From Celeribacter ethanolicus (GTDB taxonomy: Bacteria > Pseudomonadota > Alphaproteobacteria > Rhodobacterales > Rhodobacteraceae), in the NCBI RefSeq assembly GCF_001550095.1, contig NZ_LRUC01000041.1:1-64000 (forward strand): a stretch of 64,000 nucleotides of DNA. Direction: 5' to 3'. Both the position numbers and the translations under genes were made by a program. Under the pieces are notes generated by a model. The model saw nothing but the letters and a program-made list of their open reading frames with translations. It was not told the DNA's origin and made no database searches. Each line of letters starts with the position of its first letter. Within the stretch, counting starts at the first letter, position 1. This document shows positions 1 to 64,000 of this stretch, piece after piece.

Positions 1-254
1 TTTGTGGTTCCAGCCAAAACCTTTGACGTTCCGCAGATGCAAAAAGCACAGACCAAACCCCCAACTCCTCTTGGCCGTTGTCAGCGCGACAAGCCAATCG
101 GCGATCAGCTCGTTCTCAGCTCTGAGCGTCGGCTGATATCGATAGCACGTCTCACTGATGCTGAATGCTCGGCAGGCCAAAGCAATGCTGACGGACCGGT
201 GCCGAACCGCCCACTCGGCCATCTCTCTGCGTTGAGACGGCCTTACCACTTTTT
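1..254 (-). CDS. IS3-family transposase OrfB, N-terminal part (runs off window)
   Basis: Reading the minus strand in the -1 frame relative to OrfA gives an uninterrupted peptide that begins with VVRPSQRREMAEWAVRHR and continues to the window edge. This is the usual start of the integrase subunit in IS407-like IS3 elements. The DDE catalytic domain lies outside the window. There is no convincing independent start, so the product is most likely made as an OrfAB fusion by frameshifting at the A-rich slippery site at the end of orfA. Family assignment is secure; whether the full element is intact cannot be judged. Confidence 0.85.
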
Positions 255-509
255 TCCAAGCGCTTCCTTCAACAGGTCGTTTTGCATGCTCTTCTCGGCA
301 TACATGCGCTTGAGGCGCTTGTTTTCCTCGTCGAGCTCTTTCATCCGCGCCATCAGGCTCGCATCCATGCCGCCATACTTCGAGCGCCATTTGTAAAAGC
401 TCGCCGAACTCATCCCATGCTCACGGCACAGATCCGCAACCGGCACACCGCCTTCGGCCTGTTTCAAAATACTCATGATCTGAGCGTCGCTGTATTTCGA
501 TTTCTTCAT
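243..509 (-). CDS. IS3-family transposase OrfA
   Basis: An 88-residue protein opening MKKSKYSDAQIMSILKQAE with an N-terminal helix-turn-helix (about residues 8-45, including VADLCREHGMSSASFYKW) and a leucine-zipper-like tail (about 50-85). It binds the element's terminal repeats and, fused to OrfB, forms the transposase. The ATG at 509 is preferred over the upstream in-frame ATG at 551 because AGGAG lies just before it and homologues start at MKKS. The element sits inside another transposase gene (558-914), so it is the younger insertion. Its left end should lie near 570-590, where CCCCGAAATTTAGGGG forms a short palindrome. Confidence 0.9.
   Translation of the reverse strand: MKKSKYSDAQIMSILKQAEGGVPVADLCREHGMSSASFYKWRSKYGGMDASLMARMKELDEENKRLKRMYAEKSMQNDLLKEALGKKW
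249..255 (-). promoter_or_regulatory. Programmed -1 frameshift slippery heptamer (A AAA AAG)
   Basis: On the minus strand the last codons of orfA read GGA AAA AAG TGG TAA, which places an A6G heptamer in the phase needed for -1 slippage. The -1 frame then runs straight into OrfB. This is the standard way IS3 elements make OrfAB. Seen directly; use in this copy is inferred from the family. Confidence 0.8.
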
Positions 510-557
510 CAGAATCTCCTCTTTTATCTTTCGAGAAAATTCTACTTTCAAACGCCC

Positions 558-914
558 CTAAATTTCGGGGGGATTACCGTAAGCCTTGAGGATGCGATAG
601 ACCGAAGCCTCTGATACAAAATACTTTTCCGCATCAGTGAACTGCACGGCCAATTCGCGGGGCGACAGATCGCTTTCCAGCAGGGCCAGATCCTTGATCT
701 TCTCGCGAACCGGCTCGGGAATGCGGTTCCAGACCCGTGACGGCTTGGGACTACGATCCTCAAGTGCCTCAGGTCCCCCGGCCAGATACCTGTCATACCA
801 GCGATAAAATGTGGTCCTCGGGATGCCCAGCTTGTCTAGGGTGCGTTTGGTTGGCAGATGCGATCCTTCGACCAAGCGGATGATCTCAAGCTTCTCGGAT
901 GCGGGATACCTCAT
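558..914 (-). pseudogene. IS3-type transposase first ORF, disrupted by the neighbouring IS3 element
   Basis: From the ATG at 914 the protein starts MRYPASEKLEIIRLVEGSHL and contains two winged-helix segments (KRTLDKLGIPRTTFYRWY; SPRELAVQFTDAEKYFVSE). It matches the N-terminal DNA-binding half of a helix-turn-helix IS3 transposase. Homology ends at about ...VYRILKA, after which the frame runs into the end of the IS3 element at 1 to about 580 and terminates. The remainder of the gene should lie on the far side of that element, outside the window. This older IS is itself inserted in or beside an rcnA-like gene remnant. Confidence 0.75.
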
Positions 915-933
915 GCGTCTCGCCTCAGGGCGC

Positions 934-1185
934 ACAGGCACATGGCAGACCATCCTATTTGGCCTCTCGGGCGGGCTGATCCCCTGCCCCGCCGCGATCA
1001 CCGTGTTCATCCTGTGCCTGCATCTGGACAAGGTTGCGCTCGGCCTCACCTTGGTCAGCGACTTTTCCATCGGCCTCGCCGCCACGCTTGTCGCGGTTGG
1101 TATCGTCGCCGCGCTCAGTCTGAAAGCGATCTCCGCCCGCACCTCGCGCTTTGATGCGCTTATGGCGGCCGCCTGGCTCTCCGCC
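934..1185 (+). pseudogene. rcnA-like nickel/cobalt efflux gene fragment (NicO family)
   Basis: About 83 codons read TWQTILFGLSGGLIPCPAAI and continue through VALGLTLVSDFSIGLAATLV. This is the conserved C-terminal membrane region of RcnA/NicO Ni(II)/Co(II) exporters, including the GGLIPCPAA motif. No start codon belongs to it: upstream sequence is the IS transposase beginning at 914, and after about 1185 the frame passes into unrelated AT-rich sequence. Both ends are therefore lost and the fragment is dead. It marks the site where insertion elements and an integrase module entered. Confidence 0.75.
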
Positions 1186-1315
1186 ACCTACCATTTTCAT
1201 ACAGTTACGTTCAGACCCATTCAGCGTCAGATGGCGCTGTTTTTGTTTGATTATCTGCATTCGTTGTTGATATTAGGACTTCTTCGATTACACTCATTTC
1301 TGTTCATTAGGTGGT

Positions 1316-2098
1316 ATGAAATGTGGTATATTCATGGTTCTGCATAGCGGCAAACTGACCAAGAATCTGGTGCGAACGCTTGGCTCCGGTCGGCACGGCG
1401 ACGGGAATGGACGCTATCTCGTGCTGGACCCGAGCGACGCACGGCGCTGGATTGTGCGCGTCACCGTCAAGAGGCAGCGGAATCGGGAGGGCAAACCCCT
1501 GCGTACCGATTTTGGTTTGGGTGGCGCGGACATTGTGACGCTGAACCAAGCGCGCGACCGTGCCCTCGAATATCGCCGCATGGCGAAACAAGGCCTCAAC
1601 CCGCGCTACAATGTCCGCCAAGAGGTGCCTTGCTTCGAAGAGATCGCCCAGCAGGTTCACATTGAGCGCCTGCCAACGTGGAAGAACCCCAAGCACGGGC
1701 AGCAATGGATCAACACGCTCGCCGAATATGCTTTCCCGAAGATCGGGCGCTTGCCGGTGTCGGAGGTCGGGCAGCCCGAGGTGTTACAGGTTCTGCTCCC
1801 GATTTGGACCGAGAAGCACGAAACGGCCAAGCGCGTGGCGCAGCGGATCAAGGCCGTGCTGGATGTGGCAAAGTCGAAGGGCTTCTACACAGGCGAAAAT
1901 CCCGTCAGCACGATCCGCGATGCCAAGGTCTTGCCGCGCGTCAAACAGAAGGTTCAGCACCACAAGGCGATGCGCTGGCAAGATGTCCCCGCCTTCTACG
2001 CGGATCTCGCTACGCGGGACGCTACGGCGGCAAAGGCGCTGATGTTCACCTGCCTGATCACACTCGAAGAAGCGCGGGCGGCAGGGTTCCTTCGATGA
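1316..2098 (+). pseudogene. P4-type tyrosine integrase, truncated before the catalytic domain
   Basis: The 260-residue product has the N-terminal arm-binding DUF4102-like region (GKLTKNLVRTLGSGRHGDG, strand-rich to about residue 80) and the SAM-like core-binding domain (about 100-235, ending KALMFTCL). Family members then continue with the R-H-R-Y catalytic domain, roughly 170 further residues. Here the sequence switches to ITLEEARAAGFLR and stops, so every catalytic residue is missing. It cannot recombine DNA alone. Its stop overlaps the ATG of the Mob-like gene at 2095, so a deletion probably joined the two. Confidence 0.85.
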
Positions 2099-3426
2099 CG
2101 GGTTCATTCAAATCCTTCGTCCGCGCCGCGAATGTGAAGGCAGGATCGACGGGGAAAACGTCGATGGGCGGGATCGAGGCCCATGCCAAACGGCTCGACA
2201 AGACCTCGTTGCTGCGCCGTGTCCGCGCACTTGACCCCTTGGCATGGTCGAAGATGGGAGCGGGCATCAACGCGGGCGGTTGCGACCTCTGGGATGCCTT
2301 CAAGCGGCACAAGGAAGAGACCGGCGCGGTTGAACGCGGTGGTTCGTCATTGGCCCTGCACATGCTGGTGGGCGTGTCGCGGGAATGGCTGGAAGAGGAC
2401 GGGCGCGATGCGCATTCAGCAGAGAACGACCGCATCCAGCGGCTGTTCGATGAAGCCAAGGCTTGGGCGGAAAGCTGGGCGGGCGAAGGCTCGGTCATCC
2501 ACATGCGCTTTGATCTGGACGAGCAAGGCAGCGGCAACGTCGATCTGGTGGTCGTGCCGGTGCGTATGCAGCGGCGCAAGTCTCGCAAGAACGCGGCGGC
2601 CAAGGAGGTGCTGACGATCTCGACGCGGATGGCGAAGGAAGAGTTGCGCAAAGCGATGAAGGCCAAGAATTCCGGTCAGGCGATGCAGTCGAGCTGGAAT
2701 GCTTGGTGCAAGGACCGCCTCGATCTGCGGATTGAGCGCGGGAAGAGTTCAGATCAAACACGAAGAAAGCACATCCATGCCGATATTCTGCGCGCGGAAG
2801 GCGACAAGCAGCGGGCCGAACATAACGCGGCCATGGCGGCGGTGGAGGTCGAGAAGAGGCAGGCCATCGCGCGGGCGGAGGCTGAGGCCAAGGCCGCCAG
2901 CGAAGCGCTGTTTCTCTGGGCGAAGGCGGCTAGTGGTCCCTATCACGGGCTGCTTCTAGAGGATATGAGCGAGGCCGAAGAGCAGGCCTATGACCTGCAT
3001 CGCATGGTCGTAGGCCGCTATCGCGGAGCGCTGCGTGCAGAGCGCGATGGGCGGCTTTACCCCGAGCAAAGCCGCTTCCTGTCGGAACTGCGCAATGCCG
3101 AACCGGACCCCGATCGCTATGTCGCGGCGGCCCTGACCGAGGCAGTCAGCGGCGCGAGCATCGGCCTCGACATGATCCAGCGGATTTCAAAGTTGATGCG
3201 GCGGCTGTTGCAGCGCATTGTTCAAGCCGTCGATGCGCATCTGTTGCGCTATTGGACGCGCGAAGATGGCGGGCATAAATGGGATGTGACTACCGCACGG
3301 CTGTGCTTAGGATCGGCGGAACTGGTTGATCTGGAAGCGCGGACGGAGCGCGAGGCCGAAGAGCTGCGAGTGGCGGAACCTGTCTATCGTAGTTTATCTG
3401 AGAGAGTGGGCCGACTTGATCCGTAA
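2095..3426 (+). CDS. Mob/Pre-like plasmid mobilisation protein with degenerate HUH motif
   Basis: A 443-residue protein starting MTGSFKSFVRAANVKAGS; the ATG overlaps the truncated integrase stop. Residues about 20-45 resemble the Mob/Pre box (GGIEAHAKRLDKTS). A central beta-rich region (ALHMLVGVSREWLEE, then VIHMRFDLDEQGSGNVDLVVVPV) matches the Mob_Pre fold, but the usual metal-binding HxH before the VP is replaced by NVD, so nicking activity is doubtful. Residues about 210-290 form a charged alanine-rich coiled coil. If active it would nick oriT and act in conjugative mobilisation. No oriT is recognised. Family assignment is moderate. Confidence 0.6.
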   Translation: MTGSFKSFVRAANVKAGSTGKTSMGGIEAHAKRLDKTSLLRRVRALDPLAWSKMGAGINAGGCDLWDAFKRHKEETGAVERGGSSLALHMLVGVSREWLEEDGRDAHSAENDRIQRLFDEAKAWAESWAGEGSVIHMRFDLDEQGSGNVDLVVVPVRMQRRKSRKNAAAKEVLTISTRMAKEELRKAMKAKNSGQAMQSSWNAWCKDRLDLRIERGKSSDQTRRKHIHADILRAEGDKQRAEHNAAMAAVEVEKRQAIARAEAEAKAASEALFLWAKAASGPYHGLLLEDMSEAEEQAYDLHRMVVGRYRGALRAERDGRLYPEQSRFLSELRNAEPDPDRYVAAALTEAVSGASIGLDMIQRISKLMRRLLQRIVQAVDAHLLRYWTREDGGHKWDVTTARLCLGSAELVDLEARTEREAEELRVAEPVYRSLSERVGRLDP

Positions 3427-3500
3427 TCCATCAAGCTGTAGCGATCGGGACATTTTTTTGTTAAAAATAGCTTTGGAGGCTGGTAAGATTTCACTTCAGT

Positions 3501-3899
3501 TCAGCCTGGACGCACAACGCCCAAAACCAACAAAATTTGGGCAACTGAAGTGACCGCCGCCATATATAAAAACAACAAGACAAATCCGGATAGTCGTTGC
3601 CACATTTTTGCGTCTTTGGGATTCGGTATTCTGGATGCCTCCAATAGAAAAAGGCCACCAACAACTACATTAGCTACCGTAAGTGCCATCCCGATGATCG
3701 CAAGAGAGATACCAGCAAAAATACTTAGCATAATTGGCTCAATACCGAAGGGAATACTGATTGCGCCACTGGCATCGAATTGCTGTGCGATAGCTGAACG
3801 ATTTTGCAATATGGCCCTGCCGGCGGTAAATGAAGTCGCTGCGATCAAATAGTTTCGAAGATGCGCAGCAACAGCGTTGGTAGTTTCAGATATCCTCAT
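3501..3899 (-). CDS. Small membrane protein, unknown function
   Basis: A 132-residue protein starting MRISETTNAVAAHLRNYLI with about three hydrophobic spans (roughly residues 15-32, 50-88 and 103-129). No recognisable family motif. Codon use and composition are more AT-rich than the flanking genes, consistent with recent transfer. It is convergent with the Mob-like gene and stands alone. The promoter region contains an array of CCACTT half-sites (3948-3979), suggesting a dedicated repressor. The function cannot be assigned. Confidence 0.55.
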   Translation of the reverse strand: MRISETTNAVAAHLRNYLIAATSFTAGRAILQNRSAIAQQFDASGAISIPFGIEPIMLSIFAGISLAIIGMALTVANVVVGGLFLLEASRIPNPKDAKMWQRLSGFVLLFLYMAAVTSVAQILLVLGVVRPG

Positions 3900-3947
3900 T
3901 ATGACCTTCCATAAGTTGATCGGACATTTGGTTGCATCAGTGATATT

Positions 3948-3979
3948 CCACTTTTTAAGTGGTAACGCACTACCACTTA
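3948..3979. promoter_or_regulatory. Inverted-repeat operator candidate (three CCACTT half-sites)
   Basis: TAAGTGGTA (3956-3964) and TACCACTTA (3971-3979) are perfect 9-bp inverted repeats separated by 6 bp. A further CCACTT at 3948-3953 pairs with the first arm. The array lies 50-80 bp upstream of the minus-strand gene starting at 3899. The rest of the 3900-4262 gap shows no gene; a 71-codon open frame at 4115-4330 there lacks any protein signature. Confidence 0.5.
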
Positions 3980-4226
3980 TCCGGCGAGCCGGACCGCTCC
4001 GCTTAAGTTGTGCGCCCTGCGGGGCGGGTTTGCGCTACTAATAACGGAGATTCGATATTCATTCATTGGTGATTTCTACCGCCGCCCCCGCCTTCCCCTG
4101 CCATGTGAGAGGCGATGTCAGGCGGGGCCGGTGTGTGCAACGGTAGCCGGAAAATCCACATGAGCGAGACGCGAAGGATCGAGCGATTGTGGGGTTTCTG
4201 GCGGGGTCTTGCCCTGCGATGTGACA

Positions 4227-4250
4227 ATAGTGCTATAGCACTATCGCCCT
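4227..4250. repeat. 18-bp perfect palindrome plus CGCCCT tail, copy 1
   Basis: ATAGTGCTATAGCACTAT (4227-4244) is a perfect palindrome, followed by CGCCCTAT. A shorter copy of the same unit, ATAGTGCTATCGCCCTAT, occurs at 5091-5108, so the pair flanks the metallophosphoesterase gene. The half-site resembles that of the palindrome in front of the XRE gene at 6539 (GCACAAT/ATTGTGC). It could be an operator or a scar of cassette insertion. Confidence 0.55.
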
Positions 4251-4262
4251 ATCCCGCCGCGC

Positions 4263-5066
4263 TCAGACCTCCAGCACGAAAGCCGAATCGAACCCCACCT
4301 CCTCGCCCGGATATCCCCGTTGGTTCGTGACGAAGCGGATCGGGCCGTGATCACCTTCGACCGTCCGGCTCTCCCCCTCGTGGCTGTGGCCCCAGATCCA
4401 TGTGTCTATGTCGAAGCCCCGAATTTCGTCCCAGAGATCGTTGGCAAACCCGTTGTTCATCGCGCGCTTTTCGTGACCGCCGATGGTGCGCCACGGGGCG
4501 ATCAGCTCGCGCAGAGGCAGATGGTGGGTCATGACCACGGTCGGGCCATCGTGCGGGGTGCGCAGGGCGGCGAGGATCGCCGCCTTGTCCAGCGCGTGGC
4601 GTTCCAGCATGTCGTCGATGGCAAAGCGGGTATCGGGCCCGGTGCGAATGGCGCGGTAGTCCTGCATATAGGCCGAGACCATGATCCGCGCGAGGTCGTC
4701 GAACTCGGGGTAGAGTTGCAGATCCGTCCAGAGCGTCGCGCCGATGATACGGATACCCGCTATCTCGGTGGTCGCGCCATGCAGAACGCGGATGTCGAGG
4801 CCTTCGGCACGCAGTTCGGCAAGTTGACGATCTTCGTCGGCCAAAAGCTTCGACCAGACTGAGCCATAGGGTTCATGGTTGCCCCAGATCACCACCACCG
4901 GGCAGCTATATTTGCGCGCGGCTCGCGCTGAGATTTCCAGATGTCGTCCCCGCGTGTGCGTATCGCCCGCGATCAAAACCCCGTCCACTGGCGTAGACAG
5001 ATCGGGCAGATCGAAGCCGCCCCAGAATTCGTCATGCAGGTCGCTCCAGACCAGAAACCGCGCCAT
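4263..5066 (-). CDS. Calcineurin-like metallophosphoesterase
   Basis: A 267-residue soluble protein with the full set of metallophosphoesterase motifs: SDLHDEF near the N-terminus, GDTH (about 34-37), GNHE (about 61-64), THHLP (about 177-181) and GHSHE (about 227-231). These residues bind two metal ions and the phosphate; the substrate is unknown. No signal peptide, so it is cytoplasmic. It is the last gene of a minus-strand cluster (6464 to 4263) but is separated from the secreted-protein gene by 57 bp that contain a repeat (5091-5108), so it may have its own promoter. Fold certain, role unknown. Confidence 0.85.
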   Translation of the reverse strand: MARFLVWSDLHDEFWGGFDLPDLSTPVDGVLIAGDTHTRGRHLEISARAARKYSCPVVVIWGNHEPYGSVWSKLLADEDRQLAELRAEGLDIRVLHGATTEIAGIRIIGATLWTDLQLYPEFDDLARIMVSAYMQDYRAIRTGPDTRFAIDDMLERHALDKAAILAALRTPHDGPTVVMTHHLPLRELIAPWRTIGGHEKRAMNNGFANDLWDEIRGFDIDTWIWGHSHEGESRTVEGDHGPIRFVTNQRGYPGEEVGFDSAFVLEV

Positions 5067-5090
5067 ATCGCGCCCTCTTTTGATCGTATG

Positions 5091-5108
5091 ATAGTGCTAT
5101 CGCCCTAT
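5091..5108. repeat. Repeat ATAGTGCTATCGCCCTAT, copy 2
   Basis: This differs from the copy at 4227-4250 by absence of an 8-bp AGCACTAT segment. It lies 25 bp upstream of the metallophosphoesterase start, in the position of a promoter or operator. Confidence 0.5.
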
Positions 5109-5123
5109 ATCACCATTACGCGC

Positions 5124-5621
5124 TTAGTGCAGGTAGGGCTGGATCGCATCCAGCGCCTTGGCCGATCCCATAAGGCTGAACCTGTGCGCCCGCCCGCCGA
5201 AGCCGACCTCAACCCATTTTGCCGCGCGGATGTTTTCGACGAACAGCGCGGTCGCACCCATGCCTGCGGTGGAATAGTTGTCGAACAGAACCTCACCGCC
5301 GCGCGCCTCGAAGTCCAGTGCCTCGCCGTTCGAAAAGGTGACCTGCACCCGCTCTCGTGACCCAGGAACCTGCCCGCCCAGCATCACCTTCACCGTGCAG
5401 TTATCGAAGGAGCAGGCCCCGTCCGGCCCCAGCCCGTTCACCTCGTCCGAGCGGATGATCCAGATTTCATCACCCATCTTACGGCGCGGGCTGACATCGC
5501 CCGTCGCATTGGTGAAGGTCCAGAATTCGGCCCCGCCTTCCAGCGATGCCTCGAAATACCAGCCCTCGGCCATGGCGGGGCTGGACAGCGCAATCAGTGC
5601 GGCAGTGAGTATGGCTTTCAT
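5124..5621 (-). CDS. Secreted protein of unknown function
   Basis: A 165-residue protein with a clear Sec signal peptide (MKAILTAALIALSSPAMA, cleavage predicted after AMA-EG). The mature part is beta-rich and contains two cysteines in GACSFDNCTVKV that could form a disulfide. It resembles small periplasmic proteins of Rhodobacterales but no named family is recognised. Its ATG overlaps the stop of the small RHH gene by 4 bp, so the two are translationally coupled. The pairing of a DNA-binding RHH protein, a secreted protein and a metallophosphoesterase is unusual, and the shared role is unclear. Confidence 0.7.
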   Translation of the reverse strand: MKAILTAALIALSSPAMAEGWYFEASLEGGAEFWTFTNATGDVSPRRKMGDEIWIIRSDEVNGLGPDGACSFDNCTVKVMLGGQVPGSRERVQVTFSNGEALDFEARGGEVLFDNYSTAGMGATALFVENIRAAKWVEVGFGGRAHRFSLMGSAKALDAIQPYLH

Positions 5622-5785
5622 GATTTCAGATCCTCCGGAGGAATATCGACGCCAACCTCGACCAGCGCCTGAATGATCAACTGGCTCATGGTGATGCCGC
5701 GTTTCAGAGCTTCGATCCGCAGCGCCCTGTGGCCCTCGGCGCTGATGTAGAACGAGGTGTGTTTCTGCTCGCGCGGCCCGGTCAT
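5618..5785 (-). CDS. Small ribbon-helix-helix DNA-binding protein
   Basis: A 55-residue protein, MTGPREQKHTSFYISAEGHR then ALRIEALKRGITMSQLIIQALVEVG, too short for most gene finders. The pattern strand (KHTSFYISAEG), helix (HRALRIEALKRG), turn (ITMSQ), helix (LIIQALVEV) is that of an Arc/CopG-type RHH domain. It overlaps its neighbours by 4 bp at both ends (ATGA junctions), strong evidence that it is a real gene in an operon. A regulator or antitoxin-like role is possible, but no toxin gene is recognisable beside it. The plasmid already has its own ParB (RepB). Confidence 0.8.
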   Translation of the reverse strand: MTGPREQKHTSFYISAEGHRALRIEALKRGITMSQLIIQALVEVGVDIPPEDLKS

Positions 5786-6198
5786 CGGTAGGGGCTGGCC
5801 AGTCGCAGATTGGCGAAGCTGTGGATCAGGGTCGTGATGGCTTCCGGTGTCAGGCCATGCTCGACGAAAGTTTTATCCTCAAAACCGATCCGGATGTTCA
5901 GTCCGCCCTCCGGGTTCACTGCCAGCTCAAAATACGCACCATTGCACGGCGCGGCGAGCTTACGCGGGCTGGACCATTCCACAACCTCATCTGTCGGAAC
6001 CAGTTTACGCTGAACACCGATGCCGCTGTCCTCCAGAATGTCGATCAGCAGATCAAGCATTTCGGCGGCAGGCTCGTTGTCCTCGACCGTCCGAGGGGCA
6101 GTTGCATACTCGATCCAGCTTGGCTCAAGGAGTGGCTGCACCAGCGACCTGAGCCGCCGCTCCACGCCCTTCGGGTCATCCAGCGTCAGCGATACCAT
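5782..6198 (-). CDS. Hypothetical soluble protein
   Basis: A 138-residue protein starting MVSLTLDDPKGVERRLRSLV. It has no signal peptide or membrane span. It is acidic, with an alpha/beta pattern and a C-terminal segment (FEDKTFVEHGLTPEAITTLI) that looks like a short helix-rich tail. Not recognised. The start overlaps the end of the zinc-ribbon gene by 13 bp and its stop overlaps the RHH gene start, so it is firmly part of the operon. Confidence 0.7.
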   Translation of the reverse strand: MVSLTLDDPKGVERRLRSLVQPLLEPSWIEYATAPRTVEDNEPAAEMLDLLIDILEDSGIGVQRKLVPTDEVVEWSSPRKLAAPCNGAYFELAVNPEGGLNIRIGFEDKTFVEHGLTPEAITTLIHSFANLRLASPYR

Positions 6199-6464
6199 GC
6201 CTGCCCTCCACTCTTCTTCCCACGCAGTACAAAAAACAACACCGCAGCCAGCCCAAGGAACATCGCGATCAAAGGGAGCATGACGAGAACGCCGATGAAG
6301 TCACCGCGAAACAGAAAGTTAAAGGCAATCAGGATGAATGGCAGGGAAAGTGCACCCACGAATATTACAGTCTTTGGTATGGCTGCACCCTGTCTGGCAC
6401 CGCAGCCGGTGCAGATCGTGGCGTCGGGCGGGATCTCGGTCATGCAGTGGGGGCACTGGGGCAT
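6186..6464 (-). CDS. Zinc-ribbon membrane protein
   Basis: A 92-residue protein. The N-terminus MPQCPHCMTEIPPDATICTG followed by CGA carries two CxxC pairs typical of a zinc-ribbon (DUF/zf-ribbon_3 type). Residues about 33-80 contain two hydrophobic spans (VIFVGALSLPFILIAFNF; VLVMLPLIAMFLGLAAVLFF). The ATG at 6464 is chosen because the upstream frame shows no domain and would read through the XRE operator. It is the first gene of the cluster running to 4263 and is divergent from the XRE gene. Topology suggests a cytosolic zinc ribbon anchored to the inner membrane. Confidence 0.75.
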   Translation of the reverse strand: MPQCPHCMTEIPPDATICTGCGARQGAAIPKTVIFVGALSLPFILIAFNFLFRGDFIGVLVMLPLIAMFLGLAAVLFFVLRGKKSGGQAWYR

Positions 6465-6521
6465 GGGTATTCTCCAACTCGTCGAATGTATGTTAAAACA
6501 GGTAGAGTTAAAAGCGTCAAA

Positions 6522-6538
6522 GCACAATAGCATTGTGC
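6522..6538. promoter_or_regulatory. XRE operator candidate, perfect palindrome
   Basis: GCACAAT (6522-6528), AGC, ATTGTGC (6532-6538) forms a perfect 7-bp inverted repeat touching the ATG of the XRE gene at 6539 and lying 58 bp before the divergent gene at 6464. The position fits autoregulation of xre and control of the divergent operon. Confidence 0.65.
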
Positions 6539-6763
6539 ATGAAGACGACGCCCAAGAGCCCCCTGAGAGACATCGTTGCGCGCAACATGCGCAAGCTGCG
6601 CGCCGATCGTGGCTGGTCGCAGGAGTATCTGGCGAATAAGGCCGGGCTGAACCGGACCTATCTCAGCGCTGTCGAGCGCTCGGAGCAGAACATCTCGATC
6701 GACAATCTGTATCGGGTGGCCGAGGGGTTGGGCGTTGAGGCTTGGATGCTGCTGAAGCCTTGA
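6539..6763 (+). CDS. XRE-family helix-turn-helix regulator
   Basis: A 74-residue single-domain regulator: MKTTPKSPLRDIVARNMRKL, then GWSQEYLANKAGLNRTYLSAV (the helix-turn-helix, about residues 26-46) and a dimerisation tail ending LLKP. It resembles restriction-modification C proteins and small Rhizobiales XRE regulators, but no R-M genes are nearby. The ATG at 6539 is preferred to a TTG at 6533. The start codon abuts a perfect palindrome (6522-6538), consistent with autorepression and control of the divergent zinc-ribbon operon. Confidence 0.85.
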   Translation: MKTTPKSPLRDIVARNMRKLRADRGWSQEYLANKAGLNRTYLSAVERSEQNISIDNLYRVAEGLGVEAWMLLKP

Positions 6764-6865
6764 GGCCTGTCCCCCCGTGCGAACGGGCATCATCTTGATC
6801 AAGTGCCTTGGTGCTTAAACGCCAGAAGAAATAACCCAAAATGGGATAGTCCTCAAGCAGGATTA

Positions 6866-6888
6866 TCCGAATTCCGGATTTATTCGGA
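6866..6888. promoter_or_regulatory. Operator candidate before second XRE gene
   Basis: TCCGAAT (6866-6872) and ATTCGGA (6882-6888) are perfect 7-bp arms separated by 9 bp. A nested ATCCG/CGGAT pair lies at 6865-6879. The element ends 9 bp before the ATG at 6898 and overlaps the GGAG ribosome-binding site, a typical autoregulatory placement. Confidence 0.5.
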
Positions 6889-6897
6889 GTTCAAGAC

Positions 6898-7146
6898 ATG
6901 GGAAGAACCCTACGCAGTCCGGGGCATCTGGCCCTCATGGCGGCATTGAAGCAGGCGCGGTTGGACGCTGGTCTAACACAGACCGAGTTGGCAAATCGCC
7001 TAGAACGGCCTCAGTCCTTCGTCGCGAAATACGAGAATGGCGAACGGAAGGTGGAGGTCGTCGAATTCGTCCAGATTGTGAAAGCGATTGGTTGCGATGG
7101 TCGTATGATCTTAGACGATGTGGCGCGGGCGGAACTGGGTGCCTGA
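6898..7146 (+). CDS. XRE-family helix-turn-helix regulator, second copy
   Basis: An 82-residue protein with a helix-turn-helix at about residues 18-52 (LDAGLTQTELANRLERPQSF, then VAKYENGERKVEV) and a short C-terminal tail. It is of the small HTH_3 type often found with mobile elements or toxin-antitoxin loci. It is not closely similar to the XRE at 6539. The next gene downstream is only a remnant (7251-7415), so any former partner is lost. It lies 134 bp after the first XRE gene with its own inverted-repeat operator. Confidence 0.8.
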   Translation: MGRTLRSPGHLALMAALKQARLDAGLTQTELANRLERPQSFVAKYENGERKVEVVEFVQIVKAIGCDGRMILDDVARAELGA

Positions 7147-7250
7147 TACAATCACTGGTGGGTTCAATCCGTTGAAACCGCTAGAAAATGAATAACAATA
7201 GGTAAGACGACTCGTCATCGGATAAGGCGAGATTTGAGGGTTTTGAGCGG

Positions 7251-7415
7251 ATGCAGCTGCAAGAATTGTTGAACGCGGATCGCGAATCTGTGCGGAGCGA
7301 GCGTGAAAAGGGCGATTACTTCGAACGGCTGGTCCGCGTCTGCTCAGCGACAACAGCGCCTGCTACATCTCCGGTGATTTGGCCGAAGGTTGGAAGGGCA
7401 AAACATGAAGCATAG
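7251..7415 (+). pseudogene. N-terminal remnant of a type ISP-like restriction/helicase gene
   Basis: The 54-codon frame starts MQLQELLNADRESVRSEREK and continues GDYFERLVRVC before drifting into unrelated codons. LQELL...SEREKG.YFERL is the characteristic N-terminus of very large type ISP restriction-modification/helicase proteins (over 1,500 residues). All nuclease, helicase and methylase domains are absent. From 7416 to 7626 nothing recognisable is seen. Assignment rests on about 30 residues. Confidence 0.5.
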
Positions 7416-7626
7416 CCTGTTCTCCATCTGCTGTGCTACCGGAAGTGTCCCCGCTTGGGGCTAGATTTTCCACTCTTTAATCACAGAGGCGGGCTGGATG
7501 CGTTTGGCAATTTTATCAGCGCTGCTGGAACGTTGTTCCCAATGGCGCTGTACGGTCTCTATTCGTTACCGCCTCTACGCCAAGCCTCCAACTTTTCGGC
7601 GGTATCTTCAGGGCCCATGAACCAAT

Positions 7627-8272
7627 AAACGTTCACCGGTACAGAAGGAAGCCATCCTGGCCGAGGACATCCTCGCGATGGTGGCCACCCTGCCCTACGA
7701 CCTGCGCGGACTGCGTGATCGGGCGATCCTGCTTTTGGGGTACGCCGGAGGCCTCAGACGTTCCGAGATCGTCAGTCTCGATGTCCACAAGGACGATACA
7801 GCAGACGGCGGCGGCTGGATCGAAATCATGGAGAAGGGCGCCCTGCTCACCCTCAATGCCAAGACCGGTTGGCGTGAGGTTGAGATTGGGCGGGGATCCT
7901 CCGAACAGACCTGCCCGGTGCAGGCCCTCGAACAGTGGCTGCACTTTGCCAAGATCGACTTCGGCCCGGGCTTCGTCCGCACCTCGCGAGATGGCAAGGG
8001 CGCAACGGAGACGCAGTTGAACGACAAACATGTCGCGCGCCTGATCAAGCTCACCGTCATGGACGCCGGTATCCGATCCGACCTGCCAGAGAAAGAGCGG
8101 CTTGCCCTGTTTTCCGGCCACTCGCTGCGCGCGGGTCTCGCCAGTTCCGCCGAAGTCGACGAGCGCTATGTCCAGAAACATCCGGGCCACGCCAGCGCCG
8201 ACATAGACCCGCCGCTATCAACGTCGGCGGGATCGGTTCCGGGTGAACCTGACCAAAGCCACAGGGCTGTGA
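7627..8272 (+). pseudogene. Tyrosine recombinase/integrase C-terminal domain, frameshifted
   Basis: From about 7627 the frame reads ...VQKEAILAEDILAMVATLPY, DLRGLRDRAILLLGYAGGLR (catalytic Arg), then HSLRAGLASSAEVDERYVQK (His-xx-Arg) and HPGHAS. The N-terminal core-binding domain is missing, with an in-frame stop just upstream (7618). Near 8205 one extra base shifts the frame: the expected end containing the nucleophilic Tyr (RRYQRRRDRF, then VNLTKATGL and stop at 8272) is in the next frame. Two lesions make this a dead XerC/phage-type recombinase. It is convergent with the nucleotidyltransferase gene, 9 bp away. Confidence 0.85.
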
Positions 8273-8281
8273 TCCCCTGCC

Positions 8282-9298
8282 CTACCCCACGATCTCCATC
8301 AGGACCGCCGCCGCATCCGGGCGCTTGTCCAGCGAAGTCGCAATCTGTTCACGCCAGCGCGGGCCCCGCTCCATCGCATCTTCATATGCCTCGCGCAGCT
8401 CGTCTGGCCGGGTCTCCGCCAGCACCTCGATCAAAAGCGCGGCCTGCGCGCGATCCTTCTGCGCCTTCAGACGATCCGCCGCCCGCCGCCGTTCAGCCAC
8501 GATCAGCTTATGAATCGCATAGCGTTCCGGACGTGGGATTTGCACCAGAACGCCCGAGCGATAAAGGCTCACCGCCGGGATCGGATCTTCGATCAAGTAA
8601 TCGAGATGCCGCAGCGCCATGGCGCTCACCCCCAGCGCGGGCAGATCGCGCAGGCTTTCTTCCCCCTGCGCAGGCATAAGGAATTCGACCAGCGTCTCAC
8701 CGCTGCTCTGCGTCCAGCGCCAGGTGCGCGCTGGGTCAAGCGAAGGGCTCGGTGCAAATTTCAGGGATTTGAACACCTCTTCGAGCGGCGTCTCGACCCG
8801 GTCACCGATGGCAAAGGAGAGCCGTTCAAAACTCGCGATGTCCATATCGCCGGTCTGAGCCAGAGCATCCGTGCCCAACACCACGCCAAGCTCGCCCTCG
8901 TAATGGCGAAACGCGACCGTGCCCACCAACGTCCCGCCGAGGCGGAAGACCCCCGTGCGCGCAAAGGCGTTGAGCAGGCTACCGGTGGTTTGATCGGTGG
9001 GTGTGTAGCCCTCCGCCCGAAGAAGCCGGACAAGGCGTGTACGTTCGCGACGACGGGCCTCCCGCGTCTCCTTGAGCGCCCCCAGGCGTGCCAGACGATC
9101 ACGTAACTCCGGGCTGTCGGGGCCGATGTAGCGCTGCGCCATATCGGAACCGACGCGGAATTTGTCGTACCAGAACACCCGTCCCTTCACGGTCACACGC
9201 GTGGGGGTGCCAATGATCTCTCCCACCTGCTCATCCTGAGCGAGACGGAGAAGATCGTGATAGGCGGCGATGCCGATGGGCGTGTGAAAGCGTGGCAT
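8282..9298 (-). CDS. GSU2403-family nucleotidyltransferase-fold protein
   Basis: A 338-residue protein opening MPRFHTPIGIAAYHDLLRLA. The middle (about residues 105-175) carries the nucleotidyltransferase-like core (GGTLVGTVAFRHYEGELGVV, then TGDMDIASFE with a G-x-D-x-D-like metal pair). The C-terminal half is helical and rich in Arg/Lys/Glu. These proteins are known only as a fold family and often sit in accessory regions with defence or toxin-like genes; the substrate is unknown. The ATG at 9298 is preferred to one at 9316 that would encode part of the operator. Four TATACA-type half-sites lie directly upstream, so it is tightly regulated, possibly by itself. Confidence 0.8.
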   Translation of the reverse strand: MPRFHTPIGIAAYHDLLRLAQDEQVGEIIGTPTRVTVKGRVFWYDKFRVGSDMAQRYIGPDSPELRDRLARLGALKETREARRRERTRLVRLLRAEGYTPTDQTTGSLLNAFARTGVFRLGGTLVGTVAFRHYEGELGVVLGTDALAQTGDMDIASFERLSFAIGDRVETPLEEVFKSLKFAPSPSLDPARTWRWTQSSGETLVEFLMPAQGEESLRDLPALGVSAMALRHLDYLIEDPIPAVSLYRSGVLVQIPRPERYAIHKLIVAERRRAADRLKAQKDRAQAALLIEVLAETRPDELREAYEDAMERGPRWREQIATSLDKRPDAAAVLMEIVG

Positions 9299-9305
9299 AA
9301 GGCAC

Positions 9306-9380
9306 TTATACAGCAAAGTTTCGAAACGCTGTATAACCGATTTTCATTCGCTATACAGCATAATTTTCAATTGATGTATA
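9306..9380. promoter_or_regulatory. Double inverted-repeat operator array
   Basis: TTATACAGC (9306-9314) and GCTGTATAA (9328-9336) are perfect 9-bp arms 13 bp apart. A second pair, TATACA (9352-9357) and TGTATA (9375-9380), follows. All four half-sites share TATACA and sit immediately upstream of the nucleotidyltransferase gene starting at 9298, within AT-rich promoter sequence. Confidence 0.65.
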
Positions 9381-9529
9381 ACGATCTATTCCCTCGGAAA
9401 AGCTCCGAATGCTCTACGCACCACCTCCGCTGCGGGCTTTTCCGTCCTATCCCTGCGTATGAGACCAAAAGCGCTTTGTTGCCGCCGCACCCATGGCTTT
9501 ACCCCTACCGCCTGAGCATCCACATTCAA

Positions 9530-9968
9530 GAAGGAAGCAGAGCATCACCCCCTTGGGCCTCTGAAAGCACCGCAAGCCGTTTCTCAAGCATCTTCGCCTG
9601 CCCCCATTCGGAGCCGGGAAAGCCAAACACCGCGTTATAGGAGCTTGCTCCGATCTCCGTGATGACCACCGGCTTGTCGCCGACCTGCGCCTGAACTGCG
9701 ACAAGGCGTTCTTCGCCCCCCCTCTACAGGCGCATAATCGAAATAGCTTACCAGATCGAACTAATCGGCCATGATTGCGGCACTTTCCGCCTTCGCCCAG
9801 CCGACCGTCAGCGCCAGATCGGGCGCAATCCGCCGCGCCACGGCGGTGATGGAGCGCAATCACGCCTCAACCTCCCCTGCCCCGTGCAGGGCAAAATCGA
9901 GATCGGCCTCGTTTTTCAGGTAGACAAAACTCACCGCCGCGGACGCGTTCGAGATAGAGCACATCTTC
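9530..9968 (-). pseudogene. Glycoside-hydrolase-like gene, decayed
   Basis: The minus strand carries, in shifting frames, EADLDFALHGAGEVEA, then APDLALTVGWAKAESAA, then VGDKPVVITEIGASSYNAVF and GFPGSEWGQAKMLEKRLAVL. The motif KPVVITEIG is the nucleophile-strand signature of clan GH-A hydrolases. Frames change at least twice (near 9720 and 9860), the N-terminus is cut by the IS6 element at 9970, and the C-terminus is lost near 9530. Identity beyond GH-A-like is uncertain. Confidence 0.55.
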
Positions 9969-9969
9969 C

Positions 9970-10796
9970 GGTGTTGTCCCGTTAAGCATGGGACAGTTTC
10001 TTATTACAATATCTAGTTACAATATGTGGACATAGTTCGGAATGATGCAGAAACAGTTCATCAGCTACAGACGCCACCGCTTTCCACCGCAAATCATCGC
10101 TCATGCGGTCTGATTGTATGTTCGTTCAACCTGAGCCTCCGCGACGTAGAAGAGATGCTGCTGGACCGAGACATCGACGTTGCCTATGAGACCATCCGGC
10201 GTTGGGTCCTAAAATTTGGGCCGCAGATCGCCCGGAACTTACGCCGTCGCCAGCCCCGCCCCGGCGATATCTGGCACCTCGAAGAGCTTGTCGCGGTGAT
10301 GTCGAAGCGTAAATTTTGGCCTAGCGTGCCGTCGATCAGAACGGGACCGTGCTGGAGGAAATCCTTCAGTCTAGACGTAACAAACTCGCCGCAAAGCGCC
10401 TCTTGAGATCTCTGATCAAGCGATTTGGGCTGCCCAAGAGGATCATCACCGACAAGCTGCAGTCCTATGAAGCCGCGAAACGAAACATCGCGCCGGGACT
10501 GAACTGGAGCACCGTTCCCATAAGGATTTGAATAATCGAGCTGAAAACAGCCACCTACCATTCAGAAAACGCGAACGCTGCGTACAAGGATTTCGCTCGC
10601 TTGGCGGATTGTAGAGGTTTGTTCCCACTCATTCGCCAACTCGAAATTGCTTTTCCGTCCCATCCCGTAGCCGCACTGCCATGGCCATCCGATTTCATCG
10701 GCTGGAAGCGTTCAACATCTGGAAGATCGCAGCCGGGCTTGTTTAACTTTCCATTAAGCAAACCATCTTCAGCCGCACACTAATTAACGTGACACC
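9970..10796 (+). mobile_element. Degenerate IS6-family insertion sequence
   Basis: The ends form imperfect inverted repeats: left GGTGTTGTCCCGTTAA (9970-9985), right (minus strand) GGTGTCACGTTAA (10796-10784). Between them lies a decayed IS6 transposase. The element interrupts the glycoside-hydrolase remnant. A different, also dead, IS6 copy is at about 40132-40821. Confidence 0.7.
10050..10747 (+). pseudogene. IS6-family transposase, multiple frameshifts
   Basis: Recognisable blocks in order: YRRHRFPPQIIAHAV, a TGA where Trp is expected, FNLSLRDVEEMLLDRDIDVA, YETIRRWVLKFGPQIARNLR, a frame change near 10310, LEEILQSRRNKLAAKRLLRS, FGLPKRIITDKLQSYEAAKR, another change near 10510, and the C-terminal FHRLEAFNIWKIAAGLV. 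The order matches IS6 transposases, but the D of the W-H-x-D motif has become E and at least three frame breaks are present. It is inactive. Confidence 0.85.
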
Positions 10797-11008
10797 CCCT
10801 AGAACTCATTTATCCAAAACATCCCTGAGCCAAACATCAGGTGACGCTGACATATTCACACGAGCCGGGAAGCCAAGAGCTTTGTGAGAGTACCAATTCC
10901 CGTTTGCACACACCTTTTGGCAAGACGCTCCCACCATTCGGTAGGCTCGTTCGGGCCTCTCCAAATGCCTTCCAATATAAAGCGGACAACGCCTCCGGGA
11001 TTGTCTGA

Positions 11009-11854
11009 ATGACTGAAAGCTATGGAATAAATATCGTGACCCAGCAGAAGCGCAAAACCCTTCGTCTGAAAATGCCGCAATGGCAGGGAGGCAATCTCCC
11101 AGCTTATCATTTTGGCTCCGAACTTTTGGCCTGGCTCGCTCTGCAAAACGATAATCCGGTCGCCAAAGTGGCGATTGACACCCCGAACGATGCGCCGCTG
11201 CGCTGCCACTCGAAGAGGGCATTCTCGCAAAGTCGATTTTGCTGAAACAACATCGTGCGGCACGTGAGGCCATTGAGGCAGAATCCCCGGATCGTCTCGT
11301 CGTCTTCGGCGGCGACTGTTCCGTCAACCTCGTACCCTTTACTTATCTGAATGAGCGCTACGATGGTGATGTGGCAATTCTTTGGGTCGTCTCACACCCG
11401 GATATCATGCCCCCGCACAATTTGAGCGCGCCCACGCCATGGTCCTCAGCAACTTGCTGGGGCAGGGCGACGAGGATTTGTCCAGCCTCATGCGTCGCAA
11501 ATTTGATCCGGCCCGCGTTGCCTATGCCGGGACGGACGACATGAGCGATTGGGAGCGCACCCGTTCTCGACTGGATCCGCTCCACGCGCCGCGCGTCATC
11601 TCGTCATCCACCTTGACCTCGACGTGCTCGACTCTGCGCTGTTCCGCTCGCTGCCTTTCAACAAACCGAGCAGCACCAACGTAGAATGGGCGACGACAGC
11701 GCACGGCAAATTTACAATCGATCAGGTCGTACGTCTACTGCAAGATGTTTCGAAAGAAATCGGCATCGTCGCGCTAGGCATTGCCGAACACCTGCCTTGG
11801 GAGGCAATGAACATGCGGGACATGTTGGGAAAGCTGCCGCTGCTGTCTGACTGA
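11009..11854 (+). pseudogene. Arginase/ureohydrolase-family gene, frameshifted
   Basis: Consecutive segments in different frames give KTLRLKMPQWQGGNLPAYHF, RLVVFGGDCSVNLVPFTYLN (the GGDHS metal motif, here GGDCS), YDGDVAILWV.SHPDI (DxHxD region, degenerate), RAHAMVLSNLLGQGDEDLSS, then VIHLDLDVLDSALFRSLPFN (the second DxD metal motif) and a C-terminal TIDQVVRLLQDVSKEIGIVA. The order is that of arginase/agmatinase/formimidoylglutamase. Frame changes near 11225, 11395 and 11590 and altered metal ligands show the gene is dead. Between the IS6 end (10796) and 11009 nothing is recognised. Confidence 0.75.
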
Positions 11855-11949
11855 TCCTTTTTAAAACCACCTGATGAGACGGAATTTCCGAAAATGCAGC
11901 CCCGTCTTTTTTGTGCACTGAAGAGGCGAACCGCGAAAACACAGACACA

Positions 11950-11965
11950 GTTCACAACTGTGAAC
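11950..11965. repeat. parS-like partition site 1
   Basis: GTTCACAACTGTGAAC fits the repABC centromere pattern GTTnnCnGCnGnnAAC except at the central dinucleotide. It lies in a 405-bp gene-free stretch (11855-12259) beyond repC. Confidence 0.7.
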
Positions 11966-12064
11966 TTAGCCTTACCAGCGCGCGCGATGCCTTCAGAACT
12001 TTACCCATTCTTGCATGGTAAGCTCCATTCACCTCGCGACTTCCGGCATGAATATCCGACCAGA

Positions 12065-12080
12065 GTTCACAGCTGTGAAC
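12065..12080. repeat. parS partition site 2
   Basis: GTTCACAGCTGTGAAC is a perfect 16-bp palindrome matching the repABC parS consensus GTTnnCnGCnGnnAAC. It is the presumed binding site for RepB (ParB). Confidence 0.85.
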
Positions 12081-12213
12081 CAAGGGCAAATAGGGCAGCG
12101 GGTTAAAACTTGGTTTCAAACACTAAAAAAGACACAAATCCGGCGCCACAGAGTCTAAACTGAAAACCAATCTAGACTCTAATCCATTCCAAAGCATGTC
12201 GTTTGAAAAGCCG

Positions 12214-12229
12214 GTTCACAGCTGTGAAC
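12214..12229. repeat. parS partition site 3
   Basis: A second perfect copy of GTTCACAGCTGTGAAC, 30 bp from the end of repC. Three sites spaced 115 and 149 bp apart form the likely partition complex seed. Confidence 0.85.
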
Positions 12230-12259
12230 TCATCCTTCCATCTGACACGCCACCAAACA

Positions 12260-13504
12260 TTACGCCGCCTCTTTTCGCATAAGCGCCATAACCATCGGCC
12301 CGGAAGAGAAACCGCCATCCGCCGCTTTGGCGCTCAAGCTCCTCAGATACCCGCCCGGAGAGCGAATGTCGGAAACACGCTCGAGCATCGCCGCCAGAAC
12401 GACCGAAGCCTCAACCGGCCCCATATAGCGTTTTGCTTCGTCCCAGGCGGACGGGGAAATACCCATCATAGGCCGAACCATCTCTGCGGCACGCACAAAT
12501 TGGTGCCAGTGACGGATTACACCATCACTATAGCTCTGAATTTCGCGGCAGCCTCGCAAGACCAGGCCCAAGGGCAGGCTAGGCATCGGCATGTCCAGTT
12601 CCGGTGGTGCAAGATCCACTTCTACTGAAACCTCTTGTCCCTCACTTTCCTCCAGTTGATTGGGTAGGGCAGGGGAGACCACCCCAGCGTTTTTTGCCAA
12701 TTCTTGGCGAAGTTCAAAATCATAAGACTCTTTATTTGAATTCTGATAGTGCTGCTCATTTTGAGACTCATTGGTGCTCATATTTTCTGAAACAGACGGC
12801 TCAAGAATATTGCGCGCGCGATCAAGGGCTGCATTCAGATCCGCCTCGATCAACTCCAGATCAGCCATATCCAATTTGCGGCGAAGGGTTCGCCCAGTGA
12901 GCGCCGCAAGATCTGAGAACTGGGTCCAAATCGAGAGGTCAGGGCGCACTTCCTCGCCATAGACGCTGAGAGACGCCAGATCGCGCCGCATGAGGCTCAC
13001 AGCCTCCCTGAGACGCCGAAATGCCTCCTGTTCGGCCCTGATCCGTTCCGCAGCCTCACAGAACTCCTCAAAGCGCTGTGCGAGCGGGGTCAGATCAAAG
13101 CCATAGATGATCTTCTCCTCGCCAAAGCGGCGCACGTAGCGTTTACCATTGGGGCTGTCACGGCGGATCAAGACGCCGGCGTGGACCAGGCGGCCAAGAT
13201 GGCGGCGCATCGTCGAGGCGGGCATGCCGTTCAGACGCTCACAGATCGACTTGTTCGACGGGTGCACGACCAGATTGCTGTCGTTGCCCCCCAAAATCGT
13301 CGCCTGATGAAAGCTCACCAGGGCCTGAAGCACGGTCATGTCACGATCGGTTAAGCCAAAAACCTCCCGCGCGGCGGACAGTTCGCGCAGAGCTTCCCAT
13401 TTGTTGACGCCACCGGGGGGCAGCTCCGTGTTGGAGCGCGCCTGATGCTTCAAGATGACAGCATCAATGATTCGCCGAAACGGCGAGACGGGTGTGTAGG
13501 TCAT
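12260..13504 (-). CDS. repC: RepC replication initiator
   Basis: A 414-residue RepC protein starting MTYTPVSPFRRIIDAVILKH. The N-terminal replication-initiator winged-helix domain covers about residues 30-180 (WEALRELSAAREVFGLTDRD; NKSICERLNGMPASTMRRHL). It has a linker rich in Asn/Gln/Ser (about 245-275) and a conserved C-terminal domain (SDIRSPGGYLRSLSAKAADG). RepC binds the origin, which in repABC replicons lies inside repC itself. It is the third gene of the operon, separated from repB by 175 bp containing the antisense RNA gene. Length and domain order are normal. Confidence 0.95.
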   Translation of the reverse strand: MTYTPVSPFRRIIDAVILKHQARSNTELPPGGVNKWEALRELSAAREVFGLTDRDMTVLQALVSFHQATILGGNDSNLVVHPSNKSICERLNGMPASTMRRHLGRLVHAGVLIRRDSPNGKRYVRRFGEEKIIYGFDLTPLAQRFEEFCEAAERIRAEQEAFRRLREAVSLMRRDLASLSVYGEEVRPDLSIWTQFSDLAALTGRTLRRKLDMADLELIEADLNAALDRARNILEPSVSENMSTNESQNEQHYQNSNKESYDFELRQELAKNAGVVSPALPNQLEESEGQEVSVEVDLAPPELDMPMPSLPLGLVLRGCREIQSYSDGVIRHWHQFVRAAEMVRPMMGISPSAWDEAKRYMGPVEASVVLAAMLERVSDIRSPGGYLRSLSAKAADGGFSSGPMVMALMRKEAA

Positions 13505-13575
13505 ATCTCATCACGAAGACAAAAAAATCCCGCTTCGCGAATCACTTTGGACTTGCGAATTCGAATGCGCGACAC

Positions 13576-13643
13576 TACCTTGAAGGTGCTAGAAACAAGT
13601 TAGGGTCTCGTAGGGCGATGTCTTTACGGGGCCTTTTCTTTTG
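13576..13643 (+). ncRNA. Counter-transcribed antisense RNA (incA-type) between repB and repC
   Basis: On the strand opposite to repABC, GGTCTCGTA (13604-13612) can pair fully (two G-U pairs) with TACGGGGCC (13625-13633), followed by TTTTCTTTT: a factor-independent terminator. A possible promoter is TTGCGA (13553) with TACCTT (13576). The position in the repB-repC gap is where repABC plasmids encode the small RNA that represses repC. On the repC strand, CGCGAAGCGGGATTTTTTT near 13525-13540 is the matching leader terminator. The exact 5' end is a guess. Confidence 0.7.
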
Positions 13644-13679
13644 TCGGCTCGTGCCTCCTGTTTTGTTGTTTTCTGCTCG

Positions 13680-14687
13680 TCAGTCTTCGCCGCGTTCTTT
13701 CCAACGCGTGTGAAGTTCGGAAATCAAATCTTGGGCCTCGGCCATCATCCAATCGGCAAAGGCGCTGTCTTCCAGCGTGATCGCAAGCCCCTTGGCGGAG
13801 CGTTTCACCGCGCCTCCTCGGGCGCCGTCAAAGGTCAGAACCTGCTGTTGTTTTGATGCGGAGGACGTCGTCACGGGGGCGCGTTTCTTGCTGGCTTTAT
13901 CGACCAACTTGGCCACCGCTTCAAACGCTGCGACCGAGAGATCGCCGGGCTCAGAGACCTGACCTTCGACAACCATCTCGACTTGCGCCCCGGTATAGAC
14001 ATCCTCAGCCGCCCGGATCAGCGGCTCACGATCCATCCCGACCTCCTCAATCGAACGCCCCAAGGCATCCCATCGCGGACGGCCGATGCCATGCGCCGGA
14101 CCGATGGCCCGGATCAGATTTGAGCTCACCATCTCCACAATGGTCAACGCCATGGAGATCGAGGATTTCGTGACTGTCAACACCTCGGCAACCTGAGCCT
14201 GCGTGCCAAAGCCATTCTCAATAAGCTCTTGAGCAAAAAGGGCTTTTTCGATGTATGAAAGGTCGCGGCGTGCCATGTTCTCGGAGATTTGCGCGCGCAC
14301 AGCGGCGGCGTCATCGAGATTGGCGACCAAGGCGCGCACCTTTTCGACCTTCTCGGAAGAGCGGATCGCTTCAAGACGGCGGCGGCCATAGACCAGCAGA
14401 TACCGATCCGGCTCACTCGGGTGACGGCGCACCAGAATGGGCACGGTCTGGCCATTGGCCTCGATCGCATCGCGCAGATCGGCGACGTCCTCAGGATCGA
14501 GACGGTCGGACAGGCGATCATCCAAAACCTGTTCGGGATCGAGATCCCAGACCCGGTGACCATCGACGGCATCGCGGGCAGAGCGCAGGGCACGGTTGCT
14601 CGACATCATCGAGGTGGTGGGGGAGGGGGCTCCGGCAGCGGCAAGGCTGTCGAGCATGGACATCCGTTTTTTCTTGCCGGTGGTCAT
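13680..14687 (-). CDS. repB: RepB, ParB-like partition protein
   Basis: A 335-residue ParB-family protein. Residues about 60-150 form the ParB/sulfiredoxin nuclease-like domain (RLDPEDVADLRDAIEANGQT; YGRRRLEAIR; ENMARRDLSYIEKALFAQEL), and about 150-190 the HTH (GTQAQVAEVLTVTKSSISMA). The C-terminal third is the RepB-specific dimerisation region. It would bind the three parS palindromes at 11950-12229 and load RepA. The start overlaps the end of repA by 4 bp, indicating translational coupling. Confidence 0.95.
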   Translation of the reverse strand: MTTGKKKRMSMLDSLAAAGAPSPTTSMMSSNRALRSARDAVDGHRVWDLDPEQVLDDRLSDRLDPEDVADLRDAIEANGQTVPILVRRHPSEPDRYLLVYGRRRLEAIRSSEKVEKVRALVANLDDAAAVRAQISENMARRDLSYIEKALFAQELIENGFGTQAQVAEVLTVTKSSISMALTIVEMVSSNLIRAIGPAHGIGRPRWDALGRSIEEVGMDREPLIRAAEDVYTGAQVEMVVEGQVSEPGDLSVAAFEAVAKLVDKASKKRAPVTTSSASKQQQVLTFDGARGGAVKRSAKGLAITLEDSAFADWMMAEAQDLISELHTRWKERGED

Positions 14688-15874
14688 GAGCGCCCCCAGG
14701 TTTTCTGGATCAGATCCGCAATCTCATCGTTCACCGCATTCAGGCTTTCGACCGCGCGGTCGTAGGTGGAGCGGGTGAAGGCGGAGCGTTCGACCTCGTA
14801 AAGCGTCTGCTTGGTCAGGCCCGCATCCGAGATGGCGGTGGATTTGAGCATCGGCGCGTTGAGCACCGTGTCGCCGTACATGGTGCGCAGGAAGGCAACG
14901 ATCCGGTTTTGCGGCGCGTCCGAGGGTTCGTAGCGGGTGAGCACATAGCGCATCCAGTCGTGAGACATATCGGCGCCGCTTTCGGCGATCACGTCCATCA
15001 GGTCTGCGGTCATGCGCAGGAACTGGGACATCGACATCACGTCGAGCATCTCGGGGTGAATGGTCACGAGCACGCCGGTGGACGCGGAAAGCGCAGACAT
15101 GGTGAGAAAGCCCAACTGCGGCGGGCAGTCGATGACCACGACGTCATAGTCCTCATCGACCTGGGCGAGGGCTTCGCGCACCCGGAAAAAGAACAAACCG
15201 GCGTTGCCCTGCGACAGGGCGCGCGGCGTGTCATGTTCGAATTCCATAAGTTCGAGGTTGCCGGGGATCAGATCGAGATTGGGAATATAGGTCGGGCGAA
15301 TGACGGAACGGATCGGCTCCGGGTCGTCATAGCGGATCGCATCATAAAGCGTGCCGCCGTCTTCGAGATCGAATTCGGGCTGAACGCCATGGAGCGCCGT
15401 CAAAGACGCCTGCGGGTCGAGGTCGATGGCCAGAACACGGTAGCCGAGAAGGGCGAGACGCTGCGCGAGATGGGCGGAGGTCGTGGTTTTGCCAGAGCCG
15501 CCTTTGAAGTTCATCACGCCGATGATCTGAAGGTGATCGCCTTCGCGCCGACCGGGAAGATAATCGCCCGGTTTGCGTGCTGTTTTTTCCAAAAGCTCCC
15601 GAAGCGCCTGAATATCATGTGCTGAATAGAGGCGGCGATTGCCCGGGGTCAGTTCGGGGGAGGGGCCTTTGCCATCGAGATGGAGCTTGCGAAGATAGGA
15701 GTCATTGACGCCCAGAAGGGCTGCGGCCTCGCCGGACATAAATTTGCGCATCTGTTTCGACGCGTCCGGCGGAAACAGGCTTTCTCGCTGCGAATGCAGT
15801 TGCGCGGCCAACGCTTCGGAGTGTTGACGAATGACCTCATTGAGGTCTTGGTGATTGGATGCACCGTCCGACAT
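14684..15874 (-). CDS. repA: RepA, ParA-like partition ATPase
   Basis: A 396-residue ParA-type ATPase. The ATG at 15874 (MSDGASNHQDLNEVIRQHSE) matches RepA family starts; an upstream extension to 16105 is open but has no homology. The N-terminal HTH spans about 45-70 (MSGEAAALLGVNDSYLRKLH). The deviant Walker A is FKGGSGKTTT (about 122-131), with Walker A' DLDPQAS and Walker B VVVIDCPPQ. With RepB it segregates the replicon and represses the operon. Upstream, 15875-16151 holds only the promoter region between repA and the divergent-side regulator gene end. Confidence 0.95.
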   Translation of the reverse strand: MSDGASNHQDLNEVIRQHSEALAAQLHSQRESLFPPDASKQMRKFMSGEAAALLGVNDSYLRKLHLDGKGPSPELTPGNRRLYSAHDIQALRELLEKTARKPGDYLPGRREGDHLQIIGVMNFKGGSGKTTTSAHLAQRLALLGYRVLAIDLDPQASLTALHGVQPEFDLEDGGTLYDAIRYDDPEPIRSVIRPTYIPNLDLIPGNLELMEFEHDTPRALSQGNAGLFFFRVREALAQVDEDYDVVVIDCPPQLGFLTMSALSASTGVLVTIHPEMLDVMSMSQFLRMTADLMDVIAESGADMSHDWMRYVLTRYEPSDAPQNRIVAFLRTMYGDTVLNAPMLKSTAISDAGLTKQTLYEVERSAFTRSTYDRAVESLNAVNDEIADLIQKTWGRS

Positions 15875-16151
15875 TGGACCTGCCCTTATTCTCATGCGCT
15901 CCGTTCCATTTCTGGACGGCTCGCTTACTTTGCTGCCCTCGTGTCCGCCCATCATGGTCGGAGCGTGTTCACGAAATTTGGCGTTTATCGCCTCTTTTCC
16001 GTGACTATTGCCGAAGATGTCAGATTCGTGCAAGTATTTTCTATATTTGGTGGTTTTGCCCCTAGAAGACACATCACTTCCCAGACCTACTTTTCTGGCC
16101 AGCATTCGTTACAGAGGGCGTCTCGACGCACGGATGGTGGGTCAGCCGAAC

Positions 16152-17549
16152 TTACCCGCCCTCCTCCTTGCTCGAATAGGGCGCAAGTCGCGATACACCG
16201 GGGTCTGGGCGTAGCGGGCGTCCTGTCATCGGGAAAGCCCTCTGCGCACAGTTTTGGCGGTCGCAGATTTTGCAGCCCGCGCCAATCGGCGTGGCACTGT
16301 CCGGGTTCTTCAGGTCCAGCCCGCGGGAATAGACAAGCCGCTCCGCATGCGACAGATCACAGCCGAGCGCCACGGCGAATTCCTTGACCGGCGCGCCGAA
16401 GCCGCCCGTTCCGTGGCGTACCGTGCGCGCAACCCAGAGGTAACTGCGTCCGTCCGGCATCTGTGCCACCTGCGTCAGCACCTCGCCGGGGCGCGAAAAG
16501 GCCGCGTAGACGTTCCACAGCGGACACGATCCGCCGATGCGCGAAAAGTGAAAGTCGGTCGCGGACTGGCGTTTGGAAATATTGCCCGCACGATCCACCC
16601 TGATGAAGAAAAACGGCACGCCGCGCGCCGCGGGCCGTTGTAGGGTGGACAGCCTATGGCAGGTCGTCTCAAACCCCACCCCGAACCGATGGGCGAGCCG
16701 CTCGATGTCATAGCCTTCGGCCTCTGCCGCCTCAAGGAAACTGCCGTAGGGCAGGATCACAGCCCCGGCAAAATAGTTCGCCAAGCCGATACGAAGAAGC
16801 GCGCGACCGTCGTCACTTTCCATCTCGGCCTCCTCAGCCAACCGGTCAATCAGGCTCCCTTGTTCCAGAAACCCAAGCTGCGTCGCCATCTGGAAGGCCC
16901 GCTGCCCCGCTGTCAGTTGCGATGACAGATGCAAGACGCCCGCTCCCGGATCGAAACGGCGCAGCGCGCGCCTGTCATCTTCCAGCACCACGCGAATACC
17001 GTGTCGCCCGGCAAGACGGTCAATCAGCCCTTCGGCCATCCGATCGTGGCGCAGCCCACGCCCGATGCTCTCGGCCGCCTCGTCCAAGGTCGGCACATAG
17101 TTATGCTGTTCGTAGAACCAATCGCGTACCGCCTCAAAGGGGGCAGGTCCTGCCCCCAGTTCGCCGGTGATGCGCCCGTTCATCAGATCCATGCGCTCCG
17201 CACTCTCGCGCAGCCGGGCGTGCGTCGCGATGATGGCGCGGGCGACACCCGGCATGTTGGCCGCGATCTCGCGCACCTCCGCCAGCGATGCGCCTGCCCC
17301 CTGATCGGCCAGAGCCGCCCTCAGATCGGGGATGAGGCGCGCCTCTTCGGCCTCGGAGAAGAGCTGCACATCCAGCCCGAAGACGGCATTCAGTTTCAAC
17401 AGCACGGGCACAGTCAATGGCCGCTGGTTACGCTCGAGCTGGTTGAGATAGCTCGGCGAAATCTCCAAGGCGCGGGCGAGCGCTGCTTGGGTCATGCTGC
17501 GCTCTTCGCGCAGCCGGCGCAGGCGGACGCCCATGAAAGGTTTTTTCAT
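16152..17549 (-). CDS. ScfR/RamB-type XRE regulator of propionate (methylcitrate) genes
   Basis: A 465-residue regulator: XRE helix-turn-helix at about residues 8-60 (MTQAALARALEISPSYLNQL), a central ImmA/IrrE-like DUF955 region (about 155-310) and a C-terminal DUF2083 domain with cysteines (GAGCKICDRQNCAQR). This architecture is the short-chain fatty-acyl sensing ScfR family, which includes RamB and PrpR/MccR. It is divergent from the thioesterase-prpDCB genes, and four TTYGCRAA motifs lie in the shared promoter region (17560-17666). A paralogue at 25748-27184 faces aceB. Likely effector: propionyl-CoA or methylcitrate-cycle intermediates (inferred). Confidence 0.85.
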   Translation of the reverse strand: MKKPFMGVRLRRLREERSMTQAALARALEISPSYLNQLERNQRPLTVPVLLKLNAVFGLDVQLFSEAEEARLIPDLRAALADQGAGASLAEVREIAANMPGVARAIIATHARLRESAERMDLMNGRITGELGAGPAPFEAVRDWFYEQHNYVPTLDEAAESIGRGLRHDRMAEGLIDRLAGRHGIRVVLEDDRRALRRFDPGAGVLHLSSQLTAGQRAFQMATQLGFLEQGSLIDRLAEEAEMESDDGRALLRIGLANYFAGAVILPYGSFLEAAEAEGYDIERLAHRFGVGFETTCHRLSTLQRPAARGVPFFFIRVDRAGNISKRQSATDFHFSRIGGSCPLWNVYAAFSRPGEVLTQVAQMPDGRSYLWVARTVRHGTGGFGAPVKEFAVALGCDLSHAERLVYSRGLDLKNPDSATPIGAGCKICDRQNCAQRAFPMTGRPLRPDPGVSRLAPYSSKEEGG

Positions 17550-17559
17550 TTCTTGATCC

Positions 17560-17666
17560 TTTGCAACATTCGCAATTCAAAAACCATTCCTTCGCAAACC
17601 TACGCGTTTTCAGTAGTTTATATCGACTCCATCGTTGTGAAAAGCTGTCTTTGCTAATTTTGCGAA
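17560..17666. promoter_or_regulatory. ScfR operator cluster, TTYGCRAA motifs
   Basis: TTTGCAAC (17560), TTCGCAAT (17569), TTCGCAAA (17591) and TTTGCGAA (17659) share TTYGCRAA and resemble the published RamB core (TTTGCAAA). They lie in the gap between the divergent regulator (start 17549) and thioesterase (start 17702). Confidence 0.55.
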
Positions 17667-17701
17667 GTTCGGTTTTCACAAACCGACAGATGGAGCCCCT
17701 G

Positions 17702-18097
17702 ATGTCCCAGACGCCCGATGGTCAGCCAGATGATCCGACTGTGATGGTTGAAATGGTCTTTCCCGAACAGGCGAACCACTACGGAACACTGTTCGGCGGC
17801 ACGGCTTTGTCGCTGATGGCGCGGGCCGCCTTTGTTGCCGCCACCCGCAGGGCGCGTGGGGCGGTGGTCATGGCGCGCTCAGAACGGGTGGATTTCACTA
17901 CACCTGTTCAGGTCGGGGAGCTTTTGGAGCTCCGGTCCGAGATTATCCGCATCGGCCGCAGCTCCATGAGTGTCGCCGTCACCGGCATCGCTGAAGAGAT
18001 GGACACCGGAAATCGCCGCGAAGCCCTCAGGGGACGGTTCGAGATGGTGGCCGTGGATGCATCGGGGCGCCCACGCGCCCTTGCTGAAAGACTTTAA
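17702..18097 (+). CDS. Hotdog-fold acyl-CoA thioesterase
   Basis: A 131-residue BFIT/BACH-type (YciA-like) thioesterase. The motif [20 protein letters not shown] is the hotdog helix with its conserved N-x-x-G-x-x-x-G-G, followed by [20 protein letters not shown]. It hydrolyses short or medium acyl-CoA, and next to prpDCB it may release propionate or recycle CoA when acyl-CoAs build up (inferred). The ATG at 17702 ([11 protein letters not shown]) is preferred; an ATG at 17690 is possible. It is 16 bp from prpD and is probably the first gene of the operon. Confidence 0.85.
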
Positions 18098-18113
18098 AGA
18101 AGGAAGAGACTGT

Positions 18114-19631
18114 ATGAAGACGCATGACGTGCGGAGCTATAAATCCGCCGAACATCTGGCCCGCGAAGACCAATTGGCCTGGAAGATCGCAGAGGTGGCC
18201 GCCGACCCGGTCGCCGTGGCCCCCGAGGTGATCGAGATGATCATCAATCGGGTAATCGACAACGCCGCTGTCGCCGCCGCCTCGGTGGCGCGCCGTCCGG
18301 TGGCCTCGGCCCGGGCGCAGGCGCTGTGTCATCCCTACGCCCCCGGCGCGACCGTTTTTGGCATGCCGACCGACACCCGCGTCAGCCCGGAATGGGCCGC
18401 TTGGGCCAATGGTACGGCGGTGCGGGAGTTGGATTTCCACGACACCTTCCTGGCCGCCGAATATTCCCACCCGGGCGACAATATCCCACCGGTTCTGGCG
18501 GTCGCGCAGCATGCTGGCCTCTCTGGCCTTGATCTGATCCGAGGGCTGGCGACCGGCTATGAGATTCAGGTCGATCTGGTGAAGGGCATCTGCCTGCATG
18601 AGCACAAGATCGACCATATCACCCATCTCGGGCCGTCGGCTGCAGCCGGGATCGGCACTGCGCTGAAGCTGCCGGTCGAGGTGATCTATCAGGCGATCCA
18701 GCAGGCGCTGCATGTGACGACCACGACGCGCCAGTCGCGCAAGGGCGAGATTTCCTCGTGGAAAGCCTATGCGCCCGCCTTCGCAGGCAAGATGGCGATC
18801 GAGGCGGTGGATCGTGTGATGCGCGGCGAAGGCGCGCCCAGCCCGGCTTGGGAAGGCGAGGACGGCTTTATCGCATGGCTGCTGTCGGGGCCCGAGGCGG
18901 TCTATCACGTGCCGCTGCCGGAGAAAGGCGAGGCTAAGCGTGCGATCCTCGACACCTATACCAAGGAGCATTCGGCGGAATACCAAAGTCAGGCGCTGAT
19001 TGATCTTGCCCGCCGCATGGGACCGAAGATCGGCGATCTGTCCAAGGTCCAATCAATCCTGATCGAGACCTCGCATCACACCCATTACGTGATCGGCACC
19101 GGGGCGAATGACCCGCAGAAGATGGACCCCACGGCCTCGCGTGAGACGCTGGACCATTCGATCATGTATATCTTTGCGGTCGCGCTCGAAGATGGCGGCT
19201 GGCACCACGAGAAAAGCTATGCGCCGGAGCGCGCCCGGCGGCCCTCGACCGTGGCGCTCTGGCACAAGATCTCGACCGCCGAGGATCCCGAATGGACGCG
19301 CCGCTATCACGCCCGCGATCCAAAGGAAAAGGCCTTTGGCGGGCGGGTGACGGTCACGCTTGAGGACGGGTCGCACATCGTGGACGAACTGGCGCTGGCA
19401 GATGCACATCCCGACGGGGCGCGCCCCTTCGTGCGGGCGAATTACGTCCGGAAATTCCTGACCCTCTCAGAGGGTGTGCTGAGTGCATCCGAACAACAGC
19501 GCTTTCTCGATGTGGCCGAGGGGCTTGCCGATCTCGAGGCGGGCGATCTGGGCCAACTCAATTTCGTGGTCGATACCGAAAAACTCGGCGCGCCGCGTCC
19601 GCATGGCATTTTTGATTGGAGGGAAGAATGA
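18114..19631 (+). CDS. prpD: 2-methylcitrate dehydratase PrpD
   Basis: A 505-residue MmgE/PrpD-family protein that dehydrates 2-methylcitrate to 2-methylaconitate in propionyl-CoA breakdown. The full length is present from [20 protein letters not shown]. Conserved blocks include [35 protein letters not shown] and [26 protein letters not shown] precedes the ATG. Its stop overlaps prpC (ATGA). No acnD/prpF is present here, so the next step would rely on a housekeeping aconitase. Confidence 0.93.
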
Positions 19632-20797
19632 CCGGTTCTATCAAGAAACCGAAAAAATCCGTGGCGCTTTCGGGCGTCACGGCGGGCAACACGGCGCTTT
19701 GTTCCGTGGGGCAAAGCGGCAATGACCTGCATTATCGCGGCTATGACATTCTCGATCTCGCGGAGAGCTGCGAGTTCGAAGAGGTGGCGCATCTGTTGAT
19801 CCACGGCAGCCTGCCATCTGCCGCAGAGCTTGACGCCTACAAGGCCAAGCTCAAGGCGTTTCGGGGGCTGCCGAAAGCGGTGCGCAAGACGTTGGAAGCG
19901 ATCCCGGCGGCGGCGCATCCGATGGACGTGCTGCGCTCCGGGGTCTCTGCGATGGGTTGCGCTTTGCCTGAGGCCAGCGATCACAACACCCCCGGTGCGC
20001 GCGACATTGTGGACCGGTTGATCGCGGTGCAGGGGTCGATGCTGCTTTACTGGTATCACTACGCGCAGAACGGCCGACGGATTGAGGTCGAGACCGAAGA
20101 CGACAGCATCGCCGGGCATTTCCTGCATCTGTTGCATGGCAAGCAGGCCAGCGAGGACGAGGTCCGTGCGATGCATGTGACGCTGAACCTCTATGCCGAG
20201 CACGAGTTCAATGCCTCGACCTTTACCGCGCGCTCCATCGCGGGCACCGGGGCTGATGTCTATTCCGCCATCACGGGGGCGATCGGCGCGCTCAGAGGGC
20301 CGAAACACGGCGGCGCGAATGAAGTCGCCTTTGAGACCCAGAAACGCTACGAGACGCCGGAGGAGGCCGAAAGCGACATTCGCGCGCGGGTGGAGAACAA
20401 GGAGGTCGTGATCGGGTTTGGCCATCCGGTCTACACGGTCTCCGATCCGCGCAATGTGGTGATCAAACGCGTTGCAAGGCACCTGTCGGAAACCGCAGGG
20501 TCGATGAAAATGTACGACATCGCTGAGCGGATCGAATTCGTGATGATGGATGCCAAGCGCATGTTCCCGAACCTCGATTGGTTTTCCGCCGTCTCTTATC
20601 ACCTGTTGGGGGTGCCGACGGCGATGTTCACGCCGATTTTCGTCATCGCACGCACCTCCGGCTGGGGCGCGCATGTGATCGAGCAGCGGATCGACAACAA
20701 GATCATCCGTCCCTCGGCCAATTATATCGGCCCCGAAAACCGCCCCTTCCTGCCGCTCGGCCGACGGGGCGTCGACTTTCCCAGAGCTGCGGAGTGA
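19628..20797 (+). CDS. prpC: 2-methylcitrate synthase PrpC
   Basis: A 389-residue citrate-synthase-fold enzyme joining propionyl-CoA and oxaloacetate. Catalytic motifs are [10 protein letters not shown] (about 223-232), [13 protein letters not shown] (about 264-276) and an Asp/Arg-containing C-terminal block. Context with prpD and prpB favours methylcitrate rather than citrate synthase. The ATG at 19628 overlaps the prpD stop and gives the family-typical start ([20 protein letters not shown]). prpB follows 4 bp later. Confidence 0.93.
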
Positions 20798-20801
20798 GAC
20801 C

Positions 20802-21716
20802 ATGACCTATTTGATTGCAGACGATCTGCCCGAAGAGAGCGCCGGTCGGCGGTTTCGCAAGGCGCTGAACGAACCCGGAATTCTACGCTTGCCAGGCGCA
20901 CATAACGGTCAATCCGCGCTTCAGGCGAAGGCCGCCGATTTCGAGGCGTTGTACCTGTCGGGGGCGGCCATGACCGCGTCGATGGGCCTGCCGGATTTGG
21001 GGATTATCACGATGGATGAGGTCTGTTTCTTCATTCGCCAGATCGCGCGGGCCTCCGGCCTGCCGCTTCTGGTCGATGGCGACACCGGCTATGGCGAAGT
21101 GCTCAATGTCATGCATATGGTGCGTGCATTCGAAGAGGCGGGCGCGGGTGCCGTGCACCTCGAAGATCAGCTTTTGCCAAAAAAATGCGGCCACCTGAAT
21201 GACAAGAAACTCGCCTCTGCGGCGGATATGGCGGCGAAAGTGGCGGCGGCGGCAAAGGCCTCGCGCGATCTCGTGATCATCGCCCGCACAGATGCCGCGG
21301 CCTCCGAAGGGATTGAGGGCGCGGTGGCTCGTGCGAAACTCTATGTCGAAGCCGGGGCCGATGCGATCTTCCCGGAGGCGCTGACTTCGGTCGAGATGTT
21401 CAAGGAGATGCGCGCGGCCCTTCCCGGTGTCAAACTTCTGGCCAATATGACCGAGTTCGGGCGCACGCCCGCGCTCACCGCTAAGGAGTTCGAAGAGCTG
21501 GGCTATGACATGGTGATCTGGCCGGTGTCGTCCCTCAGGGTCGCCAACAAGGCGCAGGAAAAGCTCTACGCCGCCCTTGCCCGCGACGGGGCCACTACGG
21601 CGATGATCCCGGAGATGCAGACCCGCAAGGAGCTTTATGAGACCATCGGGCTAAACACTTTCGAGGCGCTGGACAGTTCAATAGCCGCATCGGTCGCGCC
21701 GGAGTGGGGGGGCTGA
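20802..21716 (+). CDS. prpB: 2-methylisocitrate lyase PrpB
   Basis: A 304-residue member of the isocitrate lyase/PEP mutase superfamily, cleaving 2-methylisocitrate to pyruvate and succinate. Diagnostic features are GDTGYGE (metal site, about 90-96) and the catalytic loop KKCGH (about 126-130), with IARTDA (about 161-166). It completes prpDCB. Order D-C-B with very tight spacing indicates one transcript. Confidence 0.93.
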   Translation: MTYLIADDLPEESAGRRFRKALNEPGILRLPGAHNGQSALQAKAADFEALYLSGAAMTASMGLPDLGIITMDEVCFFIRQIARASGLPLLVDGDTGYGEVLNVMHMVRAFEEAGAGAVHLEDQLLPKKCGHLNDKKLASAADMAAKVAAAAKASRDLVIIARTDAAASEGIEGAVARAKLYVEAGADAIFPEALTSVEMFKEMRAALPGVKLLANMTEFGRTPALTAKEFEELGYDMVIWPVSSLRVANKAQEKLYAALARDGATTAMIPEMQTRKELYETIGLNTFEALDSSIAASVAPEWGG

Positions 21717-21827
21717 TTTCAAACGCTTTTGTATCGAATGTGCAGAGGATAGCTGCGCATGCTTCGGGGTTGGATATGATGTTGCATCACGATTAGATCA
21801 GAGAACTATAGCAAGGATTCACGCCTG

Positions 21828-22700
21828 ATGATTGACCTTCAACCGCTGGCGATTTTACGTGAAATTGATCGGACGGGTAGCCTGACACAGGCCGCCGATA
21901 AATTGTTTCTGACGCAATCCGCCGTCAGCCATGCTGTTCGCCGGTTTGAAGAACGTTATCAGGTGAAACTCTGGAAGCGCGAAGGTCACAAACTGCGCCT
22001 GACTCCGTCGGGGGAGTATCTCCTGGGGCTGGCCAATCGCGTGTTGCCGCAACTGGAATATGGCGCCGTGGTGCTTGAGGATTATGCCAGCGGACGGCGC
22101 GGCGCGATCCGGGTGGGGATGGAATGTCATCCCTGCCAAGACTGGCTGATGCGTGTGCTTGATCCGTTTCTGTCGCAATGGCCTGATGTGGATTTAGACG
22201 TGACAACGGCCTTTCAGTTCGGTGGCCTTGCTGCGCTTTTGAGCCATGAAATCGACATTCTCGTCACGCCTGATCCGGTCGAACAGCCGGGGATCGAGTA
22301 TCAACCCGTCTTTGACTATGAGCTGGTTTTGGCCGTGGCCGAAACCCATCCTTTGGCGGACAAAGGGCGGGCAGAACCAGCGGATCTGGCGGGCGAAACC
22401 CTGATCACCTATCCGGTCTCCCGCGAGAGGCTGGATATTTATACCCAATTTCTGATCCCTGCTCATGCTCTGCCGCGTCGTCACCGCACGGTGGAAACCA
22501 CCGATCTGATGCTGCGGCTGGTGGCGTCGGGCCGTGCGGTCAGCGCAACGCCGGATTGGTTGCTGCGCGACGCCAAGGGGGTGAGGGGCGTACGTCTGGG
22601 GCAGGGGATCGCAAAGTCGATTCATTTGGGTCATCGCAAGGGGGAATGCCCCAATTATCTCAGCGGCTTTATGGAACTGGCTGCCACCGTCCAAATCTAA
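21828..22700 (+). CDS. metR: MetR-like LysR regulator
   Basis: A 290-residue LysR protein: winged HTH at residues about 3-62 (DRTGSLTQAADKLFLTQSAV, SHAVRRFEERYQVKLW) and a LysR substrate domain from about 90. The effector region (VGMECHPCQDWLMRVLDPFL) is typical of homocysteine-sensing MetR. It lies just before mesX-mesD, which make methionine, supporting the assignment. An 8-bp stem with a 4-nt loop follows the stop (22701-22720). Confidence 0.85.
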   Translation: MIDLQPLAILREIDRTGSLTQAADKLFLTQSAVSHAVRRFEERYQVKLWKREGHKLRLTPSGEYLLGLANRVLPQLEYGAVVLEDYASGRRGAIRVGMECHPCQDWLMRVLDPFLSQWPDVDLDVTTAFQFGGLAALLSHEIDILVTPDPVEQPGIEYQPVFDYELVLAVAETHPLADKGRAEPADLAGETLITYPVSRERLDIYTQFLIPAHALPRRHRTVETTDLMLRLVASGRAVSATPDWLLRDAKGVRGVRLGQGIAKSIHLGHRKGECPNYLSGFMELAATVQI

Positions 22701-22720
22701 ACAGTTCAAATCTGAACTGT
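22701..22720 (+). terminator. Stem-loop directly after metR
   Basis: ACAGTTCA-AATC-TGAACTGT is a perfect 8-bp stem starting at the base after the metR stop. There is no T-run, so it may be a processing hairpin or a regulator site rather than a terminator. Confidence 0.4.
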
Positions 22721-22778
22721 GCAAATCGGTCGTCTCCCAGAGGGGACATCCGCAACATGACGGGCACTCATGTATTTC

Positions 22779-22791
22779 TGAGATATTCTCA
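22779..22791. promoter_or_regulatory. Candidate MetR/LysR binding site upstream of mesX leader
   Basis: TGAGATATTCTCA is a 5-bp inverted repeat with a TAT centre, of T-N11-A form, 200 bp before mesX and upstream of the structured leader. MetR control is inferred from position. Confidence 0.4.
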
Positions 22792-22864
22792 TTTTTATTC
22801 ATGATCGACTTCGCGCATATAGCACGGAACAGCTTTGACTTTCCAAGCCCAAGGCGTTCGTACG

Positions 22865-22966
22865 CCACATGAGGACCACCAACTGAGATACCGAAGCCGA
22901 GCCTGGCAAGCCCTGATGTAAACGTCAGGGAACCGCTTGGTGCGCCCGGCTCTCAGGCAAATAGGA
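22865..22966 (+). ncRNA. Structured leader RNA upstream of mesX, SAM-I/IV-riboswitch-like
   Basis: In order: CATGAG (22868), CTGGCAA (22903-22909), a perfect CCCTGA/TCAGGG hairpin (22911-22930), AACCGCTTGGTGCGCC (22931-22946), then GGCTCTCAGG and the AGGA ribosome-binding site (22963-22966). The arrangement GGCAA-hairpin-GGTGC and the CATGAG start resemble the SAM-I/SAM-IV core; TGAG can pair with CTCA to close the structure. The 3' element CTCTCAGGCAAATAGGA also resembles a glycine riboswitch. The genes downstream make methionine, which favours SAM. Confidence 0.5.
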
Positions 22967-22978
22967 TATGCGATCACT

Positions 22979-23959
22979 ATGACCGAAGATTTTGCATTCA
23001 AAATTTCAACTCTTTGCTTCGACGAAAACTATACGCCTGCGGATCACACCCGGCTGACGACCAATTTTGCCAATCTGGCGCGTGGGGAAAATCGTCAGGA
23101 AAACCTGCGCCGTGCGCTCACCATGATCGACAACCGTTTCAACGCGCTGGCGCATTGGGACAACCCCAAGAGTAATCGCTATTCAGTCGAGCTTGAGATC
23201 ATTTCCGCCGATCTGGACATCGAAGGCAATGGTGCGGATTTCCCGGCGATTGAAATGTTGAAAACCACTATCGTCGATCACAAGACAGGCGCACGGATCG
23301 AGGGTATGGTCGGGAACAGCTTTTCCTCCTATGTTCGCGATTACGATTTCAGCGTGCGCCTTTTGGACCACAACAAGGGTCGCGACGGGTTCAGTGTGCC
23401 GGAAAACTACGGCGACTTGCATGGCAATCTCTTCAAACTCTTTGTCACGTCTCCCGCCTATCAAGAGAATTTCGCAAAACGTCCGGTGTTCTGCCTGAGC
23501 GTGTCACACAATAAAACCTACAACCGCACCGCCAACGACCACCCGGTTCTGGGCTTTGAATATCTGCCCGACGACACCTCGCTGACTGAGGCCTATTTCA
23601 AGAAAATGGGCCTTCAGGTGCGATATTTCATGCCGAAAAACAGTGCCGCCCCGCTGGCCTTTTTCTTCTTTGGCGAGCTTTTGAATGATTACAGCAACCT
23701 CGAACTGATCTCGACGATCAGCACGATGGAGAGCTTTCAGCGGATCTACCGCCCGGAAATCTACAACGCCAACGCGCCCGCAGGTGTTGTGTACCAACCC
23801 AGCCTCGATCATCAGGACTATTCGCCGACGCGCATCGTCTATGACCGCGAGGAACGGAGCCAACTGGCCGTCAAGCAGGGCAAATACACCGAAGAGCACT
23901 TCATCAAACCGCACCACGACCGTCTTAAGGCGTGGTCGGCAAAGTTCGCTGCTCAATAA
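22979..23959 (+). CDS. mesX: MesX (DUF1852), oxygenase-like partner of MesD
   Basis: A 326-residue DUF1852 protein starting MTEDFAFKISTLCFDENYTP. DUF1852 proteins are found next to MesD-type methionine synthases and are needed for their function in aerobic bacteria, probably as an oxygenase. Visible conserved blocks include FCLSVSHNKTYNRTANDHPV and YSPTRIVYDREERSQL. No signal peptide. It follows the candidate riboswitch with AGGA 12 bp before the ATG. mesD begins 95 bp downstream. Confidence 0.88.
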   Translation: MTEDFAFKISTLCFDENYTPADHTRLTTNFANLARGENRQENLRRALTMIDNRFNALAHWDNPKSNRYSVELEIISADLDIEGNGADFPAIEMLKTTIVDHKTGARIEGMVGNSFSSYVRDYDFSVRLLDHNKGRDGFSVPENYGDLHGNLFKLFVTSPAYQENFAKRPVFCLSVSHNKTYNRTANDHPVLGFEYLPDDTSLTEAYFKKMGLQVRYFMPKNSAAPLAFFFFGELLNDYSNLELISTISTMESFQRIYRPEIYNANAPAGVVYQPSLDHQDYSPTRIVYDREERSQLAVKQGKYTEEHFIKPHHDRLKAWSAKFAAQ

Positions 23960-24054
23960 AGCGCTTGCACACTCCACAATCAGGCGTTTCCCGATCAGGC
24001 ACAAACTCGATCGGGAAGCGCGTTTTGAACTAAAAACGCACAAGGTCTCAGATC

Positions 24055-25083
24055 ATGAACAAACTGCTTCCCACTTCCACCGCTGGCAGCCTGCCGAAAC
24101 CCTCTTGGCTGTCTGAGCCAGAAAAGCTCTGGTCGCCTTGGAAACTCGAAGGCGAGGCCCTCATTGAGGGCAAACAGGATGCGCTGCGCGTCACGCTCAT
24201 GGAGCAACAGGTCGCGGGCATCGATATCGTCAGCGACGGCGAACAAACCCGCCAGCACTTTGTCACCACCTTCATCGAAGGCCTCGACGGCGTCGATTTC
24301 GAGAAACGCGAGACGGTGAAAATCCGGGACCGCTATGATGCCAGCGTGCCGACCGTCGTCAGTGCCGTGTCGCGCCCGAAATCCGTCTTTGTCGAAGATG
24401 CCAAATTCCTGCGCAGCCAGACCAAAGCCCCGATCAAATGGGCGCTGCCGGGCCCGATGACGATGATCGACACGCTTTACGACGCGCATTACAAAAGCCG
24501 CGAAAAGCTTGCATGGGAATTCGCCAAACTGCTCAATGAAGAAGCCAAAGAGCTTGAGGCCGCAGGCGTCGATATCATCCAGTTCGACGAACCCGCGTTC
24601 AACGTGTTTTTCGACGAGGTGAACGACTGGGGCATGGCCACGCTGGAGCGCGCCATGGAAGGTCTTAAATGTCAGACGGCCGTCCATATTTGCTATGGCT
24701 ATGGCATCAAGGCCAACACCGACTGGAAGAAAACCCTTGGCTCCGAATGGCGTCAATACGAGTTGATCTTCCCGAGCATTCAGAAATCCAGCGTCGATCT
24801 GGTCTCGCTTGAGTGCCACAACTCCCATGTGCCGCTGGATCTAATCGAGCTGATCCGGGGCAAAAAGGTGATGGTCGGCTCCATCGACGTGGCCAACAAA
24901 CCCATCGAGACCCCCGAAGAGGTCGCCGACACCCTGCGCAAAGCGTTGCAATTCGTCGATGCGGACAAGCTTTACCCCTGCACCAACTGCGGCATGGCCC
25001 CGCTGTCGCGCGAGGTGGCGCGGGGCAAGCTGAATGCACTGTCCGCCGGTGCAGAAATTGTCCGGCGCGAACTTCAGGCCTGA
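24055..25083 (+). CDS. mesD: MesD, folate-independent core methionine synthase
   Basis: A 342-residue protein matching only the C-terminal catalytic half of MetE (which is about 750 residues). Zinc and homocysteine ligands are present: IQFDEPAF (about 180-187), HICYGYG (about 204-210), DLVSLECHNSH (about 245-255) and CTNCGM (about 307-312). The folate-binding N-terminal half is absent, so the methyl donor is not methyl-THF. Together with MesX it defines the MesD family. This gives a cobalamin-independent route to methionine. Confidence 0.9.
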   Translation: MNKLLPTSTAGSLPKPSWLSEPEKLWSPWKLEGEALIEGKQDALRVTLMEQQVAGIDIVSDGEQTRQHFVTTFIEGLDGVDFEKRETVKIRDRYDASVPTVVSAVSRPKSVFVEDAKFLRSQTKAPIKWALPGPMTMIDTLYDAHYKSREKLAWEFAKLLNEEAKELEAAGVDIIQFDEPAFNVFFDEVNDWGMATLERAMEGLKCQTAVHICYGYGIKANTDWKKTLGSEWRQYELIFPSIQKSSVDLVSLECHNSHVPLDLIELIRGKKVMVGSIDVANKPIETPEEVADTLRKALQFVDADKLYPCTNCGMAPLSREVARGKLNALSAGAEIVRRELQA

Positions 25084-25151
25084 CGGTTTTACAGTTCGGG
25101 CAAGCGTCACCGGCATGCCCGAACTGCCCCCATTTTGACGGAAACGACCTC

Positions 25152-25654
25152 ATGTCCGACACACTTGCCCCGGAAACCATCGACCCGCGTGCTCTGCGCG
25201 ATTGCTGCGGTCGTTTCGCAACCGGCGTTACGGTGATCACCACCCGCACGCCGACGGTGATCACGGCACGACGGTCAGCGCCTTTATGTCTGTCTCGCTC
25301 GATCCGCCGCTGATCGCGATCTCTCTCGATCGTCGCTCGAAAATGCTGGGCAAACTGCAGGCATCGGGACGCTATGCGGTGAATATTCTGTCGAGCCATA
25401 TGCGCGCACATGCCCTGCATTTCTCCGGGCGGCGCGATGAGACGTTGCAGAACCTTTTCCTTGAGCACGATGGCTTGCCGGTCCTGCGCGAGGCCGCAGC
25501 GCTGCTTGTGGCGGATGTAGTGCAACAGGTTGATGCGGGCGATCACGTTATCGTTCTAGGTCAGGTGCGCCATCTGGATCGCGACCCGGAGGCCGCGCCG
25601 CTTTTGTTCCATGCCGGGCAGTTTGGCCAGCTTGCGTCTGATCTCGTCCGGTGA
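25152..25654 (+). pseudogene. Flavin reductase-like gene with a single-base frameshift
   Basis: The first frame reads MSDTLAPETIDPRALRDCCG, RFATGVTVITTRTP; after about 25255 homology continues in the next frame with GDHGTTVSAFMSVSLDPPLI, SLDRRSKMLGKLQASGRYAV and ends GQFGQLASDLVR at 25654. Restoring one C in ACGCCGACGG gives a normal 168-residue flavin reductase domain protein. It lies 68 bp after mesD and could supply reduced flavin to MesX. It may be a true lesion or a sequencing error; no second lesion is seen. Confidence 0.75.
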
Positions 25655-25747
25655 GCTTTCAGCGATAAAGCAAAATGCTTTCACGGCTGAATAGGCGGTA
25701 TCTCTTCTGTATGAGTGCCCTCATCGAGGGAGGAAGGGAAGCTGAGA

Positions 25748-27184
25748 TCACACTTCGCCCTCGAAACGGAACAGGGCGAGGCTGCGTTCGCGTTCGTTGA
25801 TCGCGAGTTTGCGGTTGATCGGCGCCTGCGCGCGTGAGGCGCAGTTCCGCCGTTCGCAAAGGTAGCAATTCAGCCCGATGTCCGTCGGTTCGGTGGTCCC
25901 GAGATTGAGCCCGTCGGCGTAGACCAGACGCGCGGCATAGGAGAGGTCGCATCCCAGACCGATCGCGTGTTTCTGTGCCGGTGCATTATAGGTGCCGCCC
26001 ACGCGGGTCACGGTGCGGGCAATCGACAGGTAGCTTGCGCCCTCCGGCATGCGGATGATCTGGGTCTGGACCTGTTCGGGGGTCTCGAAGGCGCCATGGA
26101 TGTTCCAGAGCGGGCAGGTGCCGCCAAAGCGCGAAAACGGGAAACGGCCCGCGCTGAAGCGTTTGGAGATATTTCCCGCCCGGTCGATCCGCACGAAGAA
26201 GAACGGCACGCCGCGCGCGTCGGGCCGTTGCAGGGTGGACATCCGATGCGCCACCTGTTCGTAACTCGCACCAAAGCGGTGACCGATCAGCTCGATGTCG
26301 TAACGTTCCTGTTCGCAGGCGGCGAGAAAGCGTTTGTAAGGCATGAGCAGGGCGGCGGCGAAGTAATTTGCGAGGCTGACACGGGCGAGGCTCTGGCAGT
26401 CTTCGACAAAGCCCGCGTCCGCCATCACCGTATCCATCAGGCCTTCGTGTTCGAGGCGCGCGATCAGAACTCCCATCTGAAATCGTCGACTGCGTTGGGT
26501 GAGAAGCTCGGAGAGCATCAGCTCCTTGCGGTGCGGGTCGTAGCGCCTGAGCGCACCGCTCATGACGCTGGCCGGAAGGATGCGCACGCGGATGCCATGG
26601 TGTGTCAGCCGTTCGGTGAGGGCGACATGCGGTTCCTCGCGATGCAAGGCCATGTCGGTGGCCTGAGCTTCGGCGGCCTCGTCAATCGGGGCGATGTAGT
26701 TGCTGTTGGCGTAGAACCAGTCGCGCACCCGCTCCACCGGGCGCGCGATCTGGCCCAGCACTTCGACCTTGTTGCGATCCGTGAGCGGGTTCTCGTCGGT
26801 CTGGCTGCGCATCATGGCGTCGGTGTGCTTGCCTTGCAGACGCACCAGAGCTGCGGCGATCCGGGGCGAGGCTTGCAGCACGGCGTCGATCTCGCTTTTC
26901 GGCAGGCGCGGCAGTTCGAGCGCCGGGTCTTTCAACACCGCCTCGAAATCCGCCGTCAGTTGCGTGTCGATCTCCGGGGCCAGCTCTGAGATGTTCATGT
27001 CGTAGACCTGTGCGAGCTTCATCAGAAGTTTCGCAGAGGCCGGGCGCTGATCCGTCTCGATGAGGGTGATGTAGCTGGCGGAGACATCGAGCTGTGCTGC
27101 CATCTGCGCCTGTGTCAGCCCAAGCGATTTTCGCAGCACCTTGAGGCGGTTGCCGATGTTCAGTTTGACGCCTTTCTGGCTCAT
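25748..27184 (-). CDS. ScfR/RamB-type XRE regulator of glyoxylate-shunt genes
   Basis: A 478-residue paralogue of the 16152-17549 regulator: XRE HTH at about 11-65 (LTQAQMAAQLDVSASYITLI), a central DUF955-like region and a C-terminal cysteine cluster (LNCYLCERRNCASR). It is divergent from aceB-aceA. RTTACAAA-type motifs (27233-27272) lie in the shared 200-bp promoter region and differ from the TTYGCRAA motifs of its paralogue, so the two regulators probably have separate targets. The likely signal is acetyl-CoA or glyoxylate metabolism (inferred from RamB). Confidence 0.85.
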   Translation of the reverse strand: MSQKGVKLNIGNRLKVLRKSLGLTQAQMAAQLDVSASYITLIETDQRPASAKLLMKLAQVYDMNISELAPEIDTQLTADFEAVLKDPALELPRLPKSEIDAVLQASPRIAAALVRLQGKHTDAMMRSQTDENPLTDRNKVEVLGQIARPVERVRDWFYANSNYIAPIDEAAEAQATDMALHREEPHVALTERLTHHGIRVRILPASVMSGALRRYDPHRKELMLSELLTQRSRRFQMGVLIARLEHEGLMDTVMADAGFVEDCQSLARVSLANYFAAALLMPYKRFLAACEQERYDIELIGHRFGASYEQVAHRMSTLQRPDARGVPFFFVRIDRAGNISKRFSAGRFPFSRFGGTCPLWNIHGAFETPEQVQTQIIRMPEGASYLSIARTVTRVGGTYNAPAQKHAIGLGCDLSYAARLVYADGLNLGTTEPTDIGLNCYLCERRNCASRAQAPINRKLAINERERSLALFRFEGEV

Positions 27185-27232
27185 GCCTTGTTCCTCCCGT
27201 TTAGCTCAGTGTGCCGTTTCTGACGTGACAAC

Positions 27233-27272
27233 ATTACAAATCGGCCGTGAAAATGGTTACAAAAATTACAAT
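27233..27272. promoter_or_regulatory. Candidate operator repeats for aceB/regulator promoter
   Basis: ATTACAAA (27233), GTTACAAA (27256) and ATTACAAT (27265) are directly repeated in an AT-rich gap between divergent genes. The surrounding 27185-27385 holds no gene. Confidence 0.5.
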
Positions 27273-27385
27273 ATAACCATTTAATAACAAATAGATAGTG
27301 ATATTTTTTATGACATTACTAATCTAACTACAGGAATCGCATACCGATGCATACAAAACATTGAACCGACATGAGGGAGGTGCCC

Positions 27386-29002
27386 ATGGCTCTGGATCTG
27401 ACACACTCGAAGGCGCTTGTGCTGCGCGATGTCGCGGGGGCGGAACGCGTTTTGACGCCGGAGGCGCTGGAGTTTCTCATCGCGCTTAATGCCGCATTCG
27501 CGACACCGCTGCGCACGCTTTTGGCCGCCCGCGCCTCGCGCCAGCACGGCTATGACACCGGCCATCTGCCGGAATATTTGACCGAGACCCGAGACATTCG
27601 GCGCGGGGACTGGCAGGCGGCGGGCGTGCCGGAAGCGCTTCAGGATCGCCGCGTCGAGATCACCGGCTCCGTGGACCGCAAGATGATGATCAATGCGCTG
27701 AATTCCGGGGCCAAAGTCTTTATGGCGGATTTCGAAGACGCCTCCGCGCCGCGTTTCGACGTCATGATCGCCGGTCAGGTGAACCTGATGGATTATCGCG
27801 ACGGCACGTTGGCTTTCGACGATCCGAAAACCGGCAAATCCTACCGCATGGCGGAACAGATCGCGACGCTGATCGTGCGCCCGCGGGGCTTGCATCTGGA
27901 AGAGGCCAATGTGCTGATCGACGGCCAGCCGATGCCCGCCGCCTTGTTCGATTTCGGCCTGTCTTTCTTTCACAACGCTCATGAGTTGCATCGCAGCGGG
28001 CGGGGGCCGTTCTACTACCTGCCAAAGCTGGAAAACCATCGCGAGGCGCGGCTCTGGAATGCGATTTTTGTCTGGGCGCAGGATCGGATCGGTCTGTCGC
28101 AGGGCACGATCAAGGCGACCGTGCTGATCGAAACCCTGCGTGCGGCTTTCGAGATGGATGAGATCATCTGGGAACTGCGCGACCATATCGCCGGGCTGAA
28201 TTGCGGGCGCTGGGATTATATTTTCAGCTATATCAAGACGCTCCGGGCGCATGCCGAGTACACGCTGCCGGATCGGGCGCAGGTGACGATGGACAAGGCA
28301 TTTTTGGCGACCTACGCCGCACGGCTCGTCAAGGTCTGTCACCGGCGCGGCATTCACGCCATGGGTGGTATGGCGGCGCAAATCCCGGTGAAAGGCGACG
28401 CGGCGGTCAATGAGGTGGCGTTCGAGAAAGTCCGGGCCGACAAGCTGCGCGAGGTGCAACTGGGCCATGACGGCACTTGGGTGGCGCACCCCGATCTGGT
28501 GCCCGTCGCGATGGAGGTCTTTGACCGCCATATGCCCGAGGCCAATCAGATCAAACGCCCACGGCAATATTACCGCATTGAAGAGCACAAGCTTCTGGAA
28601 CCGCATCGGGGCAGGGTCACCGAGGCCGGGGTGCGGATGAACATCTCCGTCGCGCTCGAATACCTGTCGCACTGGCTGTCGGGCAGGGGCGCTGTGCCGA
28701 TCCACAACCTGATGGAAGATGCGGCCACCGCCGAGATCAGCCGTGCCCAGCTTTGGCAATGGATACGTCACGGGGTGGAGGTTGGGCTGGTCGGAAGCGG
28801 TACGCGCAAGATGGACGCCGAGTGGTTCGGCAAGCTGTTGCAGGCGGAGGTGTCGGACATTCTCGACCGGATTGGCCCGGCTGGATTCCACCGCGGGCAT
28901 TACGCCTCAGCGCTGCGCCTCTTGCACGAAGCGGTGACGGCGCGCGAGATGCCCGATTTCATCACCATCCCGGCCTATGACGTGTTGAACGCCTTCAACT
29001 GA
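27386..29002 (+). CDS. aceB: Malate synthase A
   Basis: A 538-residue malate synthase of the A type, condensing glyoxylate with acetyl-CoA. Conserved blocks include MADFEDASAPRFDVMIAGQV, a catalytic region LRDHIAGLNCGRWDYIFSYI, and MGGMAAQIPVKGD. The C-terminal HGVEVGLVGSGTRKMDAEWF region is typical. GGGAGG lies 6 bp before the ATG at 27386. aceA follows 92 bp downstream. A very long open frame on the opposite strand is a codon-bias shadow. Confidence 0.95.
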   Translation: MALDLTHSKALVLRDVAGAERVLTPEALEFLIALNAAFATPLRTLLAARASRQHGYDTGHLPEYLTETRDIRRGDWQAAGVPEALQDRRVEITGSVDRKMMINALNSGAKVFMADFEDASAPRFDVMIAGQVNLMDYRDGTLAFDDPKTGKSYRMAEQIATLIVRPRGLHLEEANVLIDGQPMPAALFDFGLSFFHNAHELHRSGRGPFYYLPKLENHREARLWNAIFVWAQDRIGLSQGTIKATVLIETLRAAFEMDEIIWELRDHIAGLNCGRWDYIFSYIKTLRAHAEYTLPDRAQVTMDKAFLATYAARLVKVCHRRGIHAMGGMAAQIPVKGDAAVNEVAFEKVRADKLREVQLGHDGTWVAHPDLVPVAMEVFDRHMPEANQIKRPRQYYRIEEHKLLEPHRGRVTEAGVRMNISVALEYLSHWLSGRGAVPIHNLMEDAATAEISRAQLWQWIRHGVEVGLVGSGTRKMDAEWFGKLLQAEVSDILDRIGPAGFHRGHYASALRLLHEAVTAREMPDFITIPAYDVLNAFN

Positions 29003-29094
29003 TGGACCCGATCACACAGCTTTCCCCCTTTGGCGGGCCGCTCCCCAAGCGCTTGCCCGCCTGTCTGCTCAAACTGCCACAGAGAGGATATATC

Positions 29095-30705
29095 ATGGCA
29101 CAGCACAAAACCTATGCCGAGCTGCGCAAGGATCTTGAAGCCCGCTACCCGAATGGCCAGACCCCGGGCGGCGTCACCGTGGACGACATCATCCAGCTCA
29201 GGATCCAGAACACCTATGACACCCATCTCGACATCGCGCGCGGCATGGCGACTGTCATGCGTGCCGATATGGCCGCCTATGATGCGGATGCGACGAAGTT
29301 CACCCAGTCGCTTGGCTGCTGGTCCGGGTTTCATGCCCAACAGATGATCAAATCCGTAAAGCGTCTGAACGGCACCACGAAGCGCACCTATGTCTATCTC
29401 TCCGGCTGGATGGTCGCCGGTCTGCGCAATGCATGGGGCCACCTGCCGGATCAGTCCATGCATGAGAAAACCGCGGTGGCCGACCTCATTCGCGAGATTT
29501 ACACTTCTCTGCGTCAGGCCGACGAGGTGGCTTTGAACGATCTGTTCAAGGAGTTGAAGCTGGCGGCGTCTGAGGACGCGCGCAAAGCGGTGATCGCAAA
29601 GATCGACAGGTTCGAGAGCCATGTCGTGCCGATCATCGCGGACATTGACGCTGGCTTCGGCAACGAACACGCGACCTACCTTCTGGCAAAAGAGCTGATC
29701 AAGGCCGGGGCTTGCTGTCTTCAGATCGAAAACCAGGTGTCGGACGCAAAGCAATGCGGCCATCAGGACGGCAAAGTGACCGTACCGCGCGAGGATTTCA
29801 TCGAGAAACTGCGCGCCTGCCGGTTGGCCTTTGAGGAGCTGGGCGTTGATGATGGTGTCATCGTGGCGCGCACCGACAGTCTCGGGGCCGGTCTGACGCA
29901 GAAAGTGCCGGTCTCTGCAGCGCCGGGCGATCTGGCGTCCGACTATATCAAATGGCTCGACACAGAACAGATCACCGAAGAGAACCCGATCGCCGAGGGC
30001 GAGCTGGCGCTCTATCAGGGCGGCGAGTTCGTGCGTCCGCGCCGTCTGCCGAACGGGCTTTTCCCGTTCAAGCTGAACACCGGGCGCGCCCGCGTGGTCG
30101 AGGATTGCATTGCGTCGCTGTCGCATGGCGGGGCCGATCTTCTGTGGATCGAAACCGACACGCCGAACGTGGATGAGATCGCCGGTATGGTGAATGAAAT
30201 CCGTGAGAAAGTGCCGAATGCGAAACTGACCTACAACAACTCGCCCTCGTTCAACTGGACGCTTAATCTGCGCAAACAGGTCCGCGATCAGTGGATTGAG
30301 GAGGGCAAGATCAAGGAGGACGATTACCCGGCGGGCAACGAGCTGATGAAGGCCGATTTCGACGAAACCGAGCTTGGGCTTGAGGCAGACAACCGCTTGC
30401 GCAATTTCCAGACCGATATTTCGACGAAAGCGGGCGTGTTCCACAACCTGATCACACTGCCGACCTTCCACCTCACGGCGAAGGCGATGGACGAACTGAG
30501 CCAGGGCTATTTCGGCGAGGACAAGATGCTGGCCTATGTCTCCACCGTGCAGCGTCAGGAAATCCGTCGCGGCATCTCTGCTGTTAAGCACCAACATGAG
30601 GTCGGCTCGGACCTTGGCGATACGTTCAAGGAAATGGTCGGGGGCGAGCGGGCGCTGAAAGCGGGCGGCGCGGCCAACACCATGAACCAATTCGCGGCAG
30701 AATAA
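29095..30705 (+). CDS. aceA: Isocitrate lyase
   Basis: A 536-residue isocitrate lyase of the longer form. The active-site loop reads KQCGHQDGK (about 218-226) rather than the commoner KKCGH, with IADIDAGFGN (metal site, about 180-189) and VARTDS. It splits isocitrate to glyoxylate and succinate, forming the glyoxylate shunt with AceB. ATG at 29095 with AGAGGA upstream. GGTGC hairpins (about 30722-30765) and a strong terminator at 30837 follow. Confidence 0.95.
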   Translation: MAQHKTYAELRKDLEARYPNGQTPGGVTVDDIIQLRIQNTYDTHLDIARGMATVMRADMAAYDADATKFTQSLGCWSGFHAQQMIKSVKRLNGTTKRTYVYLSGWMVAGLRNAWGHLPDQSMHEKTAVADLIREIYTSLRQADEVALNDLFKELKLAASEDARKAVIAKIDRFESHVVPIIADIDAGFGNEHATYLLAKELIKAGACCLQIENQVSDAKQCGHQDGKVTVPREDFIEKLRACRLAFEELGVDDGVIVARTDSLGAGLTQKVPVSAAPGDLASDYIKWLDTEQITEENPIAEGELALYQGGEFVRPRRLPNGLFPFKLNTGRARVVEDCIASLSHGGADLLWIETDTPNVDEIAGMVNEIREKVPNAKLTYNNSPSFNWTLNLRKQVRDQWIEEGKIKEDDYPAGNELMKADFDETELGLEADNRLRNFQTDISTKAGVFHNLITLPTFHLTAKAMDELSQGYFGEDKMLAYVSTVQRQEIRRGISAVKHQHEVGSDLGDTFKEMVGGERALKAGGAANTMNQFAAE

Positions 30706-30836
30706 GGCCACGAATGCGCATCTTCGGTGCAGTTTAGACTGCGCACCTTTGGTGCGACGAACCCATTGGCGGCGGAATAGGCTGCAAAGATACGGCCGCC
30801 GGGTTGATTGAGGGGTCTTTCCTCCCGGCATCCTCC

Positions 30837-30870
30837 GCGCCGCTCCGGGTTTCCGGGGCGGCGCATTTTC
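30837..30870 (+). terminator. Rho-independent terminator after aceA
   Basis: GCGCCGCTCCGG (30837-30848) and CCGGGGCGGCGC (30853-30864) make a 12-bp stem with one G-T pair and a GTTT loop, followed by ATTTTC. It separates aceA from the convergent hisI gene. Confidence 0.7.
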
Positions 30871-30933
30871 AGTCCCCAGAAGATCAGTCCCGGGACGAGG
30901 GTAGAACCATGATCAGACCGGGTTGCGGCGATG

Positions 30934-31407
30934 TCAAAGCTGTGTCGGGTTCGGCGCTTCCCCGTAGGCGGCCACCGGATCAAATGTCTTGTGATCTTCA
31001 ACGAAGACCAAGGGGACTCCAGCCTGCGCACCATGGGGCACCGCCCGGTAGAAACACGACCGATAGCCCACGTGGCAGGATGCGCCCGACCCGGTGACGT
31101 CAACGCTTAGCCAAAGCGCATCCTGATCATCATCAATGCGCGCCTCCACAACCTTTTGCACCAGCCCGGAGGTTGCGCCCTTGTGCCAAAGAACCTGTCG
31201 CGCGCGACTAAAGTAATGCGCCTCGCCGGTCTCAATCGTCAGGCGAAAGGCCTCCTCCGTCATCCAGCCCAGCATCAGAACGTCTCCGGTCGCCGCATCC
31301 GTGGTGATGCAGGGCATCAAGCCGTCATCCCCAAACTTCGGGGCAAGTTCGGTGCTCTCTTCGACCTGTTCGATTGTTTTGCGTGGGGCGAAGTCCAGTT
31401 GCGTCAT
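30934..31407 (-). CDS. hisI: Phosphoribosyl-AMP cyclohydrolase paralogue with altered zinc site
   Basis: A 157-residue HisI, which opens the ring of phosphoribosyl-AMP in histidine synthesis. The zinc site of HisI normally uses three Cys: one in a DCDxD motif and two in CHxGxRSCF. Here the latter two are present (ASCHVGYRSCFYR) but the first reads IDDDQD, Cys replaced by Asp. The gene is divergent from a COG0523 GTPase with a Zur-type palindrome between them, the context known for zinc-starvation hisI paralogues. The ATG at 31407 is preferred to a TTG at 31410. Confidence 0.9.
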   Translation of the reverse strand: MTQLDFAPRKTIEQVEESTELAPKFGDDGLMPCITTDAATGDVLMLGWMTEEAFRLTIETGEAHYFSRARQVLWHKGATSGLVQKVVEARIDDDQDALWLSVDVTGSGASCHVGYRSCFYRAVPHGAQAGVPLVFVEDHKTFDPVAAYGEAPNPTQL

Positions 31408-31439
31408 CAAGGTCTCTTTTCATCTGTTGCGAATGGCAA

Positions 31440-31454
31440 TGTTATAATGTAACA
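31440..31454. promoter_or_regulatory. Zur box between hisI and COG0523 gene
   Basis: TGTTATAATGTAACA matches the Zur palindrome TGTTATAnTATAACA at 13 of 14 defined positions. It is 33 bp before hisI and 42 bp before the GTPase gene, so Zur would repress both when zinc is plentiful. Confidence 0.8.
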
Positions 31455-31495
31455 ACGCATGACCAAATCCAGACGCATTGTAAAGGGCACGCACT

Positions 31496-32644
31496 ATGGC
31501 ATTGGAGGACACCCGCCTTCCGGTCACTTTGCTGACCGGTTTCCTTGGCGCCGGGAAGACAACTCTGTTGACACACCTGATCCGCGATCCGCAGGCGGGG
31601 CGGGTTGCGGTCATTATGAATGAATTCGGCGATGTGGCACTGGATCACGACCTGATCGAGGAGGCGACAGAAGAGACCGTGCTGTTGCCCTCCGGCTGCC
31701 TGTGCTGCGCGATCCTCGGCGATCTGGCCACAACGCTCGGGACGCTAGGTGCGAAGCGCTCGGCGGGTGATTTACACTTCGACAGGGTCGTCATCGAAAC
31801 CAGCGGCATCGCTGATCCGGGGCCAATAATCCACACGCTGGCCGCGGATCGGCAGATCGCCCAGACCTTCCGGCTGGATGGCGTCGTGACGCTGGCAGAT
31901 GCCGCGACGGGCATGAAGACGCTCGATCAACAGGCGGAGGCGGTGCAGCAGGTGGCGATGGCCGATGTGCTGATCCTGTCGAAAACCGATCTGGTCGACG
32001 ATTTTGACCTGATCCGGTTCGAGAAGCGCCTGGCGGGGATCAACACCACCGCCCGGCGCATCCGCTCAAGCCACGCGCAGGTGCCGCTCGGCGCGCTTTT
32101 CGGACTGTCCGCGATGCGCATGGGCGTGTCGCATGCCGAGATTGACACTTGGCTTGGGAAAATGCCGGACGCGACCCAACCGGACCCTCTGGCCGGTCTG
32201 TCTGGTCTGAAAGCCACGCTTTCAGCTCCTCTGGCATTCAACGCTATGCCGTCGGTGGCGCAGGGCCGTCACGATCACCGGATCACATCCGCCTCGATTG
32301 AGGTGGCAGAGCCCATTCCCGCCACGGTCTTCGACTTTTGGCTGAACACGTTGATTGCGCTCCGTGGGCCGAACATCCTGCGCATCAAGGGCATTCTGCA
32401 CGTCAAGGGCGCGGCCTATCCCTTTGTGATCCACGGGGTTCAACATATTTTCGATGCTCCTGTGCCGCTGAAAAACTGGTCCAGTCCCGACACCACAAGC
32501 CGTGTGGTCGTCATCGCGCGCGACATGGAGGAAGCCGACCTCAAAGCCAGCCTCAACATGCTTCTGTCGCGGCCGCCAAAGAGCGCGCCGGTGCATGATC
32601 TGGCCAGTGGCATGATGGTCGAAACCCTTGAGATGCCATTTTGA
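31496..32644 (+). CDS. COG0523 zinc-responsive GTPase metallochaperone (ZigA/ZagA type)
   Basis: A 382-residue CobW/HypB-like GTPase: Walker A GFLGAGKTT (about 15-23), NEFGDV, the metal motif GCLCC (CxCC, about 63-67), ETSG(I)ADP, base-recognition SKTD, then a C-terminal CobW_C domain (about 270-375) with LRIKGILHVKG. It transfers zinc to client proteins during zinc shortage. It follows the Zur box and precedes thrS by 57 bp. The neighbours hisI, thrS and DUF1826 are the typical company of the zinc-linked COG0523 subgroup. Confidence 0.9.
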   Translation: MALEDTRLPVTLLTGFLGAGKTTLLTHLIRDPQAGRVAVIMNEFGDVALDHDLIEEATEETVLLPSGCLCCAILGDLATTLGTLGAKRSAGDLHFDRVVIETSGIADPGPIIHTLAADRQIAQTFRLDGVVTLADAATGMKTLDQQAEAVQQVAMADVLILSKTDLVDDFDLIRFEKRLAGINTTARRIRSSHAQVPLGALFGLSAMRMGVSHAEIDTWLGKMPDATQPDPLAGLSGLKATLSAPLAFNAMPSVAQGRHDHRITSASIEVAEPIPATVFDFWLNTLIALRGPNILRIKGILHVKGAAYPFVIHGVQHIFDAPVPLKNWSSPDTTSRVVVIARDMEEADLKASLNMLLSRPPKSAPVHDLASGMMVETLEMPF

Positions 32645-32701
32645 TCCGATGCGAGACTGTTGTTCCTCCTCACATCTCCGCACCAAAGAAAGACCCCCGC
32701 A

Positions 32702-34648
32702 ATGTTCCATATTCACTTGCCCGATGGTGCCATTCGCGCGCTTAAACCCGCCAGCACCGCCGCCGATCTCGCCGCCTCCATCAGCCCCAGCCTTGCCAAG
32801 CGCACGGTGGCGGCGCGCGTCGATGGGAAACTCACCGATCTCTCCGCGCCTCTGCCGGATGGGGCGGCGGTGGAGCTTGTCACGCGCGATGATCCGGCGG
32901 CGCTTGAGTTGATCCGGCATGACCTTGCCCATGTCCTGGCCGAAGCCGTACAGGCGCTCTGGCCCGGCACGAAAACCGCCATCGGCCCGGCGATTGAGCA
33001 TGGGTTTTATTATGACTTCGAGCGCGACACGCCCTTCACCACGGAGGACCTGCCCGCGATTGAGACGAAGATGCGCGAGATCATCGCGGCGAAAATGCCT
33101 TTCACCTGTGAGGAGTGGACCCGCGACGCGGCGCGCGCGCATTTCGAGGCGGCAGGGGAACCCTATAAACTGGCGCTTCTGGAGGCGATCCCCGAAGGGG
33201 AGCCGATCAAAATCTACCGTCAAGGCGCGTGGCTCGATCTGTGTCGTGGCCCGCATATGCGCCACACCGGCGATGCGGGCAGCGCCTTTAAATTGACCCG
33301 CGTAGCGGGCGCCTATTGGCGTGGCAACAGCAACAACCAGATGCTCAGCCGTATTTACGGCGTGGCCTTTGCCGATAAGGCGGCACTTGAGGCGCATCTC
33401 ACTATGATGGCCGAGGCCGAAAAACGCGACCACCGCAGGCTGGGGCGCGAGATGAACCTCTTTCACTTCGAAGAGGTCGCGCCCGGCTCGGTCTTTTGGC
33501 ATGCGAAGGGCTGGCGGTTGTTTCAGACATTGATCGGCTACATGCGGGACCGGCAGGAGGCGGCGGGCTATATCGAGGTGAATTCCCCCGACATTATGGA
33601 CCGCGCCCTTTGGGAAACCTCCGGCCATTGGCAGAACTATCGCCAGAACATGTTCCTCGCCAAAACCGAAGATGACCGCGACTATGCACTCAAACCGATG
33701 AATTGCCCCGGTCATATGCTGATCTACGGGCAAGGCGTGAAAAGCTATCGCGATCTGCCGCTAAAGCTGGCCGAATTTGGCAAGGTCCACCGCTATGAAC
33801 CCTCGGGCGCTCTGCATGGGCTATTGCGTGTGCGCAGCTTTACCCAAGATGACGCGCATATCTACTGCACGCCCGAACAGCTCACAGAAGAATGTTTGAA
33901 GGTCAACGATCTGGTGCTGTCGATCTACCGCGACTTCGGGTTCGAGGATGTGCGGATCAAGCTTTCCACCCGGCCCGAAAACCGCATCGGCAGTGACGAA
34001 AGCTGGGATCGCTCCGAAGCGGCCTTGCGCGCCGCGCTGGATCAGGCGGGGCATCCCTATACGATTTTCGAGGGCGAAGGCGCGTTTTACGGACCGAAGC
34101 TGGAATATGTCCTGCGCGATGCCATTGGGCGTGACTGGCAATGCGGCACGTTGCAGGTGGATTTCAACCTGCCGGAACGGTTCGGGACGACCTATGTCGC
34201 GCCTACGGGGGACAAAATGGTGCCGGTCATGCTGCACCGTGCTTTGTTTGGTTCGCTCGAACGGTTTACAGGCATTCTGATCGAGCATTATGCAGGTCAC
34301 CTGCCGCTCTGGCTTGCCCCGGTCCAGGTTGTGGTTGCCACGGTGACGGGGGCGGCGGACGACTGGGCTACGGAGGTTGCAGGGGCCCTGAAAGCCGCAG
34401 GGCTCCGTGTCGAGACCGACCTGCGCAACGAGAAGATCGGGTACAAGGTGCGCGAACACGCGTTGCAAAAAATCCCGGTTCAGATCGCCCTTGGTGCCCG
34501 CGAAGCCGAAGAGCGCAGCATCTCGATCCGCCGTCACGGCACGGACAAGACGCAGTCTTTGCCACTGGAGGAGGCGCTTCAGCTGCTGGTCGCGGAGGCA
34601 CGGGTGCCGGGGGTGACGGGCCACAGTCTTTGCGTGGGGAAACCATGA
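32702..34648 (+). CDS. thrS: Threonyl-tRNA synthetase (zinc-island paralogue)
   Basis: A 648-residue, full-length class II synthetase: TGS domain (about 1-60), editing domain with [11 protein letters not shown] and LCRGPHM (HxxxH and CxxxH, about 70-190), catalytic core with motif 2 VHRYEPSG, and an anticodon-binding C-terminal domain. The catalytic zinc ligands Cys (MNCPGHM), His (DDAHIY) and His (MLHRALFG) are all kept, so it is not a zinc-free version. Placement behind a COG0523 gene on a plasmid suggests a second, zinc-starvation copy. The stop overlaps the thiolase start. Confidence 0.93.
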
Positions 34649-35823
34649 AAAACAAAGCTTTTATCGTCGGGGCCTATGAGCATCCGACACGGGATGCGAC
34701 CGACATTCCATTGGCGCAACTGCATGCTGAAGTGGCGGCGGGGGCGCTGGCGGATGCCGGGTTGAGCCTTGCGGATGTGGACGGGTACTTCTGTGCCGGT
34801 GATGTGGCGGGCTGGGACGCGCCCGGATGCGGGCCGTTTTCGATGGTCGAATATCTGGGACTGAACCTGCGCCATCTCGACACCACGGAAAGCTGGGGGT
34901 CGGCCTATATCAACCACGTCGCCCATGCCGTGCAGGCCATCGAGACGGGCAAATGCCGCGTGGCGCTGATCACGCAGGCCGGTCGCCCGCGCGCCGAGCG
35001 CAAATCCCCCGCGCAGATGCACAGCGAACAGACGCAAAGCGCGCATGAGGCCCAGTTTGAACTGCCCTATGGCCCGGTGGTCACCAATATGTACGGTATG
35101 GTGGCCGCCCGGCATATGTACGAACACGGTACCACGCCGGAGCAACTGGCTTGGATCAAGGTCGCCGCTTCGCATCACGCGCAGTACAATCCCAACGCCG
35201 TTCTGCCCAAGGTGGTGACGGTCGAAGACGTGCTAAATTCCCCCATCGTGGCGACGCCGCTGCACCGTTTGGATTGCTGTGTGATCAGCGATGGTGGCGG
35301 GGCGCTGGTTGTCGTGCACCCGGACGTGGCACGCGACTTGGATCGGCCCAAAATCACCCCCATCGGCGCGGGGTTCACCGTCAAGCATCTCAATGGCGGC
35401 TATTTCGACATTCTGGCCTCGGGCGGTGTGAAATCCGGCGCGGAAGCCTTTGCGCAAGCGGGTATCAAACCGCAGGACATCCAATATGCCTTGATCTACG
35501 ACAGCTTTACGATCACGGTTCTGGTGCAGCTTGAAAACCTCGGGTTCTGCGCGCCGGGGCAGGGTGGGCGTTTCGTGGCGGAGGGAAATCTCATCTCTGG
35601 CGTGGGACGTCTGCCGGTCAACACCGATGGGGGCGGGCTGTGCAGCAATCATCCCGGCAATCGCGGCGGCATGACCAAGCTGGTCGAAGCCGTGCGCCAG
35701 TTGCGTGGTGAAGCCCATCCCGCTGTTCAGGTGCCCGATTGTCATTTGGCACTGGCCCATGGCACGGGCGGGCAACTTGGATCACGACACGGCAGTGCCA
35801 CGCTTGTTCTGGAGAGGGTTTGA
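34645..35823 (+). CDS. Thiolase-family protein (SCP2-thiolase/lipid-transfer type)
   Basis: A 392-residue thiolase-fold protein starting [20 protein letters not shown]. It has the nonspecific lipid-transfer/SCP-x-type sequence with [24 protein letters not shown] and the C-terminal [14 protein letters not shown]. These enzymes cleave or condense acyl-CoAs and usually act with a DUF35 OB-fold partner, which is the next gene. The ATG overlaps the thrS stop by 4 bp, so expression is coupled to the zinc operon. The substrate is unknown. Confidence 0.85.
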
Positions 35824-35824
35824 G

Positions 35825-36235
35825 ATGTCCGTTGAGATGCCTGAACAAAACTCCATCACCGCACCAGAACCGACCGCAGAAACCGCCACCTATTGGGACG
35901 CCGCCGATGAGGGGCGGCTGGTGTTGAAACGCTGCCTCGGCACAGGCAAAGCCTTTCATCCACCGCGCACGATCAGCCCCTTCACCGGTCGGGCCGACAC
36001 CGATTGGATCGAGGCGGAAGGCACAGGAAAAATTTATTCGCTCAGCGTCTCAAGACGTCAGGGGACAGAGCATTGCATCGCCTATATCGAACTCACCGAA
36101 GGCCCGATCATCCTAAGCGCGCTGACCCAGTGCGATCTGTCCAAGGCAGAGATCGGACAACCCGTGCACGTCGTCTTTGAGCCTTGCGCAAACGGCAGAC
36201 GTGTCCCCATGTTCACCACGGTTGCGACCGATTGA
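35825..36235 (+). CDS. DUF35 OB-fold protein, thiolase partner
   Basis: A 136-residue DUF35 (Zn-ribbon plus OB-fold) protein. The usual N-terminal rubredoxin-like zinc ribbon has four Cys; here only one remains (LKRCLGTGKAFHPP) and the second CxxC is replaced by SPFTGRA. The OB-fold follows (WIEAEGTGKIYSLSVSRR). It normally channels acyl-CoA for the partner thiolase. Loss of the zinc ribbon is notable in a zinc-starvation operon. It starts 1 bp after the thiolase stop. Confidence 0.8.
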   Translation: MSVEMPEQNSITAPEPTAETATYWDAADEGRLVLKRCLGTGKAFHPPRTISPFTGRADTDWIEAEGTGKIYSLSVSRRQGTEHCIAYIELTEGPIILSALTQCDLSKAEIGQPVHVVFEPCANGRRVPMFTTVATD

Positions 36236-36261
36236 AACAAGATCACACAGAGGACTATCCT

Positions 36262-36735
36262 ATGCAGATCACCCAAGATGACATCGAAAACGCTCTCATC
36301 ACCTGGGGAGAGGGCAAGATTGCCATCTCGAAAGCTTTCGAAGAGGGCGGTATCGACGCCGCACGCGAGGTGGCCTCCGCCAATCTCGATGAGTACTACG
36401 GCTACAACCTCGGCCCGGTGCTGTTCAAGCCGACGATGACCAGTGGAGCGCAGACGTTTCGTCCGACGAAAGCCGGCGCTTTGGCCTATTTCTGCGGCCA
36501 TTCCGACGAGTACCCGCTCGATAATGGCTTTGCGATCATGGGATGGCGCGCGATGGAGCGGATCACCGCGGCGAGCTTCATTCAGGGCGACGTTGCCATG
36601 TGGATGGGATGGATCAAGCTGACGAACAAGGATGGTTCTGTCACCACTGTCGACAAGAGCTTTGGCTACAAAAAGGATGCGGCCGGCAAGATGCGCATCG
36701 TGCTGCACCATTCGTCTTTGCCCTACCAACCGTAA
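36262..36735 (+). CDS. NTF2-like (SnoaL/CaMKII-AD type) protein
   Basis: A 157-residue protein starting MQITQDDIENALITWGEGKI. The pattern of N-terminal helices, curved beta-sheet and C-terminal IVLHHSSLPYQP is that of the NTF2-like association-domain family. No catalytic residue set is evident. It is 26 bp after the DUF35 gene with AGAGGA before the ATG. Similar genes are found next to COG0523 GTPases in Rhodobacterales (from general knowledge). The role is unknown. Confidence 0.65.
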   Translation: MQITQDDIENALITWGEGKIAISKAFEEGGIDAAREVASANLDEYYGYNLGPVLFKPTMTSGAQTFRPTKAGALAYFCGHSDEYPLDNGFAIMGWRAMERITAASFIQGDVAMWMGWIKLTNKDGSVTTVDKSFGYKKDAAGKMRIVLHHSSLPYQP

Positions 36736-36765
36736 CCTTCCCATATATCAGAAAAGAGTGCCCGG

Positions 36766-37413
36766 ATGTTCCTTGAAATCAGCGACAATCTCACCGATTG
36801 CATCTCGGTCGTCTCCACACCCAAGGGCCTTCTGGGCATTCACGAACCGGCCTGCGCCGCGGCGATCTGGCAACGTGATCCGCTGCCGCGTTTCCAAAAC
36901 TGGATCGAGGCCTTGCCGCCGGAGAAATTGCCGAAAGCGCGGCTGATCTTACGGCCCGATGCAGTCTGTGAAGCGTTGTTGAATGTGGCATGCCAGTGCG
37001 GGACGCCGGAGTGTCCGGAGCGCGACATGCTGATCGAAGATGCCTCTGCGCTGGCGGCGATTTTTGCCAATGTCATGCAGGCCGAATACCTGCGTCTGCG
37101 GCTTGATGTCGTTGACACGAATGCCTGTCGCAAGTTCCACATTGACGCTGTGACTGCCCGGCTGGTCTGCACCTATCGCGGGACAGGCACGCAATACGGT
37201 CTGTCTGAGAATGGCCAAGATCCTGCGGAAATCGTCACGGTGCCAACCGGCGCACCGATTGTCTTGCGGGGGACGCGCTGGCCTGAAACGCCGCTCTCAA
37301 GCCTGTTGCATCGCTCGCCGCCGATTGCCGGAACGGGGGAGACGCGGCTCCTCTTGGTGCTCGACCCTGTGGAGGACCCTGCGGAGGAGGCAGAGGGCGC
37401 CTACCTGCATTGA
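36766..37413 (+). CDS. DUF1826 protein, zinc-cluster associated
   Basis: A 215-residue DUF1826 protein. It has a conserved RKFHIDAVTARLVCTYRGTG segment (His/Asp and Arg residues of an oxygenase-like beta-helix core), GAPIVLRGTRWP, and Cys in CQCGTPECPE. DUF1826 proteins recur beside COG0523 GTPases and Zur sites; the function is unproven, and the H-x-D pattern suggests an Fe(II)/2-oxoglutarate-like fold (inference). It ends the operon that starts at the Zur box. Confidence 0.8.
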   Translation: MFLEISDNLTDCISVVSTPKGLLGIHEPACAAAIWQRDPLPRFQNWIEALPPEKLPKARLILRPDAVCEALLNVACQCGTPECPERDMLIEDASALAAIFANVMQAEYLRLRLDVVDTNACRKFHIDAVTARLVCTYRGTGTQYGLSENGQDPAEIVTVPTGAPIVLRGTRWPETPLSSLLHRSPPIAGTGETRLLLVLDPVEDPAEEAEGAYLH

Positions 37414-37423
37414 GGCGCTGATG

Positions 37424-38440
37424 CTATTCGGACCCCGCCGTCGCAAACCGGGCGCGATAGTCGCGCGGTGACAGGGAAAAGCGGCGGCGAAAGGCTTTGC
37501 GCATCTGCTCGTCCGACTGAAACCCGGCCTTATACGCCACGCTTTTCAGTGGCAGGTCGGTATCGAGCAGCAAGGCCTTGGCGCGGTCACAGCGCAGGCC
37601 TTCCAGCATGGTCATCGGTGAGGCGCCGAATTCCGACGTGAACGCCCGCGACAGGCTGCGCACGCTCATGCCCTGCGCGCTGGCAATTTCGTCCAGTGTC
37701 AGGGGATGATCCAGACGCTCACTTATCCAGTTCAACACGTCGCTCATCCTGCTTGTCCCCGACATTTGCCCGGCCAGCAATGTGCTGAACTGAGATTGCC
37801 CGCCCGGTCGTTTGAGGTACATCACCATGTCGCGCGCCACGGCCAGGGCGATGTCGCGCCCGTAGTCCTGTTCGACAAAAGCCAGGGTCAGGTCAATCGC
37901 CGCCGTCACACCGGCGGAGGTCCAGAAATTGCCCGCCTGCACAAAGATCGCATCGGGGTCCACTTGCAGCTTTGGAAAGCGTTGGCGCAGCCTGTCGGCA
38001 TAGTTCCAATGGGTCGCGGCACTCTGGCCCTCCAAAAGACCGGCCTCGGCCAGAAAGAAAGAGCCGGTGCATAAGGCCGCGCAGCGCGTGACGTCGCGCC
38101 CATTTTCGCGGCACCACGCCACCAGCCTGTCTTCATTGCGCAGCACCTCTTCGATCTTGGCCGCGCCTGCGATCAGGACCGTTTCTGGGGTGCCGAGGTC
38201 GTCGAGGGCGACCGTGGCGCCCAGCGTCATCAGAGTGTCGGAGGGGATCGGACCAGCGGTAGGGGCCGCGATGGTGACGTCATAGCCGCCCGTATACCCG
38301 GCGGCGGCAAGATGCTGCGACGCATAGCTTAGTACGCTCAGCGGGCCTGTTGCCTCCAAGGTCTTGAAGCCGGGGTAAACAATCAGTGTCACCTGTCGTC
38401 GCTGGTTCATCCCGGGGGCAAGGTCGTGATCTGTCGGCAT
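37424..38440 (-). CDS. GlxA-family AraC transcriptional regulator
   Basis: A 338-residue regulator with an N-terminal DJ-1/PfpI-like domain (about 15-195; [36 protein letters not shown]) and a C-terminal AraC HTH pair (about 235-335; [40 protein letters not shown]). It is divergent from adhC (128 bp gap) and may regulate it. The ATG at 38440 or an internal ATG at 38410 are both possible. Confidence 0.88.
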
Positions 38441-38520
38441 CGTGTCGTGGTTCCCCGGATGTGGCCAGTACGGCCCGGTGTTTGGCCAAATGGGCGGGGT
38501 CAGATCGCTGGACCGCCCGA

Positions 38521-38535
38521 GGTGATACTATAACA
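38521..38535. promoter_or_regulatory. Second Zur-like box, upstream of adhC
   Basis: GGTGATACTATAACA matches TGTTATAnTATAACA at 12 of 14 defined positions, with a complete right half (TATAACA). The wider 21-bp element from 38518 is partly symmetrical. It sits 33 bp before the adhC ATG. Confidence 0.5.
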
Positions 38536-38568
38536 TCTCTGGATCACAGATTAACAGAGAGAACAGCC

Positions 38569-39732
38569 ATGAAAATCCGCGCTGCCGTTGCTTGGGAAGC
38601 CAACCGTCCGCTCGAAATCGAAGAGATCGACCTGGACGGTCCCAAGGAAGGCGAAGTCCTCATCCGCATCGTCACCACCAGCCTGTGCCACACCGATATG
38701 TTCACCCTGTCGGGCGCCGATCCCGAGGGTCTGTTCCCGGCGGTGCTGGGCCATGAGGCCGTCGGCATTGTCGAAGAGCTTGGGCCGGGTGTCACCTCGG
38801 TGAAACCGGGCGATCACGTCATCCCGCTTTACACGCCGGAAGACCCGAACTGTCCCTATATCAAATCCGGCAAAACCAACCTCTGTCAGACCATCCGCAA
38901 GACCCAGGGCCAGGGCGTCATGCCCGATGGCACCTCGCGATTCAGCTATAAGGGCAAGATGATCCATCACTATATGGGCACCTCGACCTTCGCCGAATAC
39001 ACGGTTTTGCCGGAGATTGCGCTTGCGAAAATCTCGAAAGAGGCGCCGCTTGCGAAGGCTTCGGTCATGGGCTGTGCGATCCCGACGGGCATGGGTGCGG
39101 TGCGCAACACCGCCAAGGTCGAAGCCGGGGCGACGGTCGCCGTTTTCGGTCTGGGGGCTGTGGGCATGGCCGTCATTCAGGGCGCCAAGATGCAAGGCGC
39201 GTCGCGCATCATCGGCATCGACACCAACCCGAACAAATTCGAATTGGCCCGCAGCCTCGGCGCGACCGAATGCATCAACCCCGCGGATTTCTCCAAGCCG
39301 ATTCAGGACATCATCGTCGAGATGACCGATGGCGGCGTGGATTATTCCTTTGAGTGCATCGGCAACGTCAATGTCATGCGTTCGGCGCTGGAATGCTGTC
39401 ACAAGGGCTGGGGCGAATGCACGGTGATCGGCGTTGCCGGTGCCGGTGAGGAAATCGCCACCCGTCCGTTCCAGCTTGTCACCGGTCGGGTCTGGCGCGG
39501 GTCGGCCTTTGGCGGCGTCCTGGGGCGGAGCCAGTTGCCAGGGATGGTCGATGAATGGCTGCGTGGCGATTTCGATGTCGATCCCTACATCACCCACAAT
39601 ATGACCCATGACCAGATCAACACGGCCTTCGATCTCTTGCATGCCGGGAAGTCGATCCGCTCCGTGATTCACTTCCAACCGGGGGAAACGATGCTGGTCA
39701 ATGATTTGCCGGGTGTCATTGTGCCTGCGTGA
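38569..39732 (+). CDS. adhC: Class III alcohol dehydrogenase / S-(hydroxymethyl)glutathione dehydrogenase, degenerate structural zinc site
   Basis: A 387-residue class III ADH that oxidises the glutathione-formaldehyde adduct. Catalytic zinc ligands are present: SLCHTD, LGHEAVG and VMGCAI; the NAD fold shows [15 protein letters not shown]. The structural-zinc lobe normally has four Cys (C-x2-C-x2-C-x7-C); here it reads [17 protein letters not shown], keeping only the second and fourth, with the first now Asp and the third Ile. About ten extra C-terminal residues are present. It lies behind a Zur-like site. It could be a low-zinc variant of FrmA. Confidence 0.9.
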
Positions 39733-39740
39733 TCTGGTCT

Positions 39741-39773
39741 GCGAAAAGCCCGAAATTATAGCGGGCCTTTCGC
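39741..39773 (+). terminator. Terminator-like hairpin after adhC
   Basis: GCGAAAAGCCCG (39741-39752) pairs with CGGGCCTTTCGC (39762-39773) around an AAATTATAG loop, with one unpaired base on the 5' side. There is no long T-run. From 39774 to 40131 no gene is supported. Confidence 0.55.
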
Positions 39774-40131
39774 ATCAGATATAGATGAGGCACGTCAACG
39801 CTTGATATATTGCATTGCGGGCCACTTTAGTCGAGATCACACGTAGGGATGTCCCGACGAGGGTTATCATGCTGCCCAACAAGCACCTCAATCTGCCGCA
39901 TGATCGGGGCTTTCGTGCTACTGACACGCCGTTCCCTTCAACTGTGACAATCTCCTTTGGATTGTGCGGTTTTGTAGTTATCTTGGCTCTCCGTTTACCT
40001 CATCAGTACGCTGGACAATTTTTGTGGGAGAGGACCAGTTTTGCCGGTGAGAATTGGTCTGAGGGCAGTATCAGGTTTGTCACGGGAGGGATGGGTGGCT
40101 ATGTTCCTCTGATGATATTATCGTCTGATCC

Positions 40132-40821
40132 GACCCGCCTGAAAGGGCATCGCTTTCCCCGCAGCGTCATCGGCTATGCGGTTTGGCTATACCATCGTTT
40201 TGCGCTCAGCCTGCGCGACGTAGAGGACGTTTTGGCTGAGCGTGGGATCAGCGTCAGCCATGAAACCATCCGGGTCTGGTGCCAGCGGTTTGGGCCTCAG
40301 TTTGCTGCGGCGATCCGGCGGGATCGGCCCAGCCCGACCGATAAATGGCATATGGATTAAATGGTCATTTCCATCGGCGGTCAGAAGCACTGGCTGTAGC
40401 GCGCGGTTGATGCCAACGGCGATACCATTGAAATCCTTGTACAAAGCCGCCGAAATAGTCGTGCTGCGACGCGTTTTATGAGGAAGCTGATGAAACGCTG
40501 GGACGCTCCCCGGGTGATCGTGACTGACAAGCTGCGCAGTTATGGCGTGGCAATCCGGAACCTTTGCCCCGGGATCGATCATCGCAGCCACAAGCGTTTG
40601 AATAACCGATGCGCGGTTTCACATCGCCATACACGACGACAAGAGAAGGTCATGGGGCGTTCAAATCCCCTCGGCAGGCGCAAATGTTCCTGTCGGTTCT
40701 CGACCAGACCGCCGCGCTCTTTCGTCCTAAACGCCACCGCCTTTCTGCAATTTCATACCGTCACGCCAGGGCTGATGCGTTCGGCCTCTGGGCCGGTATG
40801 ACCGAAGCTATAGCTCCTTGA
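40132..40821 (+). pseudogene. IS6-family transposase, second dead copy
   Basis: Blocks in order: LKGHRFPRSVIGYAVWLYHR, LSLRDVEDVLAERGISVSHE, RVWCQRFGPQFAAAIRRDRP, then WHMD followed by TAA (replacing the conserved Glu), a TAG in place of Trp (40398), IEILVQSRRNSRAATRFMRK, then frame changes before SPRQAQMFLSVLDQTAALFR and GMTEAIAP. Two nonsense codons and frameshifts make it inactive. It is related to, but distinct from, the copy at 9970. From 40822 to 41245 only decayed sequence is seen. Confidence 0.85.
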
Positions 40822-41245
40822 GAGAGTGGCAGCACCGTTATCACTCCAAGTTCAAACAACATGACAATGCCGCAGAAATTGTTCTGCGGGCAGGGAAGAT
40901 GGCTGTGCTCGGCATTGTTGCGGGGCGGTCATTTCGGATTGACGGTTCGCACGACCTCGTCAGGGTTCTCTTGGTCATCCCAGCCGCCCCGATTGCCGCG
41001 AAGCGGATCGGCTTGGATCTTAACGTCAGGTCTTGAAAATCATAAGGAGAGGTAACGCTAAGAAGGTTAGCATTCTGGACGATTTCGACGACACGTTCAG
41101 ACATCTACTGAGTTTCCGGATGCTCGACGGGCATGATGCCACCTATGAGCGGAGCGGTTTGCAGATGAGGCCGTTCTTGCGCGCAAGGTGTAAGAGGCGG
41201 ATGCCCTCGTGCTCTTTCGCGACCGCACACCGATCACGGCGTCGC

Positions 41246-42151
41246 TCATCCGGTTTGGTGAATGGTCTCGACGATCTTGCTACGCACCCATTTGTGCATG
41301 TCGGAGGTCTGCGTGCGGGCGGTCCAGACCATCTGAATTGCGACGGTCGATCTGACGGGGCATGGCGTCACGTAGAGGCCGTCGCCAAATTGACGAGAGA
41401 GGCGTTCCGGCACCGTCGCGATCAGTTCTGTTCCCGCGATGAGATTTTGAATGCCTGCGGGGCTCGGCGTACGAATGGCGATGGAGAGGGTGTGTCCCGC
41501 GTCTTCGAGAAATTGCATGTAGCGCGATTTCCAGTGGCCGCCGTAGGTGATGTAGACATGCTCCAACGCGAGATAATCCGTCAGCGTCAAATTCCTTTGC
41601 GTGGCGGGATGGGCTGGGTCCATCACGCAAACATAGGGGTCCTCGTAGAGTGTGCGCGTATAAAAGGCGGCACCAAGCTGAACGAAGGGGCCGATCAACA
41701 CATCGGCCTCCATCCGCAAGAGCTTGTCATGCCCGATATAGGAGGCGTCGATGATTTCGATTTTCATCTGCGGGGCTTCGGCTCGGATCGCGTGGGCGAG
41801 ATGGGGAATGATCAAGGCCCGTTCGTAATAGTTGCATGCGATCGAAATCGTTTCGCGGCTGTTTTCCGGGTCGAACCCGCGTTCCGTCGTCAAGTGGGCA
41901 AAGCGCACCAAAAGCTCCTGAGCCTCCGTGACCACCTCTTCGCAGCGCGCCGTGGCGATCAGTTTGCGCGCCTCCCGCACGAAAAGCGGATCATCGAACA
42001 CGCCTCTGAGCTTGTCGATGGTATAGCTGACAACCGATTGATTCATATTGAGATCTTCGGCGGCACGGGTGAAAGACCCGAAGCGGTAGACACGGACTAA
42101 CACCTCGAGGGCGCGGAAATCCGTGGCGAGACTATCGATTGTTTTAGGCAC
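41246..42151 (-). CDS. LysR-family regulator
   Basis: A 301-residue LysR protein: HTH at about 10-68 (RFGSFTRAAEDLNMNQSVVS, YTIDKLRGVFDDPLFVREAR) and a substrate-binding domain from about 95 (ISIACNYYERALIIPHLAHA). It is of the NodD/PcaQ-like broad type without a diagnostic effector motif. It is divergent from the first P450 gene (138-bp gap), which is its likely target. A weak GTTTAA...GTGCACT element at 42249-42265 in that gap vaguely resembles the MarR sites nearby. Confidence 0.88.
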   Translation of the reverse strand: MPKTIDSLATDFRALEVLVRVYRFGSFTRAAEDLNMNQSVVSYTIDKLRGVFDDPLFVREARKLIATARCEEVVTEAQELLVRFAHLTTERGFDPENSRETISIACNYYERALIIPHLAHAIRAEAPQMKIEIIDASYIGHDKLLRMEADVLIGPFVQLGAAFYTRTLYEDPYVCVMDPAHPATQRNLTLTDYLALEHVYITYGGHWKSRYMQFLEDAGHTLSIAIRTPSPAGIQNLIAGTELIATVPERLSRQFGDGLYVTPCPVRSTVAIQMVWTARTQTSDMHKWVRSKIVETIHQTG

Positions 42152-42289
42152 CTAGGTTGTCTTTCATTGGCGCGGCTTCATCTGTTTGCGATCTACTTTT
42201 CAGATGTCTTATATCTATTCTATCGGGTTGCTGGATGAAAGCCTGATCGTTTAACTGGGTGCACTACAGCTTTGGGAGGAGACCTGTAG

Positions 42290-43468
42290 ATGCTCGATTT
42301 GCCAATCAATGAGGCGGTCACATTGGCCGACCTCACACGGGACCCCTATCCGATTTACAAACGGATGCGCGCCGAGACGCCTGTCGTGCGCATGGCGCAG
42401 ACCAACCGGATTCTCGTGACCCGCGCCGAACATACCAAATGGATCAAGGAAACGCCGGAGATTTTTAGCTCCGACGATCCGACCACGCCGATGAAACCGG
42501 CGTTTCAGGCCCAGACATTGATGCGGAAAGACGGGGCGGAGCACCGCGCCGAACGCATGGCGATGCAGCCCGCCTTTTCGCCGAAAGTGATCCGCACCGA
42601 CTGGGCCGATCTCTACACCCGTCTGGCCGAGGACTATGTCTCGCGCCTGCCGCGTGGCGAAACTGTCGATCTGTTCCGCGACCTTTGCGGCCCCATCGCA
42701 GCGCGCATCCTCGCGCATATGCTTGGGCTTGATGAGGCAAGTGACGAGGACATGCAGCGCTGGTCCCAGACCCTGATCGATGGCGCCGGAAACTTCGGCT
42801 ATGACCCGAAGCTCTTCGAGCTGTCAGATGCGGCAAATGCTGAGATGAACGCTTTGTTTGACAGCCTGATTTCGCGCCATCGCGCCGAGCCGAACAATTC
42901 GGCCTTTTCCACCATGCTCAACGCCAGAAATCCGATCCCAATGAGTCAGGTCTACGCCAACCTCAAGATTGCCATCGGCGGTGGCATCAATGAGCCGCGC
43001 GATGCGCTGGCGACGATTGTCTATGGGCTTTTGACCAACCCCGACCAATTCGAGGAGGTCAAACGCCAGGCCCTCTGGGAAGATGCTTTCGAGGAAGGGG
43101 TGCGCTGGGTCGCGCCGATTCAGGTCTCCGGGCGCCGCACCACACAGGAAGTGCAGATCGGCGATGTTTTCGTCGGGCCGGGTGAGGCGGTGATGACGAT
43201 TCAGGCGTCGGCCAACCGCGACGAGACGATCTATGGCGAGGATGGCGAACTGTTCAACATCTTCCGCGACAAGCATCCGCATCAGGCCTTTGGCAGCGGT
43301 CCGCACCATTGCGCGGGCGCTCAGGTCGCGCGTCGGACCCTGGGGCAGATCATGCTGCCGCTGCTGTTCGACCGCTTTCCCAACATGACACTCGACGATC
43401 CGGCAAAGGTGATCTGGAGCGGCTTCGGTTTTCGTGGCCCGCTCAACCTTCCGGTGACATTGAACTGA
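42290..43468 (+). CDS. Cytochrome P450 (bacterial class I), I-helix NEPRD variant
   Basis: A 392-residue soluble P450. The heme loop is FGSGPHHCAGAQVARR (Cys ligand), the ExxR motif is EEGVRW, and the I-helix reads GGGINEPRDALATI, lacking the usual acid-Thr pair and instead resembling the QEP/NEP type seen in guaiacol O-demethylase GcoA. The C-terminus (WSGFGFRGPLNLPVTL) also resembles GcoA. It is followed 12 bp later by a ferredoxin reductase, so the electron chain is local. An O-dealkylation role is plausible but not shown. Confidence 0.9.
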   Translation: MLDLPINEAVTLADLTRDPYPIYKRMRAETPVVRMAQTNRILVTRAEHTKWIKETPEIFSSDDPTTPMKPAFQAQTLMRKDGAEHRAERMAMQPAFSPKVIRTDWADLYTRLAEDYVSRLPRGETVDLFRDLCGPIAARILAHMLGLDEASDEDMQRWSQTLIDGAGNFGYDPKLFELSDAANAEMNALFDSLISRHRAEPNNSAFSTMLNARNPIPMSQVYANLKIAIGGGINEPRDALATIVYGLLTNPDQFEEVKRQALWEDAFEEGVRWVAPIQVSGRRTTQEVQIGDVFVGPGEAVMTIQASANRDETIYGEDGELFNIFRDKHPHQAFGSGPHHCAGAQVARRTLGQIMLPLLFDRFPNMTLDDPAKVIWSGFGFRGPLNLPVTLN

Positions 43469-43480
43469 GGCCGTAGGAAG

Positions 43481-44659
43481 ATGGACCAGATGCACAAATC
43501 CGATCAGATCGTGATCATCGGCGCAGGGCAGGGCGGGCTACAGGCCGCTGCCTCCTTGCGGCAGGAGGGCTATGAAGGGCGCATCGTCCTGATCGGAGAG
43601 GAAATCGCCGCGCCCTATCAACGCCCGCCACTGTCCAAGGCCTACCTCAAGACGGGCGACGCGAGCCGTCTCGCGCTGCGGCCCGATAGCTTTTACGAGA
43701 CGAACGGGATTGAGCTGCATCTCGGACTGCGGGTCGAGGCGATTGACCGAGCCGCACAACGTGTCCGCGCCAGATCGCAGGACATTCCCTATGATCATCT
43801 CATTCTTGCCACCGGCACCCGCACCATGCGCCCGCCGATCCCCGGTCTGACCCGCGCGCGGGATTTGCGGACCTTGTCCGATGCGCTGGCGCTGCGCAAG
43901 GCCCTGCCGAAAGCGGAACGGGTCGGCGTGATCGGCGGTGGCTTCATCGGCCTCGAATTCGCAGCCGTGGCGCGTGAACTTGGCTATGAGGTGACGGTTG
44001 CCGAGGCGGGACCCCGCCTGATGGGGCGCGCGGTGTCACCTGTGATGTCCGACCGTTTTGCCGCGAAACATCGCGAGATGGGGGTCGAGGTCCTCTTGGC
44101 CGATCCGGTGAGCGCGGGGACGGAAAGCGGCTTTGCTCTGGCCAGCGGTCGTGAGGTCGCGGCGGATTTCATCCTGCTGGCCGCCGGTGTCGTGCCGAAT
44201 GCGGAACTGGCATCTGAGGCGGGGTTGCCGGTGCAAAACGGGATCGTGGTTGATTCCCGCCTTGTGACGGCGGACCCCGCGATTTCCGCACTTGGTGACT
44301 GCGCGTCTTTCCCCGATCCGAACAGCGACCAACACGTGCGGCTCGAAAGCGTTCAGGCGGCAACGGATCACGCGCGGCTGATCGCGAAACGGATCGCAAA
44401 AGGGGATGACAGCCCCTATCGCGCGGTGCCGTGGTTCTGGTCCGATCAGGCCGATTGGAAGCTTCAGATCGCCGGGCTGGCCGCGCCGACGGACGCCTGC
44501 GAGGCTCTGCCGGATGGCACTGTCCTGCGTCTGGACGGTGACCATGTGACAGCGGTTGAAACCGTCAACGCCGCAAAAACCCACATGAAAGCACGCAAGC
44601 TGATGGGGCAGGGCGAACGTCTTCGCCGCGAGGATTTCCTGCCGCTGGCAACCCAGTAG
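43481..44659 (+). CDS. FAD/NAD-dependent ferredoxin reductase
   Basis: A 392-residue putidaredoxin-reductase-like flavoprotein: N-terminal FAD fold VIIGAGQGGLQAAASL (about 12-27), the ATGTRT motif, NADH-binding GVIGGGFIGLEFAAVA, and a C-terminal reductase domain (about 320-390; VPWFWSDQADWKLQIAG). It passes electrons from NADH to the 2Fe-2S ferredoxin at 44786. It is co-transcribed with the P450 at 42290. Confidence 0.92.
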   Translation: MDQMHKSDQIVIIGAGQGGLQAAASLRQEGYEGRIVLIGEEIAAPYQRPPLSKAYLKTGDASRLALRPDSFYETNGIELHLGLRVEAIDRAAQRVRARSQDIPYDHLILATGTRTMRPPIPGLTRARDLRTLSDALALRKALPKAERVGVIGGGFIGLEFAAVARELGYEVTVAEAGPRLMGRAVSPVMSDRFAAKHREMGVEVLLADPVSAGTESGFALASGREVAADFILLAAGVVPNAELASEAGLPVQNGIVVDSRLVTADPAISALGDCASFPDPNSDQHVRLESVQAATDHARLIAKRIAKGDDSPYRAVPWFWSDQADWKLQIAGLAAPTDACEALPDGTVLRLDGDHVTAVETVNAAKTHMKARKLMGQGERLRREDFLPLATQ

Positions 44660-44732
44660 GTCCCGCTTCACCCGTGGGCTGGATGGCTGCACGACCCGAA
44701 ACTACAGGACAGGGGCCGTCTCCCATCCGATA

Positions 44733-44748
44733 AGTTGCAAATTAAACA
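44733..44748. promoter_or_regulatory. MarR-type operator, site A (ferredoxin promoter)
   Basis: AGTTGCAAATTAAACA, 38 bp before the ferredoxin ATG. It shares AGTTGCAnnTTAAAC with site C (47432-47447) and nearly matches site B (45657-45672). Confidence 0.6.
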
Positions 44749-44785
44749 GATTGATATATAAATCTAGAAAACGGAGGAGTTTAAG

Positions 44786-45109
44786 ATGGTCAAACTCATC
44801 TTTGAAAACGCACAAGGTTCGCGACAGATCGTCGATGCGCGGGTAGGCGACAACATCATGTTCACAGCGGTGAGCAACGGCATCGCGGAAGTGGTGGGGG
44901 AATGTGGCGGCGCCGCGATGTGCGCGACCTGCCATGTCTACCTCTCCCCGGAGCTGGCCGAGATTGCCGACCCGAAACAAGAGATCGAAACCGAGATGCT
45001 CGATTGCGCCGCCGCCGAGGTGACGGATTTCAGCCGCCTGGGGTGTCAGGTTCAGATCACTGCCGAAATGGAAGGTATGGTCGTCCACCTGCCCGAAAGT
45101 CAGGTGTAA
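44786..45109 (+). CDS. 2Fe-2S ferredoxin (adrenodoxin/putidaredoxin type)
   Basis: A 107-residue ferredoxin with the Cys set of the P450-linked family: GECGGAAMCATCHVYL (C-x5-C-x2-C) and the fourth Cys in RLGCQVQI. It ends in an acidic adrenodoxin-like tail region. It would shuttle electrons from the reductase at 43481 to one or both P450s. It has its own promoter with site A. AACGGAGGAG precedes the ATG. Convergent with the MarR gene (5 bp gap). Confidence 0.93.
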   Translation: MVKLIFENAQGSRQIVDARVGDNIMFTAVSNGIAEVVGECGGAAMCATCHVYLSPELAEIADPKQEIETEMLDCAAAEVTDFSRLGCQVQITAEMEGMVVHLPESQV

Positions 45110-45114
45110 CCGGA

Positions 45115-45615
45115 TCAGCGCCGCGCAGGCTCGTGTAGCAGGCTTTGGTCGAGCTGTTCGACTTTCGGAAGATTGTCGGCCAGCCGCTGCAAGAGCGCGA
45201 ACAGCATCTCTCGGTCTTTATCGTCAAACCCGTCAAGGAGGGCGGCCTCGCGGCGATAGGCAATCTCGATGATCTCGTCATGAACCTTCGCGCCTTCGTC
45301 GGTCAGCCACAAAAGGCGCTTTCCCATCACGAGACGCGCGACGGCCAGACCTTCTTCTTCGAGCTTGCGGGTCGAACGGCTGACAACGGATTTGTTCATC
45401 GAGACCATCTCGGAGACACGCAGGGCCTGAATGCCGGGTTCGTTCCGAAGCGCAGAGAGGATACGCCACTCGTTGAGACCGAGATCGAAGAGCGAGAGAT
45501 AGAGCTGGGACGCGCCCCACGAGAGCCGGTTGTTGATGAGGGACAAAAAATAGGGCGCATAGGTTTCGGCGCGAACCGAAAGATTGCGTTCGGTGACAAT
45601 GGTCGGCTCGGACAT
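45115..45615 (-). CDS. MarR-family transcriptional regulator
   Basis: A 166-residue MarR protein: winged HTH at about 60-125 (IQALRVSEMVSMNKSVVSRS, TRKLEEEGLAVARLVMGKRL). MarR proteins of this kind usually repress aromatic-degradation genes until the substrate or its CoA thioester binds. It is divergent from the dihydroxyacetone kinase gene, with palindrome site B 42 bp upstream of its ATG at 45615. It likely controls the ferredoxin, kinase and second P450-TRAP units. Confidence 0.9.
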   Translation of the reverse strand: MSEPTIVTERNLSVRAETYAPYFLSLINNRLSWGASQLYLSLFDLGLNEWRILSALRNEPGIQALRVSEMVSMNKSVVSRSTRKLEEEGLAVARLVMGKRLLWLTDEGAKVHDEIIEIAYRREAALLDGFDDKDREMLFALLQRLADNLPKVEQLDQSLLHEPARR

Positions 45616-45656
45616 GCGGGTGCTCCTCGGTGGTGCCCAATGGATAACGAAGGCAG

Positions 45657-45672
45657 AGTTTAATTGCAAACT
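45657..45672. promoter_or_regulatory. MarR-type operator, site B (marR-dhaK divergent promoter)
   Basis: AGTTTAATTGCAAACT, with 5-bp arms AGTTT/AAACT. Reverse complement AGTTTGCAATTAAACT aligns with sites A and C. It lies between marR (start 45615) and the kinase (start 45713). Confidence 0.65.
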
Positions 45673-45712
45673 GCACAGCGCAGGGCGCAGTAGGGAGACA
45701 TGGGAGGAAATG

Positions 45713-47392
45713 ATGAAGAAACTGATCAATGACGTACCGTCCGTGGTGCCGCAGGCTCTCGAAGGGCTGGTGAAGACCTCGACGGGACTGCGACTGATCG
45801 AAGGGACGACCACCGTGGTGCGCGCGGATGTCGAGGCGGTGATTGCGGCGGGGAAAGTGGCGCTGATTTCCGGCGGTGGCTCCGGCCACGAACCGGCGCA
45901 TGCGGGCTATGTCGGCCCCGGTCTTTTGACCGCAGCGGTGGCCGGAGATGTCTTCGCCTCGCCCTCGACGGACGCGGTTTTGACCGCGATCCGGGCGGTG
46001 GCCGGACCGGGCGGCGTGCTGTTGATCGTCAAGAATTACACGGGTGATCGGCTCAATTTCGGGCTGGCCGCCGAGATCGCGCGCAGCGAGGGGATCGAGA
46101 CCGATCTGATCATCGTGGACGATGACAGCGCCCTCGGCTCTGCGGAAGAAACGGCGGGACGCCGCGGCATTGCCGGCACGGTTCTGATCCACAAGATCGC
46201 TGGCGCTGCGGCGGAAGAGGGGTCGTCTCTCGCAGAGGTCAAAGCCCGCGCCGAGGCGGCTGTGGCGGAGACCGGTTCCATGGGCGTCGCGCTGACCCCC
46301 TGTGTTGTGCCCGCAGCCGGAACGCCGAATTTTGAACTGGGTGCAGGTGAGATCGAGTTGGGTCTCGGCATCCACGGCGAGGCGGGGTTAGAGCGCACAG
46401 CCCTCTCACCCGCCCGCGAGCTGGCCCATGCGCTGGTCGAGAAAATCGTCACGGATCGCGGGTTCACCCCCGGGGACCGGGTTGCGCTTTTGGTCAACAA
46501 TCTGGGAGCGACGCCGCCGATGGAAGTGTCGATCATGGCCGGAGATGCGCTTGAAACCTGTGCCGATAAAGGCCTCGTGGTCGAGCGGGTTTGGGCCGGC
46601 ACATTCCTTACCGCGATCGACATGGCCGGTGTGTCGCTCTCTCTCATGAAACTCGACGATGACCGGCTCGGGGCGCTCGATGCCCCTGCAGCGTCTCCCG
46701 CCTGGACTTTGCCCGGACATCCTGCCGAACCCGCAACGGTGAGCGGACCTGCAAAGCCGGTCGTGTCCCCCTCAAAGATGCAGGGCGATGTCACGGCGGT
46801 TGCTGTTGTCATGGCGGCCTGTCGCGCAATTGTCGGATCGGAACCGGAGCTGACGCGCATGGACCAGATCGTCGGCGATGGCGATATTGGCCGGTCTCTG
46901 GCGGGCGGGGCCACCGCCTTGATGGAGGCGCAATCCGAGCTTGAAACCTTGTCGGGCGCCGCACTTTGGCAGCGGATCGGAGACATCGTTCGGGCCTCGA
47001 CCGGCGGCACATCCGGCCCGCTCTACGCCATTCTCGCTATGGGTGCGGCCAATGAGATCAAGGGCAAAGAGGCCTCGTCTCTGGACCTGATCGTCGAAGG
47101 ATTTTCCGCCGGTGTGGCGGCGCTCTGTGCCTTGGGTGGCGCGGCACCGGGCGATCGCACCATGGTCGACGCCCTCGTGCCCGCGCGAGATGCGATGCAC
47201 GCGGCAAAAGATGCGACAGAGGCCCTCGGACGTGCTGCCGAGGCGGCCGAGGCGGGCGCGGCAGCAACAGCGGATATGCACCCGCGCAGAGGCCGGTCGA
47301 GCTATGTCGGCGCACGTGTTCTGGGGCATCGCGATCCGGGGGCGCAGGCTGTTGCGATCTGGCTGTCCGCCGCCGCGACAGCGCTGCGGTGA
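45713..47392 (+). CDS. Single-chain ATP-dependent dihydroxyacetone kinase (DhaK-DhaL fusion)
   Basis: A 559-residue kinase. The N-terminal DhaK domain (about 1-325) has ISGGGSGHEPAHAGYVG with the substrate-binding His region and LGIHGEAG; the C-terminal DhaL ATP domain (about 360-555) has MDQIVGDGDIGRSLAGGATA (usually GDGDxG). It phosphorylates dihydroxyacetone or a related C3/C4 ketose such as erythrulose. GGGAGG precedes tandem ATGs (45710, 45713). Its location between P450 genes under a MarR site is unusual and suggests a glycerol-like side-chain product. Confidence 0.9.
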   Translation: MKKLINDVPSVVPQALEGLVKTSTGLRLIEGTTTVVRADVEAVIAAGKVALISGGGSGHEPAHAGYVGPGLLTAAVAGDVFASPSTDAVLTAIRAVAGPGGVLLIVKNYTGDRLNFGLAAEIARSEGIETDLIIVDDDSALGSAEETAGRRGIAGTVLIHKIAGAAAEEGSSLAEVKARAEAAVAETGSMGVALTPCVVPAAGTPNFELGAGEIELGLGIHGEAGLERTALSPARELAHALVEKIVTDRGFTPGDRVALLVNNLGATPPMEVSIMAGDALETCADKGLVVERVWAGTFLTAIDMAGVSLSLMKLDDDRLGALDAPAASPAWTLPGHPAEPATVSGPAKPVVSPSKMQGDVTAVAVVMAACRAIVGSEPELTRMDQIVGDGDIGRSLAGGATALMEAQSELETLSGAALWQRIGDIVRASTGGTSGPLYAILAMGAANEIKGKEASSLDLIVEGFSAGVAALCALGGAAPGDRTMVDALVPARDAMHAAKDATEALGRAAEAAEAGAAATADMHPRRGRSSYVGARVLGHRDPGAQAVAIWLSAAATALR

Positions 47393-47431
47393 GACGGGTC
47401 ATTTTACGAGAAATCAGTTGAAGGATAAATC

Positions 47432-47447
47432 AGTTGCACTTTAAACT
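47432..47447. promoter_or_regulatory. MarR-type operator, site C (second P450 promoter)
   Basis: AGTTGCACTTTAAACT, inside a longer ATCAGTT...AACTGAT inverted repeat (47429-47450). A further ATCAGTT half-site is at 47413-47419. It ends 17 bp before the P450 ATG. Confidence 0.65.
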
Positions 47448-47464
47448 GATTATGGGAGGAGACG

Positions 47465-48685
47465 ATGTCAGCAATGTTTGAAGAGAGCCGGACGCAGTCC
47501 CGCCCGGAGGTGGATCTCGATCCGTTCAGTCAGGAGACAAGGGACAATCCCGAGGCCTTCGACCGCGCGGTGCGCGAGGCGGGGCCGGTTGTTTGGTTGC
47601 CAAAATACGGCGTCTGGATCACCGGACAGGACGCTGTCGTGCGCGAGGTGTTTTCCGATTGGCGACGCTTTTCTTCGGCCTATGGCACAGGGCTGACCAA
47701 TGTCGTTCGCGAAGAACCGTGGCGCAAACCCTCCGTCATTCTCGAAGCCGATCCGCCGACGCATACGCCGAACCGCAAGGTGCTCGCCCGCATCCTGTCA
47801 AACGCGGCTCTGCGCAAACTTGCGGAGGATTTCCGCGTTGAAGCGGAACGTATGGTCGATGCCTTAGTAGAGCGCCGCAGCTTCGATCTCGCCGAAGATT
47901 TGGCCTTTGCCTTTCCCTTTAAAGTGCTGCCCGATGCGGCGGGCCTGAAACCCGAAGGGCGGCATCATCTGATGCCCTATTCGACGCTGAATTTCAACGC
48001 GATGGGGCCGAAGAACGATCTTTACAAAGAGGCTTTGAAGGTCGTCGAAGAGCAGGGGACGTTTGAATATGTCGCCGCTCAGATGGATGAAAAGAATATC
48101 CTGCCGAACAGCTTCGGGGCCGAGATTTACGCGGCGGCCCATGCCGGGGACATCACCCATGAAGAAGCCGGGATGCTCGTGCGCGCCTTCATTTCCGCCG
48201 GGATCGACACGACGGTCTTTGGCATCGGGATGACGCTGATGGAACTCATCGCGCGCCCCGATCAATGGGACATGCTGCGCGCCGATCCCGGTCTGGCTCG
48301 CCCGGCCTTTGAAGAAGGGTTGCGGTTCAGGGCGCCCAGCCCGGTGATCGGACGCACGACCTCGGGGCCGACCGAGCTTGCGGGTGTCTCTCTTGGCGGG
48401 GAGGAAAAGGTGTTGATGTGGCTCGCCGCAGCCAACCGTGATCCGGAGAAATGGGACAAGCCCGATGAATATGACATCACGCGGCGTCCTGTCGGCCATC
48501 TGGCGTTCGGTATCGGCATTCATGGCTGCGTCGGCCAGATGGTCGCCCGCCTCGAAGCCGAATCCGTGCTCAAGGCGCTGAGCGCGCGGGTCAAACGCAT
48601 TCATCTGGCGGGGACGCCAGAGAAGATCAATATCAACTGGCTCAGGGGGTATCACTCGATCCCAGTCGAAGTTGAGCCAGCCTGA
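47465..48685 (+). CDS. Cytochrome P450, CYP199-like
   Basis: A 406-residue P450 with high resemblance to CYP199A (para-methoxybenzoate O-demethylases): N-terminal DLDPFSQETRDNPEAFDRAV, EEPWRKPSVILEADPPTHTP, I-helix FISAGIDTTVFG with the acid-Thr pair (DT), ExxR EEGLRF and heme loop FGIGIHGCVGQMVARLEAES. It presumably uses the ferredoxin at 44786. It leads an operon with a TRAP transporter (dctP 78 bp downstream). Aromatic acid O-demethylation with release of formaldehyde is the likely reaction type. Confidence 0.9.
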   Translation: MSAMFEESRTQSRPEVDLDPFSQETRDNPEAFDRAVREAGPVVWLPKYGVWITGQDAVVREVFSDWRRFSSAYGTGLTNVVREEPWRKPSVILEADPPTHTPNRKVLARILSNAALRKLAEDFRVEAERMVDALVERRSFDLAEDLAFAFPFKVLPDAAGLKPEGRHHLMPYSTLNFNAMGPKNDLYKEALKVVEEQGTFEYVAAQMDEKNILPNSFGAEIYAAAHAGDITHEEAGMLVRAFISAGIDTTVFGIGMTLMELIARPDQWDMLRADPGLARPAFEEGLRFRAPSPVIGRTTSGPTELAGVSLGGEEKVLMWLAAANRDPEKWDKPDEYDITRRPVGHLAFGIGIHGCVGQMVARLEAESVLKALSARVKRIHLAGTPEKININWLRGYHSIPVEVEPA

Positions 48686-48763
48686 CAAGAAGTCCACGAA
48701 GGATAACGCAACCTACAAATCGCGAGCGTCGGAGGAGGACGCAAGCAAGGGAGGAAACGCACA

Positions 48764-49876
48764 ATGAAAACGACACTCGGACTTGGGGCGCTTGTTGCGC
48801 TCGGCATCACTGGCGCGGCCGTAGCAGAGACGCCGATTTATGGCTCCTGGCCGCCCGCATCGGATTATCTCAACACGGACACTTTGCCCGGCGCCTTTTC
48901 GATGATCGAAGAGGAAACCGGCGGCGATGTCACATGGGAGCTGATCGCGGGGGGACAGCTGGCGGACGGGCGCGGGTCTCTCGCTGCCGTTGGAGACGGG
49001 CTGATGCAGGGCGGTTTGCAGATCCCGGTCTATACGCCGGAGGCGATGCCATCTCTCACCTTGCTCTATTCGGTCGTCGTGCCGGGGGACGATCCCGTGG
49101 CCGTTGCAGGGGCCGTCACCGAGACGATGTTCCTGAATTGCCCGGATTGTGTTGCAGAGGCGAAAGACAACAACGCTCTGCCGTTCGGGCCTTTTGCCTC
49201 GGCCTCTTACCGACTGATGTGCACCTCGCCGGTGGCCAGCATGGCCGATCTGAAAGGCAAACGCATCCGTGCAACGGGTGGCTATGCCGAAATGGCCTCC
49301 ATGGGGCGCGCGACGCCGATGGCGGTGACGTTGACCGAGGCGGTGAGCCTGTTGCAACGCGGTGGGCTTGAATGTCTCATGGCGGCGCGCGAATGGCTTC
49401 AGACCTATGGCTATGGCGAATATGCCAAACAGGTGACGGACCTGCCTTTGGGTGTGGCCTCTCCGGCCGTTGGTTTTTTGATGAACCGGGAGACATTTCT
49501 CGACATGTCGTCCGAGGCGCAGGCCGCCCATTTGCGGGCCTCGGCCTATGTCACGGCGAAACACACCATCGGCAATTACGTGGACCGCGACCGCGAAAGC
49601 TTTGCGCATCAACAGGCCGAGATGGGGGTTGAACTTGTGACACCCGCCGACGATCTGACCGACCTGGTCAATGGTTTCATCGACAAGGACCGCGCCCGTT
49701 TGATCGAGAATGGCAAGGCACTTGGGCTGTCCGATCCGGCAGCTCTGATCAACACCTATCTGGCGAATGTCGAAAAATGGCGCGGCTATTCCGAAGAGAT
49801 CAACGGCGATGTCGATGCCTTTGCCGCGAAGCTTTGGGATGAAGTCTATGCCAAGGTCGATCCCGCCGATCTCTGA
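48764..49876 (+). CDS. TRAP transporter substrate-binding protein DctP-like
   Basis: A 370-residue periplasmic protein with a Sec signal (MKTTLGLGALVALGITGAAV, cleavage after VAE) and a DctP/YiaO-like fold: GKRIRATGGYAEMASMGRAT and LLQRGGLECLMAAREWLQTY. The conserved Arg in KGKRIRATG is where DctP proteins bind the carboxylate of their substrate. Aromatic or aliphatic acid uptake is therefore likely, feeding the P450s. Good ribosome-binding site GGGAGG 8 bp upstream. Confidence 0.88.
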   Translation: MKTTLGLGALVALGITGAAVAETPIYGSWPPASDYLNTDTLPGAFSMIEEETGGDVTWELIAGGQLADGRGSLAAVGDGLMQGGLQIPVYTPEAMPSLTLLYSVVVPGDDPVAVAGAVTETMFLNCPDCVAEAKDNNALPFGPFASASYRLMCTSPVASMADLKGKRIRATGGYAEMASMGRATPMAVTLTEAVSLLQRGGLECLMAAREWLQTYGYGEYAKQVTDLPLGVASPAVGFLMNRETFLDMSSEAQAAHLRASAYVTAKHTIGNYVDRDRESFAHQQAEMGVELVTPADDLTDLVNGFIDKDRARLIENGKALGLSDPAALINTYLANVEKWRGYSEEINGDVDAFAAKLWDEVYAKVDPADL

Positions 49877-49952
49877 TCCGGGGCGCTTTCCGCTGCGGGC
49901 TGGCGCGCACGCTGGCTCGCTCTGATCCCACATTCCAATTGCGAGGGCTTCG

Positions 49953-50498
49953 ATGGAACGCCTGATGAAGTTTGCGTCGCGCCTTGCCGACGTATTGTTC
50001 TGGATTGCGCTGGTCGCTGGCGCGCTGATGATGACACATGTGACGGTCGATGTGATCGCGCGCACCGTGTTCAACCACCCGCTGCCGGGAACCGGAGAGA
50101 TCACCGCCTCCTATTACATGATCGCCGCTGCGTTCCTGCCGCTCGCCTGGGTGAGCCTGCGGGACCAACATGTGACGGCGGACCTGTTCGTCGATCAGAT
50201 GGGTCCGCGGATGCAAAAGATCGTCACGGTACTGACCGATCTTTTGACGTTGGCCTATGTGGCGATTTTTGTCTGGCAGACATGGTTGTCGGCCCTGTCG
50301 AAAACCATGCGCGGCGAGGTTTGGGAGATTTTCGGGGGCTATCTGCCGATCTGGCCAACGCGTTGGCTTTTGCCGATTGCGGGCGGGGCGATGTTCCTCG
50401 TGCTGCTCCTAAAACTGATCCTGCGGCTGTCAGGGAAAGCCGAACCACCGCATAAGAAAGATCACGTCCCGGATATGCCCAGCTCGGAGGGGGTGTGA
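49953..50498 (+). CDS. TRAP transporter small permease DctQ-like
   Basis: A 181-residue inner-membrane protein with four hydrophobic spans (about 14-36, 54-70, 88-110, 133-155) and the DctQ motif ITASYYMIAAAFLPLAWVSL. It links the binding protein to the large permease. The stop is 1 bp before the dctM ATG, showing tight coupling. Confidence 0.9.
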   Translation: MERLMKFASRLADVLFWIALVAGALMMTHVTVDVIARTVFNHPLPGTGEITASYYMIAAAFLPLAWVSLRDQHVTADLFVDQMGPRMQKIVTVLTDLLTLAYVAIFVWQTWLSALSKTMRGEVWEIFGGYLPIWPTRWLLPIAGGAMFLVLLLKLILRLSGKAEPPHKKDHVPDMPSSEGV

Positions 50499-50499
50499 C

Positions 50500-51816
50500 A
50501 TGGATACTTTGTATTTCGGTCTGACGACGCTTGCGATCCTGTTGACCCTGATCGGGTTGCGCGTGCCGATCGGCGTGGCGCTTGGCGTGGTGTCGCTTGG
50601 CGGACTGGCCTTTGTGCGCAACACGCCGATTGCCCTGTCGATCCTGCGCGAGACGCCGTTTTCCTTTGCCGCGAGCTGGGATTTGACGGCGATCCCGATG
50701 TTCCTGTTGATGGGAGCCATTGCCAATCAGTCGGGCATCTCGACCGCCCTGTTCCGTGCCGCGCGGCTTTGGTTCTCGGCCCTGCCGGGCGGGTTGGCCG
50801 TGGCCGCAAACATCGCTTCTGCGGGTTTCGCCGCCGCCTGCGGATCGTCCCTTGCCTCGGCGGCGGCGATGGGGCGGCTCGCCATTCCAGAGATGCTCAA
50901 GGCGGGGTATAACAAGGGGCTCGCCACCGGGGTTGTCGCTTCGGCAGGAACACTCTCGGCGCTCATTCCGCCCTCTATTTTGCTAGTTTTGTATGGTGTT
51001 TTTGCAGAGGTGTCGATTTCCCGACTTTTGATTGCGGGGGTAATTCCCGGCATTCTCACGGGGTTTGCCTATGTGGTGATGATCCTCATTCGCTGCAAGC
51101 TGAACCCCGATCTGGCACCGAAACTTGACGATGCGGAACTGGCGACACTCAAGCGGGACCGGATGTCTGCGCTCAAGGAAACATGGCCACTCGCGATGCT
51201 GATTTTTGGCATAATCGGTGGGCTGTACGGCGGAATCGTCACCCCGACCGAAGCCGGTGGTGTTGGGGCGGCGCTGGCTTTGACGATTTCGATCCTGCAA
51301 GGCCGGATGGACACACGACGTTTCACCGAAGCGCTCAAAGAGGCGATGGCGGTCACTGCACAAATCTTTTTCGTCGGCATGGGCGCGGTGATGTATACAC
51401 GGCTTTTGTCACTCACCGGCGTCTCGGGGCTTTTGGTCGATATGGTCGGCTCTTGGGCGGGGGATCCGCTTTTGATCGTCATCGCGCTCTCCGTCATCTA
51501 CCTGATCCTCGGCATGTTCCTCGACCCTCTGGGCATCATGCTGATCACCATGCCGGTGTTCCTGCCGATGATCGAAACGCTGGGGCTCGATCTGATCTGG
51601 TTCGGCATTATCGTCGTGAAATACATCGAGATCGGGATGATCACGCCGCCGATGGGGATGAATGTCTTCGTTGTGAAATCAGTGGTCGGAAGCGAGGTGC
51701 CGATCTGGACGATTTTCCGGGGCGTCGGATGGTTTCTGGCCTGTGAGGTCGTGGTGATGGTGCTGTTGATCGCCGTCCCCTCGATCACGCTGTTCCTGCC
51801 GGACCTGATGCGCTGA
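50500..51816 (+). CDS. TRAP transporter large permease DctM-like
   Basis: A 438-residue protein with about 12 membrane spans and DctM signatures: FAAACGSSLASAAAMGRLAI, PEMLKAGYNKGLATGVVASA and a C-terminal GMITPPMGMNVFVVKSV. It carries out Na+-coupled uptake of the DctP-bound substrate. It ends the cluster beginning at 47465. The 51817-52048 gap holds a hairpin at 51930 and the promoter of the RND operon. Confidence 0.93.
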   Translation: MDTLYFGLTTLAILLTLIGLRVPIGVALGVVSLGGLAFVRNTPIALSILRETPFSFAASWDLTAIPMFLLMGAIANQSGISTALFRAARLWFSALPGGLAVAANIASAGFAAACGSSLASAAAMGRLAIPEMLKAGYNKGLATGVVASAGTLSALIPPSILLVLYGVFAEVSISRLLIAGVIPGILTGFAYVVMILIRCKLNPDLAPKLDDAELATLKRDRMSALKETWPLAMLIFGIIGGLYGGIVTPTEAGGVGAALALTISILQGRMDTRRFTEALKEAMAVTAQIFFVGMGAVMYTRLLSLTGVSGLLVDMVGSWAGDPLLIVIALSVIYLILGMFLDPLGIMLITMPVFLPMIETLGLDLIWFGIIVVKYIEIGMITPPMGMNVFVVKSVVGSEVPIWTIFRGVGWFLACEVVVMVLLIAVPSITLFLPDLMR

Positions 51817-51929
51817 CGGCGACCCCACCTGAGAGCCTTGGGCGTGGGCCGAAGCAGGCCTGCGCCAACCAGACCCTGCATCTCGTGTCCGGCCATACCG
51901 GGTGTGGTTCACTTCGATAAGTGATGCGC

Positions 51930-51947
51930 CTGCCGCAGGAGCGGCAG
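51930..51947 (+). terminator. Hairpin downstream of the TRAP operon
   Basis: CTGCCGC-AGGA-GCGGCAG, a perfect 7-bp stem, followed within 20 bp by a T-rich stretch. It could end the TRAP transcript. Confidence 0.5.
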
Positions 51948-51969
51948 ATGTTCTCCGTTTTGTTTTTTC

Positions 51970-52015
51970 TTGCGACAGAGATTGTCACTTTCTGCGTATA
52001 ATCTTCTTGTCGCAA
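51970..52015. promoter_or_regulatory. RND pump promoter with flanking inverted repeat
   Basis: TTGCGACA (51970-51977) and TGTCGCAA (52008-52015) form perfect arms flanking a consensus -10 TATAAT (51997-52002). This is the position for a repressor that blocks promoter opening. No regulator gene is adjacent. Confidence 0.55.
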
Positions 52016-52048
52016 TAGTTTGCGCCCGAGAAAAGCGAAGGAAGCCCT

Positions 52049-53233
52049 ATGTCTGTCGCCAGAAAGATCCTGCAAGTTCCTATTTGCGTGGCGCTTGCGG
52101 TGTGTCCGATCAACCTATTTGCGCAAGCGGGGCCGACAGGCGGCGGGATGACTGAAGTCGGGGTCATGGTGCTTTCCGAGACGGAGGTGCCCTTTACGAC
52201 GACTTTGCCGGGGCGTGCCGTGGCGAAGGAACAAACAGAAATTCGTCCGCGTGTCGAAGGGGTGATAGAAGAGATCGCCTATACAGCCGGGCAACGTGTC
52301 GAAGCCGGAGATTTGTTGTTCCGGCTCGATGCGGAGACCTATGAGGCAGCCTATGCCTCTGCCGAAGCGGCACGAGACAGTGCCGAGGCGACATTGATCA
52401 CGGCGCAGGCGGCCTATGACCGTTACACGAAACTCGAAGGTGTGGGCGCCTCGACTTCTGATCTTGAAAGCGCGCGGGCGACATTGGCGCAGGCCAAAGC
52501 GAGTGTGAAAAGCGCCGAAGCCGATCTCAAACAGGCGCAGCTCGATCTCGACCGGGTAGAGATCCGCAGTCCCATCGCCGGCATCCCCGATGTGCCCGAA
52601 TTTTCGGTCGGCTCTTTGGTCACTGCCAATCAAAGCGATGCGCTGACCACGGTCACGCGACTTGACCCGATCTATGTCGATGTGTCCGAAAGCTCCGCGC
52701 GGCTCATGCGCATCCGCGAACAGGTCGATGCCGGGACTTTGACGCCGGGCAAACAGCTCGACGTGACACTGACGCTTGAAAACGGCGAAGTTTATGATGG
52801 GAAAGGCACCCTGATCAGCCCCGGCGTGACGGTTTCGACCACCACCGGATCGATTGATCTGCGCTTTGAATTCGACAACCCCGATCGTCTGATCCTTCCG
52901 GGTCAGTTCCTCCGCGTGGATGTCACGCTTGGGACGTCGAAGGCGATTTTGGTGCCGCAGCGTGCGACGACGCGGCAGTCGGACGGGACGCTAACGGCCT
53001 TTGTCGCAGAAGACGGGACTGCGCATCAGGTGACGCTGAGCTACAGCGAGACCGCCAATAATGCGTGGATTGTTACCGATGGGGTTTCGGTCGGGGATGA
53101 GATCATCCTTGATGGGCTCACCAACCTGACCGATGGCGCGACGATCACCACGGTGCCGGTGACAATCAATGATGCTGGCGTGGTTGAGGATGCCGCTTCG
53201 GACGATTCTGATACGACGACTGAGGCTGACTAA
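52049..53233 (+). CDS. RND efflux periplasmic adaptor (AcrA-like)
   Basis: A 394-residue membrane-fusion protein with a signal segment (ICVALAVCPINLFAQAG, about 11-27), a biotinyl-lipoyl half (GVIEEIAYTAGQRVEAGDLL, about 71-90), an alpha-hairpin (about 105-175), the second lipoyl motif and beta-barrel (VDVSESSARLMRIREQVDAG). The C-terminal tail is acidic. It bridges the inner-membrane pump at 53237 and an outer-membrane channel not encoded here. Confidence 0.92.
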   Translation: MSVARKILQVPICVALAVCPINLFAQAGPTGGGMTEVGVMVLSETEVPFTTTLPGRAVAKEQTEIRPRVEGVIEEIAYTAGQRVEAGDLLFRLDAETYEAAYASAEAARDSAEATLITAQAAYDRYTKLEGVGASTSDLESARATLAQAKASVKSAEADLKQAQLDLDRVEIRSPIAGIPDVPEFSVGSLVTANQSDALTTVTRLDPIYVDVSESSARLMRIREQVDAGTLTPGKQLDVTLTLENGEVYDGKGTLISPGVTVSTTTGSIDLRFEFDNPDRLILPGQFLRVDVTLGTSKAILVPQRATTRQSDGTLTAFVAEDGTAHQVTLSYSETANNAWIVTDGVSVGDEIILDGLTNLTDGATITTVPVTINDAGVVEDAASDDSDTTTEAD

Positions 53234-53236
53234 GCC

Positions 53237-56200
53237 ATGGTTCGCTTTTTCATCCACCGCCCCGTCTTCGCCTGGGTTCTCGCCATCGTGACGATGCTCG
53301 CGGGCATCTTCGCCTATACCCAGCTTTCCGTGTCGCAATATCCCGATATCGCCCCAACGACCGTGCGTATCTCCGCCAGCTATTCCGGAGCCACGGCCGA
53401 TGCGGTCGAAAACTCCGTGACCTCCGTTCTTGAAGATGCGCTGACTGGGATCGACGGCGTGCTTTATATGCAGAGCTCGTCGAGCGAGGGCTCCTCCTCG
53501 ATCTCACTGACCTTCGACGAAAGCAACGATCCGATTGACGCGCAAAACGAGGTCCAATCGAAAATCTCGCAAGTTGAAAGCCAGCTCCCCGACGCGGTTC
53601 AGGATTCCGGGGTCACCGTGTCGCGGTCTTCCTCCTCGATCCTGATGGTCGGCGCGATTGTTTCCACCGATGGCAGCTATTCCACGATCGAGTTGGGCGA
53701 TATTCTCGACAATCAGGTTTCCGGTCCTGTGCAGCGCACAGAAGGTGTTGGTGGGATCAACAGTTTCGGTTCCGGCTATGCGATGCGCATCTGGCTCGAT
53801 CCGCTCAAGCTTGCGCAATATAACCTGACGCCCGCTGACGTGACCGATGCAGTTCAGAACCAGAATACCACCGTGTCCGTCGGGTCTTTGGGCGAATTGC
53901 CCGTGGTCGAGGGCCAGCAATTCACCGCAACGATCACCGCGCAAAGCCAGCTCACCTCGGTTGAAGAGTTCGAGAATATCCTTCTTACGACCGAAGAGGG
54001 CGGGAGCAGCGTCGTCTTGGGCGATGTCGCCGACATCGAAATCGGGCAGGAGGATTACGGCTCCGACGCGCGGTTTAATGGCGCGAATGCGGCGGGTTTC
54101 GGCGTGAACCTCGCCACGGGGGCGAACGCGGTCGACACCGCCAATGCCGTGCGCGCGACGCTCTCCGAACTGGAGGCCTCTCTGCCCGCAGGTGTGGAAA
54201 TCCAATATGCCTATGACACCTCCCCCTTTGTCGAATTGTCGATTGAAAAGGTTTATCACACGCTGATCGAGGCCATCGTTTTGGTGTTCTTCGTGATCCT
54301 CGTGTTCCTGCAAAAATGGCGGGCAACCATCATTCCGATCATCGCCGTGCCAGTCGTTTTGGCCGGGACTTTCGCCGTGCTTGCGGCCCTTGGCTATTCG
54401 ATCAACACGCTGACGATGTTCGCCATGGTTCTGGCCATCGGGCTTTTGGTCGATGACGCCATTGTCGTGGTCGAGAACGTCGAACGCACCATCGAGGATG
54501 ACGGCCTTGCGCCTATGGCGGCGACCGAGAAAAGCATGGGGCAGATCACCGGCGCGCTCGTCGGCATTGCGCTTGTGCTCTCCGCCGTGTTCCTGCCGAT
54601 GGCCTTTTTCGGCGGCTCCACGGGGGTGATTTACCGGCAGTTCTCGGTGACGATTATCACGGCGATGGTGCTGTCGGCGGCGGTTGCTTTGATCCTGACG
54701 CCCGCGCTTTGCGCCACGATCCTCAAGCCCGCGAAACACGGCGAAGGCCTCGCCCCCGCACGTTGGTTCAACCGCAATTTCGACCGGGCGAATGGGGGCT
54801 ATACCTCTGCCGTTGCGCGTATTCTCAAGCGTCCATTCCTTATGATCCTTGTGCTCGCGGCGTTCCTCGCCGGCGCCTGGGGCGTCTACACGCGTCTGCC
54901 GTCGTCCTTCCTGCCGCAAGAGGACCAAGGCGTGTTGATGGTCATGGTCAACCTGTCTGAGGGCTCCACCACGCCGCAAACCGAAGAGGTGGTGACCCAG
55001 GTCGAAGATTACCTGTTGAACGAGGAAAGCGCGGTCGTGGACAGTACCTTTGCGACGCTGGGCTTTGGCTTTGGCGGCACGGGGCAGAACACCGCGATGC
55101 TCTTCGTCAAACTCAAGGATTTCGATGAACGCGAAGGCGACGATCTGTCGGCCTCCGCCGTGGCGCAGCGGGCGACGATGCATTTCGCGGGGCTGCGCGC
55201 GGGGCAGGTGATGTTCATGCAACCGCCCGCCATTCCCGGCCTTGGCAATACCTCGGGCTTCTCCATGGAGCTTGTGGACTATGGCAACACCGGGCGTGAC
55301 GCCCTGATCGCGGCGGCTGAAGAGGTGGAAAGCTTGGCCAATCAGGACGGTCGCCTGCAAAACATCGACGTCTCCGGCGTCGACAGCGAAGCCGTTCTCA
55401 AACTGATCATCGACCAGCAGAAAGCCGAAAGCTTTGGTGTCTCGGTGAGTGAGGTAAATTCGATCCTCTCGACCATCTTTGCGGGGTCTTCGGTCAATGA
55501 TTTCGATTTCAATGGCTCTCTGCGTCCGGTGATCGTCATGGCAGATGCCAGCTACCGGATGCAGCCAGAAGACATCGAGGACTGGTATGCCCGCAACGCC
55601 GATGGCGACATGGTCTCGTTTGCGTCCTTCGTGACGACCGAATGGGTCTCCGTTTCGCCGACGCTGTCGCGCATGGATGCGATCGATTCCATCGAGATCT
55701 CCGGCTCCCCGGCCGATGGCACCAGCTCGGGCGAGGCGATGGATGCGATCCAGGCCCTCGCCGAAGGTTTAGACGGCGGCTACGGCGTGGCGTGGACGGA
55801 GCTGTCCTACCAAGAGCAGCAATCCGGCAACCAAGCGCCCTATCTCTACGCGCTCTCCGTGCTGGTCGTGTTCCTCTGTCTCGCAGCCCTTTATGAAAGC
55901 TGGTCGATCCCGTTCTCCGTGATGCTCTCCGTCCCGGTCGGTGTCTTTGGCGCGCTTTTGTTCGCGTGGCTGTTCGATCAGTCGAATGACGTTTATTTCA
56001 AGGTCGGCATTCTGACGACCATCGGCTTGGCCGCGAAAAACGCCATCCTGATTGTGGAATTCGCGCGTGGCCTCGAAGAAAAAGGCATGCCTGTCGTAGA
56101 GGCTGCGATCGAAGCGGCCAAGCTGCGTTTGCGCCCGATCCTCATGACCTCTCTGGCCTTTATGCTGGGTGTTCTGCCGCTGGCAAAAGCCTCGGGCGCT

Positions 56201-56335
56201 GGGGCCTCGGCGCAGAACGCCATCGGCTTTGCCGTTCTGGGCGGGATGGCCGCGGCGACCTTCATCGGGATTTTCATGGTGCCAGCCTTCTACGTGATCA
56301 TTCGAAAATTCACGTTGTCATGTGCGGCAAGGTAG
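53237..56335 (+). CDS. RND multidrug efflux pump (AcrB/HAE1 family)
   Basis: A 1,032-residue pump of normal AcrB length: TM1 at about 10-28, periplasmic porter loops, proton-relay Asp pair in GLLVDDAIVVVENVER, a 12-helix core and a C-terminal half starting about 530. It is HAE1 type (multidrug, lipophilic) rather than metal-exporting, since CusA-type Met motifs are absent. It starts 3 bp after the adaptor stop. Convergent with tctA, 32 bp away. A 618-codon frame on the opposite strand is a shadow. Confidence 0.95.
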   Translation: MVRFFIHRPVFAWVLAIVTMLAGIFAYTQLSVSQYPDIAPTTVRISASYSGATADAVENSVTSVLEDALTGIDGVLYMQSSSSEGSSSISLTFDESNDPIDAQNEVQSKISQVESQLPDAVQDSGVTVSRSSSSILMVGAIVSTDGSYSTIELGDILDNQVSGPVQRTEGVGGINSFGSGYAMRIWLDPLKLAQYNLTPADVTDAVQNQNTTVSVGSLGELPVVEGQQFTATITAQSQLTSVEEFENILLTTEEGGSSVVLGDVADIEIGQEDYGSDARFNGANAAGFGVNLATGANAVDTANAVRATLSELEASLPAGVEIQYAYDTSPFVELSIEKVYHTLIEAIVLVFFVILVFLQKWRATIIPIIAVPVVLAGTFAVLAALGYSINTLTMFAMVLAIGLLVDDAIVVVENVERTIEDDGLAPMAATEKSMGQITGALVGIALVLSAVFLPMAFFGGSTGVIYRQFSVTIITAMVLSAAVALILTPALCATILKPAKHGEGLAPARWFNRNFDRANGGYTSAVARILKRPFLMILVLAAFLAGAWGVYTRLPSSFLPQEDQGVLMVMVNLSEGSTTPQTEEVVTQVEDYLLNEESAVVDSTFATLGFGFGGTGQNTAMLFVKLKDFDEREGDDLSASAVAQRATMHFAGLRAGQVMFMQPPAIPGLGNTSGFSMELVDYGNTGRDALIAAAEEVESLANQDGRLQNIDVSGVDSEAVLKLIIDQQKAESFGVSVSEVNSILSTIFAGSSVNDFDFNGSLRPVIVMADASYRMQPEDIEDWYARNADGDMVSFASFVTTEWVSVSPTLSRMDAIDSIEISGSPADGTSSGEAMDAIQALAEGLDGGYGVAWTELSYQEQQSGNQAPYLYALSVLVVFLCLAALYESWSIPFSVMLSVPVGVFGALLFAWLFDQSNDVYFKVGILTTIGLAAKNAILIVEFARGLEEKGMPVVEAAIEAAKLRLRPILMTSLAFMLGVLPLAKASGAGASAQNAIGFAVLGGMAAATFIGIFMVPAFYVIIRKFTLSCAAR

Positions 56336-56367
56336 CGGCGGCAGATCTTCGCGGGGGGCGTAGGGCC

Positions 56368-57876
56368 TCAGGTCTCCGCCTCATCCGCTTCGGGTGCGCG
56401 ACGGCGCAGCACCTGTACCACGGCCATCACGATGAGTGCGCCGGCGGCGAGGATAAAGGCCGCGGCGATCGGGCGTTGCAGGAAGACCATCGGATCGCCT
56501 CGTCCAATCAGAAGGGCGCGCCGCAGGTTGGTTTCGATGAGAGGTCCCAAGACGAACCCCAACAATAACAGCGCCGGGTTGAACCGTGCCAGCGAGAGCG
56601 CGTAGCCGATGACACCGATGAGGGCGACGGCGAAGATGTCAAAGCTTGATCCTCGTACCGAATAGACGCCGAGGCTGACAAAGATCAGGATGGCGGGGTA
56701 GAGCCATCGGAACGGGATGCGCAGCATCGACACCCAGATGCCGATCAGAGGCAGGTTGAGCACCAACAGCAACAGGTTTCCGATCCCGAAACTCGCGATC
56801 AGGCCCCAGAACATGTCGGGGCGCGCGTCGAGCATCAAGGGGCCGGGCTGTACGCCGTGAATCACCAAGGCGCCCAGCATAAGTGCCATGATCGGATCGC
56901 CCGGAATGCCAAGCGAGAGCGTGGGGACGAAGGCGCTGATCGCGGCGGCGTTATTGGCCGCCTCGGGCCCCGCGATCCCTTCGACCGCGCCCTTGCCGAA
57001 TTGCTCTGAGCGGCGCGAGATGCGGCGCTCCGTGGCATAGGCGAGGAAAGACGAAATCGTCGATCCGGTGCCGGGGAGCGCACCGAAGAAACTGCCGAGA
57101 CTGGCGCCGCGCAAGGCGGGGAAGGGGATACGCCGCAGCTCTGCCCGGCTGGGCAGAAGATCGCGCAATGCGACGCGCGGCGGCACGCCGGTGCGTTCGG
57201 CGACACGAATGTTGGAGATTACCTCCGCCACGCCAAACAGGCCCATCGCCAGCGCCACGAGGTTGATGCCGTCCATCAGCTCGGTCTGGCCAAAGATAAA
57301 ACGCTGCTCGCCGGAATTCACATCGGTCCCGACACAGCCGAGGATCAGCCCCAGCACGACCATAGCCATGCTTTTCGCCGGGTGTTTCGCGCCGACCGTC
57401 GAGGCGGCAACCAGGCCGAGGATCATCATCGCGGCATATTCGGCCGCTCCAAAGGCAATCGCCGCCTGAGCCAAAGCGCCCGACAGCAGGATCAGCACGA
57501 GAATCCCAATCATAGAGCCTGCAAAGCTGGAGATCATCGAGGTGAACAGGGCCACGCCAGCGCGCCCCTTCTGGGCCAGCGGATAGCCGTCGAGCGTGGT
57601 GATTGCTGACTGCGGCGTGCCGGGCAGACGCAGAAGGATGGAGGCCACAGCCCCGCCATATTGCGAGCCGTAATAGACGCCGGCCAGCATCACCAGAGCC
57701 GCCTCGGGGGACAGGTAATAGGTGATCGGCAACAACAGAGAAATCGTGGCCATCGCTCCGATGCCGGGCAAAACGCCGACGAAGGTGCCCAAAAGCACGC
57801 CGAGCACACAATAGATCAACACGCCGGGCTGTGTCGCGACGCTCAGCCCGTGCAGAAATCCGTCCCACCCATTCAT
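56368..57876 (-). CDS. tctA: Tripartite tricarboxylate transporter permease TctA
   Basis: A 502-residue permease with 10-12 membrane spans and the TctA signatures GVLPGIGAMATISLLLP, YYGSQYGGAVASILLRLPGT and an internal repeat FGALPGTGSTISSFLAYATE. It transports a carboxylate delivered by TctC. Last gene of tctCBA; 13 bp after tctB. Confidence 0.93.
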   Translation of the reverse strand: MNGWDGFLHGLSVATQPGVLIYCVLGVLLGTFVGVLPGIGAMATISLLLPITYYLSPEAALVMLAGVYYGSQYGGAVASILLRLPGTPQSAITTLDGYPLAQKGRAGVALFTSMISSFAGSMIGILVLILLSGALAQAAIAFGAAEYAAMMILGLVAASTVGAKHPAKSMAMVVLGLILGCVGTDVNSGEQRFIFGQTELMDGINLVALAMGLFGVAEVISNIRVAERTGVPPRVALRDLLPSRAELRRIPFPALRGASLGSFFGALPGTGSTISSFLAYATERRISRRSEQFGKGAVEGIAGPEAANNAAAISAFVPTLSLGIPGDPIMALMLGALVIHGVQPGPLMLDARPDMFWGLIASFGIGNLLLLVLNLPLIGIWVSMLRIPFRWLYPAILIFVSLGVYSVRGSSFDIFAVALIGVIGYALSLARFNPALLLLGFVLGPLIETNLRRALLIGRGDPMVFLQRPIAAAFILAAGALIVMAVVQVLRRRAPEADEAET

Positions 57877-57889
57877 CGTCTTACGCCTC

Positions 57890-58333
57890 TCATCGTCCCG
57901 GCCAGAGCGGGACGGTCATTTTCAATCCGAAGGAAAACACCGCGACCGACAGCGCGGTGACCACGAGGGCCAACACGATGCGCCAGCCGATCCGCCGATC
58001 CGGGGCCGCGAGCGACGCGATCAGCACGCTGGTCAATGTCACCAGAACAAGCCCCAAGCGGTCGAGACCGGCGGCGAAGATCAGGATCGCCGCCAGCACG
58101 GCGAGGCATTCTTTCCACGCGATCTGGACCGCGTCATCCTGCCGGGCCAAGGCAGGAAGCGCGACCATCCCCCCCAGAAGTGCCAAGGCTGCGCCAAGGA
58201 CAGCCGGGAAAAACCCGGGCCCCATCCGGCGCAGGGAGCCAATCTCGTAGTGCGCCAGCGTGTAGAAGACGACGAAGAGGCCGATGGCGGCCAGAAGGAC
58301 GCCACCAACGAGATCAGGAATGTCGCGCTTCAT
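57890..58333 (-). CDS. tctB: Tripartite tricarboxylate transporter small subunit TctB
   Basis: A 147-residue membrane protein with four hydrophobic spans (about 8-27, 38-62, 75-110, 118-140) and RMGPGFFPAVLGAALALLGG, the typical TctB segment. It lies between tctC and tctA with 3- and 13-bp gaps. Confidence 0.88.
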   Translation of the reverse strand: MKRDIPDLVGGVLLAAIGLFVVFYTLAHYEIGSLRRMGPGFFPAVLGAALALLGGMVALPALARQDDAVQIAWKECLAVLAAILIFAAGLDRLGLVLVTLTSVLIASLAAPDRRIGWRIVLALVVTALSVAVFSFGLKMTVPLWPGR

Positions 58334-58336
58334 CGG

Positions 58337-59317
58337 TTACTCTTTCGCGTCGATCCGGTCGAGCACGGCACCCCAGACCTTGGTGTCTTCTGCGATACGC
58401 TGTTGCAATTCTTCGGCGGAGCCGCCGGCCGCTTGCCAGCCCATGTCGAGCAACCGCTTTTGCACAGCCTCATCCGCAAGGATGGCGTTGATATGGGTGC
58501 TCAGCGTGTCGACAATCGCCTCCTCTGTTCCGGCGGGCGCGATGAAGGCGTTCCATAGCTCGGCGCGGAAATCAACGGGCAACCCGGCCTGACCGGCCAT
58601 GACCGGCACGCCGGGGGCCTGTGCGAAAGGCGTCTCGGAGGTGATGCCGAGGATTTTCACTTTGCCCGCTTCGACATATTGCATGGCCGCAGAGGGGGCC
58701 ATGAAACCGCAATCGATTTCATGACCAATGATCGCGGTCGTGACTTCGGCATAGGAGGTGAAGGGAATGTGGAGCATCTCCACACCGGCACGGTCCGAGA
58801 ACAGCTCGGCCGTCAGATGCGCGCCCGAGCCTTTGCCGACGGATCCATAGGCGAGGGCTTCGGGTTCTTTGCCAGCGGCTTGGACAAAATCCGCGAGGTT
58901 TTCGGCGGGGAAATCGGCGGCAACGACAAGCACCAGCGGCGAGGTCGCGATCAGGGTCACCGGAACAATATCTTCGGCGACGTCATAGCCAAGGCTCGGC
59001 GTCAGGCGCGGCGCCGTGGTGAGCGGTCCGTTGATGGTGGTGGCAAAGGTGTTCTTTTGATCCTGAGCGTTCAGCATCTGCTGAATGCCGATCACGCCAC
59101 CGGCGCCGGGTTTGTTTTCGATCACGATCGGCTGACCCAGTTTTTCGGCCAGCGGTTCGGTCACGATGCGGGCCAGAAGGTCAGGGGAGGAGCCTGCGGG
59201 GAAGCCCACATAGACATGCTGAGGCTGGCTCGGCCAGGTGGCGTCCTGTGCCAGAGCGGGTTTGCAAAGCGTCATGGCGGCGGCACCCAAAAGGGCCGCG
59301 CGGCGCGAAATGATCAT
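58337..59317 (-). CDS. tctC: Tripartite tricarboxylate transporter binding protein TctC (Bug family)
   Basis: A 326-residue periplasmic Bug protein with a signal peptide (MIISRRAALLGAAAMTLCKP, cleavage after ALAQ) that includes an RR pair. Bug motifs are VYVGFPAGSSPDLLARIVTE and VIENKPGAGGVIGIQQMLNA. The ATG at 59317 is preferred to one at 59338 since it gives a proper signal peptide. The substrate is unknown; glycerol-module neighbours hint at a C3 carboxylate (speculative). Confidence 0.9.
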   Translation of the reverse strand: MIISRRAALLGAAAMTLCKPALAQDATWPSQPQHVYVGFPAGSSPDLLARIVTEPLAEKLGQPIVIENKPGAGGVIGIQQMLNAQDQKNTFATTINGPLTTAPRLTPSLGYDVAEDIVPVTLIATSPLVLVVAADFPAENLADFVQAAGKEPEALAYGSVGKGSGAHLTAELFSDRAGVEMLHIPFTSYAEVTTAIIGHEIDCGFMAPSAAMQYVEAGKVKILGITSETPFAQAPGVPVMAGQAGLPVDFRAELWNAFIAPAGTEEAIVDTLSTHINAILADEAVQKRLLDMGWQAAGGSAEELQQRIAEDTKVWGAVLDRIDAKE

Positions 59318-59448
59318 GGTAGAGCCTCCCGGGGTCATATGTGGCGTAACAGCCGTAAATCGCGCGCAAGATTGCGGAAAGCGCGGGATTCGGCAAGGCG
59401 TCGTCAGGATTTACTTTCGCGGCAGTGGCGTGCGCTTTTGGCCTCGGA

Positions 59449-60606
59449 TCAGGCGGAGAGCTTTAGAATTTGCTGCACCTCGGCGAGACTGAGCCGGACA
59501 GGGTTGGCCTGTGTGGAAGAGGCCGACAGGGCATGTCGCGCGGTTTCCTCCCAAAGCGGCGGGCCGCAGTGCAGCTCAGCGAGAGAGGCCAGCCCATGCC
59601 TGTCAATGAAAGCGCGCAGGGGCAGTCCAAGCCCGTCTTGCAACCACCGTTCGATCTCTTCGCAGCGCGCGGTGGGTTTGCCTGCTTGCGTCAGCGCGGC
59701 ATGATTGACCGTCAGGGCAGCAGGAAGCAGACGCCCGCAGATCGCGCCATGGGCGCCCCCGCGACTGCCGATGACGGCGGCGAGGCCATGCACAATCCCA
59801 AGCCCGGAATTGGCCAGCGCCAGACCGCTCAGATAGCTGGCTTTGGCCAAAGTGTCGCGCGCGGTTTCATCCTCATGTGTCATGAGTGTCTGAAGCGCTG
59901 CGGCCGCAGGCCCGATCATGCCGCGGGCGAGGGCATCGGTGAGCGGATTGGCGCGGTTCGACAGGTAGCTCTCGATCAACTGTGTCAGCGCATCCAACCC
60001 GGTCGACAGGGTTAGGGATTTGGGCAGACCATCGGTCAGGGACGCATCAACCACCGCAAGGTCCGGCACGAGACGTGGATCGCGCAGGCTGATTTTGAGC
60101 CCTTGTTCCGGTACACCGATCACCGCGTTGCGGGTGGCCTCTGCACCGGTGCCTGCGGTGGTCGGGATCGCCACAAAGGGCAGCGGGGCGTTGAGTTTGG
60201 GCGCGGGATTTGGCCTGAGGCCGAGATGATCCAACACATCGCCCTCGGAGACACACAGCCCCGACACCGCCTTGCCCAGATCAATCACCGCACCGCCGCC
60301 AATGGCGACGATACACTCGGCGGCGGACGCACGGGCGCGAGCCACCGCGTCGCGGACCTGATCAACAGTCGGCTCGCCTCGGGCGGTAAGGGATGTGACC
60401 TGTGCCCCAAGCGTGTCGAGTTCTTCGATCAGCACATCGGCCCAAAGGACCGAGGCGCTGCGCAAGATGAGGACCTTTTGCCCCCTCTCGCGCACCAAAG
60501 CTGCGACCTGATCCTTTGCGCCACGTCCGATCAGACAGCGAGCGGGCGCAGTAAAGGCGAGATCCGCGACCGGATTGGACGCGAGGCTGTCGGCGAGACC
60601 CGGCAT
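59449..60606 (-). CDS. Iron-containing alcohol dehydrogenase
   Basis: A 385-residue group III (Fe-ADH) enzyme. Features: nucleotide-binding IVAIGGGAVIDLGKAVSG (about 78-95), PTTAGTGAEATRNAVIG and the metal-binding GIVHGLAAVIGSRGGAHGAICG block. It overlaps the glpK stop by 1 bp (TGATG), so it is coupled to glycerol kinase and probably oxidises a glycerol-related alcohol or aldehyde. A shared operon with tctCBA is possible (131-bp gap). Confidence 0.85.
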   Translation of the reverse strand: MPGLADSLASNPVADLAFTAPARCLIGRGAKDQVAALVRERGQKVLILRSASVLWADVLIEELDTLGAQVTSLTARGEPTVDQVRDAVARARASAAECIVAIGGGAVIDLGKAVSGLCVSEGDVLDHLGLRPNPAPKLNAPLPFVAIPTTAGTGAEATRNAVIGVPEQGLKISLRDPRLVPDLAVVDASLTDGLPKSLTLSTGLDALTQLIESYLSNRANPLTDALARGMIGPAAAALQTLMTHEDETARDTLAKASYLSGLALANSGLGIVHGLAAVIGSRGGAHGAICGRLLPAALTVNHAALTQAGKPTARCEEIERWLQDGLGLPLRAFIDRHGLASLAELHCGPPLWEETARHALSASSTQANPVRLSLAEVQQILKLSA

Positions 60607-62096
60607 CAGACCAGCATCGTGGCACGAACGGCCCGCGCCCAACCGTCGCATTTGGCCTGCCGCGTCGCCTCATCCATGGTCGGCTCAAAGGTGCGCTCCA
60701 GCGCCCATGTGGCGGCAAAGCCCTCCATGTCGGGATAGACGCTCGCCCGCTGACCGGCGAGCCAGGCGGCGCCCATGGCCGTGGTCTCGAGGACTTTGGG
60801 GCGGTCGACGGGCGCGGAAATGATGTCGGACAGGAATTGCATCGCAAAATCCGAGGCACTCATGCCGCCATCGACGCGCAGCGCCGTGGTGGCGTCGCCC
60901 TGCCAATCGGCATGCATGGCCTCTAAGAGGTCGCGGGTTTGATAGCCGACGCTTTCAAGCGCGGCGCGGGCAAATTCCGCAGGGCCTGAGTTGCGTGTCA
61001 TCCCGAACATTGCCCCCCGGCATTCCGCATTCCAATAGGGCGCGCCAAGCCCCGTGAAGGCGGGCACAAGGATCAGGTCCTGCGTTTTGTCGGCGCTTTC
61101 GGCCAGGGGCTGAGTCTCGGAGGCCTCGCGGATGATTTTCAGCCCGTCGCGCAGCCATTGCACCACGGCACCGGCGATAAAGATCGACCCTTCGAGCGCA
61201 TAGGTCGTCTTGCCGCCGATGCGGTAGGCGATGGTGGTCAAGAGCCGGTTTTGCGACATCACCGGCGTCTCGCCCGTGTTCAAAAGCGCGAAACAGCCGG
61301 TGCCATAGGTCGATTTCACCATGCCCGGTTTGAAACAGGCCTGACCGATGGTAGCCGCCTGTTGGTCGCCCGCGATGCCCAAAATCGGGATCGGACGGCC
61401 AAAGAGATCGGGGCGGGTTTCGCCGAAATCGGCATCGCAATCGCGCACCTCTGGCAGCATCGCCATCGGAATGTCGAAGCGTTTGCAAATCGTCGTGGAC
61501 CAATGGCCTTTGCGGATGTCGTAAAGCATGGTGCGCGCGGCGTTGGTGGCGTCGGTGGCATGGACCTTGCCGCCCGTCAGTTTCCACACCAGCCAGCTGT
61601 CAACCGTGCCAAACAAAAGTTCGCCCGCCTCGGCGCGGTCGCGCGCGCCTTCCACGTTGTCGAGAATCCATTTCAGTTTCGTCGCCGAGAAATAGGGATC
61701 GAGCAACAGCCCGGTCTTTTCCGTGACGACCTCTTCAAAGCCCTCCGCCTTAAGCGTCTTGCACAGCTCGGAGGTGCGGCGGTCCTGCCAGACGATGGCA
61801 TTGTAGACCGGCTGGCCGGTGGTCTTGTCCCAGACAAGCGTGGTTTCGCGCTGGTTGGTGATGCCGATCGCGGCGATTTGTGACACGTCGGCCGAGGATT
61901 TCTCGATCGCCGCACGACAGGTGGCCGCCGTGGTGGACCAGAGATCGAAGGCGTCATGTTCGACCCAGCCGCTTTTGGGGAAATGCTGTTCGAATTCTTC
62001 CTGCGCGGTGGCTGTGACGGACAAATCTCCGTCAAACAGAATGGCGCGGGTCGATGTGGTGCCCTGATCAATGGCAAGAATATAGGTCACATGCAT
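60606..62096 (-). CDS. glpK: Glycerol kinase
   Basis: A 496-residue FGGY kinase: N-terminal [15 protein letters not shown], substrate block [33 protein letters not shown] (FGGY signature region) and [14 protein letters not shown]. It phosphorylates glycerol to sn-glycerol 3-phosphate. The ATG at 62096 ([11 protein letters not shown]) has AAGGAG close upstream; a longer start at 62123 is less likely. It follows the GlpV binding-protein gene as in rhizobial glpSTPQUVK. Confidence 0.95.
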
Positions 62097-62193
62097 CTCC
62101 TTGGTGGTCTCTGCTCGGTCCAAAGCTATGCCACCAGCGCTGGACGGAAAAGAGGGGGTAAAAGAGGGCGGTGATCCCGCCCTCTTTCAACAT

Positions 62194-63900
62194 TTACTGC
62201 CAGGAGGCGACGAGTTCGTCGTAGGAGACGGTTTGCGGCTCCTCGCGTTCGTTCTCGATGGCCGGTTTCGGCGCGCCTTCCATGGCGAGCCACTCCTCGG
62301 CGCTGGTCTCGTTGTTCATGACCGGCCCGAGGTCGCCCTGAATGCCAGCGCGTTCGAGACGCTCCATGACTTTCTCCATATCGGCGCAGAGGCTGTCGAG
62401 CGCATCCTGCGCGGATTTCGCGCCGGACATCGCGTCACCGATATTCTGCCACCAGAGCTGGGCGAGCTTCGGGTAATCCGGAACGTTGGTGCCGGTGGGC
62501 GACCAGCGCACGCGGTCGGGCGAGCGGTAGAACTCGACGAGACCGCCAAGTTTCGGCGCACGATCGGAGAAGCTCTCATGCTGGATGGTGGATTCGCGGG
62601 TGAAGGTCAGACCGACATGGGATTTCTTCACGTCGACGGTTTTGGACCCCACGAATTGTGCGTAGAGCCACGCGGCTTTGGCGCGATCATCCGGCGTGGA
62701 TTTCATCAGCGTCCAGGACCCCACGTCCTGATAGCCGACCTTCATGCCGTCTTCCCAGTAGACGCCATGCGGGCTGGGGGCGAGACGCCATTTTGGGGTG
62801 CCATCCTCGTTCATCACCGCCGGGCTGTCGACCAGAGGCGCGACGAAGGTGGTGTACATGAACATCTGTTGCGCGATGTTGCCCTGACCCGGAACCGGAC
62901 CGGCCTCCGAGAAGGTCATGCCCATGGCGGAGGGCGGCGAGTATTTGTTCAGCCAGTCGATGGCTTTCTCCACCGCATAGACCGCCGCCGGAGAGTTCGC
63001 CGCGCCGCCGCGTGCCATACAGGCGCCGACAGGTTGCGAGTTCTCGTTCACGCGGATGCCCCATTCATCGACCGGAAGGCCGTTGGGTTCGCCTTTGTCG
63101 CCCATCCCGGCCATGGACATCCATGCGTCGGTGTAGCGCCAGCCCAGGGACGGGTCTTTCTTGCCGTAGTCCATCGAGCCATAGACCTCGACGCCGTCGA
63201 TATTGCGACCGGTGAAGAATTCGGCGATGTCCTCATAGGCCGACCAGTTGACCGGAACGCCGAGGTCGTAGCCGTATTTCTCTTTGAACTCGGCCATGAT
63301 TGCGGGATCGGTGAACCAATCGTAGCGGAACCAGTAAAGGTTCGCGAATTGCTGGTCGGGCAGCTGATAGAGCTTGCCATCGGGTGCGGTGGTGAATTGC
63401 GTGCCGATATAGTCGTCGAGATCGAGACCGGGGTTGGTCACATCCGCGCCCTCGTTTGCCATCCAGTCGGTGAGGTTGCGCACCTGTTGATAGCGCCAGT
63501 GGGTGCCGATCAGGTCGCTGTCGTTGACATAGGCGTCATAGATGTTTTCGCCCGACTGCATCTGAGTTTGCAGTTTCTCGACCACATCGCCTTCGCCGAT
63601 CAGATCGTGGGTGATTTTGATGCCGGTGATTTTTTCGAAGGCGGGTGCGAGCACCTGAGATTCATATTCATGCGTGGTGATGGTCTCGGAGACCACTTTG
63701 ATCTCCATGCCCGCAAAAGGCTGGGCCGCGTCGATGAACCACTGCATTTCTGCTTCCTGATCGGCGCGCGACAGCGCCGACTGATCCCCGATTTCGGCAT
63801 CGAGGAAGGCTTTCGCCGCTTCCATATCGGCGAAGGCAGGCACCGACAAAAGGCCGAGGCCTAACGCCAGTGCGGTGGTTGTCTTGAGACGATGGTTCAT
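62194..63900 (-). CDS. glpV: Glycerol ABC transporter substrate-binding protein GlpV-like
   Basis: A 568-residue periplasmic protein with a Sec signal (MNHRLKTTTALALGLGLLSV, cleavage after AFA-DM). It is an unusually long solute-binding protein (most sugar SBPs are about 420), a hallmark of the glycerol transporter GlpV. Blocks include YDAYVNDSDLIGTHWRYQQV and GWRYTDAWMSMAGMGDKGEP. The downstream gene glpK and the upstream GlpU-like gene support the assignment. Confidence 0.88.
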   Translation of the reverse strand: MNHRLKTTTALALGLGLLSVPAFADMEAAKAFLDAEIGDQSALSRADQEAEMQWFIDAAQPFAGMEIKVVSETITTHEYESQVLAPAFEKITGIKITHDLIGEGDVVEKLQTQMQSGENIYDAYVNDSDLIGTHWRYQQVRNLTDWMANEGADVTNPGLDLDDYIGTQFTTAPDGKLYQLPDQQFANLYWFRYDWFTDPAIMAEFKEKYGYDLGVPVNWSAYEDIAEFFTGRNIDGVEVYGSMDYGKKDPSLGWRYTDAWMSMAGMGDKGEPNGLPVDEWGIRVNENSQPVGACMARGGAANSPAAVYAVEKAIDWLNKYSPPSAMGMTFSEAGPVPGQGNIAQQMFMYTTFVAPLVDSPAVMNEDGTPKWRLAPSPHGVYWEDGMKVGYQDVGSWTLMKSTPDDRAKAAWLYAQFVGSKTVDVKKSHVGLTFTRESTIQHESFSDRAPKLGGLVEFYRSPDRVRWSPTGTNVPDYPKLAQLWWQNIGDAMSGAKSAQDALDSLCADMEKVMERLERAGIQGDLGPVMNNETSAEEWLAMEGAPKPAIENEREEPQTVSYDELVASWQ

Positions 63901-63958
63901 TGGTTTCCTCCCTATGTGAACCTATATTTTTAGGTGTCGATCCGTCGCGGGGGCCTCC

Positions 63959-64000
63959 TCAGACCCAGCGAAAGACGATGGCTGCAAAGATCAGGCAAAC
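63959..64000 (-). CDS. GlpU-like small membrane protein, C-terminal end only
   Basis: The last 13 codons, VCLIFAAIVFRWV then stop, match the C-terminus of DUF2160 membrane proteins encoded between the permease and binding-protein genes of glycerol ABC transporters. The rest lies beyond the window. Confidence 0.6.
   Translation of the reverse strand, partial: VCLIFAAIVFRWV

Follow-up and report, generated by a model that had tools for sequence, protein, structure and literature searches.

Positions 30934-39732 of the DNA analysed here (the window: 64,000 nt of the forward strand of contig NZ_LRUC01000041.1 from the marine bacterium Celeribacter ethanolicus) are best read as a plasmid-borne, Zur-repressed island for zinc starvation, and we give this model as a whole, comprising the genes, the boxes and the enzyme substitutes, a probability of about 0.82. 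The genes, the amino acid substitutions, the boxes, their linkage, the clade structure and the canonical copies in the genome were established directly.

Predicted Zur boxes at the island promoters

Zur-like palindromes had been claimed for the hisI and adhC promoters, and both proved to be real; they are the top two matrix matches in the 64 kb. The first box (31437..31457; score 22.0, rank 1 in the window) lies between the divergent promoters of hisI2 and a COG0523 gene, and the second (38518..38538; score 19.0, rank 2) lies upstream of adhC2; the palindromes themselves occupy 31440-31454, with one mismatch, and 38521-38535, with three. The palindrome pattern gave 4 strand matches compared to 0.10 expected from shuffles. 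The Zur matrix was trained on 28 znuA promoters, all from other genomes, and scores of at least 18 occurred at a mean of 0.015 positions per simulated 64 kb. A box scoring at least 18.5 was present at the hisI2 promoter in 12 of the 13 loci having a full upstream region, and none of 11 canonical hisI promoters reached a score of 15. Scores of at least 15 were likewise found at 4/12 adhC2 promoters compared to 0/19 for canonical adhC. Six of the remaining eight adhC2 genes were located downstream of a box-led DUF1826 gene, operon or zur-znu run; no box was found at the adhC2 promoter or the operon head in genomes G342 and G227 (2/12 family adhC2 genes). Zinc genes of the same genome with such sites were znuA/zur, zinT and a second COG0523 gene. 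A whole-genome pattern search returned 8 and 9 matches versus 5 and 7 for the reversed control, and weak pattern matches alone are therefore little proof. Taken together, these data place predicted Zur boxes at the promoters, as is expected of a zinc-sparing island. Upstream of aceB, at 27221-27323, are further weak Zur-like sites (14.7, 13.1 and 12.1), which were left out of the count.

HisI2, the COG0523 GTPase and ThrS2

The hisI2 gene (30934..31407, minus strand, with its ATG at 31407) encodes a phosphoribosyl-AMP cyclohydrolase paralogue that exceeded the cut-offs of PF01502 and NF000768 (145 bits for the latter, cut-off 126) and contains the Asp trio as well as the SCH motif, in which His follows the second Cys. 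The zinc ligands, the identity of which was taken from the accessible part of PMC8102479, are D, C, C in HisI2 versus C, C, C in the canonical enzyme; this bears out the Cys-to-Asp change first seen in the original prediction, with R-I-D-D-D-Q-D where D-C-D-x-D is expected. Sets of hisI2 and canonical hisI genes, and of adhC2 and canonical adhC genes, were fetched by an identity-based family search. The first zinc Cys was Asp (DCC) in all 15 hisI2-type sequences fetched, CCC was present in all 11 canonical sequences, and hisI2 formed a single clade. The change from Cys3 to Asp-Cys2 in the catalytic site probably yields a weaker zinc site or one that holds another metal (Mg, Mn or Fe).

The divergent gene (31496..32644, plus strand; PF02492 and PF07683) places in the cluster, as in other zinc-sparing islands, a COG0523 GTPase of the CobW/YciC type, a probable zinc chaperone with a CxCC motif (CLCC at residue 68). 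It is followed by thrS2 (32702..34648, plus strand; TIGR00418, 681 bits), encoding a second threonyl-tRNA synthetase. The ThrS2 motifs NCPGH, DDAH and LHRA, within which we take the zinc ligands to be Cys/His/His, are intact, and ThrS2 is therefore an extra copy rather than a zinc-free version. Cys-complete copies of hisI and adhC were sought elsewhere in the genome and both were found, as was the other thrS copy (C2:253948).

AdhC2, a probable one-zinc class III alcohol dehydrogenase

The adhC2 gene (38569..39732, plus strand) encodes a class III alcohol dehydrogenase (ADH), or S-(hydroxymethyl)glutathione dehydrogenase. Like the glutathione-dependent formaldehyde dehydrogenases of TIGR02818, AdhC2 passes the curated cut-off (656 bits, cut-off 544) and retains the catalytic zinc ligands C40, H62 and C169, which were found in 41/41 aligned rows. 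Unlike class III ADH, however, it has D-C-I-C (D92, C95, I98 and C106) in place of the structural Cys4, and its gene has a Zur-like box; the replacement of two structural Cys by Asp and Ile had been predicted correctly. In the identity-based fetch, D-C-I-C was present in 12/12 adhC2-type sequences and CCCC in 19/19 canonical sequences, and adhC2 formed one clade. The pattern used to choose the 41-row alignment and a larger set of 76 adhC2 loci already requires D, C and I; neither was consequently counted as evidence of fixation, for which the identity-based fetch was used. An acidic first ligand alone is no proof of zinc loss, as Glu is found in Sulfolobus solfataricus ADH. The AlphaFold2 model of AdhC2, built from the 41 rows, had a mean pLDDT of 45, too low for interpretation of the structural lobe. 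The structural zinc has probably been lost and the catalytic zinc retained, which would leave about half the zinc per subunit; because the catalytic ligands are kept, AdhC2 saves at most one zinc of two. The proposal of a low-zinc substitute set including a formaldehyde-type ADH thus holds insofar as the paralogues are predicted to be Zur-controlled and carry clade-fixed changes tied to zinc genes, but not as regards a zinc-free AdhC.

Zinc genes or Zur boxes were near 64 of the 76 adhC2 loci versus 0/20 canonical controls, and 12/76 had no zinc link within 8 kb. A box scoring at least 16 was present within 300 bp upstream of adhC2 at 27/76 loci, and at three loci (L161, L163 and L169) zur and znu genes form a run together with adhC2. 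Canonical adhC was also carried by 12 of the 13 adhC2 genomes examined; in the draft genome G227, adhC2 was found and no canonical adhC was detected.

It is possible that the island is Zur-controlled but acts mostly through gene dosage, in which case zinc would remain in use by the paralogues and the absence of Cys would reflect tolerated drift and no saving of zinc. The intact ThrS2 motifs fit this explanation, as do the CysS2 and RibD proteins of related islands, which appear intact by eye, and the retention of C95, C106 and the catalytic site in AdhC2; moreover, Haas 2009 (PMC2770081), in the part available, suggests that paralogues with retained zinc residues, HisI and ThrRS included, may instead serve to raise the copy number. 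However, the HisI2 and AdhC2 changes are clade-fixed (15/15 and 12/12 fetched) rather than scattered, and the iota carbonic anhydrase family has solved metal-free members according to the accessible text of PMC8132391. Dosage is thus an unlikely main function, and substitution by low-zinc enzymes is preferred.

An iota-class carbonic anhydrase in the island

The original prediction did not include the iota-class carbonic anhydrase (iota-CA) encoded at 36262..36735 (plus strand), a leaderless protein of 157 aa and of the COG4337 type. It matches 7c5v/7c5w (E 2.7e-43), and the catalytic set T58, Y76, H149 and S151, and also F90, are conserved; both the homology and the catalytic Thr/Tyr/His/Ser of a COG4337 iota-CA are thus present. 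The match to NF047901 (183 bits, below the cut-off of 350) covers profile positions 51-204 of 205, with the N-terminal part missing. As far as the available text goes, the metal-free COG4337 iota-CA of Hirakawa et al. 2021 (PMC8132391; PDB 7c5v-7c5y) belongs to the same family, with the same catalytic Thr, Tyr, His and Ser and the HHSS motif, and is reported to catalyse CO2 hydration with no metal, for which a metal-poor niche was suggested; the window protein differs in being a leaderless 157-aa form within a predicted Zur operon. The window iota-CA is likely a carbonic anhydrase of the metal-free type. A beta-CA gene is located elsewhere in the same genome. The public annotation of the iota-CA carries a naming error.

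The iota-CA may instead be a passenger, i.e., a constitutive CO2 hydratase merely located in the operon. Only 8/40 family copies are beside zinc genes and the other 32 are away from the zinc genes sought, so that a role in zinc starvation, although likely, is less sure. Furthermore, a box scoring at least 10 was found directly upstream of iota-CA genes at 0/30 scored loci, and the window copy has no box of its own; any control must therefore come from the operon head. However, the copies nearest to that of the window are mostly in such islands (in Celeribacter, Phaeobacter, Paracoccus, Roseovarius and Thioclava), even though one with an 83% match (G211) is outside, and a distant form (36-38% identity) also occurs beside adhC2 with thrS2, COG0523 or DUF1826 (L187, L188 and L241). 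In Phaeobacter inhibens M631, the hisI2-COG0523-thrS2-iotaCA-DUF1826 portion is likewise plasmid-borne. We consider a passenger rather unlikely and a role in zinc starvation the better reading.

Proposed model and relation to known systems

The binding of Zur, the induction of the genes and their grouping into operons are predicted from sequence in this model, as are the cytosolic location of the iota-CA and the metal content and activity of the enzymes. Zur would occupy the hisI2/COG0523 intergenic box and the box before adhC2 when zinc is present. The intergenic box would control the operon COG0523-thrS2-(thiolase-DUF35)-iotaCA-DUF1826 and the divergent hisI2. As zinc falls, Zur would be released, and the COG0523 GTPase and the zinc-enzyme substitutes would be made: HisI2, with its Asp-Cys2 site, would replace zinc-dependent HisI; the one-zinc AdhC2 would handle formaldehyde detoxification; ThrS2, with its intact zinc site, would supply an extra synthetase copy; and a cytosolic iota-CA of the metal-free type would take over bicarbonate supply from the zinc beta-CA. 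We lean slightly towards the view that Zur switches both the cytosolic carbonic anhydrase, from zinc beta to metal-free iota, and the formaldehyde dehydrogenase, from two zinc to one.

The Zur-regulated COG0523/paralogue islands of PMC2770081, in the portion of that paper available, share with this island a COG0523 GTPase, HisI and ThrRS paralogues, DUF1826, Zur boxes, canonical copies elsewhere and a carbonic anhydrase. That carbonic anhydrase is gamma-class, however, and the HisI paralogues keep their zinc residues, in contrast to the COG4337 iota-CA and the Cys-to-Asp HisI described here; the island also includes a class III ADH, and the term "alcohol dehydrogenase" is absent from the PMC2770081 text. 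The available parts of PMC6103462 and PMC7174638 place ADHs in Zur or zinc responses of Corynebacterium, Neisseria and Mycobacterium: adhA is given as zinc-dependent and adhP as a plain alcohol dehydrogenase, M. smegmatis ADHs are lower in a zur mutant or altered by zinc excess, and a review mentions zinc-free ADH paralogues in general. None of them is presented there as belonging to class III and lacking the structural site.

The terms "zur" and "zinc limitation" are absent from PMC8132391, and a whole-word search of papers outside subscription found none linking COG4337 with Zur. By title or abstract start, the non-subscription literature on iota carbonic anhydrase and zinc held nothing on Zur, and that on formaldehyde dehydrogenase and Zur or zinc held nothing on a low-zinc ADH; among the matches listed, no iota-CA term appeared for iota-CA/COG4337 with zinc limitation, nor did the name glutathione-dependent formaldehyde dehydrogenase appear in its search with zinc. 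The accessible text of PMC8132391 proposed that iota-CA helps in metal-poor water, with no regulatory evidence, and the predicted Zur-linked operon makes such a role directly testable. If Zur does switch both the carbonic anhydrase and the formaldehyde dehydrogenase, zinc starvation would be a defined physiological setting for the metal-free iota-CA, and formaldehyde detoxification would count among the functions protected when zinc is limiting. The range of zinc-sparing enzymes would come to include a HisI with Cys changed to Asp and a class III ADH that probably holds one zinc, and D-P-x-C-x-Y-I-[KR] offers a simple sequence mark for AdhC2-type ADHs.

Accessory genes and the AraC-family regulator

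The gene calls for COG0523, thrS and DUF1826 in the original prediction agree with the profile matches, and the DUF1826 gene (36766..37413, plus strand; PF08856) was near adhC2 in 41/76 loci. An AraC-family regulator with a DJ-1/PfpI domain (37424..38440, minus strand; PF12833 and PF01965) is FtrA/GbdR-like, below the cut-offs of the FtrA and GbdR models. Such a gene near 23/76 adhC2 loci, the thiolase and DUF35 genes in the operon and aceBA upstream could suggest that the operon serves the metabolism of carbon or methyl groups, through formaldehyde, a thiolase and carboxylation, and is truly controlled by the AraC regulator, the zinc link being incidental; however, hisI2, thrS2, COG0523 and DUF1826 have no such common pathway, and adhC2 occurs in the zur/znu runs noted above, making this highly improbable compared with control by Zur.

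The thiolase-like protein (34645..35823, plus strand; PRK08142 type; NF006010, 680.6 bits) and the DUF35/ChsH2-like OB protein (35825..36235, plus strand; PF01796 and PF12172) are accessory. Their genes were found in just 4/76 adhC2 loci and were rejected as a core or standard part of the island. The DUF35 zinc ribbon was correctly predicted to be down three of its four Cys, with one left; among 16 other homologues of this family, 15 have all four and one (L341) is down two.

Altered zinc sites in the island paralogues

In the island at 30934-39732, the Cys-to-Asp change noted in HisI was borne out: Asp replaces the first of the three zinc Cys in the island paralogue HisI2, and the remaining two Cys, the His and the Asp trio are retained. 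Part of the published account of HisI assigns the zinc site to Cys126, 142 and 149, the base to His143, and a second site to the Asp trio (PMC8102479). Replacement of two of the four structural-zinc Cys in AdhC had also been claimed; the site in AdhC2 indeed reads D92-C95-I98-C106 (D-C-I-C), and the catalytic ligands are unchanged. D51, E53, R110 and K279 of AdhC2, which we take to be the glutathione-adduct contacts, are identical in 41/41 aligned rows. As described in the original prediction, the DUF35 zinc ribbon has lost three of its four Cys; all four are present in 15/16 DUF35 homologues elsewhere in the family.

The Cys-complete copies that the original prediction proposed looking for were found, as the same genome carries a complete hisI (contig C41) and a complete adhC; the latter is probably present in two copies, because it is represented by four identical contig ends. 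A second thrS lies on contig C2. An identity search of the family covered 394 genomes, and the best 30 adhC and 25 hisI loci were then read. Among these best loci, adhC2-type genes (at least 82% identity) read D-C-I-C in 12/12, a count that includes the window's own gene and one broken copy in G270, and canonical adhC had four Cys in 19/19 (18 taken from a far longer list, together with the genome's own; a truncated G083 copy without the site is left out). The hisI2 ligands among the best loci were D,C,C in 15/15, and those of canonical hisI were C,C,C in 11/11. In quick trees, the adhC2 and hisI2 types formed one clade each (SH-aLRT 99 and 96, respectively). A Cys-complete adhC co-occurs in 12 of the 13 adhC2-type genomes; none was found in the draft genome G227.

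Island layout and replicon

The island begins with hisI2 on the minus strand, followed on the plus strand by COG0523, thrS2, a thiolase-like gene, DUF35, an iota-class carbonic anhydrase (iota-CA) and DUF1826, in that order; an AraC/DJ-1 regulator (minus strand) and adhC2 (plus strand) complete it. Gene coordinates leave gaps of at most 57 bases between successive genes from COG0523 to DUF1826, a spacing consistent with a putative operon. RepA, RepB and RepC are encoded on the contig (12260-16105); therefore, the island sits on a repABC replicon. Island proteins are up to 99% identical to those at loci in Celeribacter sp. HF31 and C. naphthalenivorans, which makes Celeribacter or a close relative the probable host. 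Identity likewise reaches 99% for a contig labelled as a Kangiellaceae MAG (L250), and this label is a probable binning error.

Zur-like boxes at island promoters

A 21-base Zur matrix was trained on 28 of 29 znuA upstream regions from other genomes, leaving out L151, which had no site at three or fewer mismatches to the seed; in 200 simulated sequences, a mean of 0.015 positions per 64 kb scored at least 18. The palindromes previously noted at the hisI2/COG0523 (31437-31457) and adhC2 (38518-38538) promoters were the top two sites in the window. A predicted box scoring at least 18.5 preceded hisI2 in 12/13 loci with full upstream sequence, the thirteenth (L113) scoring 10.1; L119 and L120 (-1.4 and -0.5), which begin partway through the gene or at the end of a contig, were set aside. 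Canonical promoters did not reach 15 in either case (hisI, 0/11, maximum 11.7; adhC, 0/19, maximum 6.9). Scores of at least 15 were found at 4/12 adhC2 promoters, and six of the remaining eight genes lie downstream of a DUF1826 gene, an operon or a zur-znu run headed by a box. In three of the six, the order is zur-znuC-...-znuA-COG0523-DUF1826-adhC2, on a single strand throughout in L163 and with intervening ORFs listed on the opposite strand in L161 and L169. The adhC2 genes of G342 and G227 had no box at the promoter or operon head. Zur-controlled expression and the metal content of the island enzymes are predictions.

In the window's own genome, the motif also precedes znuA/zur, zinT and a second COG0523 gene, and it adjoins miaA and other zinc-unrelated genes; a pattern search of this genome gave 8 and 9 matches versus 5 and 7 for the reversed control. 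Isolated weak pattern matches therefore prove little. Three weak sites (14.7, 13.1 and 12.1) lie upstream of aceB at 27221-27323, and a one-mismatch Zur-like palindrome lies next to miaA and to a gene for a small membrane protein, both named by eye (L017 1501-1515; C41:57138-57152 of G000, the window's genome).

Wider spread of adhC2

A DNA-level pattern search of 84,980 species genomes for D-P-x-C-x-Y-I-[KR]-x-G-K matched 89 stretches, comprising 76 adhC2 homologues and 13 others. D-C-I-C was present in 74/76, by construction since D, C and I are set by the pattern; one was unmapped, and the Salipiger pallidus exception has Ser at the free last Cys. Independent of this selection is the zinc linkage: 64/76 loci (up to 8 kb) contained DUF1826, COG0523, zur, znuA, hisI2 or a box of at least 16, with DUF1826 in 41/76 and a box within 300 bases upstream in 27/76. 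Zinc genes or a box were found in 0/20 canonical adhC control loci (~8 kb), which come from one family, the adhC2 loci being taxonomically wider. Among the carriers are Rhodobacterales, Rhizobiales, Halomonas and Salinisphaera, and their interleaving in the tree, together with plasmid copies of island genes, suggests transfer.

A probable carbonic anhydrase of a metal-free type in the island

The 157-aa product at 36262-36735 matches Anabaena 7c5v (E 2.7e-43). Proteins of this kind, according to part of PMC8132391, hydrate CO2 without metal and show no obvious bicarbonate dehydration; the same part names Thr106, Tyr124, His197 and Ser199 as catalytic residues and suggests a benefit in metal-poor sea. 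The island protein retains all four, plus Phe, and is predicted to be leaderless. By Kyte-Doolittle peak, a crude measure used in place of a signal-peptide predictor and with several start codons unsure, it and family members at 57% identity or more have no strongly hydrophobic N-terminus (at most 1.53); L052, L053, L055-L057, L275, L296-L299 and L302 (at most 54%) have one (at least 1.89), and L054 (41%, start unclear), L187 and L188 (38%) do not. A beta-CA gene is present elsewhere in the genome. Against a zinc link, iota-CA stands beside zinc genes in only 8/40 family copies, a count that includes one weak match with an internal stop; however, the closest forms lie mostly within islands in several genera (G211 excepted), and a distant form (36-38%) also adjoins adhC2 (L187, L188 and L241), both of which favor the link. 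In three plasmid records (L271 8001-8474, L300 6001-6480 and L301 6001-6474), iota-CA is annotated 'phosphoribosyl-AMP cyclohydrolase', a label probably transferred from the adjoining hisI.

Comparison with known systems

Zur regulons of gamma- and beta-proteobacteria, in the portion of Haas 2009 (PMC2770081) drawn on here, contain paralogues of HisI, ThrRS, gamma-CA and others, and DUF1826 appears in a gene-cluster legend; a review lists adhA and adhP in the part cited (PMC6103462). From these Zur-linked paralogue sets, the kind of system is already known. However, the HisI and ThrRS paralogues of Haas 2009 retain their zinc residues and the carbonic anhydrase is of the gamma class, whereas the present island encodes an Asp-type HisI and iota-CA. 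As far as searches of the open-licence literature reach, iota-CA, the D-C-I-C ADH and the Asp-type HisI are new parts.

Related islands additionally encode RibD, CysS2 and dihydroorotase, all three identified by eye, as well as FolE, which is so named in its annotation (L165 5695-6444, 8068-9411 and 10085-11413; L272 5357-5968); the dihydroorotase has QVHFREPG where the HxH motif would stand. An Agrobacterium plasmid carries a Cys-complete hisI amid mercury-resistance genes (L273 5974-6390), a stretch with no Zur box of at least 16. The window also encodes, by by-eye sequence likeness, a mesX-like gene, a flavin reductase, an XRE regulator and aceB-aceA, together with a methionine synthase core protein (PF01717), at 22940-30705; a single stretch of a Thioclava sp. 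FTW29 plasmid reads aceB-isocitrate lyase-COG0523-hisI-ribD-MesX-methionine synthase-flavin reductase.
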